Origin: Taxillus chinensis
Lineage: Eukaryota > Streptophyta > Magnoliopsida > Santalales > Loranthaceae
Direction: 5' to 3'
DNA: 64,000 nucleotides
NCBI GenBank assembly: GCA_023512835.1
Contig: CM042087.1
Location: 21,209,260-21,273,259 of the forward strand
Made by a program: the position numbers and the translations under genes. Shown here piece by piece: positions 1-64,000 of the stretch (the first letter of the stretch is position 1; every line of letters begins with the position of its first letter). The notes under the pieces are model-generated. The model was not told the DNA's origin. It saw only the letters and a list, made by a program, of their open reading frames with translations, and did no database searches.

Positions 1-3000
1 GCGAGAGCTAAGAGCTCGGAGGGTTGGCAAGCAGTTGGAAGGCTTACCCGTGTGTGAAGAATCAGGTAAACGAGCAAGGGAAGATCGGGACCCGGCAAGG
101 GGTATCGCCAAGGACCTTCATGGATTATGCTAGACCTGCTATCGGAAGACGGCTCGAGGGTGCCGGTCCAGCAAACACGAGCTAAAACCTACCGCAATGG
201 TGGGCAGACGTCGAGGCCGCGCTGATGACCCCACCATCGGCGCGTTCTTGCAGGACACCACAATAAGGAGTCCGGTGCCCATGCCGCTTTTCCGTTTTCC
301 CGAAGGCCGAGCTCTTGGTTGGTTCAGTCCCCACAACACCAGGGCCAAAGGTGGGAAGTTTCTCTCAAGTACTTTCCACCAACAGAGTTTTCATCTAAGG
401 AGCCGAAAATCAATTCCCAAGGGAAACGCTACGAGGCGGGGCGGTTTAAAGACTGGTGAGGAGGTGTCTAATCATGGCGCGAATGGTCAAGCGCTTTATC
501 AGGGCGCACAAGGAGCAGGATGCGGGAGGAGCGTAGATGAGGAGCCTTCCAGAGGGCTTGAGCGAAGGCGTCACAAGGTCAACAAAAGCCGGGCGACAAC
601 GGGGTGCAGAAGAGGCGCAAATGTCGTGGTGTTCTGGAGGGGCACCAGGCCCAGATCGCACCAAAGCCCAAATGGGGACGAGGGGAGGTTTCACGACTAT
701 CGAACCAACACCTCTTCCTCACCACTGACAGGAGGACCTACATACAACCCACTTATGCAAGGCAAAGGTTCCGCTGGGCAACACGAGGGCTTCTCTCCCT
801 TCCTCCGGGTTCGAAGAGCCTCAACAAGGAGGAAGAAAAGAGAAGGCAAAGGGAAGAGAGCGGCTTCTTTTTCTTGAAGAGAGGGGGCAGGTGAGTTAAG
901 TCGTCCGGATCGGGGCTGCATGAGAATATCCAGGGCCGTAATGCGGTTAGGCATCTTCATCAAACCTTTTCCCAAAAGGTCAAGGGAGGAAGTAGCTAGG
1001 GGAAAGACAGGAGAAAAAAACGAGCCAACAAGGAGGAGCAACCTTGCCCAGGAGGAGCAAAGAAGGGAAAGTAGGCCAGCAAAAGGTTGGGGTGTCCGAC
1101 CCGTCAGAGGCCCTCCCGTTCCGAACCTCCTAGCGTTCAGGGAAAGATGGCCGTCATTTGAGTCTTAAAGGGGACATCCCTTAAACCTTGGAACAATGCG
1201 GATGTCAATTCAAAGGATCGTCAGAGGAGAAGTTACCTGATTGGGAGATAGAGCTCACCTACTGGCGGGCGCTCACCCAAGCAAGACCGGGTGTTTCACT
1301 TGACGTACCTTGGCACCTCATTGGAGCAGGCCCAGGTTTGGGCAGAAATCTGAGCCAAGTCCCATCGGGGCGCAAAGCCCACGTCATATCTTTCTTTGTC
1401 GCGAAGAAAACCGGGGCTTTTGAGTGTTTAATCAGGTGGACCTTTATCTTCCCGGGTTTTGTGTTGGAAAGGAGAAGAAAAGGAGTTTGAGGCCATTCAG
1501 GAAGGGCCTTGACGAAACCGGGGGTCGTGGAAGGGGGTGTTCAGGAGCGTTCGATGCGAAAGGCAAGTCATCAGATGTCGATGGACATTTTTAAGAGCGA
1601 TCAGCTTGGTCGGGTGGGGTGGAACCAAAAGAGACAGCAAATCCTCAAATCCGATCACAACGTTGCCGCAAGCCCCACGGGCAGTCTTGGTCCAAGGCTC
1701 TGGTAGGCGCCGAAGAAACAACGTCTTGGACAGGCCGGGGTGGTCTGGAGGAGTCCAGCGGTCAGCAAGAAGGAGGGTCTTCCCACGCCACGGCCTCCAT
1801 GAGGAAGCTTGCGGGCGGGGAGGCATCTCATAGATCCGGGTTAGTCCAGGAAGGTAAAAGGGGGCGAGGACACGGCTTATCCTCCCGACGGCCGGGTGGC
1901 GGTCTCAAGGACCACCGTAAGGCCCTGTTACCTTTCTTGCGCTAGATCGGTTGGACCCTTTGCGAGGTCATACAAGACAGGCCTCCGTCCTTTCCGTCCC
2001 CGGCCTTTGGTCCCCCCTTCGGTGAGGGCCTTTTCAGGGGGGGGGCGGGCTTTTGGAGCTTTGGTTTTGGTACTTTTCCCCTCGCGGAGGCGGGTCCAGG
2101 AGGGGGTCCTCGAGGTCCCGGGAAGCGACCCACAGGCCCTCCTCCCCTAAGGGCCCGGGTCAGCGGGTTTTTCGCGGTTCACAGCTCTCAGAGCCTCAGC
2201 GCTTTAGAAGGAGCTTCTTTGCCCTTGCCTTTGCCCCCGTGGGCCCACTTGGGGGTAAGCGGACTGCAGTGGGGAAACGGGATTGGGTAGGCGCACAAGA
2301 GGCCCGCACCAAGAAGGGTCTTGCGTGGTGTTTGCTTGTGAGTTCGGTCACCCTAAGGCTTGTTTCAGACCACGGCCCGAGAGTTGGCAGAAGGAAAAAC
2401 CCAGGTGTCGAGGGTTTTACCAAGTGAGAGTAAAGAGAAGGGGCTTTAATAGTGGAGACATTTAAGGCCTGGGAAGGAAGGTCTATTATCGAATCCAGAC
2501 CTCTTTGTAATGAGCAAAGAAGGTCGAACACCTGCGGCTACTTCTATCAAAAGAAGAGGTCCTCTTTGCAGAAGAACTTTGGGAGGCCTACCGGCACGTC
2601 AAAGGGGACTCGACCTGCATTACAGGCCAGGAGCAAAGGCGGCACAAAAGTGGTTTCCCACACATCACCTTTTTAGAGGTCGGTCCACGGGGGCAGGAGC
2701 AAGAGAGCCACTTCCGCTTTAAAGGGACGTTCAGGGCCTTCCACCATCAAAGGGTTTCTCTCCTTCAGCGACCTTCAGTGGGCACCCACAGGAAGAAGTG
2801 CGGGTACCAAATCCTTCGCGACCCCGGTTGGCACAGAGAACGCAAAGCTTTTCACAGCTCTAAACAAAGGGAACAAGGCGCCCTAGACCACACGGTACCA
2901 CGAGCACACCCAAAAAAAACCAAAAGGGGGCAAAAGAGGGCTCAACCATGAGGCGGGGCTAAAACCCATTGGAAGTCGTATCCTTAACAAAGGCCAAAAG

Positions 3001-6000
3001 CTTGGGCAAAGACGGACCAGACTACGAAAAGAGGGAGGAAAGCGGGCGACAAGGAGGCCTCAGAGAAGACAGCCCGAACCGGGCGAAGGGCTCCTTTTTC
3101 CTACCTTCTCAAGGGGGCCTTTCTAGGTGTCCTGGGGGACAACACTGTTAAGACGGCGCGGGAGCCACAATGGCTAGTTAGGAGGGTCTCTACAGCACAC
3201 TCGAGGGGCGCACTAGGAGGCACCTCTCTTCCTTTTTTTTTCTATTTTTTTTGAGTGGGTGTTTCCCAGGAGTTGCTCTTACTACCGGGCCTGCCAGTTA
3301 ACGCACGGGCTGTTCGAACTTCACTATTCGCTCACAACCACTTAAAAGGCCCTCAAGAAAGCGGGCTCATTTGTCCTAGAGGGATCCATCCAGCTGCACA
3401 CCTACCTTCGCCTCAACACCAGAACTGGTGAAAAGCGCCAAGGGAAAGGCTCAAACTCTAAAGACGTGCGAGGGAACTTTTCCAAGCACCACCAACCTCG
3501 AACTCAGGCCTGCTCCCTTGGTCCAAGGCAAGAGGGTCTTTTTGAGCCAAAAGGGAGAGTTCACTTCACTATTCCTTCTCTCCTTTCTTGAACAAATCTT
3601 CTCATCGCCCAAGGAGACGCCAAGGAGAAGGCTTTCTAGCTGACCTGGGCTGGGGGGTCTACCTGGCAGGCGCGGGGCGACTTTTGTTTCCCCATGTTTA
3701 AGTCACAGAGGGTGGAGAATGGGGGTTCGGTGTCTTTCATTTCCCTTTGTGGAGTGCTTTGAAAGCCATCAAGCCGAACCTTAGGAGAAATGGGGTTCAT
3801 AAAAGGAATTGGGAAACGTCCATTTCAAAACGGTTTCACGGAAACTTCCTTGCCGAGGAGGGCGACAGGGCGCTGTCCCAAACCCTTTGAGTTTTACGAC
3901 GCTTACAGTGGGCTTTTAAGTGAAACGGGATTCAATGCTATAGGCTACGCAGCCAAACAGGTCTTGCTACCAGGAACTTGCTTCAGTCTCCATCGAGGGC
4001 TTAGCAGGCAAAGGGAGAGCCGTGCACCACCTTACGCAGAGCACAGCTAGACACCTCACCCCAGCAACTTTCTTGGCATGCGTTTCAAGGAGGAATCTAT
4101 TTTCAAGGCAGAGGTTATCGGGAGTTGACGTTCTTAACGGGCTTTCACAAGGCAACACGAGCAGGAGGCGCCGAGAACCAAGACACAAGCACGTCTCCAT
4201 CCACAGGGAACGGAGCCAACCCGCCTTAAAGACAAGCACTAAAAGCCGAACGTTGAGACGGGGTGAAGAAATCAAACAACCCAGGAGAAGAGAAGGGCCG
4301 AAGAGAAAGCCCGGGAAAAAGGAAGCCCTCCCTCTGTGGAGGCTTTCATCCCTTAAGGCAACAGACCCCTACCAGCGGCCATCCCCTTCCTCCAGGTCCG
4401 TTTTTTCCCACCACCCCGGCCTCCGCTCGTTCCCTTACCCAGTGGCCCTCTCCCCGCAGCTTAGGGGCCCGTTTATTTCATCCCCCTCTCCATCCTGAAG
4501 CTGCCACATTCACATACAGGGCCTTGCTTTTACTTGTCTTCACTTCTTTTCTTCTGGGTCCTTCCTGCGTTGCTTATTTCCTCACACGTTGGCCCAACCC
4601 TAGGCCCTTATCGGGGAGCACCCAGGGACTCTTCCGGCGGAGAGGGAAGGACCCTCTTCCCGCCACGGTCTCGGTCCTCTACCTCCGTTGGGGCCAGTCC
4701 TTTAGACCGGCCCCATGGGCCCCAGGGTCCTGGTTTCTACAAACCCAGAAAGGGCATCCCTGCCTCTTCCAACCCTCTTGGGGTTTTTGTCTGCTATTTT
4801 GACCAAGGCTGGCCCAGGACCCCCTTTGTCCCCTCGGTGGCCCATGTTACTTCTCACTCCCACCACCGCGCTCTTTTCCTTTTCTTTTTCCAGCAGGCGC
4901 TGGGGGGGCTTCCTTGACCGTTGCTTGTTTGGTTCGTCTTTTTTTTTTTTGCGGTGTTTTTTTCGGGGCATGGCTCAGGTGCGTTCTTCCACCTTGTTCT
5001 TTTGTGATAAAGATGTTTCACTGTTAAGGGTGGTTAGTGAGCATGTCTTTCTTGTTGAATGATATCCAGTTTTTAGAAGAGCATGTTTTGGGGCGTACCG
5101 TTGCGGCATCTTTTGGAGCACCTTTCTTCCTTTGGTGTTTTGGTTTGGTTATCTCTCTTTTTTTCACTTTTGTTCTGCTACTTTGCCTTGGTGTCTCCGT
5201 TTCGCTCTTCTGTTCTTGTTTAAAAAAAAAAAAAAAGGGGCTTGTGTGGGAAGAAAATCCATAAGGGAGAGCAAAAATGCACCTTGTAAGGTTTAAAAAT
5301 AAGTGAAAAAAAAAACAAAAAAAGGTGTTTGGAAAAAAGCCACAGGCTACGTTTATGTTTTTTGTTTGTGCCCACTAGCTTTGTCTTCTTTGTTTCAAGG
5401 TGAGGTTCACTTCCCAGGGGCAAAGGACAGAGGGGGCTCCTGACGGCACGGGGGTCTCTGGCACTTACAAGGAGGGAGAACCTGCAGGCGAAGGGCAGGC
5501 AAAGCTGGGGCCACCTGGTGCGGACTTTCGGGGAGCAGTTTTCGGCATTTCTTACACAACTACATGGGCTTACGGGCTGTGTGTTACTTAGTTCTTTTTG
5601 CTTGGTGTTCTTCACGTGGCCTTGGAACCATGCCTCTCTTTTTGTTAGTTTTTCTCTTTTTTTTGTGGTTTTTTCTTTTCTGGGCAAGCAGGAAGATGGG
5701 GTGCACGGCTTACTTCAGCGTTGCTTTGTCCTATTGCAGTTTCCTGCACCTAGGAGGGCTTGAGGTTTGGTTTGGCACCTTGTCCCACCCTTGCTGACCC
5801 CCACAGAAGCTATGGAAGAAGGGGAAAGGGCAAGGGGGCCTTCTCCGTGCATCTCCGTTGCAGGAGCCAACGAGGAGCCGGTGGCCGGGGGCTTCACTTC
5901 TCCCCTGCTCCAAGAGTTTTTTGTTTTACTTTTCAGGGGGCAAGGTGTGTTTGTTTTCAGAACCACAACCGCATAGAGGGCCCCTTTTGCCCTAAGGCCA

Positions 6001-6404
6001 CAAACAAAAGGGGTCTGGGGCTGAAATTCTTGAGGGGACGTCAGTAGAGCAACCAGAAAGATCGGGCTCAGAGGAGTGGGGCAGCCGCTTGGAGGGGGTC
6101 CGGTCTCTTGGGGTCTTCTTTGTGCGTATCATTCTTTCCTATGGTTTGTTTTGTCATGTCTGGGGCGGCCCGAGGTTTGGTGGTGTAATCCTTTTCAAGC
6201 CGTTTCGTAGGACTTCCCTTGTAGGGGGAACCTAGGCGAGGCCAAGTCCTATTAGTGTTTTCTCCTTGATCCCGGAGACCTTAACCGAGAGGAACATACT
6301 CACCTCAACCACCACGAGCACACCCCCCCCCCCCCCGACCCAGACACTTTATCTTTTCCACCCAACCTGCCACACCTTTCACGTCTCCCTTCACCCCCAA
6401 CCTA
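1..6404. other. Region X: unidentified GC-rich DNA, probably a non-coding mobile element
   Basis: I recognise no gene or protein domain here. The longest open frame is 226 codons (197-877) and its product is low-complexity, rich in Arg, Gly and Ser. Open frames on both strands overlap freely, as expected for non-coding GC-rich DNA. CpG looks common, unlike the older elements nearby. There are long homopolymer runs: T near 3232-3250 and 4940-4952, A near 5222-5236, C near 6326-6339. The right edge at about 6404-6407 falls inside the integrase frame of Copia A, so X either inserted into A or is joined to it by a deletion. No PBS, terminal repeat or second boundary is visible because X starts before the window. 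A non-autonomous LTR element (LARD type) or an organellar insert are possible readings; neither is shown. Confidence 0.4.
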
Positions 6405-7359
6405 CCCCATTTTGTTGTGGAGTTAGGGCGCAGAGAAGTCATGTTGAATGCCCTGTTCAGAACAATATGATCTCATATCTGAAAAATCAAATTCTGTACC
6501 ATGATCACTCCTGATGCACTTTATGCTCAGTCCTTGTGAGTTGCTTATCCAGTTGAAAAGATCTAAGAGATGCTCAAAAGTTTGATCCTTTGATTTCAAG
6601 AACATCACCCATGTGTATCTGGTGAAATCATCGATAACCACAAGGGTATATCTCGCACCAGCCAGCGAAGGAACAGAAATAGGACCACAGAGGTCCATAT
6701 GAAGAAGTTGCAAAGGAGCAGTTATTGAATTAACTGATTTGCTCTTAAAGCTATGTTTCGTCTATTTGCGGAGTTAGCATTCTTGATAGAGAGTGTCTCC
6801 TGGAGTATTTGAGTTTAGGTAGACCAGTGACTAGATCAAGTGATGCTAACTTAGACAGTGTCTTAAAGTTTAAATGTGCGCATCGCTTGTGCCATAACCA
6901 ACTATCTTCATCTGAAGCTTTAGTGAGGAAGCATACAGGGTCAGAAGAATTATTTCTTAAGACCACTAAGTATATGTCCCCATCTCTTGATCCGGATAAC
7001 TTTACATCTCCGAATAAGTTTTCCCTTACTGTACAGGTGTTGGACATAAAGGAAACAGTAAATCCTTTGTCACATAAATTACTGACACTTAGCAAATTAT
7101 GCTTCAAACCTTCGACTAGTGCAACTCTAGTGATTGATACACAGTTGTTGGTTAAAGTGCCATACCCGACAGTCTTACCTTTGCTGTTGTCACCATATGA
7201 AACAGATGGACCTCATGTTTCATTAACTTCTACAAGCAGAGTTTGATCACCCGTCATATGTCCGGAGCATCCACTATCGAGGATCCACTTGCTTTGATTG
7301 ATCATTAACTTCAAGTGATCCGGCAGTGCATTCCAGAGATGCTCCTGAAAGACAACAGT
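6405..7359 (-). pseudogene. Copia A pol fragment (protease and integrase)
   Basis: The frame follows gag without a shift after one UAA. It shows the retroviral-type aspartic protease motif DSGCSGHMTGD (coding 7254-7286), then the GAG-pre-integrase region with a LWHKRCAHLN zinc-binding part, then the integrase core. Two of the three integrase acidic residues are visible (in HMDLCGPI and RSDHGTEF); the sequence breaks just before the third. Lesions are a TGA at 7213-7215, where copy B has a sense codon, and a frameshift near 6750-6770 inside the zinc-binding region. At about 6405 the frame stops abruptly against region X. It would have processed Gag-Pol and integrated cDNA in the nucleus; it cannot do so now. 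Confidence 0.85.
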
Positions 7360-7362
7360 TTA
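7360..7362 (-). promoter_or_regulatory. In-frame UAA between gag and pol of Copia A
   Basis: After ...VWAPKL the TAA is followed in the same frame by TVVFQEHLW and then the protease. Copy B has the same codon at the same place with the same following bases (TAA ACT G). A polypyrimidine plus AG (TGTTGTCTTTCAG) lies just downstream in both copies. Either stop-codon readthrough or splicing could set the Gag to Gag-Pol ratio. Confidence 0.6.
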
Positions 7363-9659
7363 CAATTTTGGTGCCCAAACTTGTTTCGGGTGGTTAGAAA
7401 GAACAGCAGTAATGTCAACAGTTCCGGATTTGACTTTGCTAGGACTTTTAGCTCTCCAAGTTGACTTTAATTTGTTAGTTTCAGCTACTTCTTTTATTTG
7501 GGTTATCTTAGGAGAGACACTCCTTTGAGGTTTAGCTTTTGTTTTGCACGAAGAACCCTTTTTATTGAACTGATCTTTATTGGTACGAATTTGATTACAA
7601 AGCCAGTTATCAGATAAACTCCAACATTCATAGTGATAATGACCTATTTCCCTACAGATGGAACAGACACTGTAATGCGGAGTACAAACAGGGGATACAG
7701 GTCTCTTAGATTTTACAAACTTTCTACTATGTTCTTTGTGGCCTAATTCATTGCGTTTGGGTGACGCGCTCTTGGCCCTAGATGCGTCAGCCTTAGCCTT
7801 TCCTTTCTTTTCGGGTGCTACAATTTTGGCTTTAACTGCAGCAGCCTTCCCTTCATCATTAGTTACGGGTGCTACTGCTTCGGGAAGTGCAAGAATGACC
7901 TCAACTCCACGATCATAAACTATGGTGCCACCTGAAATGAAACCATCCAACGGTTTAGACGTACTAACAGGATATAAGTTGGTTAGTTTTGGAGTGAAAT
8001 CCGGAGGACACTCAGTAGCTTGAGCATTGGAGGTTGATGATTCTGAACCTAGGCCAGGTTCGACTCGAACATTATCCGGATCAGTCCTAAATGAAGAGGC
8101 TATTTCCCCGGATTTAAGCCACTTGCGATTAATTTCCTTTTCCTGTTCTAGTTCATTCTCGAGTCTTTTTATAATAACTTTTAGGCCTGAGAGATTGGTA
8201 TTTAGCAGATGATTTTCAGCCCTTAGATCGTGATACCAAGCTTCTTTTCCTCTGAAGTCAGCTATGTCTTTTTCAAGTCTAGCAATAGTAAATTCAAGAC
8301 ATTTATTCTGACTTTCCATATCGTTGTACATTTGAGTAGTTATTAGTCTCTCATTCTTTTCATGATCACGTTCAGTAACAAGAGATTCTATTTTACTCAT
8401 GAGCTCAAAGATAGAAGGTACCTCAGTATTTGCCATGAGGCAGACGTTCGGCTTAGGAGCTGGCTCATCATCCGAGGATTCCTCCTCTTCTTCCGAGCCA
8501 CTGATGTACTTTGTCACGAATGCCTTCCTCTTGTTTTTGCTGTTGTCTGAGGTGGTACGTCGAGGAGTAACCTTGTCACTTTTCTCTGCCGTCTTAGATT
8601 TGGATCTGCATTCCTTGGCCCAGTGACCGGGTTTCCCACAATTAAAGCGTTCTTGGGAGCTCGACTCCGATCGTTCCATCCTTCTGGATGATGAGGAGCC
8701 TCTTCTGAATCCTTTTCTACTTTTCCGAAGGAATCGTTCAAAGGATTTAACAAGAAGAGCTATTTCCTCTTCTGTGTCTGAGTCAGAATTCTCTGACTCA
8801 TCCGTATCATCCTCTTGATGATTACTAGAGCATTCCATAGCTTTGAGGGCTACCCCTTTTTCTTTCCGAGCTATTTTCTCATCACGGTCAGTGTATCTGA
8901 ATCTGACCTCATGAGTCCGAAGCTCTCCGTATATTTCTTCAAGGGTAGTAAACGGCCAGTTTTTGTCAGCTTGCATCTAGAGCTGCTTGGAGTAGTAGCG
9001 ATCCGGCAAGGATCGAAAGAACTTTTCATTGATTTGAGACTGAGTGTAGTGTTCATTGACAGTTTTTAGCTCTAGAATGAGCTTGCCGAATCTCCGATAG
9101 ATACTCTCAAGGGATTCGCCAGGTTTGTGATTGAAACTCTCAAAGTTCTGTCTGAGAGCACATATCACGTTTTGCATCTGGGACTGACTTCCCTCATAGA
9201 GGATTGTCAGTTTATCCCAGACGCTTTTGCTGACGTGCAGCCCTGGACGTCCGTGAAAGCCTCGGAATCCAAAGATGATGTAACGTAAGGCAGAGCCTTT
9301 TCGCTAGTGCACTGCCAGGCTCCTTCATCGTTGGTAAGTTCGGCATCCGTCTTTGGCCTTCTAACTCCATGTTCTCCGATAGTCATCGGAATTGGAATCT
9401 CCTGATGAAGACAGGGCCACATGAGATGGTCATAGCATACCATGAACATCTTCATGCGAGCTTTCCACTGGGAGAAAAGCTCAGGTGTGAATTTGGGCGG
9501 TTTTGTCAGAGTAAAACCAGAACTCCGTGGTTGATCAGTGGAGGCAGCAGCAGGTTGAAGTGGGTCGACGTTTTCACTGCTGCTTCGATTCGGGATGGGC
9601 TCTTGTGCACCTCCGGAGTTAAGGCGAGTGTTGAATAGCATACTGCTTTCTTCAGCCAT
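7360..9659 (-). pseudogene. Copia A gag
   Basis: Start chosen at the ATG 9657-9659 (MAEESSM), matching copy B. Order: capsid-like N-terminal part (KPPKFTPELFSQWKARM), an acidic Ser-rich segment, a first CCHC knuckle, a long predicted coiled coil (about 8100-8400), a Lys/Ala-rich basic region, and a second CCHC knuckle (CSICREIGHYHYEC). About 766 codons including a coiled coil is typical of Sirevirus Gag. Lesions: a frameshift near 9180-9210; TAG at 8977-8979, where B has CAG; and the first Cys of the first knuckle changed to Arg. The frame ends in TAA at 7360-7362 and the same frame then continues into protease. Confidence 0.88.
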
Positions 9660-9706
9660 TGCTGAGAGTGAAAAAGTGGGATCTCTACTTAGAACAAATA
9701 GAACTT

Positions 9707-9718
9707 GCTGTGATACCA
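9707..9718 (-). promoter_or_regulatory. Primer binding site of Copia A
   Basis: On the minus strand TGGTATCACAGC lies two bases inside the LTR end. It matches the initiator-Met tRNA type PBS (TGGTATCAGAGC) with one mismatch. Confidence 0.85.
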
Positions 9719-9720
9719 TT

Positions 9721-10313
9721 TGATGGTCCCTTGGAGCCTAGAGGGGGGGTGAATAAGCTCTTATCCAAACTCTCTATATTCTCTTATGACACAAACACTT
9801 ATCTAGTTAAGTGATAGAATCACTGTGGAAGATAACCAGATAGTGGAAGTATTTTGTTTTATTATCAAAAGATAAATACAATAAAATAGAAGCAAGACTC
9901 TTTTACACTCTGTTTACAAAAGGATTCACACTCAAGCCTATATTATCTCTTTGAACTCTTGTGCATACACAGTATTGATACAGGCTTATTCGCACATTTT
10001 TTTACATATACAAGTATAAATATTTAAACAAAAACATTCCTAAAAGACAACCTTGGAACTTGTAGTTCCGGAATGCGTTCAGCACTAACTATTCCTCGGT
10101 AGTCTCTCTGCCTTGACTGCTACAGTTTGTGGAGCTCAAGATCTTGGGTTTGAAGAGTATAAGTGCCTTTGTGAGTTCCCAAAAATAATTAAAGTTGTGT
10201 CCACATATCCGGGTGATCCACGTGTAAGATTCTTCAGGTTCTCAACAAGTTTGTTTTACATCGGGACACCACGACTTGATAATCTTAAATGCGGTTAAGT
10301 TGAAGCAGTATCT
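9721..10313 (-). repeat. Copia A 5' LTR, inner segment
   Basis: Begins TGATGGTCCC, the reverse complement of the LTR end GGGACCATCA, and is collinear with the B LTR read in reverse. It breaks at the insertion of B; the target bases TATCT (10309-10313) reappear as CATCT at 27762-27766. Confidence 0.92.
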
Positions 10314-10524
10314 TGTTGGATCAAGCCCAGAATTTGGATAATGCTAATAAAGCCTTATGTAATTTGATCTGAGATCTTTTGTGTTTCTTCGATCGTTGCA
10401 GAAGATATGTTATTAATCCGGAGATACACTCGTGAGAGCAAAGCTAAGGACAGGATACATAATCCTGATCCGTACAAGAGTGAGTGTCGTCAAACACTTG
10501 GTAAATAACCAAGTCACCAATACA

Positions 10525-10960
10525 TACGGAATAAGGAAGATTCGTGCGGACTAAGTCAAATTGACGCTAAGTAAGAGTCTTGGTTTACAAGGTCGCACGA
10601 AGTAAAAGAAGACACAGAGTAAGGCATCTAAGTCTTCCATACATGCGGAGTAAGGAAGTACTAATGCGGAATAAGGACCCGAGTCTTTATTAGACACGGA
10701 GTAAGGAAATTAGATGCGGAGTAAGGAATCCGGGCCACTCACTTATACGGAGTAAGGAAATTACATACGGAGTAAGGAACTTACATACGGAGTAAGGAAG
10801 CGCTGATACGGAATATGCACTCTGACCTTCTCGTTCACATGGAGTAAGGAAGCGCTGACACGGACTAAGGATTCCAGTACCAAATAGATACAGAGTATGC
10901 AATCACTGACACGGAGTAAGGTTCCGAGCCTCATTAGCTACGGAGTAAGGAAAATTACAC
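10525..10960 (+). repeat. CGGAGTAAGG motif array in the U3 of the Copia B 5' LTR
   Basis: More than a dozen copies of a 10-12 bp motif (ACGGAGTAAGGA and close variants) at irregular spacing of about 20-40 bp. The same array occurs in the 3' LTR (about 22090-22500) and reversed in the A LTR (about 27780-28400). Its position before the TATA box suggests enhancer-like protein-binding sites; the binding factor is unknown. Confidence 0.8.
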
Positions 10961-11252
10961 CGGACCAAGAAGATACTGCTTCAACTCAACCGCATTTAAA
11001 GTTATCAGCTCGCAGTGTCCCGATGTAAGACAAACTCGTTGAGAACCTGAAGAATCTTACACGTGGATCACCCGGATATGTGGACACAACCTTAATTATA
11101 TTCGGGAACTCACAAAGACACTTATACTCTTCAAACCCAAGATCTTGAGCTCCACAATCCGCAGCAGTCAAGGCAGAGAGATTACCGAGGGATAGTTAGT
11201 GCTGAACGCATTCCGGAACTACAAGTTCCAAGGCTCTCTTAGGAATGTTTTG

Positions 11253-11260
11253 TATAAATA
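11253..11260 (+). promoter_or_regulatory. TATA box of the Copia B 5' LTR
   Basis: TATAAATA about 320 bp before the LTR end, on the coding strand of the element. The same octamer stands at 27437-27444 in the 3' LTR. It is the likely start of the U3/R boundary region. Confidence 0.7.
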
Positions 11261-11576
11261 TTCATACTTGTACATTTGTGTATGAGCGCGTGTGTGCATT
11301 TGTAAGCAAAGATTAACCCTGTGTATGCACAAGTGGTTTTTTTTGGGAGATAGAATTTGGCTAGTGTGTGAGTTCATTTGTAAACAGAGTGCAAGAGAGT
11401 CTTGCTTCTATTTTGTTGTATTTATCTTGTGATAATAAAACAAAATACTTCCACTATCTGGTTATCTTCCGTGGTGATTTTATCACTTAACTAGATAAGT
11501 GTTTGTGTCTTAAGAGAAAGAAAAGAGTTTCGATAAGAGCCTATTCACCCCCCCTAGGCTCCAAGGGACCATCAAG

Positions 11577-11588
11577 TGGTATCAGAGC
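11577..11588 (+). promoter_or_regulatory. Primer binding site of Copia B
   Basis: TGGTATCAGAGC, complementary to the 3' end of initiator-Met tRNA, two bases after the LTR end. Confidence 0.92.
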
Positions 11589-11634
11589 AGTTCTATTTGT
11601 TCTAAGTAGAGATCTCACTCTTTCAATCTCAGAA

Positions 11635-13935
11635 ATGGCCGAAGAAAGTAGTATGTTATTCAACACTCGCCTTAACTCCGAAGCTGCACAGGAGCCCATC
11701 CCGAATCGAAGCAGCAGTGAAAATGTCGACCCACCTCAACCTGTTGCTGCCGCCGCTTCTCAACCACGGAGTTCTGGCTTTACTCTGACGAAACCGCCCA
11801 AATTCACACCTGAGCTTTTCTCCCAGTGGAAAGCTCGCATGAAGATGTTTATGGTATGCCATGATCATCTTATGTGGCCATGTCTTCATCTGGAGATTCC
11901 AATTCCGATGACTATCGGAGAACATGGAGTTAGGAGGCCAAAGACAGATGCTGAACTTACCAACGATGAAAGAGCATGGCAGTGCGCTAGTGAAAAGGCT
12001 CTGGCTTATGTTACATCGTCTTTGGATTTCGAGGCTTTCACGGACGTCCAGGGCTGCACGACAAAGAAAAGCCGTTTGGGACAAACCGACAATCCTCTAT
12101 GAGGGGAGTCGGTCCCCAGGATACGGAACGTGATCTGTACTCTCAGACGGAACTTTGAGAGTTTCAATCATAAACCGGGCGAATCACTCGAAAGCATCTA
12201 TCGGAGATTCGGCAAGCTCATTCTTGAGTCAAGACGTCAATGAGCACTATTCTCAATCCCGGATCAATGACAAGTTCTTTCGCTCCTTGCCGGATCACTA
12301 CTACTCTAAACAACTCCAGATGCAATCGACAAGAACCGCGTATGTTCCCCTTGAACAACTATATGGAGAGCTGCGGACTCACGAAGTCAGGTTTAAGTAC
12401 TCTGACCGGGATGAGAAAATAGCTCGGAAAGAAAAGGGGGCAGCTCTCAAAGCTACAGAATGTCTAAACATACTGAGGAATGATAGATATGGACGTGTCC
12501 GAGAATTCTGATTCTGACGAGGAGGAGGAGATAGCACTTCTTGTCAAATCCTTTGAGCGATTCCTACGGAAAAGCAGAAAAGGGTTCAGGAGACGCTCAT
12601 CATCATCTTTCCAAAGGAAGGAGCGACCGGAGTCTAGTTCCCAGGAATGCTTCAACTGTGGGAAAACCGGTCACTGGCCAAGGAATGCAGGTCCAAATCA
12701 AAAGTGGCCGAGAAAAGTGACAAGGTAACTCCTCGCCGCTCCACCTTAGACAACAGCAAGAACAAGAGGAAGGCGCTCGGACAAAATACATGAGTGGCTC
12801 GGAAGAAGAGGAGGAATCCTCGGATGATGAGCCAACCACTAAGCCGAACGTGTGCCTCATGGCAAATACTGAGGTACCTTCTATCTCTGAGCTCCTGAGT
12901 AAATTAGAATCTCTTCCTACTGCATGTGATCATGAAAAGAATGAGAGACTAATAATTACTCAAATGTACAAAGATATGGAAAGTCAGAATAAACGTCTTG
13001 AATTTACTATTAATAGACTCAAAAAGGACATCACTGACTTCAGAGGAAAAGAAGCTTGGTATCACGATCTAAGAGCTGAAAATCATTTGTTAAATACCAA
13101 TCTCTCAGGCCTAAAAGTTATAGTAAAAAGACTCGAAAATGAACTGGAACAGGAAAAAGAAATAAATCGTAAGTGGCTAAAATCCAGGGAAATAGCCTCT
13201 ACCTTTAGGACTGATCTTGACGACATCCGAGTCAAACCTGGCCTAGGTTCCGAGTCATCAACATCCATAGCTCAAGCTACTGAGTGTCCTCCGGATTTCA
13301 CTCCTAAACTAACCAACTTATATCCTGTTAGTACATCTAAACCGTTGGATGGTTTCATTTCAGGTGGCACCATAGTTTATGACTGTGGAGTCGAGGCTGT
13401 TACTGCACTTCCCGAAGCAGTAGCACCCGTAACTAAAGATGAAGGGAAGGTTGCTGCAGTTAAAGCCAAAACTATAGCACCCAAAAAGAAAGACAAGGCT
13501 AAGGCTGATGCATCTAGGGCCAAGAGCGCGTCACCCAAACGCAATGGATTAGGCCACAGCGAACAGAGTAGAAAGTCCTGAAAATCTAAGAGACCTGTAT
13601 CCCCTATTTGTACTTCACATTATAGTGTCTATTCCATCTGTAGGGAAATAGGTCATTATCACTATGAATGTTGGAGTTTATCTGATAACTGGCTTTGTAA
13701 TCAATTTCATATCAATAAAGATCAGTTAAACAAAAAGGGTTCTTCGAGCAAAACAAAATCTAAACCTCGAAGGAGTATCTCTCCCAAGAAAACCCAAATA
13801 AAAGAGGTAGCTGAAACTAACAAGCTAAAGTCAACTTGGAGAGCTAAAAGTCCTAGCAAAATCAAATCCGTAAATGTTGACAATAATGCTACTCTCTCTA
13901 ACCGCCCGAAACAAGTTTGGGCACCAAAAGTGTAA
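11635..13935 (+). pseudogene. Copia B gag
   Basis: Starts at ATG 11635 (MAEESSM). It aligns throughout with copy A: capsid-like part with KPPKFTPELFSQWKARM, acidic Ser/Glu stretch, CCHC knuckle (CFNCGKTGHW, then shifted), coiled coil about 12900-13200, basic Lys/Ala region, second CCHC knuckle (CREIGHYHYEC). Frameshifts are visible near 12060, around 12130-12240, near 12470, near 12680 and near 12780. A TGA at 13579-13581 interrupts an otherwise open frame. The last codons VWAPKV are followed by TAA 13933-13935, shared with copy A. It would form virus-like particles in the cytoplasm; this copy is non-functional. Confidence 0.9.
13933..13935 (+). promoter_or_regulatory. In-frame UAA between gag and pol of Copia B
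   Basis: TAA ACT G context identical to copy A, with the pol frame continuing unshifted (TVVFQEHLWNALPDH, then the protease). A splice-acceptor-like TGTTGTCTTTCAG follows at about 13938-13950. Conservation of the stop in two otherwise differently mutated copies suggests it is ancestral. Confidence 0.6.
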
Positions 13936-16900
13936 ACTGTTGTCTTTCAGGAGCATCTCTGGAATGCATTGCCGGATCACTTAAAGTTAAAGATCAATAA
14001 AAGCAAGTGGATCCTTGATAGTGGATGCTCCGGACATATGACGGGTGATTAGACTCTACTGGTAAAAGCTGATGATAAACAAGGTCCATCCGTTTCATAT
14101 GGCGACAACAGCAAAGGTAAGACTGTCGGGTATGGCACCTTAACTAACGGTTGTGTATCAATCACTAGAGTTGCACTAGTCGAAGGTTTAAAGCATAATT
14201 TGCTAAGTGTCAGTAATTTATATGACAAAGGATTTACTGTTTCCTTTTTGTCCAAGACCTGTACAGTAAGAGAAAACTTATCCGGAGATGTTAAGTTATC
14301 CGGATCAAGAGATGGAGACATTTACTCAGTGGTCTTAAGAAATAATTCTTCTGACCCTGTATGCCTCCTCACTAAAGCATCAGATGAAGACAGTTGGCTA
14401 TGGCACAAGCGATGCGCACATTTAAATTTTAAGATTTTGTCTAAATTAGCGTCCCTTGATCTTGTCACTGGTCTACCTAAACTCAAGTTCTCCAGAGACT
14501 CTCTCTGTCGAGAATGCCAACTGGGCAAACAGACCAAACATAGCTTTAAGAGCAAATCAGTTAATTCAATAACTGCTCCTCTGCAACTTCTTCATATGGA
14601 CCTATGTGATCCTATATCTGTTCCGTCACTAGCTAGTGCGAGATATACCCTAGTGGTTATCGATGATTTCAACAGATACACATGGGTGATGTTCCTGAAA
14701 TCAAAGGTTCAAACTTTTGAGCATCTAGTAGATCTCTTCAACTGGATAAGCAACTCACAAGGACTGAGCATAAAGTGCATCATGAGTGATCATGGTATAG
14801 AATTTGACTTTTCAGAAATGAGATCATATTGTTCTGAACAGGGCATACAGCATGACTTCTCTGCTCCCAGAACTCCACAACAAAATGGAGTAGCTGAGTG
14901 CAAGAATCGTACTTTAGTTGAAGCTGGTAGATCCATGTTAGCGGGGGCAACGCTTCCTCTCGGCCCATGGGTGAAGCCGCGTCCATCGCCTGCTATGTTC
15001 GGAACGGAACTCTAATAAATATATCTACCATGAAAACACCCTATGAGATGTGGAGAGGACGGAAACCTTCAATTTCACATTTCAGAGCTTTTGGGTGTAC
15101 TTGCTATATATTGATAAATGGCAAAGAGACTCGGAATAAATTTGAACCAAAATCTGATGATGGGATTTTTGTCGGGTACTCATTACATAGCAAGGCTTAT
15201 CGGGTCTTCAATAGAAAACTTTTCAAAGTTGAAGAATCTATCCATGTGACTTTTGATGAAGCTAACCTTGATTGGTCAAAAGTCGGTTCTTCAAGTTCTA
15301 ATGTGCAGGTCATGGACAACAACGTCGATTATTCAAAGTTTATGAATGTTCCTGTTACACATCTTGACCAACCACGTGGCATCAGCGAAGCACAAAGAAA
15401 TTATATGGATGATGCTACGGATGACTCGGACTCCGGACTACCATTTAGCTCCGGATATACTCCTACGGATACCCAAAATTCCGGAGCACCTTCAAGTCCG
15501 TCCGGACTAGTTAACACTGAAAGAAACAGTGTTGAAGAACCATCTAGTTCAACCGTACCTGTCAATACGGAAACATCTAGTCCGGACGAAGTTCAACCAG
15601 CGAATACAACTGAACCACCTAATCTGGAAGAGCTTCAAATTGTTCAAGATCATCCATCACATGCACAGAATTACAGATGGACTCGAAACCATCCCTCAGA
15701 TCAAGTGATTGGTGATCCTACTGTTGGTGTAAGAACAAGAGCAGCCACCTCCAACATGAGTCTTTACTCGTGTTTTCTATCTCAAATAGAACCAAAGGTG
15801 ATAGATGAAGCTCTTCAGGATTCGAATTGGATAGAAGCCATGCAATAAGAGCTGAATCAATTTAAGAGAAATAATGTGTGGACCTTAGTACCAAGGCCTA
15901 AGTCTCAGCAAGTCATTGGCGTTAAATGGGTGTTCCGGAACAAGCTTGATACGGATGGAATGGTAATTCGGAACAAAGCCAGACTGGTAGCCAAAGGATA
16001 TCGTCAAGAAGAAGGAATAGATTATGATGAGACCTTTGCTCCGGTAGCAAGACTTGAGGCAATCCGAATGTTTCTGGCGTATGATTCATATGAAAACTTC
16101 ATAGTTTATCAAATGGACGTCAAGAGCGCATTCCTGAATGGAGATCTTCAAGAGGAGGTGTATGTTGAACAACCTCCCGGCTTCATTGAACCTAAGGCAG
16201 GACATCTTGTCTACAAGCTTCGGAAAGCTTTATATGGTTTGAAGCAAGCTCCAAGAGCCTGGTACAACACACTGTCAGAATTCCTACTTGCTCACAACTT
16301 CCAAAAAGGGAAGATAGACACCACCCTATTTCTACGAAAAGAGAAAGGACACACTCTGATCGTACAAATATACGTGGATGATATCATTTTCAGATCAACG
16401 AATCCGAAGCTTTGTGAAGAGTTTGCTAAGTTGATGATAGGCAAGTTTGAGATGAGCATGATGGGAGAACTGTCCTACTTCCTTGGAATAGAAGTTAAAC
16501 AATTAAAGGGAGGAATCTTCGTTAATCAAGCTAAGTACACTCGCGATCTTATTAAGAAGTTTGGTATGGAAGATTCATCTCCCGTCAAAACTCCCATGCC
16601 TGTCAGTGCCAAGTTAGATCCGAATGTTGACGGCATATTAGTAAATGTGACTGACTACAGAGGGATGATCGGATCCTTGCTGTATCTTACAGCAAGTCGC
16701 CCAGACATTATGTTTGCAACTTGCATCTGTGCACGATACCAGGCGAATCCCAAGGAGTCACATATGCTTCATGTTAAACGAATATTAAGGTATCTCAAGG
16801 GAACGATGAATTTGGGACTCTGGTACCCAAAGGAGTCCAACTTCACCTTATTCGGATACTCTGATGCCGACTTCGCTGGATGTCGCATCAACAGGAAGAG

Positions 16901-17318
16901 CACAAGTGGTACATGTCGGTTTCTTGGAAATAGATTAATTTCATGGTTCAGAAGAAGCGAATTCCGTATCAACCTCTCTTGTTGAAGCGGAATATATAGA
17001 GTCTTTGGGAGTTCGTCGCGCACGGCTACTCGGATGCAAAGTCAACTTACCGACTACGGTTTCAACATGTCATCTATTCCACTCTCTTGCGATAACACTA
17101 GCGCTATTGCTATCAGCAACAATCCTGTCATGCATCCTAAGACGAAGCATATTGAAGTCCGGTATCACTTCATACGTGATAATGTTCTTAAAAGTCACAT
17201 CTCACTGGAACACGTTGCTACTGAAGATCAACTGGCCGACATTTTTACAAAGCCCCTACCTGATGCAAGATTCTCTGAACTACTTATCCGTTTAGGTATG
17301 CTCGACTTTTCTGCATAG
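13936..17318 (+). pseudogene. Copia B pol: protease, integrase, reverse transcriptase, RNase H
   Basis: Domains in Copia order. Protease motif DSGCSGHMTGD at 14017-14049. GAG-pre-integrase zinc part (WHKRCAHLNF ... CRECQLG). Integrase acidic residues in HMDLCDPI, MSDHGIEF and NGVAEC. RT from about 15880 with [23 protein letters not shown] and the catalytic YVDD at 16371-16382. RNase H ends with ADIFTKPLPDARF and the stop at 17316-17318. Lesions: TAG 14050-14052, frameshift near 14965, TAA 15846-15848, frameshift near 16950. RT phrases such as GKIDTTLF and [19 protein letters not shown] are typical of the SIRE/Maximus lineage. Dead as a polyprotein. Confidence 0.92.
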
Positions 17319-18988
17319 TTTCACATTTAATTTACCCAACAGTATACTTACTATCAGAACATGGATTGTGCTTTTATTGAAAGTGGAAGATACATACTGA
17401 TTTTAATGCTGATCATACTTACTGATTAACGGCTTCGTGCTTCTGATATTAATATCAACTTCATTCTGGGAGGATGCTTGCGTTTCCCGACTGAAGTCGT
17501 TTAAGCTAACATGATTAAAGTTTATATGATTTACCTCTTTCTGGTTTCATGATCTTAAATTCCACTAATCACCACATGACAACAGCATGTTCATTTAGAT
17601 TACTCTATTAACGTGTATAGTTGAAGAAATGAAATGGGTTAGCTCGGAATGCCTGGTGGATGAATACTCAATCGCAGTGGAGCCCAAGTATAGTTTTCTA
17701 ATAAGATAGACAGTGCTGAATTCTACAAACCAGAAATGTCAATCGAGAGGATTGCACAATCTACGGGGGAGAAAATGCTTTATATATTATTCAGTAATAC
17801 CCCTCGTATATGTCTCATGACCTCTTTTCTGGCTGTCTATTTGAGGGGGGAGCTTTTCATTGAGAGGATTAAATGATCTACGGGGAGCGATAATGAACCC
17901 CTAATATGTCTCGGATACTCCCTCCTCTAAACCTTTACTTCAGGATCCGACAGGACATGCTTGTTTTGGATCGGAAAAGTGGCCTGCTTGGATGTATTTT
18001 CTTTCTTCAACCATGCATTTTAATCGGCTAATCACCTGCTTACTTTTGACATGTGTTCGCTTCCACATTTTTCACTCATGAATCCTAAATTGGCCAAATC
18101 ATATGATCTTTAATTAATCTTAGCTACGTTGTTCAGCAAGACGGTTTCGCTATGTTGACCTATATGAACTTGTGTATGGTTATCTGACATATGCCCTGAT
18201 TCAGTAATATTGCTCATTCTCACGTATGTATCTGTCTCTTACATGCTTTGTAATGCATAAGTTCTGTTTCTCATTAGTTCGGATTATGTCGTTTTTCACT
18301 GATTATTTTCCATAATCCGTACTAATCCTTGCCTATTAAGCTTTTGTATTTTCAGTTCATTTCTTTTTTAGCTACAGGTTCAGATTCTCTTTGCAACCGT
18401 ATCGATAAATCTAGTCCATAGTCTTGGATTTGAAGTGTTGTGGTACTTCTCTTCTCTTCGACTTATGGACTGCAAAGAAATCTACTTTACTCTCTCACCG
18501 AACTCTGTCTACTATGGGCACGGTCTACTTTTCATCCAGATACTCTTCCTCGACTATTATTTACTCTGGATGATTGTCAGTTCATTCCTCCGGACTCCTG
18601 ACACAGTCTAATTGCGACGATCCAAGTCTTCCTATATGTCGCGTGCTTTTGAGGAGGAATCATGATGATTCATTAAATGCAAATCTCGGGATGCACACAC
18701 ACTTCTCTGGATGGCAACCAGTTGTTACACTTACTTAGTCATGCGGTCTCCACGACATCGTTTCATTCGGAGGCGCATCGATATCCAGACTAATGACATC
18801 ACGCTGTCAGCGGGTCCCTATTTCACTCGCCAATTCCTAGACCCGCTGACATTTGCGGATTCGGTCTTATATGTTCTGATCAATCCTGCGTAGCACGAGT
18901 ATTGCTCATTTCAAATCCCTAAACCTCTCGTTGCTCCTTCCATCGCCCAGACCTCACCTTTCCTCTTGTCCTTCAAATTTCATTTGCA
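17319..18988 (+). other. Copia B spacer between pol and ORF2
   Basis: Non-coding, AT-rich, about 1.67 kb. It contains two polypurine boxes of the form GAGAGGATT...ATCTACGGGG(G)AG (about 17744-17771 and 17861-17887) and a separate GAGGGGGGAG (17843-17852). Similar boxes occur at the same place in Copia C. Repeated polypurine motifs are known from Sirevirus 3' regions. A weak TATA-like TTATAT (about 18867) and CCCTAAACC (about 18918) stand before the ORF2 start. I see no gene here. Confidence 0.7.
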
Positions 18989-21732
18989 ATGGCACCCCAG
19001 AATCTCTCTTTCCGGCGTTAATCCTGGCCATCTGGTTGATTGGAATGCTGCCTCTAATCCTCCGGATTGGTTTTTCCAGCTTCGCCCCTCTTTGAAGCCT
19101 CGCATATACTCAACCTGATCTCCAATCCCGTCGATCTTCTTATCGAAGACATCATTAAGTATTACCAACGGATTCGCTGCACCACCGATTCTATACTCTC
19201 CTATGTCCGCGGTGAATCCATCACCATCACTCCGGCCGTTCTCCGCGCTGCTCTCCATCTACCCCCCAGTGAACCACAGCGCCCTGATGCTGCTCCAATG
19301 GCGGTTTCTATGGGTAGCACCCACAAAGGCAAGGAATACAAGGTGAAATCCTTCCAAGGTCGCTATCGCTGTATGGCGACCATACCTGAGTCCATCCATT
19401 GGCTCGCACTTCAGCTCTGGACTCGGTTCCTTATGATCTTCTCCTTGCCATGTACGGCGTTTTTGAAGGTCTTCCGCTAGATTGGGGGACGTTTTTGTTC
19501 CGACTACTGCAGACTGGTCCTAAGAACCATTCTTTCGGGAGCATACTAAGCATCGTCTTCCGGCATCTCAATCCGGACCATTTCGCCCGATATGATGTTG
19601 TTCCATTTCCCTCGGCTTACTACCTCCGTTATCTTACGCCAGATGGGAACATGACGGCCCGCCATCCCTCTACAGCTCTCCGCATTCTCCCTGCCTCAGA
19701 ACAACAAGGCAGTTCTGTTGGTGACCCCTTCGACAGCCAAGCCCCTGACGTCAGTTCTGCACCCCGATCCTCCCGGATTCGGTCCGTTGCAGCACCCTCT
19801 CATTCTCGGGCCTCCCAGCACAGCGTCCGTGCCGAACCGTCCAAGGTTACGGGACCATCTCAGCGCAGTGCTCCTAAAGCTGTTTCCTCAGCCCCCTCTG
19901 CTGCTGATGTCCCCACTCCCGCCACCTCCGCTATTGCTACCGCGGTTGATACCGCTGTTGCTGTCGCCACTGCTGATGTCCCAGCATCTCCTCCGGAAGC
20001 TCCTTTGCCTCCCCTACCTCAACCCCGAGATTATCTTGCCCATCTCACCACCAACACCTTAACGGACCTTTGGCTCCGTTTCAGCCTAGCCCACACCTCC
20101 TCCATTCCTGACACCGATCTCCGGGTGTTTTACACAGGCAATACCCAATCCCTGGAGACCATGATCATCTGGAACTTGAACCAAGGCTTTCTTACGCCGG
20201 CCGCCATTCCCGATGTACCATTCCCTACACCCTCCGGCCCAGTCCCTGCCGCACGGAGTCCTTCCCCTGCTAAGGCTGGGCCCTCTTCTCCTGCCGCCGC
20301 GATTCCCGTGGTTGACTTATCTGGTCAAAGCGGGTCCATTGCTCCGGATGCCTCCGATGCTCCGGATGCCTATGATGCTCCGGATGCTCCTGCTGCTGCT
20401 GATGCTACTCCTGCGGACTCCTCTGTCCCGCGCCCTCCTGCTCCTGTTCATGCGGGGGAGTCCTCCAAAGCTCCAGAGTTGGTCCTTGGGCGTGCTTCTT
20501 TTGGCACGGTTCACTCTGACGCTGTGCTCTCTGCTCAGCTGGACCGACACGCTCACGCTCATAGTGCCCAAATCTCCGCTATCGCCGCCAAGGTTGATGC
20601 ACTTGGCGCCCAACTCCTCTCCGCTCTCACTGATTCCTCCACTTCCATGGAACAGAAGATGGATCTCGTCGCCTTGTCTGTACATTCCTTGTCTACCTCC
20701 TTCTCAGACCTGGCGCACACGATGGCCCGCCCTCCCGTTGCTTCCCGGCGATCTGCCCAACCGGGGGAGAGAGTGTCATCTGATCCTTCTGCTCCTCCTC
20801 CTGCACCACAACCATTGACTCGTGCTGAGAAGCGGCCTGCCTCTTCATTGCTTCAGGAAGTTCAAATTCCCAAACGTAGCCGCTTCTCTCAGCCAAGCTC
20901 CTCGATCGCTGTGCTCCTCCTCCATCCTCCTCATCCGCACCGATACCTTCCTCCCATCATATCAGCGTTTGACCCTTCTAATGCGGATGGAAGCTTGCGC
21001 AAGGCAATGAAATCCTATCTTTGCGTCTTCCGCGAGAGAAGATGTCTTTCTGAAATGTACCCTTTCTCCCCGGCCGACATTCAGACTCTTTGTTTGGAGA
21101 AAGGACTCTTTACTACAGAAGACATTGACTACTTTTCGAGGGCTGCTAAAATGGAGATGAGGCTGTTTCCATCTCTCTACAAGGATGGGCACTTGTTTGA
21201 AGTTCTACCGTGTTGGAATGAAGGCTATCTTCCCGGTGTGGATCTAATTCAGTCCTTCATCGACGGAACTGCTAAGGATAGCAAGCCATGGAAAACTCTC
21301 TCAACTATCCTCATTCCGTACCGGATCATGTCGCCACACTTCATGATGGCTGTCTTCATGATTCAGTCCAAGCAAATGATTCTCATTGATTCTCATCAGA
21401 TTGTGGAGCACTTTGTAAGAAAGAATCAATGGGAACCTCTGTGTCTCAGGCCGATCGAAGCCGTGAAGAAAGCTGGATTATATGAAGAGTTGGGCATCAC
21501 ACCCTTGCGTTCGACTGAGAAACTCAAGGCGACATTCCGGGGCGAAAAGCAAGTGCCACAACAGCCGGATGGAGATAGCTGCGGAGCCTTTGTCTGTCAC
21601 TTCATCAAGTCATTATTAACTGTGGACAAATATTGGAGCCAACACACCACTTTTACGATGAAGCAGACAATGGAGCTTAGAGAGAAAGCAGCAACTATGA
21701 TCTTTAAGTATAGTAAGCCTTATGTTCCTTAG
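18989..21732 (+). CDS. Copia B ORF2: N-terminal retrotransposon domain, linker, Ulp1/C48-like cysteine protease (N-terminal part frameshifted)
   Basis: Start taken at ATG 18989 (MAPQN) by alignment with Copia C. Frameshifts near 19010, 19110 and 19410 break the first 140 codons. From about 19420 to 21732 the frame is open for over 760 codons. Order: N-terminal domain (GHLVDW, YVRGESITITPAVL, LPLDWGTFLFRLL), Ala/Pro/Ser linker with the SUMO-interaction-like IPVVDLSG (20302-20325), an alpha-helical stretch (20540-20720), then a C-terminal domain resembling Ulp1 proteases. The expected catalytic residues are present: His 21337-21339 (SPHF), Asp 21388-21390 (LIDS), Gln 21562-21564 and Cys 21580-21582 (QQPDGDSCGAFVCHF). 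Ulp1 enzymes cleave SUMO precursors and conjugates. Whether this one does, or acts on ubiquitin-like or viral proteins, is inference. It lies where Sireviruses usually carry an env-like gene; no signal peptide or membrane segment is seen. Confidence 0.8.
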
Positions 21733-21867
21733 TGAAAATCTTGTATTAAGGCAGATTTGTATTTTGTTGCTGATTAATGAAAATTGGTTGTGACGCGTAT
21801 TCGTATGTTATCTTTTTCTGACCGCTTACCGGATCGGATTACAAAGGGTTTGGGCATATCCATAATT

Positions 21868-21875
21868 AGGGGAGA
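21868..21875 (+). promoter_or_regulatory. Polypurine tract of Copia B
   Basis: AGGGGAGA one base before the 3' LTR start TGTTGG; primes plus-strand DNA synthesis in LTR elements. Confidence 0.8.
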
Positions 21876-22706
21876 TTGTTGGATCAAGCCCAGAATTTGG
21901 ATAATGCTAATAAAGCCTTATGTAATTTGATCTGAGATCTTTTGTGTTTCTTTGATCATTGCAGAAGATATGTTATTAATCCGGAGATACACTCGTGAGA
22001 GCAAAGCTAAGGACAGGATACATAATCCTGATCCGGACAAGAGTGAGTGTCGTCAAACACTTGGTAAATAACCAAGTCACCAATACATACGGAATAAGGA
22101 ACATTCGTGCGGACTAAGTCAAATTGACGCTAAGTAAGAGTCTTGGTTTACAAGGTCGCACGAAGTAAAAGAAGACACGGAGTAAGGCATCCGAGTCTTC
22201 CATACATGCGGAGTAAGGAAGTACTAATGCGGAATAAGGACCTGAGTCTTTATTAGACACGGAGTAAGGAAATTAGATGCGGAGTAAGGAATCTGGGTCA
22301 CTCACTTATACGGAGTAAGGAACTTACATACGGAGTAAGGAACATACATACGGAGTAAGGAAACGCTGATACGGAATAAGCACTCCGACCTTCTCGTTCA
22401 CACGGAGTAAGGAAGCGCTGACACGGACTAAGGATTCCATTACCAAATAGATACGGAGTAAGGTTCCGAGCCTCATTAGCTACGGAGTAAGGAAAATTAC
22501 ACCGGACCAAGAAGATACTGCTTCAACTCAACCGCATTTAAAGTTATCAGCTCGCAGTGTCCCGATGTAAGACAAACTCGTTGAGAACCTGAAGAATCTT
22601 ACACGTGGATCACCCGGATATGTGGACACAACCTTAATTATATTTGGGAACTCACAAAGACACTTATACTCTTCAAACCCAAGATCTTGAGCTCCACAAT
22701 CCGCAC

Positions 22707-22852
22707 TAGGGGTGTAAAACGGCCTGGCCCGGCCCGGCCTGTTGCGGGGGCGGGCTTAAACGGGCCAGCCCGTATATTTAATGGGCTAATAATAAGCCGG
22801 CCCGGCCCGGCCCGTATGCGGGCTGGACAGGCCCGCGGGCCAACCTGCAAAA
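22707..22852. repeat. hAT left terminus: TIR and subterminal GGCCCG repeats
   Basis: TIR at 22707-22722 followed by clustered GGCCCGGCCCG, CGGGCC and GCCCG words in both orientations. Such subterminal repeats are transposase-binding sites in hAT elements. Confidence 0.85.
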
Positions 22853-23074
22853 TTTATATGATAGTTTTTTTGTGTTTAAATTTTTAAATTCAAAGCAATA
22901 TAACATCTACAATCACTATTACATCATTGAAATTTTTAAACTTTCAGAAAAACATCTCATAATCAAATTCAGCTAATACATATACAATCCAACTAAATAA
23001 TAATTAAATGACATATTATAAGTAACAATAAATGATACTAAATTGGGCCTTGAATGCACATCAACTTTGCACTG

Positions 23075-23600
23075 GCCTTGAATGCTATCCAGACCCAGCT
23101 TCTGAATTGTGGACATGGACAGGCAGGACAGCCCCAAATTCTCTGCTGCTGATAAAAGGCCTGCTTTCTCTGCTTTGGTTAGGAGCTTCAGCTGCTCTAC
23201 CCTTGTCAGCCGTTTAACAGGGGGAGAAGTTGACGAGGGCTTTCTATTCCTAGGGCCTAGCTGGCTCCCCATGGGGAACACGGATGAAGCCTGCATATTG
23301 GTAAAAAAATGAACAATATAAGAGCAACTCAAGGCAATTTTTCAAAACCCCACAATAGATTTTAGTTGTTATTCATTTTTTCAAGATTCAAGAAAATAGT
23401 ACAAAGAACAAAAAATATAGGCCATCATACTGAACAAAATAAATAAAAATGCAAGTGATTGTAGAGGGCAGAAAAAGAGGGGAATGATTAGCGATTACTT
23501 GAGCTTTTGATGGTTTGATCTTGCTCTGCATCTTTGTAAAGAAGAACAAAAGAATGGGATTCCTCTGCTGCTACAAAGACGCTGGCTTCCATAGTGCTGG
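23075..23600 (-). pseudogene. Captured host-gene fragment resembling DUF1118/RIQ chloroplast protein
   Basis: On the minus strand, 23306-23120 encodes [19 protein letters not shown], then [14 protein letters not shown]. From memory this is the conserved start of the DUF1118 family, which includes the Arabidopsis RIQ1/RIQ2 thylakoid proteins; the rest of that domain is absent. Upstream, 23592-23500 encodes a short exon-like MEASVFVAAEESHS..., ending near a GT donor (about 23500), and TGCAG at about 23295-23299 is a plausible acceptor, so two exons and an intron may have been captured. The fragment has the same orientation as the transposase and lies downstream of it. It is not part of any hAT transposase I know. 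Identity rests on recall of one motif, so moderate confidence. Confidence 0.6.
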
Positions 23601-23690
23601 CTGCATTACTGCATAGGTTGCTGGCTGTTGGCTGGCGGCTGCATAGACTGCTGGCTGGTGGCTGCATAGACTGCTGGCACTGCTATGCAG
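23600..23690. repeat. Short minisatellite in the hAT element
   Basis: About three or four imperfect copies of a unit near CTGGCTGGTGGCTGCATAGA, immediately before the exon-like part of the captured fragment. Confidence 0.7.
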
Positions 23691-23899
23691 GTTTTCTTCA
23701 CAAACATGAATTAAATATAATAACAACTACCCAAAAGCAATACAACACAAGCACAGGCACATTGAAAACTCTAAAAACAATAATAAAAACAACATTTTAA
23801 TACAGTACATGTTTTAGTACAATAACAAAAGCTAAAGCAAACTTAAACAAAACATGATGTGACAAAAGTACAATATCTAATATCCATAACAATAAACAT

Positions 23900-26208
23900 C
23901 TACATATTCTCAATAGTCACTTCATCTCCTTCTAAATTAATGGTATTTGAACATTTGACTGATTCATTTTTCTCAACATCTTCATCATCATCTTCCCAAC
24001 CTATAAAATAACAAATTATAAATATTAATTGAATTCAATTTGAATAGAATATTTATGATTTAAAAAAACCGCCTATAGTGTAAAAAGCTTACCACTAGGA
24101 GTGAAACCATGAAGCCAACTTCGTGTGCAAATGAGAGCTTGAACATTTTTGTGAAGGAGACGACTCCTATACTTGTTCAACACACGTCCTCCAATACTAA
24201 AAGTTGATTCCAAGCAACTCGTAGTAATGGGTTTGCTTAACAAGTCGAAGCCATATTAGCTAGGATAGGATATCTAATACTGTGATCCTTCCACCATTTC
24301 AAAATATCCAAGTCATCATTACTAGCATAATCAAGCTTTGGCATATCTAGATATACTTCCAATTGAGACTTAGAGCTTGATTCAACATCTTCCTCATCTT
24401 CCGCCAAACTCATCCACCTCTATTCATACATTAAATGTAAAGACAGAATCAACAATCAATAAATAATAAATTAATAATCATAAACGTTTAGACTATTATA
24501 CATACATTTGAAATAGATCTGGTAGGAATTGATGAGGAGGAAGCTTCATTTCGTTGTTGAGTACGTGAAGGTGTAACAAGCTCACTCTTTGCATATTCTT
24601 CATAAAGCATGAAAAGCTTATTCTTCACCACATTTAACCTCTCATGAGCACTATGAGGATTAATGCTAAAATAACAACGCTTCAACATTGTGAATTTTAC
24701 CCGTGGATCAAGAACCACCACCATTGCAAGTAAAACATTGTACTCACTCCAATATTTATCAAATTTCTTCTTCATATGACAAGCCATCATCCTCAACACT
24801 TCATCTTGCCCATTCAAATACTCCAAAAGAAGTAACTCAATTTGCCAAACTTGCCGAAAATACAAGTTGGCAGTTGGATAACTGGAACCGGATATAAGAT
24901 TTGTCATCTCATAAAATGGCATCAAGAATTCACATATTTTCTCTCCTCTCATCCACTCCTCATTTGATGGACAATACTTATAATTGCTATCATTTAGAGC
25001 AAACATAGCAAATGCTCGTTTGTACTTTAAAGCACTTCGAAGCATTAAATAAGTAGAATTCCATCGAATAGGCATGTCTAAGATCAAGTATGCACATATA
25101 CCAATATCACACCTTTGCACACATTCATCAAAACTTTTCATTCTTGCCTCGGACCCCTTCACATATTTAATGCTTTCTCTAATTTTTTCATTTGCAGCAG
25201 AAATCACTTTCAATCCATCTTGAACAATCAAATTTAATATATGAGCACAACATCTAACATGAAAGAATTCACCACCACAAAGCAAACCGTCTTGCAACCG
25301 AGTTGATCTCTTACATTGGCTTGCATGTTATCATTAGAGGAAGCATTATCCAAAGTAATAGAAAAAATTTTCTTGCATATCCCCCATTCATTTACAATTT
25401 CCATCACCTTTTTAGCTATTTGAAAACCCGAATGTAGAGGTTGTATGTCACAAAATGCAAGAATCTTAGCCGATAACTTCCAATCTAAGTCAACATAATG
25501 TGCAGTCAAACAAAGATATCCCTCATTAGAACATGCAGTCCATAAATCACAAGTGAGACATATCCTACCATGAATCTGAGCCAAGCATTGTTTCAATTTT
25601 CTCTTGCTTTCATTATAAAGTTTCAAAACATCTGATGCAGCAGTAATTCGAGAAATGAACTTGACTTCAGGGTTTAAATACTTCCACACATTTCTAACTT
25701 CATCGTACTCAACATATCCAAAAGGAAGATCATGCTTTATAATTGACATTGCTACCATGTCCCGAAAAATCTTTTGATCTATTTTTTTGCTTCTCAATTT
25801 TCCTTGATGGTCAATAAGGATATTAGGAATATTTGATTGTCTCAAAGCTCTTAGTCCTTTACATTTTCCCATATGCCGAGTAAGAGTTGATGTACCATAT
25901 TTGCTACCACCACCAATATAAGACTCCCCACATCCTTTACATTGGGCATGCGGCTTTCCATCATTACCCATGCCCAAATCCTCAAAATAAACCCATACAT
26001 CTGAGGTTTGCTTCTTAGATTTCTTGCCTTCACACTCAATTATTTTCTTTCCATGTTCATGCTCAATTTCAGATTCATTTGTGCTTTGAATTTGATCAAG
26101 TGGACGTTTATCACGAGATAACCGTTCAACTGCATTACCACCTTCACTTCCCAAGTCACCCAAATCAATAGCAGGTAAATCATGTTCGGAAGCCATGTTA
26201 TTACACAA
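23900..26208 (-). pseudogene. hAT transposase, three exons, frameshifted
   Basis: Start at ATG 26208 or the in-frame MASEHD at 26196. A BED zinc finger spans about residues 70-117 (CKGCGESY ... LTRHMGKC). Two catalytic Asp are visible: D at 25546-25548 (LTCDLWTA) and D at 25348-25350 (ITLDNASSND). The C-terminal hAT dimerisation region has [19 protein letters not shown] on 24100-24240, preceded by LDILKWWKDH. Likely introns are 24420-24505 (GTATGT...AG) and 24001-24092 (GTAAGC...AG); the last exon ends at stop 23900-23902. A 1-nt shift near 25300 separates ANVRDQ from LQDGLLCGGEFFHVRC, and another near 24247 falls just before the dimerisation motif. Family length is about 650-700 residues, which fits. 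The protein would bind the element ends and cut and join DNA in the nucleus. Confidence 0.88.
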
Positions 26209-27139
26209 TTAAATCAGGTAAAGTGACTGCAAAAAAAAACCAAACAAACAAGTCACACAATTAACCTAACCATAGCAATTTTAGGCATTACATATTCCAT
26301 CATATTATTCATATATATTTCTAAATTTCAATTGAAATCAAACAAGAAACACAGCACTGGAAATATGAAAACAGACAAGACAACACTCAAACTGTCAAGA
26401 GAAAATATCAATAGTATTATCAATGCAAGCTATGATGAAGCGTTTTTTTTACCTAAACAGAGTGAGACTTTTTTTTACCTGCCGCTGCCGTGGACAGAGA
26501 TGGAGAGGTAGGCTGGAGCGATGGCCGACTGCGACTATGGTGAAGCGTGGAGAGCTACTATTGCTGCGTGGAGAGCTGTTGGAGTGATGGCCGACTATGG
26601 TGAAGCGTGTGGCTAAATCTCGAGATCGTGAAGCTTGAGAGCGGCTGGATCGACGCAGTGGCCAGTGAGGCCGGCGATGGCGTCAACGGATTCGAAGGCC
26701 AACGATGACTGCGCTGGATAGGATCAGGTTGGTCGCCGGTCGGCGTTGGCAGTCGCTGGTGTAGGGCGTCACTGCGTCAGGCGTGTCGCGAGACTCGCGA
26801 CTTGTGCGGCGTGTGGGTTTCGACTTTCGTGGTGGAAGAGGAAGACGATGTAGGTTTTCGTGGTGGAAGTCTGGAAGAGCGGAAGACGATGTGGATTGTG
26901 GGTTTCGTCTTTCGCGTGGGTTTTCCGTTTTCGTGGTGGAATGCTACGTAGCTCGGTAGTTGGAAGCCTGGAACGAGTCACCGAGGAGGGAAGACAAAGG
27001 TCGAAGACGATGAGAATGCGATGTGGTTTAGGTAATTAGGTTTAGGGATAGGGTTGGGAAATTGGCAAACGCTTACACAATTACACAAATTAGGGGGATT
27101 TAGGGTGGGCGCCACACACCCGCACCCTTGCACACGCAG
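26209..27139 (-). other. hAT 5' leader region upstream of the transposase
   Basis: No coding frame I can support. It becomes GC- and G-rich toward 26480-27000 with repeated GGTGAAGCGTGGAGAGCT and TTTCGTGGTGGAAG words. Probably untranslated leader and promoter. Confidence 0.5.
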
Positions 27140-27338
27140 ATGTAGCCGCTCACAGCTGGTTGCTTGCCCGCGGGTTGGTCCGTGCCCGTGCGGGTTAGCC
27201 CGCACGGATTACAATCCGCGGGCTAAATCCGCATAAGCCCGCTTTTAAAATGGGCCTCATTTTTTTTTGGCCCGGCCCGCAAAAATCCGCGGGCTGGCCC
27301 GCAAAGCCTGCGGGCTAAGAGCCCGTTTTACACCCCTA
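27140..27338. repeat. hAT right terminus: subterminal CCCGC repeats and TIR
   Basis: Many CCCGCGGG, GCCCGC and GGCCCGGCCCGC words mirror those at the left end; the TIR occupies 27323-27338. Confidence 0.85.
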
Positions 27339-27766
27339 ATCCGCAGCAGTCAAGGCAGAGAGATTACAGAGGGATAGTTAGTTCTGAACGCATTCTGGAA
27401 CTACAAGTTCCAAGGCTGTCTCTTACGAATGTTTTGTATAAATATTCATACTTGTACATTTGTGTATGAGCGCGTGTGTGCATTTGTAAGCAAAGATTAG
27501 CCCTGTGTATGCCCAAGTGGTTTTTTTTTTGGGAGATAGAATTTGGCTAGTGTGTGAGTTCATTTGTAAACAGAGTGTAAGAGAGTCTTACTTCTATTTT
27601 GTTGAATTTATCTTGTGATAACAAAACAAAATACTTCCCCTATCTGGTTATCTTCCGCAGTGATTTTATCACTTAACTAGATAAGTGTTTGTGTCTTAAG
27701 AGAAAGAAAAGAGTTTCGATAAGAGCCTATTCACCCCCCTCTAGGCTCCAAGGGACCATCACATCT

Positions 27767-28569
27767 TCTTGGTCCAGTGTAATTTTCCTTACTCCGTAGC
27801 TAATGAAGCTCGGAACCTTACTCTGTGTAAGTGGTTGCTTACTCCGTATCTATTTGGTACTGGAATCCTTAGTCCGTGTCAGCGCTTCCTTACTCGGTGT
27901 GAATAAGGTCGGAGTGCTTATTCCGTATCAGCGCTTCCTTACTCCGCATGTAAGTTCCTTACTCCGTATGTAAGTTCCTTACTCCGTATGTAAGTTTCTT
28001 ACTCCGTGCGAGTCTAAAGGATCGGATGGCTTACTCCGTACTAGCACATCCTTACTCCGCATGAGTGAGTGGTCCGGATTCCTTACTCCGCATCTAAGTT
28101 CCTTACTCCGTGCGAATAAGGACTCGGGTCCTTATTCCGCATCAGTACTTTCTTACTCTGTATGTATGGAAGACTCGGATGCCTTACTCCGTGTCTTCTT
28201 TACTTTAGTTCACTTGAGTAAAAGACTTAACTTTTAGCTCCGTGTCGACTCTTTTACTTCGTGCGATCTTGTAGACCAAGATTCTTACTCTACATCAGTT
28301 TGACTTAGTCCGTTTCAGATATTAAGAGCAGATTCCGTAATCCGTAGCTTTTAAGTTCGTAGTCCGCACAAATGTTCCTTATTCCGTATGTATTGGTGAC
28401 TTGGTTATTTACCAAGTATTTGTCGACACTCACTCTTGTCCGGATCAGGATTATGTATCCTGTCCTTAGCTTTGCTCTCACGAGTGTATCTCCGGATTAA
28501 TAACATATCTTCTGCAATGATCAAAAAAACACAAAAGATCTCAAATAAAATTACATAGGGCTTTATCAG
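27767..28569 (-). repeat. Copia A 5' LTR, middle segment
   Basis: Resumes the A LTR after the B insertion (CTTCTTGGTCC..., many TTACTCCGTA units, the reverse of the B array) and runs to CTTTATCAG, where element J was inserted. Bases 27762-27766 are the B target duplication. Confidence 0.9.
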
Positions 28570-29069
28570 TGTAGGACCCTATTTTGTCCGGGTTGGACAT
28601 ACTAACTCCATTTGATATACCTTTCTACCCATGCCATATACCTTATTGAACAGGTCCACATTGATCCCATACTTCCAAGGAATGGTCTACCTCAATCTGC
28701 ATGGGATGGATACAATTGACACATATGGGGGAGTTCAAAATTAATGACTTTTGCTACAAGTCCTTGAAGCGCCCCAAGACTAACACCAGGTGATGGAGGA
28801 TGAAAATTCGAGACCAGCGCACTTGATCGAGCTCAAATTGGACTTAAAATGAAGAAGTTATGGCCAAAACAACTTTTGTTGGAAAAAGTCAAACTTGCCA
28901 AAAGACGGTCAATGCCCCTGGTCAAACTGCCCGCAAAAGTGATCATGCGAAACTCTTCAAAATGCCTATGTAGGCGAATAGGGATCTCCCCAAACAATCC
29001 CTGGAAGGTTACCCATTTTTGCATTTTTGGTGGGGGTAAAAATGCATTTTTGCATTTTTGGAAAAAAAA

Positions 29070-29720
29070 AAAGGGGTTGACCGTTGACCGTTGACCTGCC
29101 GACACTGCGACCCATTGACCTTCGAAGCCTCGAAGCCCCGAAGCTCGAAGCCCCGAAGCCTTGAAGCCTCGAAGCCCCGAAGCATCAAAGCCTCGAAGCA
29201 TCGGAGCCTCGGAGCCTCGAAGCTCGAAACCCCGAAGCCTCGAAGCCTCGAAGCCCCGAAGCATCGAAGCCTCGAAGCATCGGAGCCTCAGAGCCTCGAA
29301 GCCTCGGAGCCTCGAAGCCTCGCTGCCGACACTTCGACCCTTGACCCTCGAAGCCTATAACCCTCCGACCTTCGACTCGCCCTTTCGACCTTCAACCCCT
29401 AACTCTCGAAGCCTCGAAGCCCCACTGCCGACACTCCGACCTTCGACCCTTGACCCTGCGATGCCTTGACATGCGAACCTTCGAACCTTGACCTACGACC
29501 CATGGACCCTCGAAGCCTGTCAACCTCCGACCTTCGACCCTTCAACCCGTTGACCGTTGACCTTCGACCTGCCGACACTCCGACCTTCGAACCTTGACCT
29601 GCAATACCAATAAGTTTTCGGCCCGTTGTCCATTGACCTTCGACCTGCCGACACTTCGACCCATTGACCGTTGACTTTTGCCCCTGAAATTTGACCCACC
29701 GAAGCTTCGACCCTGCCGAC
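29070..29720 (+). promoter_or_regulatory. Cluster of W-box-like TTGACC motifs in the J LTR
   Basis: I count about sixteen TTGAC cores, many as GTTGACCGTTGACC. TTGAC[C/T] is the core site of WRKY transcription factors. The cluster is repeated in the 3' LTR at about 37225-37800. Regulation by WRKY factors is inference. Confidence 0.5.
29105..29345 (+). repeat. CCTCGAAGC / CCCCGAAGC minisatellite in the J 5' LTR
   Basis: About 20 units of 9-10 bp (CTCGAAGC, CCCGAAGC, CATCGAAGC). Because the unit is close to its own reverse complement (TTCGAAG), it can fold into hairpins. It is repeated at 37260-37430 in the 3' LTR. Open frames here encode only Arg-Gly-Phe-Glu or Lys-Pro-Arg-Ser repeats and are not genes. 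Confidence 0.85.
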
Positions 29721-30799
29721 ACTTCGAACCTCCGACCCTTTTTTGCCTTTGCTGATTTTTTTTCTCGCTGGCTTTTCGCGTCGGCTTTGTCTCACGGGTT
29801 TCCTTTTTTTTTTCTCTCGCTGGTCGTTCACGAGACCCGTCTTCTGCGCTGGCCACCTGATGAAGAATTAATTTTGCAAGAACCCTGTCAGTCACATGTG
29901 CTAAGATACAAACTCAAAAGGGCAATCACGAGCCACCCTGTTTCCCGCATAAGCTGTCTACCCGACAAAGCATCAAATTTGCAAATTAAAATGCTGCATC
30001 AATAATGCAGCAATTAATGACAGTCCAGCCAAAGAAGTCTCGGCAGCCCTTTAAGATGCAGTCTTCAGTTCCGTTGAAAAAAAAGAGGAGATTACACCGG
30101 AGACTCCCACGCACAAGAAAAATTCTTTCGCCGGCCTTCATCCCTGCAAAAAAAAAAAAGAGAAAGAAACAGACAGAGGGCAACAATTCGTTAAAAAAAA
30201 AAAGAAGAAACCCTCCATCATCCCAGTGCAGAAAAAGAAAAAGAGAGGATAGCTTGTTTTTGTGGAGAGAGAAGGAAAGAGAGAAGGGGATACCAATCCT
30301 GTTCCAATCCCCTACTCCTCACGCTTACCCTCCTTATTTCCAGCCAGCAAGGATCTCAAACCTAGAAAATACATCTCTTCAAATACCAAGAAACCCCCCC
30401 TCACAAACCTCGTTGTCAAATCTTGCTGGTTCTAAGCAGGTGGTGACCATCAGCATCAGTGGGAGCTCAAGCAGAAGATTCAAAGTCGGTTCAGCCCTTA
30501 TCTTTTCACTCTTTCTTTCTTTTTTTTTTCAGCTGATTTGTATCTATATTTGGTGTATTTGTTTTAGCATTTTTCTAATTTTCGTTTTTTAGTTTATCTA
30601 CATTTGATGTAATTGCTTTTCGACCTTTTTCCACTGCATTTTCCCTGTATTTCTTCCTATATGTATGTGTAATATGTAAAGTGTAGTGAAAAAAAAAACA
30701 ACAAAGGAAAAAAGACAGAGAGCAAAGGGAAAGGATGAAGAAAAAGAAAAGAAAAAAAAGAGAGTGATTTTATTTTTGTGGATGTCACACTCACACACT

Positions 30800-31050
30800 C
30801 CATATCTATTTTGATATATGCATTTTCAATTTCAAAAAAAAAACATAAAAAAAACAAATATGTTTTTTTAAAACGTTTTCAATAAATAATTTTCAAAATG
30901 TTTCCAAAAACAAAAAAAACAAAAAAAATGTAAAAGAAAGCAAAACCAAAACAAAACGTTTTTCACAAAACATAAAAAAAAAAGTGTTTTCTAACCCAAA
31001 AAAAAAAACAAAAAAAAAAAAAAAAAAACAAAAAGGGAAAATAAAAAAAA
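30800..31050 (+). repeat. A-rich tract in the J LTR
   Basis: Repeated runs of 8-20 A separated by AACGTTTTC-like words; no coding. The matching tract in the 3' LTR is 39150-39370. Confidence 0.8.
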
Positions 31051-31505
31051 CAGTTTTTAGGACTTAAATTTCCAAAAGAAAAACCAAAAACAAAACCATA
31101 GGATCTCATTCCCCACTTCAAACAAAAACCCAAAAAACTTTTAGGATTCCCTTTAGAAACCTAGGGTAAATCAATCTTAACCATGACTTTAATGAATAAC
31201 TTAGCTAAATAAAAATCATAGACTTTTTCGGGAATTTAACCCAGCTATGACAGTACAAATAGGATAAAACCTCCTCCTCCTAAATTAGATACCGAAAGGG
31301 CGCTGTAGGGGTGCTAATCCTTCCCTACACGTAACCAACTCCCGAACCCATCTCTGATAACGCAGACCACACACTTAAGACTACTCAAAGTAGAGGGTAT
31401 CCAACTGTACCCCAAAAACAGTTGGTGGCGACTCTAGAATTTCTCACCATTGGTCTAGTTTGAGCTCACCCCAAAAGGGCCCGGACGAAAACCTGTGATG
31501 ACAGC

Positions 31506-31523
31506 TGGCGACTCTGCTGGGGA
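31506..31523 (+). promoter_or_regulatory. Primer binding site of element J
   Basis: TGGCGACTCTGCTGGGGA two bases after the LTR end, the PBS form found in Ogre/Tat elements (complementary to a tRNA 3' end, Arg in described Ogre elements). Confidence 0.75.
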
Positions 31524-32109
31524 AATATGAACACTTTAGAGAGTTAGGTCTAGAACTAAGGATTAGGAGGTTATTTTAATTATACTGTTGTATATAACTG
31601 TTGCTAAATTGTTTGATTGTTGCTCATATTTACTGTGATACGCTTTAACTACCATGATAGTGGTGATTTACTGCTTTCTATACTTGTTGCATACATGCAT
31701 AACCCTATACCCGGGTTTAGCACAATTTAGGTTAGCGAGGTTCAGTACGGTCCCCAACGCGTTGATCATTATCCGCAATAGGGCCTCGGACTCCTCACTC
31801 AAGCTTGAGGTTCTTTTAAGGCACGTCCTTTTAAGATCCCCCTCCGGTAAATCCCATGGTGTACGGAGCCCTCTATTGAGGAAGTTTGGGAACCAACGAA
31901 TAAGATAGGGGTAGCAATAAAAACCCATTAGGGGTATTGACCCACATTTTGTTTGCTCATTCCATGCCATGCTAACCTTTGTTTTGTAGGGTAGTCCTTA
32001 AGTCATTCCCTGCACATTTGATTGTCTTTACTATTGGTTTATTCTTTATCCTGACTTGTCATCCTAACCTATCATCATGCATAACATGACATTCATCATT
32101 CATATAGGC
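31524..32109 (+). other. Element J leader
   Basis: About 590 bp between PBS and ORF1 without a credible coding frame. Confidence 0.6.
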
Positions 32110-33551
32110 ATGGCAACTTTCAGTCATCTCCTAAAAGGCCTTCAGGACAAGGAGACTGTCACAGTAGTGGCCTAAGCATCAGGAGACATTCAACTTCGCC
32201 TTGGAGATTTCTCGCCAGGAGAGGCCTACAAGGCAGAACATGTTGTCATAGAAGATCAGCTGGACTACACTAAGGAGGTACAGACAATATGGAAGCAGTG
32301 TCCAGATGAAAGGAAAAGCATATACATACAACAGTTTGGGGATTTCCTCCATGTAACTGAGCTACTGGCCGATACGGATATGCTGGGGGCAGCCATTTAT
32401 TTCTGGGAACCTCAACGGCGGTGCTTCAACTTCAACAGCCTAGATCTTGTTCCCACAGTAAAAGAATACCGAAGATTACTGGATATCCCCGTGGAAAACA
32501 AAATGAAAATCTATCTACCAGAGCCCAGAAGGTCATGCCGAAGGGCCTTTGCTGAGATTATGGGAAAGCCAGTATGGGACTCACCGGCGGTCACAACTTA
32601 CGATGGGCGCGAATATCTTCCATGGGCAACAATCAAAGAAATAATACAAACTGCAACGGAAGCGGAGGCACACAAATTGCTTACACTAGCTATATATGGG
32701 CTAGTCATTTTCCCGAGGATACCGGCCCACATTGATGGGGCAATTGTAGATTTGGTCCAGCAGGTGCTCAAAGGATGTGACCCTACTCCTACTATCTTGG
32801 CTGAAACCATCCGATCTCTTACTTACTTAAGGAGTAAAGGCTCGGGACAGTTCATGGGGTGCTTACCTCTCCTATGTACTTGGTTGCAAGGTCATTTCCC
32901 CTGTAGTGTTCATCGTTTCCCTGCTGTTTATCAAGTACCAGCCACAACACTACTAGATATTCTGCTCAGCAAGTGGAGCCTACCAAAAGACTTTGAAAGC
33001 TGGAAAAAGAAGTTGGGGAACCTCACAGAAGCTGACATTACCTGGACTGCTCCTTGGATGCCAGTGGTCTCCATGACATATAGCTGCGGCGACTACAATT
33101 GGGTTCCACTTTTAGGTCCTTGGGGAGGAACTGCATATGCACCACTGCAGGTGGGAAGACAAGTGGGGCGTCATCAGATTATTCCCGTGCTCTTTGGCAT
33201 GGAAGAGTGTGATTTCACTTACAAAGCAGAACCATGCTCACAGAAGAAGGCAAGAAGATGTATCAAGCATGGTCCACACCACACAAGATTCAACCCAACA
33301 GTTCAAAACCTGGTGTTTTCCCAGCATACATATCTTGGAGGGCACAACACAAGCCACACCTAACTTCAGACATGAAGGCTATCCTCCAGGAGAATCAGAC
33401 TTTAAGGCAGCAGATCCAGAGGCTAGAAGCATCTCTAGAAGGAACTCTTCAAAGGCTGCAGCTGAGGGAAAAACAGATCGCGACCATAATGAAGCAGCGG
33501 GAGGATGCAGGTGAACGACCACCCCAGAGAAAGAGGCGCTGTGCTCCTTAG
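32110..33551 (+). pseudogene. Element J ORF1 (Ogre-type, DUF7745-like)
   Basis: ATG 32110 (MATFSHLLKGLQDKE) is in frame with the long open stretch to 33363. TAA at 32173-32175 interrupts codon 22. A 1-nt shift near 33230 moves the end into the frame of 33234-33551, where a coiled coil follows (ILQENQTLRQQIQRLEASLEGTLQRL). The body (YFWEPQRRCFNF, DLVPTVKEYRRLL, ALWTWLQGHF-like positions) resembles the ORF1 protein of Ogre elements, annotated as DUF7745; its function is unknown. About 480 codons in all. Two lesions make it a pseudogene. Confidence 0.75.
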
Positions 33552-33833
33552 GAGATGACTGGAAGAATGCCTTAAGATCATGTGGTGATAGTTTCCATTT
33601 TACATGGCATTTCAGTGTTGCATGTTTGTATTAAGTGTTTGTATTGTGTTTTGTTTGCAATAAAGTTGTTTGTTTCTTTAACCCTCTGCATAGACATTCA
33701 TGCATACATGCATATCAAAAAAAAAAATCAAATAAAAGTTCCTTTGTACCCAGGTGGGTAGCAGCCTCCCTCCAGGATTGCGCACTCTTACAATCTCAGA
33801 TCCCGGCGCAATCAAATACCTCAACCGCAGCCA

Positions 33834-36170
33834 ATGGCAGAAGAAACAGAGAACAGACTCATGGGGTTGGAACAGTCACAACAAACCCTACGAGGGCAAA
33901 TGTCCGCAATAATGGAAATGCTTATGAAATTGATCAAGAAAGAGGAAGAATTCCGACCGGGGGAACTACCAATCACCATCAAGAGCAGGGACAAGAGGCT
34001 CGGTCACCACCCAACTTGGCTCCAAGCCAGGCACCCACATACCATCCTGCTATGGCACAACCTCCTACCCCAAATCAAACTCATTTCACTATGCCCGCAC
34101 CAGGAAATGTAATGGAAGCGGTGGGTTCCCCACTCCTCCTGGGAAAATATTGAGTCGCTCGCTCTACGCCGACTCGAGGAAAGACTGAAGGCCGTAGAAG
34201 GCATTGACAGCTATGGTATGACCAGCCCACAAGATTTATGCTTAGTCCCTGGAGTGGTGCTACCGCCAAAATTCAAAATGCCAGATTTTGAAAAGTTCAA
34301 CGGGACACGATGTCCGAGGACACATCTGGCCATGTATTGTCAAAAGATGGCCGCTTACGCTGGTGAAGACAAGCTCCTCATGCATTGTTTCCAGGAAAGC
34401 CTAACTGGGGCATCCCTTCGCTGGTATTTTCAACTGAATGGAAACCGTATTAGGACATGGAAGGAATTAGCTACTTCCTTCTTAGCACAGTACAAACATG
34501 TCACCGAGCTGGCCCTGGATCGACTGACCCTGCAGTCTATGGAGAAGGGATCCGAAGAGAATTTCAAAGATCATACACGAAGATGGAGAGAGGCAGCTGT
34601 GGAGGTCCAACCTCCCCTTACCGAAAGAGAACTCACTACTCTTTTTATCAACACACTAAAAGGTGTCTACTATGACAAGTTGATCGGTAACGTCTCCAAC
34701 AGCTTTGCAGACTTGGTCGCATCTGGTGAACGAGTAAAAAGTGGAATTAAAGGTGGAAAGCTAAAGGGGGATGCGGCTGAGGCATCAAAACGGTTTCAAC
34801 CACCAGCAAAGAAGGAAAATGAGAGCAACCTGGTATACCAAGCGCACCAGTCAATACAACCAACATTCTACCAAGCGCCAGGGTGCTACAGAGGGGCACC
34901 GGTAGGTGCTATCCGCACCCGCACCACCTCCCCAATTCATGCCATACCTGCCGCAAGGAGGGGTTCCATTTCCATATCCAATGACACCTAATCCGTTTCA
35001 ACCGAAAGCGCCATACCCAGAGCAACCAAGGCCAGCAAGTCAAGAAGGACCGGGAGCCTCATTCCAAGGACAGGGGCAACCAAGGGCCCAGACCCAGCAA
35101 GCAGGAGCGAATCAGGCTTCTCGCCGACCACGACAGGAGTTCGACCCGATCCCAATGACATATGCCGAATTATATCCCAAGCTTTTAGAAGCAAGGATGG
35201 TAACTCCTATACCCTTGGGAGAAATACCCCCGGCCTGGTATAAGCCAGATGCTAGATGTGAGTATCATGCAGGTGGAGCTGGACGTGATATCGAGAATTG
35301 TATAACATTCAAAAGGAAGGTTCAGGCATTAAAGGATGCAAAATGGCTGGATTTCTCCGCACTGTCTGGGACGCCGAATGTGAACAGCAATCCTCTCCCA
35401 GAACACTCTAATAATGTTGCTAATATCGAAAATGAAGCACGGCTGGAAAGGATCTCCCAAGTACAAATGGAGAAAACACATTTGTTTACTTCATTCAGGA
35501 ACATGGCTATATACTTGCTAAAGACATGCCAAGGGCAGGAAAAGGAATAGATGGGGAAAAACAATGCCCTTATCACAAGATGTCACGGGGACATGACATT
35601 GCAGAATGCAGTGAGTTTTCCGAGGTGGTGCAAAAACTCATGGACCAAAGGATGATAGAATTCTCAAGAGGAGGAATGGACAACCAAAGCCACATGATCC
35701 AAGAAGATCATTCACACAAATCACCATGGGTGCAAACACCCCTTGTCTTAACTGTTAAGGCTCTGGAGAACCCGTTACTGCCACATGGAATCAAGCCTCT
35801 CACTATCCATGCCTCAAGTCTCGTGCCAGACAAGGGGGAAAGGACCGAAATCCCACAACTACCGCATGGAATTGCACCCCTCACCATAGGTGTTCCTGCT
35901 CCTTTCCCCTATAAAACTGATAAAGCAGTCCCATGGAATTACAGTTGTGAAGTAGTCCAAGGAGGCACCGCTATAGTAGAAAAGAAGACCAGGAGCGGTC
36001 GGGCTTACGCCCCTGAGATAGTTGACAAAGCAAGGAAAGAAAAAGCTGTAGAACAAGACATTGAGCCTACACTGGAAGCAACAAAGAAGGGAACACCGAT
36101 CACTGAAGAAGAAACCACGAAATTTACGAAACTCATGAAGCGAGCGAGTATAATATTGTGGATCAATTAA
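33834..36170 (+). pseudogene. Element J gag
   Basis: Starts at ATG 33834 (MAEETENRLMGLEQSQQ, coiled coil). The capsid region at 34260-34700 has KFNGTRCPRTHLAMYCQKMAAY, LTGASLRWYF, and FKDHTRRWREAA, characteristic of Tat/Ogre Gag. A Pro/Gln-rich linker follows, then the Cys/His pattern CEYHAGGAGRDIENC (35259-35303), and CPYHKMSRGHDIAEC (35559-35603), which replace classical CCHC knuckles in this lineage. Frameshifts near 33970, 34150, 34900 and 35530 place successive parts in different frames. It would form the particle; broken here. Confidence 0.8.
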
Positions 36171-36916
36171 GTCGACAACCGGCTCGCATCTCCTTGCTCT
36201 CATTAATGATGGATTCCCAACCTCACCGGGAAGCACTGCTGAAGGTTCTAAGCCAAGCCTACGTTCCTCCAACCATCTCAGTCGCGAATGTGAATGGACT
36301 CACCAGTAACCTCATCCTGAATAACGTAATTAGCTTTGGAGATGACGAGCTACCCCAAGAAGGGAAAGGGCACATAAAAGCTCTGCACATTACGGTCAAA
36401 TGCAAGGAGCACACCATAACCCGTGTACTTATTGACAACGGCTCGGCCTTGAACATTATGCCCTTGCATATACTGCAGCAACTTCCAATTGACACATCCT
36501 ATATGCATCCCTGTACGATGAAGGTACGGGCATTCGATGGAGGAAAGCGTGACGTGGTGGGAACTCTGGATGTTCCACTCATGATTGGGCCAACTACTTT
36601 TACGGTGGAATTTCAGGTAATGGACATCACTCCATATTACAGCTGTTTGCTGGGAAGACCCTGGATCCACATGGCAGGGGCAGTGCCGTCCAGTCTCCAC
36701 CAAAAGATGAAGTTTGTAATGGGGGACCAGCTCATCTATATCTCTGGAGAGACAAGCTTCCTCGTCACCAAACCGGCATCAGTCCCTTATGTTGAAAGCA
36801 ACGAAGATGTGCCAGAATGCTCCTATCGGGCTTTTGAGATGGTAAATGTCGCCTCCGCCCCAGACCATCGTCTCTCGAAGGCAGCAAAAATGGTTGCAGC
36901 CACTATGATCAAATAG
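36171..36916 (+). pseudogene. Element J aspartic protease
   Basis: The open frame 36158-36916 holds the active-site motif VLIDNGSALNIMP (around 36427-36465, the DNGS variant common in Ogre elements) and ILLGRPW-type LLGRPWIHMAGAV. A frameshift near 36165 separates it from gag. Normally RT follows; here the frame ends at TAG 36914-36916 and LTR-derived sequence begins at once, so RT, RNase H and integrase have been deleted. Confidence 0.82.
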
Positions 36917-36918
36917 GG

Positions 36919-37205
36919 GTACATTGGATGTAATTGCTTTTCAACCTTTTTCCACTGCATTTTCCCTGTATTTCTTCCTATGTGTATGTGTAATATGTAA
37001 AGTGTAGTGAAAAAAAAAACAATAAAGGAAAAAAGAGAGAGAGCAAAGGGAAAGGATGAAGAAAAAGAAAACAAAAAAAAAGAGAGTGATTTTATTTTTG
37101 TGGATGTCACACTCACACACTCCACATCTATTTTGATATATGCATTTTTAATTTCAAAAAAAAAAAACACAAAAAAAAACAAATATGTTTTTTTAAAACG
37201 TTTTC
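36919..37205 (+). repeat. Misplaced J LTR fragment
   Basis: Nearly identical to 30598-30885 of the 5' LTR (TACATTTGATGTAATTGC ... AAAACGTTTTCAA). It sits out of order directly before the main 3' LTR segment and is joined to it through an A-run. Confidence 0.85.
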
Positions 37206-39828
37206 AAAAAAAAAAAAAGGGGGTTGACCGTTGACCTGCCGACACTGCGACCCGTTGACCTTCGAAGCCTCGAAGCCCCGAAGCTCGAAGCCCCGAAGCC
37301 TCGAAGCCTCGTAGCCCCGAAGCATCGAAGCCTCGACGCATCGGAGCCTCGAAGCTCGAAGCCCCGAAGCCTCGAAGCCCCGAAGCATCGATGCCTCGAA
37401 GCATCGGAGCCTCAGAGCCTCGAAGCCTCGCTGCCGACCCTTCGACCCTTGACCCTCGAAGCCTATAACCCTCCGACCTTCGACTCGCCCTTTCGACCTT
37501 CAACCCCTAACTCTCGAAGCCTCGAAGCCCCGATGCCGACACTCCGACCTTCGACCCTTCGACCCTTGACCCTGCGATGCCTTGACCTGCGAACCTTCGA
37601 ACCTTGACCTACGACCCACGGACCCTCGAAGCCTGTCAACCTCCGACCTTCGACCCTTCAACCCGTTGACCGTTGACCTTCGACCTGCCGACACTCCGAC
37701 CTTCGAACCTTGACCTGCAATACCAATAAGTTTTCGGCCCGTTGACCATTGACCTTCGACCTGCCGACACTTCGACCCGTTGACCGTTGACTTTTGCCCC
37801 ACTGAAATTCGACCCACTGAAGCTTCGACCCTGCCGACACTTCGACCCGGCCGACTCTTCGACCTTCCAACACTTCGAACCTCCGACCCTTTTTCGCCTT
37901 TGCTGATTTTTTTTCTCGCTGGCTTTTCGCGTCGGCTTTGTCTCACGGGTTTCCTTTTTTTTTTTCTCTCGTTGGTCGTTCACGAGACCCATCTTCTGCG
38001 CTGGCCACCTAATGAAGAATTAATTTTGCAACAACCCTGTCAGTCACATGTGCTAAAATACAAACTCAAAAGGGCAATCACGAGCCACCCTGTTTCCCGC
38101 ATAAGCTGTCTACCCGACAAAGCATCAAATTTGCAAATTAAAATACTGCATCAATAATGCAGCAATTAATGACAGTCCAGCCAAAGAAGTCTCGGCAGCC
38201 CTTTAAGATGCAGTCTTCAGTTCGATTGAAAAAAAAGAGGAGATTACACCGGAGACTCCCACGCACAAGAAAAATTCTTCTGCCCCAGCTTCATCCCTGC
38301 AAAAAAAAAAAAAGAGAAAGAAACAGACAGAGGGCAACAATTCATTAAAAAAACAAAAAAAAAGAAGAAACCCTCCATCATCCCAGTGCATAAAAAGAAA
38401 AGGAGAGGATAGCTTGTTTTCGTGGAAGAGAGCCATCAAAAAGGAAGGAGGAGGACCCAAAAAAAAACAGCAGAGAGAAAAAAGGAGAGCCATCATCGTG
38501 AGAGAGATCAACCGAGCCATCAAAAAAAAAAAACTGAGAGAGAGGGTGATTCATTGAAAAAAAAAGGGGAGAGAGGGGGATTGAAAAAACCTGGTTCGTG
38601 GAGAGAGATGGAAAGAGAGAAAGGGATACCAATCCGGTTCCAATCCCCTACTCCTCACGCTTACCCTCCTTATTTCCAGCCAGCAAGGATCTCAAACCCA
38701 GAAAATACATCTCTTCAAATACCAAAAAACCCCCCTCACAAACCTCGTTGTCAAATCTTGCTAGTTCTAAGCAGGTGGTGACCATCAGCATCAGTGGGAG
38801 CTCAAGCAGAAGATTCAAAGTCGGTTCAGCCCTTATCTTTTCACTCTTTTTTTTTTTCAGCTGATTTGTATCTATATTTGGTGTATTTGTTTTAGCATTC
38901 TTCTAATTTTCATTTTTTAGTTTATCTACATTTGATGTAATTGCTTTTCAACCTTTTTCCACTGCATTTTCCCTGTATTTCTTCCTATGTGTATGTGTAA
39001 TATGTAAAGTGTAGTGAAAAAAAAAACAACAAAGGAAAAAAGAGAGAGAGCAAAGGGAAAGGATGAATAAAAAGAAAAGAAAAAAAAGAGAGTGATTTTA
39101 TTTTTGTGGATGTCACACTCACACACTCCACATCTATTTTGATATATGCATTTTGAATTTCAAAAAAAAAAACACAAAAAAAAAACAAATATGTTTTTTT
39201 TAAAACGTTTTCAATAAATAATTTTCAAAATGTTTCCAAAAACAAAAAAAAAAAAAAAAAAATATAAAAGAAAGCAAAACCAAAACAAAACGTTTTTCAC
39301 AAAACATTAAAAAAAAAGTGTTTTCTAACCCAAAAAAAAAAACAAAAAAAACAAAAAAGGGAAAATAAAAAAAACCAGTTTTTAGGACTTAAATTTCCAA
39401 AAGAAAAACCAAAAACAAAACCATAGGATCTCATTCCCCACTTCAAACAAAAACCCAAAAAACTTTTAGGATTCCCTTTAGAAACCTAGGGTAAATCAAT
39501 CTTAACCATGACTTTAATAAATAACTTAGCTAAATAAAAATCATAGACTTTTTCGGGAATTTAACCCAGCTATGACAGTACAAATAAGATAAAACCTCCT
39601 CCTCCTAAATTAGATACCGAAAGGGCGCTGTAGGGGTGCTAATCCTTCCCTACACGTAACCAACTCCCGAACCCATCTCTGATAACGCAGACCACACACT
39701 TAAGACTACTCAAAGTAGGGGGTATCCAACTGTACCCCAAAAACAGTTGGTGGCGACTCTAAAATTTCTCACCATTGGTCTAGTTTGAGCTCCCCCCAAA
39801 AGGGCCCGGACGAAAACCAGTGATGACA
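37206..39828 (+). repeat. Element J 3' LTR, 5'-truncated
   Basis: Collinear with the 5' LTR from about 29066 to its end (GATGACA at 39822-39828); the first 500 bp are missing. Includes the minisatellite (37260-37430), TTGACC clusters and A-rich tracts. It contains an insertion relative to the 5' LTR around 38420-38600 (polypurine GAGAGA-rich). Confidence 0.88.
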
Positions 39829-39833
39829 ATCAG

Positions 39834-39863
39834 CATGATCCAAATTCTAGGCTTGATCCAACA
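39834..39863 (-). repeat. Copia A 5' LTR, outer end
   Basis: The last 30 bases of the A LTR, ending GATCCAACA, the reverse complement of the LTR start TGTTGGATC; separated from the rest by element J. Confidence 0.88.
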
Positions 39864-41337
39864 AGGATCCTCGATGATTTAATGCTCAAAGGATGACTGA
39901 GACTGTAGTATTTGAGAATCATAAAAAGCCTATTACTTAAAAAGAGCTACTACCTTTCACTAGAAAAGGCAAGGGGAAAAAGACAAAAGCTAGACAATAG
40001 ATTGACTGCCTATCTTAGGGGAGTCCTCACTATTCTCCCAGTTTGTGTCTCTGTTAAAGTAATAGCTGGAGATAAAATTGTATGATCATGTGATTCAAAA
40101 AAGAGATTGCGTTGAGCTCTGTCCTTATAAAAAGGCTCAAGAATAAGCGCTGAAAATTGGTGCTCTACAAAAGCAAAGAGACAACTCACGCAGACAGTTT
40201 GAATGATCAATCTTCAAACTCTACCTATACTGTGTTGTAAATTAGACAAGGATAGAGTGTGTGTTCTGATTCTCAATACGGCCATCTTGTCTCTCAAGTC
40301 ATCTATGCTGAACTGAAAATCATTGTTGGATCTGGGTTGTGGTAAGATTCGGTTGACCATGAGCTTACCAAACAGTGTAATTCTAGTTCCTGAATCAAAC
40401 TCACATGCTGATCCGAGAGTGAGAGTCTGAGGCCTCCGCTGAGTGAGTTTTGCTAAATATGTGAGGAGACTCATAATTCATGACTGGGTTGTTACAATTG
40501 ATAAATCATGGTTTACTGGTTGCTATGTTAACATCGTGATCATTCTCACGCACAAGATGTAGTGTGATGAAGTACTTAATCATTTCTAAGGTAAATGGAG
40601 AGTTGAATAGTAGTAATGCAGTAGGCATACATGTAAACCAGGTATTAGGGATGAAAGAAATCAAGTTCTGAATATGTAATTTCAATTCCACCAACAACAT
40701 TGTTCATCGTGAATATTATTATGTGAATTGTCATATGCTTTTCATGTGTGTTGTTGCGTGTTGAAAAAGTCCAGAGAAATCCACCGCTCGCTGAATTCGC
40801 AGTCGACCTCGAAGCAACTGCATCGAAGAACAGCGGGATCGAAGATTGCTGCTTCGAAGCTTTGAGGGTCGTAGCCTCGAAGCATCCAGCTTTGTAGAAG
40901 TTGCTGTCCAAAGGATCGAAGCGAGATGAAGTCTGTCATTCACTATTCAAGCCTCGTAGAAACATTAGCACGTCACTGTGCACTTAAAATGGAAGCTATA
41001 CCGACTTAAGTGGTGACGTGGACTCATTGCTTGAATATTCCAACGGGTGGATCCGGATGACAAAAAGGGCGGGTCAGAGAAAAGAACGCGGACCATGAAG
41101 ACGAACCGACAGAGTGAGTGACTTCTACGATACACTTCTCAACTCATATATAAGTCACTGATAGAGACGGAGCTCAAAGGTATGTTCGTCGTTTTCACAC
41201 TCGAACCCTAACCCTAGAACTCTCTCTCTCTCTCTTCGACTCTGTCTCTTTCTCTCTTTCTCTCTCCATTGACCACCTTCGAACCTTACAATCTCTCTCT
41301 ATGAGTGTCTCTTTCGCTCTCTCTCTCTACAAACTCA
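39864..41337 (+). other. Copia E region upstream of ORF2
   Basis: No supported coding sequence. Holds TCGAAG-rich words at 40795-40880, a TATA box, a CT-rich tract (41219-41330) and CCCTAACCCTAG (41206-41217). Short antisense open frames at 40214-40474 and 40506-40700 match nothing I know. Confidence 0.6.
41147..41153 (+). promoter_or_regulatory. TATA box upstream of Copia E ORF2
   Basis: TATATAA 185 bp before the ORF2 start, followed by CGAACCCTAACCCTAG and a long pyrimidine patch, which together look like a plant core promoter and 5' UTR internal to the element. Copia C has TATTTATAC 118 bp before its ORF2. Confidence 0.55.
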
Positions 41338-41634
41338 ATGGCAGGACCAAGCTCATCGATGGCCGACAACCTACGCAACATCGTCCCAGGATTCATCATA
41401 GACTGGGAGGCCATAGGCGACGCCAAAGTCAGCTGGCTGGACAAATTCAAAAATCGCCTCGATGAAACCGGTATTGTATCTGTCTGCTCAGGGATGCAAG
41501 ACTTGCTAATAGAAAATGTCGTGGAATTTTACGAAACCATGGTACTCTCTGGAGACGACCTTATGGGAGCTGTACACGGAGTGGAGATTCGTATCTCTAC
41601 CGAAACAATCCGAGATGCACTTCCTGTTAGATTA
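41338..41634 (+). pseudogene. Copia E ORF2, N-terminal part
   Basis: ATG 41338 (MAGPSSSMADN; an upstream in-frame ATG at 41305 adds a Ser-Leu stretch). About 99 codons: VPGFIIDWEAIGDAKVSWLD, LLIENVVEFYETM, EIRISTETIRDAL. These align with GHLVDW, LLISDVRTFYEHF and SIRITLQV of Copia C and with the matching part of B, so the domain is shared by the families. It is cut after TTCC at 41634 by Copia G; the protein resumes near 55212 after losing about 75-80 residues. Confidence 0.75.
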
Positions 41635-41649
41635 TTGAATGAAAAATTA

Positions 41650-41960
41650 AATAGGTTAATACCTTTTTATGGAAAGACACATCATTACCAAAAGATATGT
41701 CCATTAGGGTATTACCTTTTTATGTAAAGGTACATCTTTACTAATAGGCATGTCATTTGGAGCGTTATCTTTCATAAAAAGATACAACATTACCAATAGG
41801 TGTGTCCTTAAAGGATTATTTTTAAATGAATAGGCACACCTTTTACCAAGAAGTATATCCTTTAGGATGAAAAGCCATCAATGATAACTCTTAGGCATAC
41901 CTTTTACCAAGTAATCTATCCTTTAAGATGAAAAGTTATCAATGATAACTCTTAGGGTCA
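41650..41960 (+). repeat. Degenerate tandem repeats in the Copia G LTR
   Basis: Units of about 55-65 bp; the clearest pair is ACCTTTTACCAAG...ATCCTTTA(G/A)GATGAAAAG...ATCAATGATAACTCTTAGG at about 41840-41955, with older copies before it. Located before the TATA box, a usual place for LTR enhancer repeats. Confidence 0.75.
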
Positions 41961-41983
41961 TTGTCAAGGGTCATGTAGGAATC

Positions 41984-41991
41984 TATAAATA
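41984..41991 (+). promoter_or_regulatory. TATA box of the Copia G LTR
   Basis: TATAAATA after the repeat array, followed by a typical LTR R-region sequence. Confidence 0.65.
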
Positions 41992-42095
41992 GGCCATTCT
42001 ATCATTCATCAAATCAATCAATTCTTTCCCTTCCTCCAAGTTAGTACTATCCATATATACAAAGAGAGAAATATTGTCTTATGGTTCGCTGTAAT

Positions 42096-43798
42096 GTAAG
42101 GACCCGTACCTTGAGTTAGTCACAGTTTTGCCTTCTGAGTAGAGTTTTTCTAGATTTTGACCTAGTGAATGGACTCCAATGAATTCACGTGCAAAAGGAA
42201 AGATGCTTAGAATGATGTCCTCTATCTACCACAGAAGTTTCAGGCCAAATGGACGTGTATGTGAGGTGCACGTGAAATGGGTCCAATTCACGTGCAAGTG
42301 TGGTTGTCTTCTACATGATGCAAGGAGGCTAGGGGGTGAAGTTTGAGCGCATTTGGAGTGCATTTGGAGTTGCACGTGAATTGGGGAATTCACGTGCAAA
42401 TTGGCGTGCAGGATTATTTTGCATGGTTCCCTTGGTTTTGTCATTCTAATCATCTTTTCCCAAAGGACCATGTTGGAATTGTGACTATTTTGGTGTGTAT
42501 GGGTGTGGGAAGGTCATAGCTTGTTCCATCAAAACTACGTCGTTTTCATGCTGGGATTCACTTAATCAAAACTACGTCGTTTTGATGTTGTGTTGTCTAC
42601 ATAAGGAGGAGAAGCCCCTCTGTTTTAGGATTAGGGTTTGTTGCTCCACCAGCCGTCGCAGAGAGAGAGAGAGAGGGAAGGAGAGCTCCTGGTTGCTGCC
42701 GGGCGTCTTGCGTGGGTGGTCGGTGCTTCGTGGGTGGACGGCGTTCGACGTGGGATCGGGACATTGCTGTGTTGTCGCGTTTTACTTGAGGTAGGGGTTC
42801 TGTTCTTCCTAAACCCTCCTCTGTCCTAGGGTTCTAGGGCAGATTATGGGTTATATCTGTTATATATATATGTAATCCATATAGGTGTGATCTCCTATAT
42901 GGATGTTGGCCTTCAGTGGCATTTTGGTGTGATTCTGTGGATTACATGCTATATGTTTGATGAAAAGCCTGTGTGAATATAGCTGTGTGTATATGCCCAT
43001 TATGTGTTTGGTAATATGCCTGTGTGGCTGGACTTGTGATTTAGCGTATGTATGTATCTTTGGGTGTTTGCTCTATTGCCTGAATGGCTGGGATTGTGCA
43101 CTTGTGAACGGGTGCACACCAAGTGTTTGGTTTTATGCTTGGGTGACTGTGGTGTGTGTTGTGTGCATGATTGTGCTATCCGGCTGAAGAGGCGGTTAAA
43201 CTACTTTGCCGAGAGGCGGTTAAACCAGTGGCCTGAAGAGGCGGTTAAACTACTTTGCCTGAGAGGCGGTTAAATCAGTGGCCTGAAGAGGCGGTTAAAC
43301 TACTTGCTTGAGATGTGTTTTGTTAGCATGTGTGGCAGTGGAAGATTGTAATTGTTGATGTGGTTGTTATTATGTCTGTTGAAATTATTGTAACACGACA
43401 CTGCACTTGTACACAAGGCATGTAGATGCTAGGAGCATGGGATGGGTTGGGGAGACATGATCCCTACTGAGCTGTGGTTGCTCACCCCTCCTACTGTGTT
43501 TGTTTTCCAGGGACTTACAGGCGTTAGGTGGATACATCAAGGTGGAAGACCATAATTATTTTTACTCTCTTCCATTTATGTTTTGTTTTTCTTATGGGAA
43601 TTGATGTAACCCCAGTGCGGAAAGGATTTTGTTGTAATAAACTAGTTTGGATTGTTTTTAATGAACATTGCTTTCTTGAATGTTGTGGATGTTTAAAATG
43701 TGATATTCTTGGTTTGTATCCCAACCCCTTTGCCCTCCGTGTGGGTAAAAGGGGAGTCACGTACCGGTTTCCTCGGGTTGGAAATCCGGGGCGTGACA
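42096..43798 (+). repeat. Gypsy F 5' LTR
   Basis: 1703 bp. Contains a tandem array of GAGGCGGTTAAAC units (43185-43305), and the TATA position reads TACATAAGG (42598-42606) against TATATAAGG in the 3' LTR. Confidence 0.95.
43185..43305 (+). repeat. GAGGCGGTTAAAC tandem repeat in the F 5' LTR
   Basis: Five units of about 25-28 bp (GAGGCGGTTAAACTACTTTGCC and variants). The same array is at 53187-53310 in the 3' LTR. Confidence 0.85.
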
Positions 43799-43801
43799 AT
43801 A

Positions 43802-43813
43802 TGGTATCAGAGC
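43802..43813 (+). promoter_or_regulatory. Primer binding site of Gypsy F
   Basis: TGGTATCAGAGC three bases after the LTR end, initiator-Met tRNA type. Confidence 0.92.
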
Positions 43814-44206
43814 ATGGTCTAGTTGGCCTAGGGTAGTGGGCGGACCTGGTTATCCTAAGTCCTTTGGAGGAGCCTGGAGGGACATGCCTGATCAACATGG
43901 TCCTCTTTGAGCCTCCAAGGTGTACTTAGGGTAGTCCGATCTTGTGGTAGGATTTGCATGCATTGGCATTAGGGCACTAGTTGCATTTGCTGTGAATGTA
44001 TGCTAAGCTGTAGATAAAATCATATGATTAAGTGAAATGTGCGACTCTGATTTGTTTGGCAATGTGTACTGAACTGTGCAATGTGATTGATGCAATGTAT
44101 GTGTGTAATGTCATGTGATTGGGGAATTGATCAGTGGGGTAGAGGTAGTGACGCGATAGATTATAAAATTGTTTTGACGTTGTGCTTCTTACTTCGTGTA
44201 GTAAGA

Positions 44207-45357
44207 ATGCCGCCGAGGAGAGTGACACGTGCGTCTGGGGCAGTGGCTGATGAGTCATCTGCCCATGAGGGTCCGGGTGCGGGACCGTCCGTTGGAGGGC
44301 ATGCGTTGTTACTGGCACAGCTACAAGAAGGCATCCGGCTGGAGGTACGAGAGCTACGGGAGGGACTCCGGCAGGACGTTCGGGAGGAGGTGCGCCGTGA
44401 GATGGCAGCACAGCAGGTGGTGCCACCACCACCACCACCAGTAGGAGAGCTGCCTCGTGAGCGTGAGAGTTCGCTGGGTGGTGTACCGACTCGTGCAGAG
44501 GATGACGTGGTGACACGGTTCCGAAAGGAACAACCTTTGCGATTCAAGGGGGAAGGTGATCCTGTGGTAGCTGAGCAGTGGTTGAGGCAGATCGAGCATG
44601 TGTTCTCCTTTCTCCTGCCCCGGGAAGAGGACAAGGTGCGACTGGCAATTCGGCAGCTGGAGGGGGATGCTTTGGAGTGGTGGACGAGTGTCGCGGGGAG
44701 CCGTGCGGTGCAACTCATGCTTTGGGAGGAGTTCTTGCAACTCTTCCATGATGAGTTCTTCCCGGAATCAGTGAGATGGCAGAAGAGGGAAGAATTCGGC
44801 AGCTTGAAGCAGGGATCTAGGACGGTACCTGAGTATGAGCGGGAGTTCCGGAGCTTGAGTAGGTTTGCTCCTGAGACTGTGGCAAGGGAGGACCTGAAGG
44901 CCCACAAGTTCACTTTGGGCCTTAGGCCAGCCCTTAGGCAGAGGGTGGCAATTCTACGCTTGAGGACCTATGCTGAGGCTGTGGAGATGGCCCGTGTAGC
45001 CGAGAGAGAGCTGGATGATGGGAGGCAGGCCCATCAGGGTCGCCGATTGCGAGTGGGCCTGATCGAGATGCAGGGTCCAAGAGGCTCAAGACGGAGGAGA
45101 GGGATAACGAGTCCTTTCGCGATCGGGGTCAGACATCCGTGAACCCCGGGAGGTTCACCTTTGGCGGCGGAAGACAGGGGTGGTCCATATGGGAGTCTAC
45201 CTAGCACTGTCCTTCTTTGTGGAGAGCAGGGGTCACTTCAAAGGGGAGTGCCCCAAGAAGGACCGGAGATGCAACAACCTGCGGACGAGGGGGCCATTTG
45301 CGCCGGGTTTGCAGAGTGGCAACAGGGGAGCGGGGGGCATGGCATCCAGCGTGAGGA
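44207..45357 (+). pseudogene. Gypsy F gag
   Basis: ATG 44207 (MPPRRVTRASG). Capsid domain (Retrotrans_gag type): LRFKGEGDPVVAEQWLRQIEHVF-like stretch at 44535-44610, LEGDALEWW, WEEFLQLFHDEFFPESVR, KQGSRTVPEYEREFRSLSRFAP. The frame ends at 45142 after a shift near 45060. Downstream the zinc-knuckle region is only recognisable across two frames (GEQGS / GHFKGECPKKDRRC at 45210-45270), so at least one more indel. Would form the nucleocapsid; broken. Confidence 0.88.
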
Positions 45358-46916
45358 GTGATGCTAGCTTCCGTGCACCAGCTGAGAGACCAGCTCGTCA
45401 GTGGCAGGCCAGCCAGGCAGGATCCAGTCAGACCCGACCCCAGGGGAGGCCGGAGCGGCAAAGACGGGGCCGGAGGCAACCTTAGCGGGAACCGTCCAGT
45501 GAGTGAGCCAACCAGTGGCACGGGCCAAGGAAGGGTGTTTGCACTGGAGGCGACGTACCAGGAGGAGGCTGAGCCACCACCTCCACCAACTGAGGGTGGA
45601 GCAGGACCATCGGTGGTTAGAGGTAACCTCTTGATTTCCCGTACATTAGCTTCTGTTCTTTTTGATACGGGTGCATCGTGTTCCTTCGCTGCCGAGCTTC
45701 TTATTGATGGCTTGGGGTTAGCTTGTGTGGAGGCAGCAAGGCCCCTAGTTGTGGAGTCTCCGGTGGGAGGCATGATTGAGGTACGGCGTGTGTGTCGTGA
45801 CTGTGTGTTAACCATAGGCGAGGTGGAGCTGAGTTTTGACTTGCATGTGATGCCCATGCGTACTTTTGACCTGATCTTGGGTATGGATTGGCTTATGGAT
45901 TTCCAAGCCAAGATAGACTGTTACCGGCGGCGTGTATCCTTCGTGACACCTGCAGGGACCTCTTGCACCCTGCAAGGGGAGTGGGACTATGAGGCGAGTC
46001 GGGCCGGGCCGGTGATGGACCAGTGGGGTGCCACTACCCACAGGTTGGCAGCCCTGACCTTTGCTGAGGAGGGTAAGGTAGAAAAGAGGGTGTGACCCGC
46101 TGTTGTGGACCAATTTCAGGATGTTTTCCCTGAGGAGTTGAGGAGTTTGCCACCTAAGAGGAGTGTGGAGTTCACCATTGAGTTGGTGCCGGGGACGGGT
46201 CCGATTTCCCAAGTAGCATATCGTATGGGGCCGACCGAGCCGAGGGAGGCGGCAGAGGCAAATCGAGGAGTTGGTGGGCCAAGGGTATATCGGACCGAGT
46301 ACCTCACCTTGGGGTGCTCCGGTGCTCTTTGCTAAGAAGGCCGATGGCACACTTCATCTCTGCATCGACTACAGGAAGCCGAATTCGGTGATCGTGAAGA
46401 ATAAGTACCCGTTGCCTCGGATAGATGACCTGTTTGACCAATTGAGTGGGGCCCAGTGGTTTTCCAAGATAGATTTACGGTCGGGGTATCACCAGCTCAG
46501 GGTTAGGGAGGAGGACATCCCTAAGACAGCTTTTCGGTGCAGGTATGGGCATTATGAGTGGATAGTGATGCCTTTCGGGCTCACTAATGCGCCAGCGGTG
46601 TTCATGCATTTGATGAACCAAGTCTTTGCCCCATACTTAGACTCGTTCGTGGTGGTGTTTATCGACGATATCTTGGTGTATTCCAAGACCGAGAAGGAGC
46701 ATGTGGAGCACTTGGCAACAGTGTTGCAAACCTTGAGGGACCAGCAGCTGTTTGCTAAGTTTAGCAAGTGTGAGTTTTGGCTGCAGGAGGTTCACTTTCT
46801 TGGCCACGTGGTGTCAGCTGAGGGAGTTAGGGTGGACCCAGCCAAGATTGAGGCTGTGGCATCGTGGGCGAGGCCAACCAACGTTTTTGAGATCCGTAGC
46901 TTTCTTGGCTTGGCGG

Positions 46917-46956
46917 GGTATTATCGCCGTTTCGTAGAGGGGTTCTCCCGTTTGGC
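46917..46956 (+). repeat. Left copy of a 40-bp duplication flanking element H
   Basis: GGTATTATCGCCG...CCGTTTGGC is repeated exactly at 49688-49727 on the other side of H. It is native F pol sequence ([14 protein letters not shown]) and far longer than an integrase target duplication. Confidence 0.95.
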
Positions 46957-46970
46957 TGGGTCCACCCTAA
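46957..46970. other. Templated filler at the left junction of H
   Basis: TGGGTCCACCCTAA. Together with the preceding TTGGC it is a perfect 19-bp reverse complement (46952-46970) of 46827-46845, about 110 bp upstream in F pol. It belongs neither to H nor to collinear F. Confidence 0.88.
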
Positions 46971-47905
46971 AAAGAAAAATAAATAGGTAAAACAAATAAA
47001 GAACAAAGGGAGTGAGAGGAAGGTTTATAATATTCAATGACTGTTACCTCCTCAGAATTAGAGCAAGATGGACTAGTTACTTTAAGACTTACCTGCCCAG
47101 GTTCTTGGACATGAAACTGGGAGTCACCAATAATTACCTGTTCGGGGAAATCTCCCTCGGCAAGGGTCTCATATAAATGCCCAACTCCAGCTGTGCCGTC
47201 AACCAGTGGTGCAGACCCGGCATGGTAGCTATCAATGATATCATCATTGGCCCTGTAAGATAAATCAACATACAACGGGGACCAAGAAGAAGTACTATGC
47301 CCATTCACACTAAAGTCATCGATCTCCCTAAAAGGATGCTCACTCTGTAATCCTATATGGTCAATATGTTCACATGGTGCATCAATGCCAAAATTAGAGG
47401 AACTACTAGAAGGGGTACAAAAATCCAAAAATTTTTGTAACTCGAAAATCAAGTTGTCGGTCTCCTCTATGGACTCTAGTAAGGTATGAAGTCTATCCTC
47501 ACAGGCATTCAAATTAATAAGACAATCAAAAGCGGTGCCATGAGTTTCATTAACTAGGTCCTCAAATGTAGCCTTATCAATGGTAGAGCTCTCTAAGGCT
47601 TCTACCTCTCTATGTAATTCATGAATGGTGGAACAAAGAGATTTCATCCCATCATTATCCTCACAAGATATAGAAAGGGCAAATAAATTCAAAAAACAAG
47701 TATTAGCCATATGGCCACCACTTCCACAACGAGTACAAAGCACAAGAGGTAATGAATTAACATATGCATTATAAGCACCATAAAAATTAGGATCATCATG
47801 AGTGACACCTAAATGCAGTTGGCTGAGCTGCCTAATAGTAGCGTGTGGACATCGAGAGGGCTCATGCTCACCACCACAAAACATACAACGAACCGGCATT
47901 TTCAA
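46971..47905 (-). CDS. Element H gag-like protein with two N-terminal zinc knuckles
   Basis: An open frame of about 312 codons from ATG 47905 (MKMPVRC), reading to the left end. Two Cys/His knuckles lie near the N-terminus: [13 protein letters not shown] (C-x2-C-x3-H-x4-C) and [14 protein letters not shown] (canonical CCHC). The rest is acidic, with an amphipathic Glu-rich helix ([11 protein letters not shown]) and a Ser-rich C-terminal part; I recognise no capsid or enzymatic domain. The unusual N-terminal place of the knuckles recalls Athila Gag C-terminal pieces, so this may be a Gag remnant. The last dozen codons ([10 protein letters not shown]) may come from sequence next to the truncation. 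The ORF is uninterrupted, unlike its neighbours. Confidence 0.6.
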
Positions 47906-47934
47906 ATAAAATAAAGTACACTGCCGATTTGAGA

Positions 47935-48243
47935 GGAGAAGAGAAGGAAAAAAAAAAGAAAATGAAAAGAAAAAAAAAACAGCAAATAAGTTTTAAAAAA
48001 AACTGCACCTAAAATTAACAAATAAATAAATACAATAGCAATAATAATAAAATAAAATAAACACTAGCAAAATATTTTAAAAAAAAAAAGCAAACAAAAC
48101 AACAATAAAAAAAACACATTAATAAAAAAATAAATAAAATAAATAAAATCACACAAGAAAATGAAAAACAAAACCAAACACACATATATACATGCTTAGT
48201 CCAATTTTCACACGTTCGGCTAAAGTTCCCAAGAATTGCCGTG
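47935..48243 (-). other. Element H leader, A-rich on the plus strand
   Basis: Non-coding, with runs of A and AATAAA words between the ORF start and the PBS. Confidence 0.7.
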
Positions 48244-48261
48244 TCCCCGGCAACGGCGCCA
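48244..48261 (-). promoter_or_regulatory. Primer binding site of element H
   Basis: On the minus strand TGGCGCCGTTGCCGGGGA, the PBS form known from Athila-like elements (Asp tRNA type), three bases from the LTR end. Confidence 0.88.
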
Positions 48262-48264
48262 ATT

Positions 48265-49687
48265 TGATAAGGCGTTTTTTTCGCACTAACGCTCTCAAAA
48301 TAATATTTATAAACCTAACTAACCTGTAGAAGGGTAAGTCAGGGTCGATCCCACAGAGACACAGTTGGAAATCTATAACTTAATTGCGCTCCTATTGTCT
48401 AAGCAAATAATGGTAGAGAAATTAAATAAAAATAAATAAAATAAAACAATCCTAGAGAAAAGGGAAAATAAGGGAATAAAGGTCTAGGGGCTGAGGTTCA
48501 CCACAATTTCCAATCCTTAATTGTATGGCTTAATTAATTATTCCTATTAATTCTTTAACATGTGAAGGTGGTTGATCCTAATGTAACTGCCAACCGCTTT
48601 CGCGCAAATAGCATCGTGCCTAACCCCAGCAGTGGCCTACTCTCGTGACCCGCTGAAATAAGATCAAACCCATTATTAGGTGATCAACCATGATTCCTCC
48701 TAGGATCACGGACTACTTTCGTGACACGCAAGTCCTAGGTCTCATTCTATAGTTCCGATAATCGAGGTTCACCTTTCGGTCCTTCCCCCAATTATCCAAG
48801 ACATGTAATAGGTTCGCGACGCCCAAACACGGATTCAATTAATAAAATGAAATCGTTTATGAAAAAGATAAGAAATAATTAAATAAAAACTCATACAATT
48901 AAGAAATTGGGATTAGGCTACCCCCAATCCCTAGGAAGAATGGATTATCCCATGAGAATTTGAATAAACATATCTATATATAAAATCATGACATTGGGAT
49001 TACAATGGGAGAAAAGAAGATGAACCAACCTGTCACGAAGGCATACAAACGATCCTCACCCAAAACCAATGTGTTCTTTATCCAAAATCACATAAAATTC
49101 TCCAAAATCAAAAGAGAAATCTAAAATCAAAGCTATGGTTCTTGAGCCGCCAAGGACGGCTCCCCAATGGGTTCAGAATCCCTAACTCTAACATAAACAT
49201 GGCCCTTATATAGTCCCCCAATTATTGCATTAAAATAATTAAGAAAAATATATAAAATAAAAAGAAAAAGGAGAAATGTCGTCGACACAGGCCATGGCCA
49301 CCAAAAACCGTGGCCATGGCGACAGTACGCTGGATATTTGTGAAGGTCGGCGGCCATTAATTTTGTGGCCACGGCGAGAACTTCGTCATGAACAGTAAAA
49401 GACGCCTGTCATGGTCAGGCACTGTGCGGCCATGGCCTGTGTAAAGTACTTTTTAGTTGTCCAACATTATCTGATGCCAATTTTGCCCTTTTTCAACTCT
49501 GTTTGGGCCAAATTGCTCCAAGTACCTACAAAACATACCAAAATACACAAAACACACGAAAACACGACAAAAATACTAAAAACACATTAATCAAATAAAA
49601 CATAACTCAAATACAATAAAATACTCTAAAATCCATTAAAATAAGGGATGAACACATACCAAAAATGCATATAAAATGGGTTCATCA
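48265..49687 (-). repeat. Element H LTR
   Basis: 1423 bp with TG...CA ends. On the minus strand a TATATAAGG box lies at about 49205-49213. The outer end is exact: the next base begins the 40-bp duplication. Confidence 0.85.
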
Positions 49688-49727
49688 GGTATTATCGCCG
49701 TTTCGTAGAGGGGTTCTCCCGTTTGGC
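49688..49727 (+). repeat. Right copy of the 40-bp duplication flanking H
   Basis: Identical to 46917-46956; after it F pol continues as [11 protein letters not shown]. Confidence 0.95.
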
Positions 49728-51768
49728 GGCTCCTATGACGGCGTTGACTAGGAAAGGAGTGAAATTCGAGTGGACGGACAAGTGCCAGCAGGCGTTTGAG
49801 ACTCTCAAAACCCGTTTGACCACTGCACCGGTGTTGAGGTTACCTCGGGAGGATATTCCATATGAGGTATACTGTGATGCGTCCAGGGTTGGTTTGGGGT
49901 GTGTGCTTATGCAAGAGCACAGTGTGGTGGCTTATGGGTCAAGGCAGCTGAAGCCCCATGAGCAGAATTATCCTACTCATGACCTTGAGTTAGCGGCTGT
50001 CATCTTCGCCCTGAAGAGTTGGCAGCATTACCTCTTAGGGGAGAAGTTTGTGGTGTTCTCAGATCACACGAGCCTTCAGTACATCTTTACCCAGAAGGAC
50101 TTGAATTTGAGGTAGAGGAGATGGGTGGAGTATTTGCAGACCTTTGACTTTACTCTTGCCTATACCCCGGGCAAGGGTAATATTGTGGCTGACGCGTTGA
50201 GCAGAAAAGGGAAAGTTGAGGTGGCCGTGAGAGAGTGGAAGCTGATGGAGCAGGTTGGCGATGTTGCGGCTGCAGCCTCTTGTTCGTGATGGTGGGACAG
50301 TCCCGAGTCCTTTGGTGGTTGTGCCTGAGTTGTACCAGGCGCGTCCGGGAGGAACAGTTGGGTGACATTGAGTGTGAGGTTCTCCGTGCCCGTATTGAGG
50401 CCGGGGAGCTATCGAGGGCCGGACGAGAGGGTCCTGAGCATGAGTTGTCATTTCAGGGGCGGTTGGTAGTGGCTTCTTCCCTCGGGGATGAGGTGATGAG
50501 GGAGTTTCACCAATCTAGAGTTCTTTGTGCATCCAGGGGGTACGAAGATGTACCATGCGCTTTGGGCACATTTTTGGTGGCCTGGGATGAAACGCGATGT
50601 AGCTGCCTTTGTTTCGCGGTGCCTCACGTGTCAGCAGGTGAAGGCTGAGCATCAGCGGCCGGCGGGAATGTTACAGCCATTGCCCATAGCGGAGTGGAAG
50701 TGGGACCATATAGCGATGGATTTTTTGACTGGTCTTCCACCCACCACGGGGAGGAAAGATATGATTTGGGTGATTGTGGATCGACTCACAAAGTCGGCCC
50801 ATTTCCTGGCTGTTCGCGAGCGGGACTCTATTGGGACCTTGAGTCAGCTATACATGAATGAGATTGTGAGACTGCATGGGGTACCATCATCGGTTGTGTC
50901 TGACCGGGATTCGCGGTTCACTTCCCGTTTCTGGGCAGGGTTGTAGGAGGCTATGGGGACCAAACTTCACTTGAGTACAGCCTTTCACCCTGAGACTGAT
51001 GGCCAGACAGAGAGGACGAATCAGACGTTAGAGGACATGTTACGGGCCTGTGTGTTAGATTTTGGGGGTTCGTGGGCAACTCACCTTCCTTTGGTGGAGT
51101 TTGCCTACAATAACAGTTATCAGGCATCCATTGGGATGGCTCCTTTTGAGGCGTTGTATGGGCGGCCGTGTCGATCACCTTTGTGTTGGACCGAGGTGGG
51201 GGAGACAGCTCTTTTGGGACCACAGTTGGTTCAAGAGGCTACCGAGAAGGTTAAGTTGATTCGACAGCAGTTGTTATCAGCTCAGAGTCGGCAGAAATCT
51301 TATGCGGATTAGCGGCGGTGACCTTTGGAGTTTTCTGTTGGTGATCATGTGTTTCTTCGTGTTTCTCCACGTCGTGGACATCGACGGTTTGGGCGAGTTT
51401 CCAAGCTATCTCCGCGGTTTATTGGTCCTTTTGAGATTCTGGATCGTGTAGGGCCTGTGGCCTATCGGTTAGCATTACCACCGCGGGTGAGTCGAGTGCA
51501 CAACGTGTTTCACGTGTCCCAGTTGAGGAAGTATCACCCTGACCCCACTCATGTGATCGATTGGGGGACATTGGACATTGCGGATGACATGTCCGTTGTT
51601 GAGGCCCCTATCCGTATCCTAGATCGGTGTGAGCAGCTTTTGCGTGGTCGTGCTATTCCTTTGGTTCGCGTGCTGTGGCAGCACCGTGGCATTGAGGAGG
51701 AGACATGGGAACGTGAGTCCGTGATGCGTGAGCAGCACCCAGACTTGTTCGAGGACGAACAATCTTAA
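49728..51768 (+). pseudogene. Gypsy F pol, second part: RNase H, integrase, chromodomain-like end
   Basis: RNase [32 protein letters not shown]. Integrase: zinc part ([16 protein letters not shown] ... CLTCQQVK), catalytic Asp in [11 protein letters not shown] and SDRDSRFTS, Glu in [14 protein letters not shown]-terminus: [32 protein letters not shown], then [21 protein letters not shown] and EEETWERES, a chromodomain-like tail of Tekay/Del elements. Nonsense codons: TAG 50113-50115, TAG 50944-50946, TAG 51310-51312, TGA 51319-51321. Frameshifts fall between 50270 and 50530. The expected residues at the stops are Gln or Arg, so C-to-T changes explain all four. Confidence 0.92.
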
Positions 51769-52079
51769 GCGTGGGAGGTGGCTGTTGGCCAAGGGATAGT
51801 GATGTGTTTTGTATTAGTTGTGTACGATTTGGTGTATTTGTATTGTCCTTTAAAGACATGTGTTCTTATTTGTGATGTGTTTTGAGATGTGTATTCGTGA
51901 CATGCGGACATGTGTTATATGCATTATTGTGGTTATGGATTATGGTGGTACTTTGTTATGTGCTGTTGTGCTGTGTGCGGTGTATGACCCATTTGGGTGT
52001 GGTGGCTTGCCGGGTGGCAAATGGGTAGCTTGTGTTTGTTTTCCTTATATGTCATTTCTTTTCGAGGACGAAAAGTCTT

Positions 52080-52092
52080 AAGGGGGAGAGGA
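52080..52092 (+). promoter_or_regulatory. Polypurine tract of Gypsy F
   Basis: AAGGGGGAGAGGA directly before the 3' LTR. Confidence 0.88.
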
Positions 52093-53803
52093 TGTAAGGA
52101 CCCGTACCTTGAGTTAGTCACAGTTTTGCCTTCTGAGTAGAGTTTTTCTAGATTTTGACCTAGTGAATGGACTCCAATGAATTCACGTGCAGAAGGAAAG
52201 ATGCTTAGAATGATGTCCTCTATCTACCACAGAAATTTTAGGCCAAACGGACGTGTATGTGAGGTGCACGTGAAATGGGTCCAATTCATGTGCAAGTGTG
52301 GTTGTCTTCTACATGATGCAAGGAGGCTAGGGGTGAAGTTTGAGCGCATTTGGAGTGCATTTGGAGTTGCACGTGAATTGGGGAATTCACGTGCAAATTG
52401 GCGTGCAGGATTATTTTGCATGGTTCCCTTGGTTTTGTCATTCTAATCATCTTTTCCCAAAGGACCATGTTGGAATTGTGACTATTTTGGTGTGTATGGG
52501 TGTGGGAAGGTCATAGCTTGTTCCATCAAAACTACATCGTTTTGATGCTGGGATTCACTTAATCAAAACTACGTCGTTTTGATGTTGTGTTGTCTATATA
52601 AGGAGGAGAAGCCCCTCTGTTTTAGGGTTAGGGTTTGTTGCTCCACCAGCCGTCAGAGAGAGAGAGAGAGGGAAGGAGAGCTCCTTGGTTGCTTGCCGGG
52701 CGTCTTGCGTGGGTGGTCGGTGCTTCGTGGGTGGACGGCGTTCGACGTGGGATCGGGACATTCTCGTGTTGTCGCGTTTTACTTGAGGTAGGGGTTCTGT
52801 TCTTCCTAAACCCTCCTCTGTCCTAGGGTTCCAGGGCAGATTATGGGTTATATCTGTTATATATATATATATATGTAATCCATATAGGTGTGATCTCCTA
52901 TATGGATGTTGGCCTTCAGTGGCATTTTGGTGTGATTCTGTGAATTACATGCTATATGTTTGATGAAAAGCCTGTGTGAATATAGCTGTGTGTATATGCC
53001 CATTACGTGTTTGGTAATATGCCTGTGTGGCTGGACTTGTGATTTAGTGTATGTATGTATCTTTGGGTGTTTGCTCTATTGCCTGAATGGCTGGGATTGT
53101 GCACTTGTGAACGGGTGCACACCAAGTGTTTGGTTTTATGCTTGGGTGACTGTGGTGTGTGTTGTGTGCATGGCTGTGCTATCTGGCCTGAAGAGGCGGT
53201 TAAACTACTTTGCCTGAGAGGCGGTTAAACCAGTGGCCTGAAGAGGCGGTTAAACTACTTTGCCTGAGAGGCGGTTAAATTAGTGGCCTGAAGAGGCGGT
53301 TAAACTACTTGCTTGAGATGTGTTTTGTTAGCCTGTGTGGCAGTGGAAGATTGTAATTGTTGATGTGGTTGTTATTATGTCTGTTGAAATTATTGTAACA
53401 CGACACTGCACTTGTACACAAGGCATGTAGATGCTAGGAGCATGGGATGGGTTGGGGAGACATGATCCCTACTGAGCTGTGGTTGCTCACCCCTCCTACT
53501 GTGTTTGTTTTCCAGGGACTTACAGGCGTTAGGTGGATACACCAAGGTGGAAGACCATAATTATTTTTACTCTATTCCATTTATGTTTTGTTTTTCTTAT
53601 GGGAATTGATGTAACCCCAGTGGGGAAAGGATTTTGTTGTAATAAACTGGTTTGGATTGTTTTTAATGAACATTGCTTTCTTGAATGTTGTGGATGTTTA
53701 AAATGTGATATTCTTGGTTTGTATCCTAACCCCTTTGCCCTCCGTGTGGGTAAAAGGGGAGTCACATACCGGTTTCCTCGGGTTGGAAATCCGGGGCGTG
53801 ACA
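52093..53803 (+). repeat. Gypsy F 3' LTR
   Basis: 1711 bp, collinear with the 5' LTR; intact TATATAAGG at 52595-52603 and the GAGGCGGTTAAAC array at 53187-53310. Confidence 0.95.
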
Positions 53804-54247
53804 TGTAATTATAGATTGCAGTGTTTGCTTCTATAATTAAAGAATCAAATTATCCTGGGAGGCAACTGCCATTTACAACCTTAAGCACCAGTGGAAGGGC
53901 AAATTTTGTCTTAAGGAAATAGTGTCAAACACTAGATTTGATTCAATATTTCAGTTAATTTGATTCTAGAATTTACTTGTAAGTATTTAATTCTTTAGAA
54001 TTTTATTTTATGTATTTTCAGATTTAGTTTGTATTCTTGTGTTTAGTTTTTAAATCAGCATAAACTATAATACTAACCTACAATCTTAAGACAAAATCTT
54101 ATAGTTTATGTTGATATATAAAATTAATTTTATATTCTGAATGTTAGTTTCATTGTAAGTGTATACAAATTATTTTATAATTTAAATTGAGTGATTTATT
54201 TTCATTTAGATACATTCTAGTAATATTAAATTTATATTTTGTTAGAA
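53804..54247 (+). other. Copia G LTR end and leader after the F insertion
   Basis: AT-rich, non-coding. The first bases continue the G LTR (TSD TGTAA, then TTATAGATTGCAG). No convincing PBS is visible. Confidence 0.55.
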
Positions 54248-55190
54248 ATGGCAAATATCCCAAATGATGAAACAAACATTCCGCATTCTGAGTAGCAGCA
54301 ATTCACCATGTTCCTACACATGGAGAGAAGCCTGAAAAGTTCAATGGAACTGAGTTCAAGAGATGGCAACAAAAGATGCTATTCTATTTAACTACATTGA
54401 ACTTGGCCAAATTCCTTTATGAAACAGCCCCTATACTTAATGAAGAAAAGAGTGATAAAATCACTGTTGCGGCTGTGGAGGCATGGAAGCATTCTGATTT
54501 CTTATGTAAGAATTACATACTTAATGCATTGGACAATACATTATATAATGTATATAGTTCAATTAAAACTGCAAAAGAGTTATGGGACTCTTTGGGTAAG
54601 AAATACAAGACAGAGGATGCTGGGCTCAAGAAGTTCGTGGTTGGCAGATTTTTGGATTTCAAAATGATTGATTCCAAGACCATTATAAGCCAGGTACAAG
54701 AGCTTCAAGTAATTTTACATGAAATTCATGATGAAGGTATGACCTTAAGCGAATCTTTTCAAGTTGCTGCGATAGTTGAAAAATTACCACTGCTTTGGAA
54801 AGATTTCAAAAATTACTTAAAGCATAAGCGCAAGGAAATGAGTTTAGAAGACTTAATCGTAAGATTGAGAATAGAAGAAGATAACCGAAATTCGGAAAGG
54901 AAGAATGGGAAGAATCTTCTAGAATCTAAGGCTAATATGGTTGAACATGGGCCTACACACTCCAATAAGAAAAGGAAGCATTCTGGTGAAGGGACTTTTA
55001 CAAGACCTAAAGGTAGACATGCAAAAAGGTTCAAAGGCAAATGTTTTGTGTGTGATAAGCCAGGACATCAAGCTAAAGATTGTCGTCAGCGAAAGACTCA
55101 AGAGAACAATAAGAGAGCTCAAGCTCATGTGACTCAGTTAGAGAGTCTGTCTAATACAGTTAGTGACATGAATTTATCGGCGATAGTGAC
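54248..55190 (+). pseudogene. Copia G gag
   Basis: ATG 54248 (MANIPNDETN) is followed by TAG 54293-54295 and a 1-nt shift before [19 protein letters not shown]; from 54301 the frame is open. The UBN2-type Copia Gag domain ([35 protein letters not shown]) is followed by a CCHC knuckle [14 protein letters not shown] at 55042-55083. About 310 codons, shorter than the Sirevirus Gags in this window; a different Copia lineage. The frame ends in sequence that belongs to E ORF2, so pol was deleted. Confidence 0.85.
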
Positions 55191-55199
55191 GATTGCTCT

Positions 55200-57724
55200 T
55201 TGTGTAAAAAGATGGCTCATGACTCTGCAAGTCATGAGCAGATGAAGATCATGTGCAGTGTTGTACAGGGAAGACGAGTAGACTGGGGAACACAGATACA
55301 CTCCATGATCAAGAGCAAGAAGGGACACTTTGGACTTCTTCTCACCAATGTCCTTAGGTTTTTGCACCCTGACGTATTCTGCAACAGGCCCTCAGTACCA
55401 CTGTCGACCAAATACATATTCAAAAGTATTTATGAGGATGGTCGGCTGGAGATCAAGTCAATGAGGAGGACTGAGTCTGGTGCAAGAAGTCGTGCAGGAG
55501 ACACAGCCAGCTCTGTACGAGCCCTAGCTCACATACCACGACAGCCGGTTCGTGTCTCATAGACTTCTAGGGGCTCCTCTGCATCCGCCGTAACAGTACA
55601 TATTACTGAAGTGGTGGAGAACATTGCCAGAACTCATCTCCCCACTGATTCTACACCTGAGGAGACCCCTACTGTCAATCTACCCAAGGATACTATAGAA
55701 GCAAGAGAACCTGCAGTTAGAGGGCAGACACCAGCACAGGAAACCCCAGAGGATAGGGGTACTGCACCTGTACTGTTGAGCACCCTTGGGGAGTTTGAGC
55801 TAGAAGATTTTTACATGGAGTATGCCAAGGCTCATATGACCCCCGCTGATTTACGAAAGGCATGGATTGCCTTTGGAAAACAGATGGTAGATAGAGACCA
55901 GCTGATTAATTGGTTGGTCGAGCAGGGCCTTGTAAGTAGAGATCCAGTGGAAGCCGTGTCAGTGGTTGCCCCATCTCCTATCATGGTGGACTCACCTGTC
56001 ACATCTACTCCACATGATGCTGAGGTGGTAGGCATTGTGGTAGAAGAGGTAACAGAAGAGGAAGACACTCCTGATGCTGCAGCTAGTGACTCCGATGCAG
56101 GAGCTGTCCCCCAAGTCCGTGAGACTGTGGAAAGGACTGAGATGGCCACACCAACTGCACATATCGTTCATCAGGTGGCCACTCAAGTGAGTGAGGAGTA
56201 CGCAGCCAATATCCCAATGGCTATTCCAATACCAGCTGCGTCTCACTCATGTTCTCTGACGGCTGAAGAAGCAGATCTTCTGGCTAGCAAGGTCATTGAG
56301 AAACTAATCTCCTCTGGCATTCTTAAGACATCAGTTTCTCAAGCCTTTGAAGAACGACTGGCTACTATGGAGTCCAGCATGGAAGAGGTACGAATGCAAG
56401 TTGAATCATCAGACCGTATCCTCGATAAGGTGTAGCAAGAAGTGTGGCCACAGATGGATTTAGACATTTGGAGGAGCACTGTGAAGACCTCATGGGAGCT
56501 TACCAAAGACAATATAAAGGACTCAGTACAACTTTGGGAGCTATTCTGTCCGAATGTCATCATCTTGCCAATGGTGAAATATCTCTAATTGTCAGAAACG
56601 CACTCCCACAGGCATCCGATCGACCTGTACCTGAGCCAGTTGATACTCCACAGCCGGCCATACCGCCTCCGAGTCACTCTCAACCTACTGCTACTTACAT
56701 GCGAGGGAGAAAGTGCGCACACAGAGCCACTGTCATCTCAGATTCTGATGATGATGATGATGTTCCCATTGCAACCCGCATAAAGAAGCAACATTCTGCT
56801 CCCTGCCAACCATCCTCTTCCACTCAGCCAGGCCCCTCCACTTCACATCCAAGTACGGCTGCGTACACTATGCCTGCTTCACCTGTCAAACCAACTGCTA
56901 CCACTACTGACCAACATCTAGCCCCACCTCGCATTGTAACTACTGGTGGCACCTCAGCTGAACTGGCTGCATTCAACACCTACATTGCTGGGGATACCAC
57001 TGCGAGGACCTGCGGCTATGAAGCCTTCTTCACTGGACCTGATCTTTGTCGACTACTCCATGACGGTGAAAAAATGGATAACCCTGAGATGACTCAGTTC
57101 ATCTTTTCCCAGAAGTCCTTTCTCGAGAAGCTACCTCTTCACATCCACCGAGATACTAGGGTAGAACTCTGTCTGCCGATCATGCAGGCTCAGCTGTTCG
57201 ATGATGCAGCGATGCTCGAGATTATACAAGGTCACAGATATGAGAATTCCTTCCGTCCCTGGGATGAGGTAAACCTTGTGCTAATTCCCTACTTGTCAAC
57301 ATCCCCGCACTGGTTTCTTCTCGACATTGACGTCAAGAACCAAAGGATCGTCATCTTCGACTCCAAACCCAGTACCTTACTACTCCATCGGCGTGAACAA
57401 CTGCGTGAATTCAATCGCGCCCTCACCCGTGTCATGCAGGGCTACTCGCATGGGTGTGGTGGTTATCATCTCTCCAAACCGATGGAAATCACACGAGTCA
57501 AACAAGGCGTTCCTGGTCAGGATGATGCTCACAGCTGTGGCTTTTATGTTTGCCATTACATCCACATCCTAACTACCAACGGGTTCCCAGCTCTCGTGCT
57601 TGAATTTGATCGTGTGAGTAGTCGAGCAGCCTCATTACACTTGACTCCTGCTCAACTCTTGTGCGAGCAAACTGCTGTTTTTCTATTCACACAGAGTGTC
57701 TTGTACGCTGAATTGAACCCATAA
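55200..57724 (+). pseudogene. Copia E ORF2, main part with Ulp1/C48-like protease
   Basis: Resumes near [12 protein letters not shown] (about 55212): RRVDWGTQIHSM and LRFLHPDVF match LPLDWGTFLFRLL and FRHLNPDHF of Copia B. TAG at 55560-55562 and a frameshift with TAG near 56433-56450 break it. Order: N-terminal domain end, acidic linker, coiled coil (LATMESSMEEVRMQVESSDRIL), a linker with the SUMO-interaction-like VISDSDDDDDV (56732-56764), then the protease domain. Catalytic-type residues: His 57308-57310 (SPHW), Asp 57359-57361 (IFDS), Gln 57518-57520 and Cys 57536-57538 (GQDDAHSCGFYVCHY). The protease half (56444-57724) is open for 426 codons. Sequence identity to B is low outside these motifs, so the two families have carried this domain for a long time. 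Confidence 0.78.
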
Positions 57725-58133
57725 CTGTCCTGTATGCTAACTCCTTGTACACTGCATTTCTTTTCTCATTATTCTGTGTACTTACTTTCCGGCAGTTATC
57801 TTGTATATATGTCTTTGCTCTGCTGCATGCTGTTCTGTGATTTATTCCATTGCTCCCCTAAGATTAGTGTTCTGGTGCTTGTTCCTCACCCCAGAAAGGG
57901 GGAGTGTCTCTCAGGGGGAGCAAGCTCGTAGGGGGAGTTATCTTTGACAGGAGCCAGCTAATGCAGACTTTATGCCTACGGGGAAGAGGAGTGTGTATGT
58001 TTGTAATTTTGATCTCCTCCACATTCTTTATATGCAAAGATATCTTCTAATTAATCTAACATTGCCCATCAAATTCGTGGTCTCAGACTTCATGTATTTA
58101 CCTGTTGTCAGCTTACATTAAATAGGGGGAGAT
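57725..58133 (+). other. Copia E 3' region with several polypurine tracts
   Basis: Non-coding. AAAGGGGGAG, CAGGGGGAG and TAGGGGGAG follow each other at 57895-57940, and AGGGGGAGA lies at 58124-58132 directly before the LTR. Multiple PPT-like boxes before the 3' LTR are a described Sirevirus feature. Confidence 0.7.
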
Positions 58134-59699
58134 TATTGGAAATATAGGATTTGATAAAGCTGCCAAAATATAGTCTAAGTCTGGAGACTCGAAGAACCAA
58201 AGGTTGTAGGGTCGAAGAGTCGAAATTCGTAGACGTGAAACTGTCATAGGACGTATTGACAAGAGACTCGTAGACTCATAGAGTCTGGAGACTCAAGGCA
58301 AAATAGTGACAGAACATTGCGACTCGTAGATCCATGGTCGAAGGTTGTAGAGTCATAGTACAAAAAAGAGAGTGTTACTGTAAGTGCCAATAAGCTCGGA
58401 GACTCGTAGAGTCGAAGAAGTGTTAAGAACAGTAACCAAAGCTAAATGGCTCGTAGACTCGTAGACTCGAAGACTCATAGAGTCCCCATAAATACGTAAG
58501 TCAATTAACAGAACTTAAATGATCACTAGACTTGAAGACTCGTAAAGTCGTAGGGAAACCTTCGAACACTGTTAAGAAAATAGGACTCGTAGACTCGTAG
58601 ATCGAAAGTCGCAGAGTCGAAGCCTTCGAACACGGTTAAGAAAACCGGACTCGTAGACTCGTAGATTGAAAGTCGTAGAGTCGAAGCCGAACACGGTTAA
58701 GAAAACTAAACTCGTAGACTCGTAGGTTGAATGTCAAAGGGTCAATACTGTAAAGACTGGCAAACAAATGAAACTGAAACTCAAGGGTCATAGAGTCGTA
58801 GACTCGTAGACTCAAGGGACATAGTTACTATAGAGAAATTGCCACACTTCCAGACTCGGAGATTGATGGCAGAGAGTTGTAGCTAAAGGGTCGTAGCTGT
58901 ACAGTAACTCAGTTTATGAGCCTCTGTAAAAGACAAAGGAAGAAAAGCGAAGTTAAAGACTCGTAAAGTCGAAGATTTTCAGACCACTTAGTCAAATATA
59001 GTAAACTGAGAGACCCGAAGATTGTAGACCCGCAGAACTAGAGTCATAGACTCGTAGCTACAATAACAGGTTGATTAGCTAAACTCGAAGAAGTCACTCT
59101 AAGTGCCATTCGAAGAGTCGCAGACTCGTAGAGTCGTAGACTCACAGAGTCGTAGACTTCAGTTAATAGAGGGACACAAAAGACTGATCCAACCTAAACT
59201 CTAGCCTCGGAAACTCAAAGATATGAGTCATAGACTCGCAGAAACGCAGTAAATCCTAAAGCAAACTCTCGCCACTTTCAACAAGTTCTAACACGAGAGA
59301 GAGAGAGACTCTGAGAGAATTTAGACAAGTGTTGTGCGCTGTCTTGAATCAAGAACAACAGCAATCTATTCGATTATTCACGAACCTTGTTATTCATCAA
59401 ATATCTAGCACTTCCATTAAGTCTTGATCTCGTGTTGTCTGTTTTCTACACTTCGATCTATCATAAACCATCTCTTTCACAACTGAGATCTATAGAGAAA
59501 AGAGCATTTACTCTTATCTCAGTTTTGTCTGATAATTCATTATCACTCACCTTATCCTTACAATACTTCTGTCATCTTCTCCATAAATACTTCCATCATA
59601 GTCATCTATAGCAGGAATCCAAACCCAGCTAACAGTCTAGCTTCCGCACACGAAGAAAGTCTATTCACCCCCCCCCTCTAGACTCACTTTGGGACCTAC
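58134..59699 (+). repeat. Copia E 3' LTR
   Basis: 1566 bp from TATTGGAAATATAGG (the usual TG changed to TA) to GGGACCTACA. It resembles the B LTR in layout (motif array, C-rich run CTATTCACCCCCCCC before the end) but not in sequence. The junction with Copia C at 59700 defines its end. Confidence 0.8.
58165..59260 (+). repeat. ACTCGTAGA motif array in the Copia E LTR
   Basis: Dozens of copies of GACTCGTAGA, GAGTCGTAG and GAGTCGAAG, many as back-to-back GACTCGTAGAGTC, which is nearly palindromic. Irregular spacing, so not a simple satellite. Confidence 0.82.
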
Positions 59700-59949
59700 A
59701 CACCTGAAGGGTGATCCTAATAGATTGACCTTGAATACCAGAGATAATCAACTGGTCATTGGAGTCAAAGTGCTCGTAGAAAGTCCGGACGTCTGAAATG
59801 AGAAGATCAGCCGGGGCAGAGACGATGTCGAGGAGGCCACTAGAGGCTAGCAAGGAGCGAACCTCGTCAAGCCAGACAGGAGGGTCGGAAATGCCGGCCC
59901 AGTCGACAAGATGGCCAGAAATAACTCCGTAGAGAGTGTGAGATGCCAT
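59700..59949 (-). pseudogene. Copia C ORF2, N-terminal fragment
   Basis: ATG at 59949 (MASHTLYGVISG). 83 codons: GHLVDWAGISDPPVWLDEVRS-type start, LLISDVRTFYEHF, IQGQSIRITLQV, then cut by Copia E. It has no frameshift here, so it shows the original reading of the N-terminal domain that is shifted in B. Confidence 0.78.
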
Positions 59950-60062
59950 TCTAATTTGAAGATTTGAGGAGAAGGAAGGAAGGTCTTTGGAGAATGGAGA
60001 GCGACGAGGGTTTAGGGCTTTGAGAAGTGAAAGCGATAACCTCACGCTCATGTGAGAGTTCA

Positions 60063-60071
60063 GTATAAATA
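60063..60071 (-). promoter_or_regulatory. TATA box upstream of Copia C ORF2
   Basis: On the minus strand TATTTATAC, about 118 bp before the ORF2 ATG, followed by AGCCCTAAACCCTCG, a telo-box-like motif. B has a TATA-like TTATAT at about the same distance and CCCTAAACC. Confidence 0.55.
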
Positions 60072-61654
60072 GGACCCGTTCCGTGGAAGCCAATGGGTCT
60101 CGGGTTTAAGCGAAATGAGTAGTGATCCGCCTGACAATCTGATGTCATTAGACTTGATGTATTAGCGCCGTCAAGTAAACTGATGATGTGGCGGCCGTGC
60201 TAACCATTCAATAATGACAGCTGTATGCATACTTCTGAGTTTTGAAAAGACAAATTACCGTGCTCGAGACGTGCATTTAATGAACCATCATTATTCCTCC
60301 TCAAAAAGACGCGATGTAAGATAATCACTTGGTTTATCGTGAATTGAGAATTCCAAGAGTCAGAAGGAATTAAACCGACTCTCATCCGGGCCAGATAATG
60401 TCCGTGTGAACTATATCCAAATGATAAACAAACTGAGTCCGTAATAAGAAAGTACTGAAGAAGTAGATTACTTTGCTATCTTGAAGTCAGAATAGAAAAG
60501 AAGTATTATAACACTTTAAATCTGAGACATCAAACTTATAGTAATGAAGTGCAAAGGAAATCTGAACCTGTAGCTTGATAAAGTTTAAACTAAAAGAACA
60601 GAAGACTTAACAGGTTGAGTTAGTATGGATATGGAACAAATGGTCTAAGTAAAAACATCATAATCCGAACTAAGAAGAAACAGAACTTATGCATATGGAA
60701 GAACAGTAATGAGACACATACATGTGAATTATGATCATTTTACTGAAGAAAATGCATATGACAAATGATAAACACATAAGTTCATTTAGATCAACATAGC
60801 GAATCCTTTATACTGACAGTGGTAGCTATGATTAATGAATTATATATGAATTTATTCAACCAAGGTTTCATGAGTGAGGGTGAAATAAAGAACACATGCT
60901 GGATAAGTAAACAGTTTGATTGTAATTGTTAAAATGCAAAAGGTGAAGAAGAAAGCCATACTATCATGCCACAATTCCGATTCAACAATGCATGTCCAGT
61001 CAGATCGATAAGTGAGAGTTTGGAGGGAGGAGTATCCGAGACATATCAGGGGTTCAGACATTTGCTCCCCCTTAGATTGTGCGATCCTCTCGAGGAAGAA
61101 CTCCCCCTCAGATAGACAGCCAGGAAAGAGGCCACGGGACATATAAGGAGGGTATTACTTGATTAATAGTTAAAGCATTTTCTCCCCCTTAGATCATGCA
61201 ATCCTCTCGATGGACATTTCCTGCTTGGAATGATTCGCGAGAAAATGCTGTCTATCCTTGATAAAACTCCACTTGCAGAGCCGATCGGACCGCAACAATG
61301 AATACATCCACCAAACATTTCGAGCTAACCCTTTTCCATTCTTCAACAATTGCATGTTAGAAATTCCATTTAAAATGAGAAATCATTAAACATGTGGTGA
61401 TGGATGAAAGAATGAATCATGAAGTCCTAAGGAGGTTTTATTCATATAATGTTAATTATGTTAGCTTTACCGCACTGCATTCTGGAGACACAAGCATCCC
61501 CTCATTATGAAAAATGAGATTAATATCAGAAGCATGAAGCAAGTTAATCAGTAAAGACTTATCAGCGTTAAGCACAGTATATGTCTTTTACTTCCAATGA
61601 ATACGCAATGCATGTTCTGAAGAAAAACCCCTGTTGAGTAATTTAAATAAGAAG
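60072..61654 (-). other. Copia C spacer between pol and ORF2
   Basis: Non-coding. Polypurine boxes (minus strand CGAGAGGATYGCAYNATCT followed by AAGGGGGAG) at 61065-61092 and 61182-61210, and a shorter one near 61101-61110, correspond to those in B. Confidence 0.72.
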
Positions 61655-63440
61655 TTATGCAGAAAAGTCAAGCATACCTTGTCTGAAGAGTAGTTCAGAG
61701 AATCTTGCATCAGGTAGGGGCTTTGTAAGTATATCTGCTAGTTGATCTTTAGTTGCAACATGTTCCAGAGATATATGCTTTTTGAGAACATGGTCGCGAA
61801 TGAAGTGATACCTGACCTCGATATGCTTAGTCTTTGGGTGCATGACAGGATTGTTGCTGATAGCAATTGCACTGATATTGTCGCAGTAGAGTGGAACAGA
61901 TGTCATGTTGAAACCGTAGTCAGTAAGTTGACTTTGTACCCAGAGAAGCTGTGCGCTGCAACTTCCAGCAGCTATATATTCCGCCCCTCAGCAGTAGAGG
62001 TCGATACGGAATTCTGCTTCTTACTAAACTATGAAATTAATCTATTTCCAAGGAACTAACACGTACCACTTGTGCTCTTCCTATCGATGCGACACCCAGC
62101 GAAGTCAGCATCTGAATATCTGGATAAGGTGAAGTTGGACTCCATTGGATACCAGAGTCCCAAATTCACGGTCCCTTTGAGACACCTTAATATCTGTTTG
62201 ACGTGAAACATATGTGACTCTTTGGGATTTGCCTGATATCTTGCACAGATGCAAGTTGCAAACATAATGTCCAGGTGACTTGTCGTAAGGTATAGCAAAG
62301 ATCCTATCATCCCTCTGTACTCAGTCACATTTACTGATTTGCCTTCCACATCGGGGTCTAACTTGGCACTGACTGGCATAGGAGTCTTGACGGGAGATAA
62401 ACCTTCCATACCAAACTTCTTGATTAAGTCACGTGTGTACTTAGCTTGGTTAAGGAAGATCCTTTCCTTCAATTGTTTGACTTCTATTCCAAGGAAGTAG
62501 GACAGTTCTCCCATCATACTCATTTCAAACTTGCCAATCATCAACTTAGCGAACTCTTCACAAAGCTTCGGATTTGATGATCCGAAAATGATATCATCTA
62601 CATATATTTGTACGATCAGAGTATGTCCTTTCTCTTTTCGTAGGAATAACGTGGTGTCTATCTTCCCTTTTTTGAAAGTTGTGAGCAAGCGGGAATTCGA
62701 CAGTGTGTCGTACCAGGCTCTTGGAGCTTGCTTCAATCCATACAAGGCTTTCCGTAGCTTGTAGACTAGATGTCCAGCCTTGGGTTCAATGAAACTTGGG
62801 TTTAATTAACATACACCTCCTCTTGAAGATCTCCATTTAGAAATGCGCTCTTGATGTCCATCTGATAAACAATGAAGTTTTCATATGAAGCACATGTCAG
62901 AAACATTCTAATTGCCTTAAGTCTTGCTACTGGAGTGAAGGTCTCATCATAGTCTATTCTTTCTTCTTGATGATAACCCTTGGCTACGAGTCTGGCTTTG
63001 TTTCGGATTACTATTCCATCCGTATCAAGCTTGTGAACACCCATTTTACTCCAATGCTTGTTGAGACTTTGGCCTTGGTACTAGTGTCCACACATTATTT
63101 CTCTTATATTGATTAAACTCTTCTTGCATGGCTTCAATCCAGTTTGAATCCTGAAGAGCTTCATCTACCACCTTTGGTTCTATTTGTGATAGAAAACATG
63201 AGTAAAGACACATGTTGGAGGTGGCTGCTCTTGTTCTTACACCAACAGTAGGGTCACCAATCACTTGATCTGAAGGGTGGTTTCTTGTCCACCTGTAGTT
63301 CTGCGCATGTGATGGTGGATCCTCGATAATTTGAAGCTCTACCAGACAAGGTGGTTCAGGTTCAGGTGCGTCTACTGGTTGAGCTTCTTTCGAGCCAAAT
63401 GTTTCTGTATTAACAGGTCTTGGAGAACTTAGAGGTTCTC
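61655..63440 (-). pseudogene. Copia C pol fragment: integrase C-terminal part, RT, RNase H
   Basis: From 63440 leftward: PSHAQNYRWTRNHPSDQVIGD linker region, RT start WIEAMQEEFNQYKRNNVW, a frameshift near 63046, [22 protein letters not shown], a stop near 62802 (after LQEEVYVN), [12 protein letters not shown], the catalytic YVDDIIF (about 62595-62615), [13 protein letters not shown], and RNase H to the stop at 61655 (LDFSA). The RNase H part at 61910-62050 is shifted. Domain order and wording match Copia B closely. Confidence 0.88.
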
Positions 63441-64000
63441 TGTCACGCCCCCAAATTTCCAACCCGAGGAAAACGGTTCGTGACTCCCCTAGACCCAACC
63501 CGGTGGGCAGGGGGTGGATGTACAAAACAAATATTCATACAGGTCAATGTATACATTCACCACTGATAATCACAAAGAGGTAAATTAAATATCTTTATTA
63601 ATCTTCAACCCATAATAAATGTTCACAACCACACATGTCTTTATTACATTCTAAATCCTTTTACAATGTCTCCCCACTGGGGTTACATCAATTTCAATAA
63701 AATAACATAATCGAAAAGAAACGATTCAGCAAATACAGTCTTCCACCTCGGGATTCCACCTAACGCCTGTAGGTTCCTAAAAGAAAACACATCACAGTAG
63801 GAGGGGTGAGCAACCACAGCTCAGTAGGGATCAAGTCTCCCCCAACCCATCCCATGCACCTATCATCTATATGTGAGCGTGCACTAGTGCAGTGACGTGA
63901 CATAGACATAACAAGGAATTCACACCACACAAACGACACAACCTTAGTCCCAGCCACACAGGCTAACACTTTAACAACCTCTCAAACAAGTGATTTAACC
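63441..64000 (-). repeat. Gypsy I LTR (F-like), partial
   Basis: Starts TGTCACGCCCCC, the reverse complement of the F LTR end, and continues in register with it (CCAACCCGAGGAAA, TCTCCCCACTGGGGTTACATCAA, TAACGCCTGTAGG, GGAGGGGTGAGCAACCACAGCTCAG). Diverged from F. Runs off the window. It marks insertion of a minus-strand relative of F into Copia C. Confidence 0.85.

Follow-up and report, generated by a model that had tools for sequence, protein, structure and literature searches.

A Sirevirus-type Copia retrotransposon (element B), found in a 64,000-nucleotide stretch of Taxillus chinensis DNA (the window), carries in the env-like position a gene, ORF2, that ends in a Ulp1/C48-like cysteine protease domain. 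This arrangement had been put forward by a first-pass annotation of the sequence, and it is borne out by a Pfam match, by the position of the gene and by the hallmarks of the element. The C-terminal domain of ORF2 very probably belongs to the Peptidase_C48 family. We propose, with a probability of roughly 45%, that the protease may remove SUMO or a related ubiquitin-like modifier from host silencing factors in the nucleus and thereby raise transcription of the element.

As first noticed, a long open frame follows pol in element B. The main ORF2 frame (19390-21729, plus strand) is open for 780 codons, ends with a stop at 21730-21732 and has pol on one side and the 3' LTR on the other. When region 19390-21876 was simulated 500 times with a first-order Markov model, the longest forward frame reached 314 codons. 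The N-terminal part of ORF2, which extends from the ATG at 18989 to about 19400, is distributed over two frames, and the main part follows in the third. Because of this, we consider ORF2 of B a broken, decayed copy, in which position 19399 is not the true start of the gene. Two features of the linker were recorded in addition: the residues VVDLS (about 20311-20325), which resemble a SUMO-interaction motif but turn up in 3.8% of 5000 shuffled sequences and do not enter our argument, and, noted by eye, a loose bipartite run of basic residues, KR-x12-KRSR (about 20827-20880). The coordinates of all features are given in Table 1.

Table 1. Features of elements B, C and D in the window.
Feature	Position	Strand	Details and evidence
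Element B, Copia-type LTR retrotransposon		+	about 12.8 kb without the hAT insert (sum of coordinates)
B, 5' LTR	10314..11574	+	followed by CA/AGTGGTATCAGAGC (junction and PBS); self-blastn, boundaries
B, gag-pol region	11575..17321	+	Pfam, ORFs, tblastn, motif
B, gag pieces	11503-12099, 12790-13578	+	
B, aspartic-protease-like motif	14017	+	motif scan
B, gag_pre-integrase and integrase	14200-15012	+	Pfam
B, RVT_2 (RT)	15876-16982	+	Pfam, E = 3.9e-79
B, RNase H	16902-17321	+	assigned by eye and from its match to C
B, one-mismatch AGGGGGAG octamers	17764, 17845, 17880 (17764..17887)	+	spacing 81 and 35, versus 81 and 36 in C
B, N-terminal part of ORF2	18989..19477	+	two frames, ATG 18989; translations, homology to C, D and P0001
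B, homologous N-terminal blocks of ORF2	about 19005-19094 and 19088-19249	+	
B, main ORF2 frame	19390..21732	+	N2 block 19399-19662, Ala/Ser/Pro-rich linker, C-terminal C48 domain
B, C48/Ulp1-like protease domain	21196..21720	+	tblastn with P0001 (E = 2e-16), Pfam, alignment, motif scan
B, terminal PPT	21868..21876	+	AGGGGAG, then AT and 3' LTR (TGTTGG)
B, 3' LTR, first part	21877..22705	+	
hAT-type DNA transposon in B 3' LTR	22706..27337	-	BED finger and hAT RNase-H-fold domains (Pfam)
B, 3' LTR, second part	27338..27761	+	
D, N-terminal ORF2 block	41305..41724	+	
D, remaining ORF2	55167..57721	+	55167-55559 (with a further N-terminal block), 55563-56432, 56429-57721; two frames; ends in C48
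D, AGGGGGAG tracts	57897, 57913, 57930, 58124 (region 57897..58133)	+	four identical, all after ORF2
C, ORF2 N-terminal frame	59668..60105	-	ATG 59949, about 1.7 kb past its pol
C, AGGGGGAG tracts	61065..61189	-	three exact, between pol and ORF2
C, end of integrase, RT, RNase H	61658..63439	-	

The motifs SPHF, LIDS and QQPDGDSCG, which had been read as the His, Asp, Gln and Cys of a Ulp1 protease, were confirmed in this order and spacing by alignment and by a motif scan. The catalytic-type residues of B are His 21337, Asp 21388 (His+17), Gln 21562 and Cys 21580 (Gln+6), a spacing that is also that of yeast Ulp1. The search against the C48 profile, which the annotation had named as a check, gave a significant match: Pfam PF02902 (Peptidase_C48) was found in B ORF2 with an E value of 1.4e-5 and 25.4 bits (cut-off, 20.7) and in the last 259 amino acids alone with an E value of 2.9e-6 and 27.7 bits. 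The match in B spans only the Gln/Cys half of the domain (profile positions 160 to 212 of 217), and the His/Asp half is supported by alignments with element D and with P0001, a protein from a public assembly. Among solved structures, the best hit of a single-sequence search with the B domain was SENP1, at a nonsignificant E value of 0.15. A stop-free H-x16-D[SN]-x30..75-Q-x5-CG pattern had two matches over all six frames of the window, one in B and one in D, and none in 100 simulated windows. On this result and the simulated frame lengths, we reject a chance origin of ORF2 and of its active site. One match to a looser active-site pattern, at 63669, runs across a stop and was taken as chance.

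The LTRs of element B were aligned in two pieces that are 95.4% and 95.8% identical (self-blastn), and the five bases flanking the element (TATCT and CATCT) are alike at four of five positions. The gag-pol region contains frame breaks and stops; its motif at 14017 is presumably a Copia-type aspartic protease. Some 1.7 kb of linker separate pol from ORF2, and the 3' LTR starts 144 bp past the ORF2 stop. This LTR is interrupted by a hAT-type transposon, whose 8-bp target duplication, AATCCGCA, is exact (22698-22705 and 27338-27345). Element B is itself inserted in the LTR of a relative, element A (6402-10319 and 27763-28566, minus strand), to which it is 88.8% identical at the DNA level over 3952 columns. 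The match between A and B ends at 6402, within the integrase, and the window yielded no ORF2 belonging to A.

The 5' LTR/PBS junction of B reads CACCCCCCC...CCATCA/AGTGG + TATCAGAGC, of which we take the nine bases TATCAGAGC to be a tRNA-Met PBS. This matches the C-rich LTR end of Sireviruses and the junction CA/ATTGG (or AGTGG) that precedes their tRNA-Met PBS (PMC2829016); among the elements B, C and D, the junction is visible in B alone. Sirevirus linkers are further described as harboring identical AGGGGGAG tracts, four each on average and mostly after ENV; 83% of these are located less than 0.5 kb from the 3' LTR, and the last carries AT/TG (Bousios et al., PMC2829016). In the window, seven of the nine exact AGGGGGAG occurrences fall in the linkers of D and C. 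Those of D begin about 175 bp past the ORF2 stop, and behind the last one come AT and, at 58134, TATTGG, which we presume to open the LTR. The attachment site after the terminal PPT thus reads AT/TA in D, one base off, versus AT/TG in B; the end of C lies outside the window. The linker of B has no exact AGGGGGAG octamer, and its terminal tract reads AGGGGAG; besides the one-mismatch octamers in this linker, two more are found inside ORF2, at 20453 and 20762. Since the place of ORF2 beside these hallmarks is kept, the gene belongs to the elements, and we regard it as very probably an integrated Sirevirus gene.

Further ORF2 members were found by tblastn of B ORF2 and P0001 against the window. 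The gene is thus not confined to a single copy, as it is also present in D (with C48), in C (N terminus) and as P0001. Two sequences interrupt ORF2 of D, one being a Gypsy-type element (42094-53803) and the other a piece of Copia gag (54292-55242), and the remainder of the gene is broken by a stop and a frame change. The D C48 domain, within 56429-57721, matched Pfam with an E value of 5e-13 and 49.8 bits (cut-off, 20.7). It has the same four active-site residues as B (His 57308, Asp 57359, Gln 57518 and Cys 57536) and is 25% identical to the B domain over 157 columns. The pol of D was not found within the window. Of the two inserts, the Gypsy-type element, named by eye from its RT and integrase frames, has 1.7-kb LTRs that are 97.7% identical, and the Copia-type gag piece carries a zinc knuckle.

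Pol and linker of element C are about 79 to 80% identical to those of B at the DNA level. The two elements are collinear over 15536-18688 (79%) and 18783-19043 (68%), and the second stretch extends into ORF2. The ORF2 homology of C ends near 59690, and no protease domain was found in this element. With B and D decayed and C devoid of the protease, no intact ORF2 was found in the window.

Outside the window, P0001 (708 amino acids) combines the N-terminal blocks and C48 in one protein (Pfam E = 1.4e-9, 38.5 bits; cut-off, 20.7), and P0002 (453 amino acids), also from a public assembly, has the N-terminal blocks. B, D and P0001 share the four active-site residues and their spacing at 23 to 35% identity, which suggests that the active site was retained while the proteins diverged. 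Judging from these sequences, ORF2 is a gene family in which the blocks N1, N2 and C48 are joined by a poorly conserved linker. Residues 520 to 777 of B gave one match among 898 candidates, namely, P0001, and P0001 as a query recovered itself and P0002 among 5988 candidates. The whole 777-amino-acid B frame returned no protein at an E value of 0.001 among 7991 scored candidates, perhaps because its low-complexity linker exhausted the search words. Three scans of viral contigs yielded 0, 2 and 89 pattern matches, among which no relative was confirmed. None of the N-terminal ORF2 pieces reached a Pfam cut-off. Against Transposase_32 (PF20167; gathering score, 45 bits), P0001 scored 16.6 bits (E = 0.0075), P0002 13.6 and the N terminus of B 12.5, and the N-terminal pieces of C and D had no match to this profile. 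The N terminus of P0001 is thus weakly similar, below cut-off, to Transposase_32, a family that has been related to Athila ORF1 (PMC11728184).

By these comparisons, ORF2 is diverging fast. Protein identity of ORF2 among B, C and D is mostly 25 to 37%, compared to about 80% DNA identity in the pol and linker of B and C. The best mutual E values of the ORF2 pieces were 1e-13 to 1e-7 in very small searches, and a search of a large collection would make them less significant. When B was compared with C, dN was 0.067 and dS was 0.57 over 247 RT codons, and two ORF2 pieces (30 and 54 codons) gave pN values of 0.28 and 0.43 and pS values of 0.64 and 0.75, which are near saturation and come from small samples. 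Synonymous change is higher in ORF2 than in RT, and the history of ORF2 could therefore be older or recombined. Rather than as an acquisition of this Copia lineage, ORF2 is better described as an old, fast-diverging gene of several Sirevirus families.

According to Neumann et al. (2019; PMC6317226), 74% of SIRE elements have an extra ORF, and these ORFs fall into 19 groups that share little or no similarity at a blastp threshold of 1e-10; the authors left undecided whether this reflects fast evolution or separate capture. The ORF2 proteins of B, C and D lie close to or past the BLAST limit of that classification and nevertheless form one family, which favors fast evolution for these three. The seemingly unrelated extra ORFs of Sireviruses may thus represent one fast-diverging family, as expected under host conflict. 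The broader idea that many of the env-like genes in the 19 groups are a single fast-evolving counter-defense family of ubiquitin-like proteases, and not envelopes, is speculative, and we hold it to be rather unlikely.

We regard ORF2 as the env-like (3' forward extra) gene of a Sirevirus group, encoding a two-part protein with a family-specific N-terminal domain, weakly like Transposase_32, and a Ulp1/SENP-type C-terminal cysteine protease with a complete His-Asp-Gln-Cys site. The N-terminal part would position the protein in the nucleus, the protease would strip SUMO (or a related ubiquitin-like modifier) off host silencing factors, and removal of the modifier would lead to higher transcription of the element. 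Of this scheme, the position of the gene, its domain, the catalytic residues and its occurrence in more than one Sirevirus-type element are established by the sequence; we infer the enzymatic activity, SUMO as the substrate, the nuclear action and the anti-silencing effect. The proposal is supported by the action of SUMO1 and SUMO2 in transposon silencing in Arabidopsis (PMC6084981) and by the Ulp1-bearing KIU genes, which reside in Vandal DNA transposons that escape silencing (PMC13317346). In yeast, Ty1/copia RNA increases if Ulp1 lacks the part that targets it to the pore or if Ubc9 or Siz1/Siz2 is mutated, and the authors concluded that reduced SUMOylation activates Ty1 (PMC8585004). Several observations count against the proposal. 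Ty1 RNA also rises when Ulp1 activity is lost, and Ty1 is restrained by Ulp1 that is tethered (PMC8585004), so that the sign of the Ulp1 effect depends on the location of the enzyme. Under the conditions tested, silencing required neither SUMO binding by MOM1 and PIAL2 nor the ligase activity of PIAL (PMC6084981), and the Ulp1 domain of KIU has no known role (PMC13317346). Furthermore, a pattern scan for basic clusters gave no clear nuclear signal in the scanned parts of B, two D pieces and P0001.

The structural comparisons bear on the choice of substrate. In the structure prediction suggested in the first-pass annotation, the fold matches were led by Ulp1 and SENP chains and point to this type of protease, but the two models were of low confidence (pLDDT 40.5 and 35.6). 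The fold matches also included a NEDD8 protease, ASFV pS273R and poxvirus I7L. When a combined B and D profile was compared to solved structures, Dub1-type deubiquitinase/deneddylases were the best sequence matches, with E values of 5.6e-5 to 7.1e-5 ("membrane thiol protease" 5b5q, 5.6e-5; Dub1, about 7e-5), ahead of SENP1 (0.0011); they also ranked ahead of SENP1 for D alone (0.012 to 0.014). ORF2 might accordingly be read as a deubiquitinase or deneddylase that keeps Gag, integrase and ORF2, the proteins of the element itself, from being degraded, and the NEDD8 protease among the fold matches fits this. We consider it unlikely, as SUMO proteases lead the fold matches and the best hit of B alone, although not significant, is SENP1. 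Because all of these matches are remote, the substrate cannot be read from them.

Some viral proteases of the Ulp1-type fold process viral proteins, and the presence of two viral core proteases, pS273R and I7L, among the fold matches would be consistent with an ORF2 protease that processes the element's own polyprotein or ORF2 itself. However, this is made less likely by the aspartic protease motif that B carries in its own pol region, and ORF2 is located about 1.7 kb past pol in a different frame; we regard self-processing as distinctly unlikely. The literature names Sirevirus ORFs in this position env-like (PMC2829016), and ORF2 could be an envelope- or movement-like protein whose protease fold is merely structural or vestigial; the retention of the catalytic tetrad in three such divergent proteins makes this very unlikely. 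Finally, Ulp1 domains are known in plant MULEs (PMC13317346) and the window is rich in nested insertions, but a chance insertion into B of a piece of another transposon, for instance a Ulp1-bearing MULE, is extremely improbable, since D has the order N1-N2-C48 just before its PPTs and presumed LTR and P0001 has it within one protein. A stray MULE or host-gene piece was rejected on this shared order. Similarly, an assignment of the B gene to the Ulp1-bearing MULE KIU did not fit, as the gene is enclosed by a Copia pol and by a 3' LTR that has its matching 5' partner. Among these readings, we retain as our proposal an action on host silencing factors, from which SUMO or a related modifier would be removed.

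ORF2 resembles the env-like genes of SIRE/Sireviruses (eORF-3'F) in its forward position between pol and the 3' LTR, in the multiple AGGGGGAG PPTs (exact in D and C), in the PBS junction (of B) and in the high divergence among families (PMC2829016, PMC6317226). It differs in that no Ulp1/C48 domain is named for those genes in the covered parts of these two papers, the domain list in Additional file 4 lying outside this scope. Ulp1 domains have been recorded in plant MULEs (PMC13317346), in Ginger1 DNA transposons (PMC2836005) and in NeSL/Utopia non-LTR retrotransposons (PMC4640811). Like ORF2, KIU/Kaonashi and other Ulp1-bearing plant Mutator-like elements carry the domain in an accessory gene, a likeness drawn from its description, but those carriers are DNA transposons and not LTR retrotransposons (PMC13317346). 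In Ginger1 and NeSL/Utopia, the domain is part of the transposase or RT protein, whereas in B and D it belongs to a separate gene after pol (PMC2836005, PMC4640811). Athila, Ogre and Retand also have extra ORFs (Athila ORF-1, plant mobile domain, Transposase_28), but they are Gypsy elements, and no protease is named in these ORFs in the sections of PMC11728184 and PMC6317226 used here. With the Ulp1/SENP SUMO proteases and Dub1 (Peptidase C48), the ORF2 protease shares the profile match, the order and spacing of His, Asp, Gln and Cys and the fold matches of weak models, although it is remote from them in sequence. In the open-license literature searched, mostly titles and abstracts and exclusive of supplements, no Ulp1/C48 gene was named in an LTR retrotransposon. 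Absence from this literature, which comprises neither Repbase nor subscription papers, does not establish novelty.

The function of Sirevirus env-like genes is a long-standing question (PMC2829016, PMC6317226), and some plants contain such elements in great abundance, as exemplified by OPIE-2 and PREM-2 of maize (PMC2829016). A protease with a recognizable active site opens this question to a simple assay. Together with the KIU-bearing Vandal DNA transposons, a Copia retrotransposon would count among the carriers of a possible anti-silencing tool. By this analysis, the "envelope-like" gene, puzzling so far, may serve the element against silencing by the host.

Between elements B and D, the region 29056-39828 has direct repeats at its borders and contains a DUF7745 ORF (32176-33360), which is also weakly plant-mobile-domain-like, and a Retrotrans_gag ORF (34113-34988). 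Near its start, a tandem array of 8-bp CGAAGC-type units extends over 29106-29450; a tRNA-Arg call at 29185-29266 falls in this array and is probably spurious.
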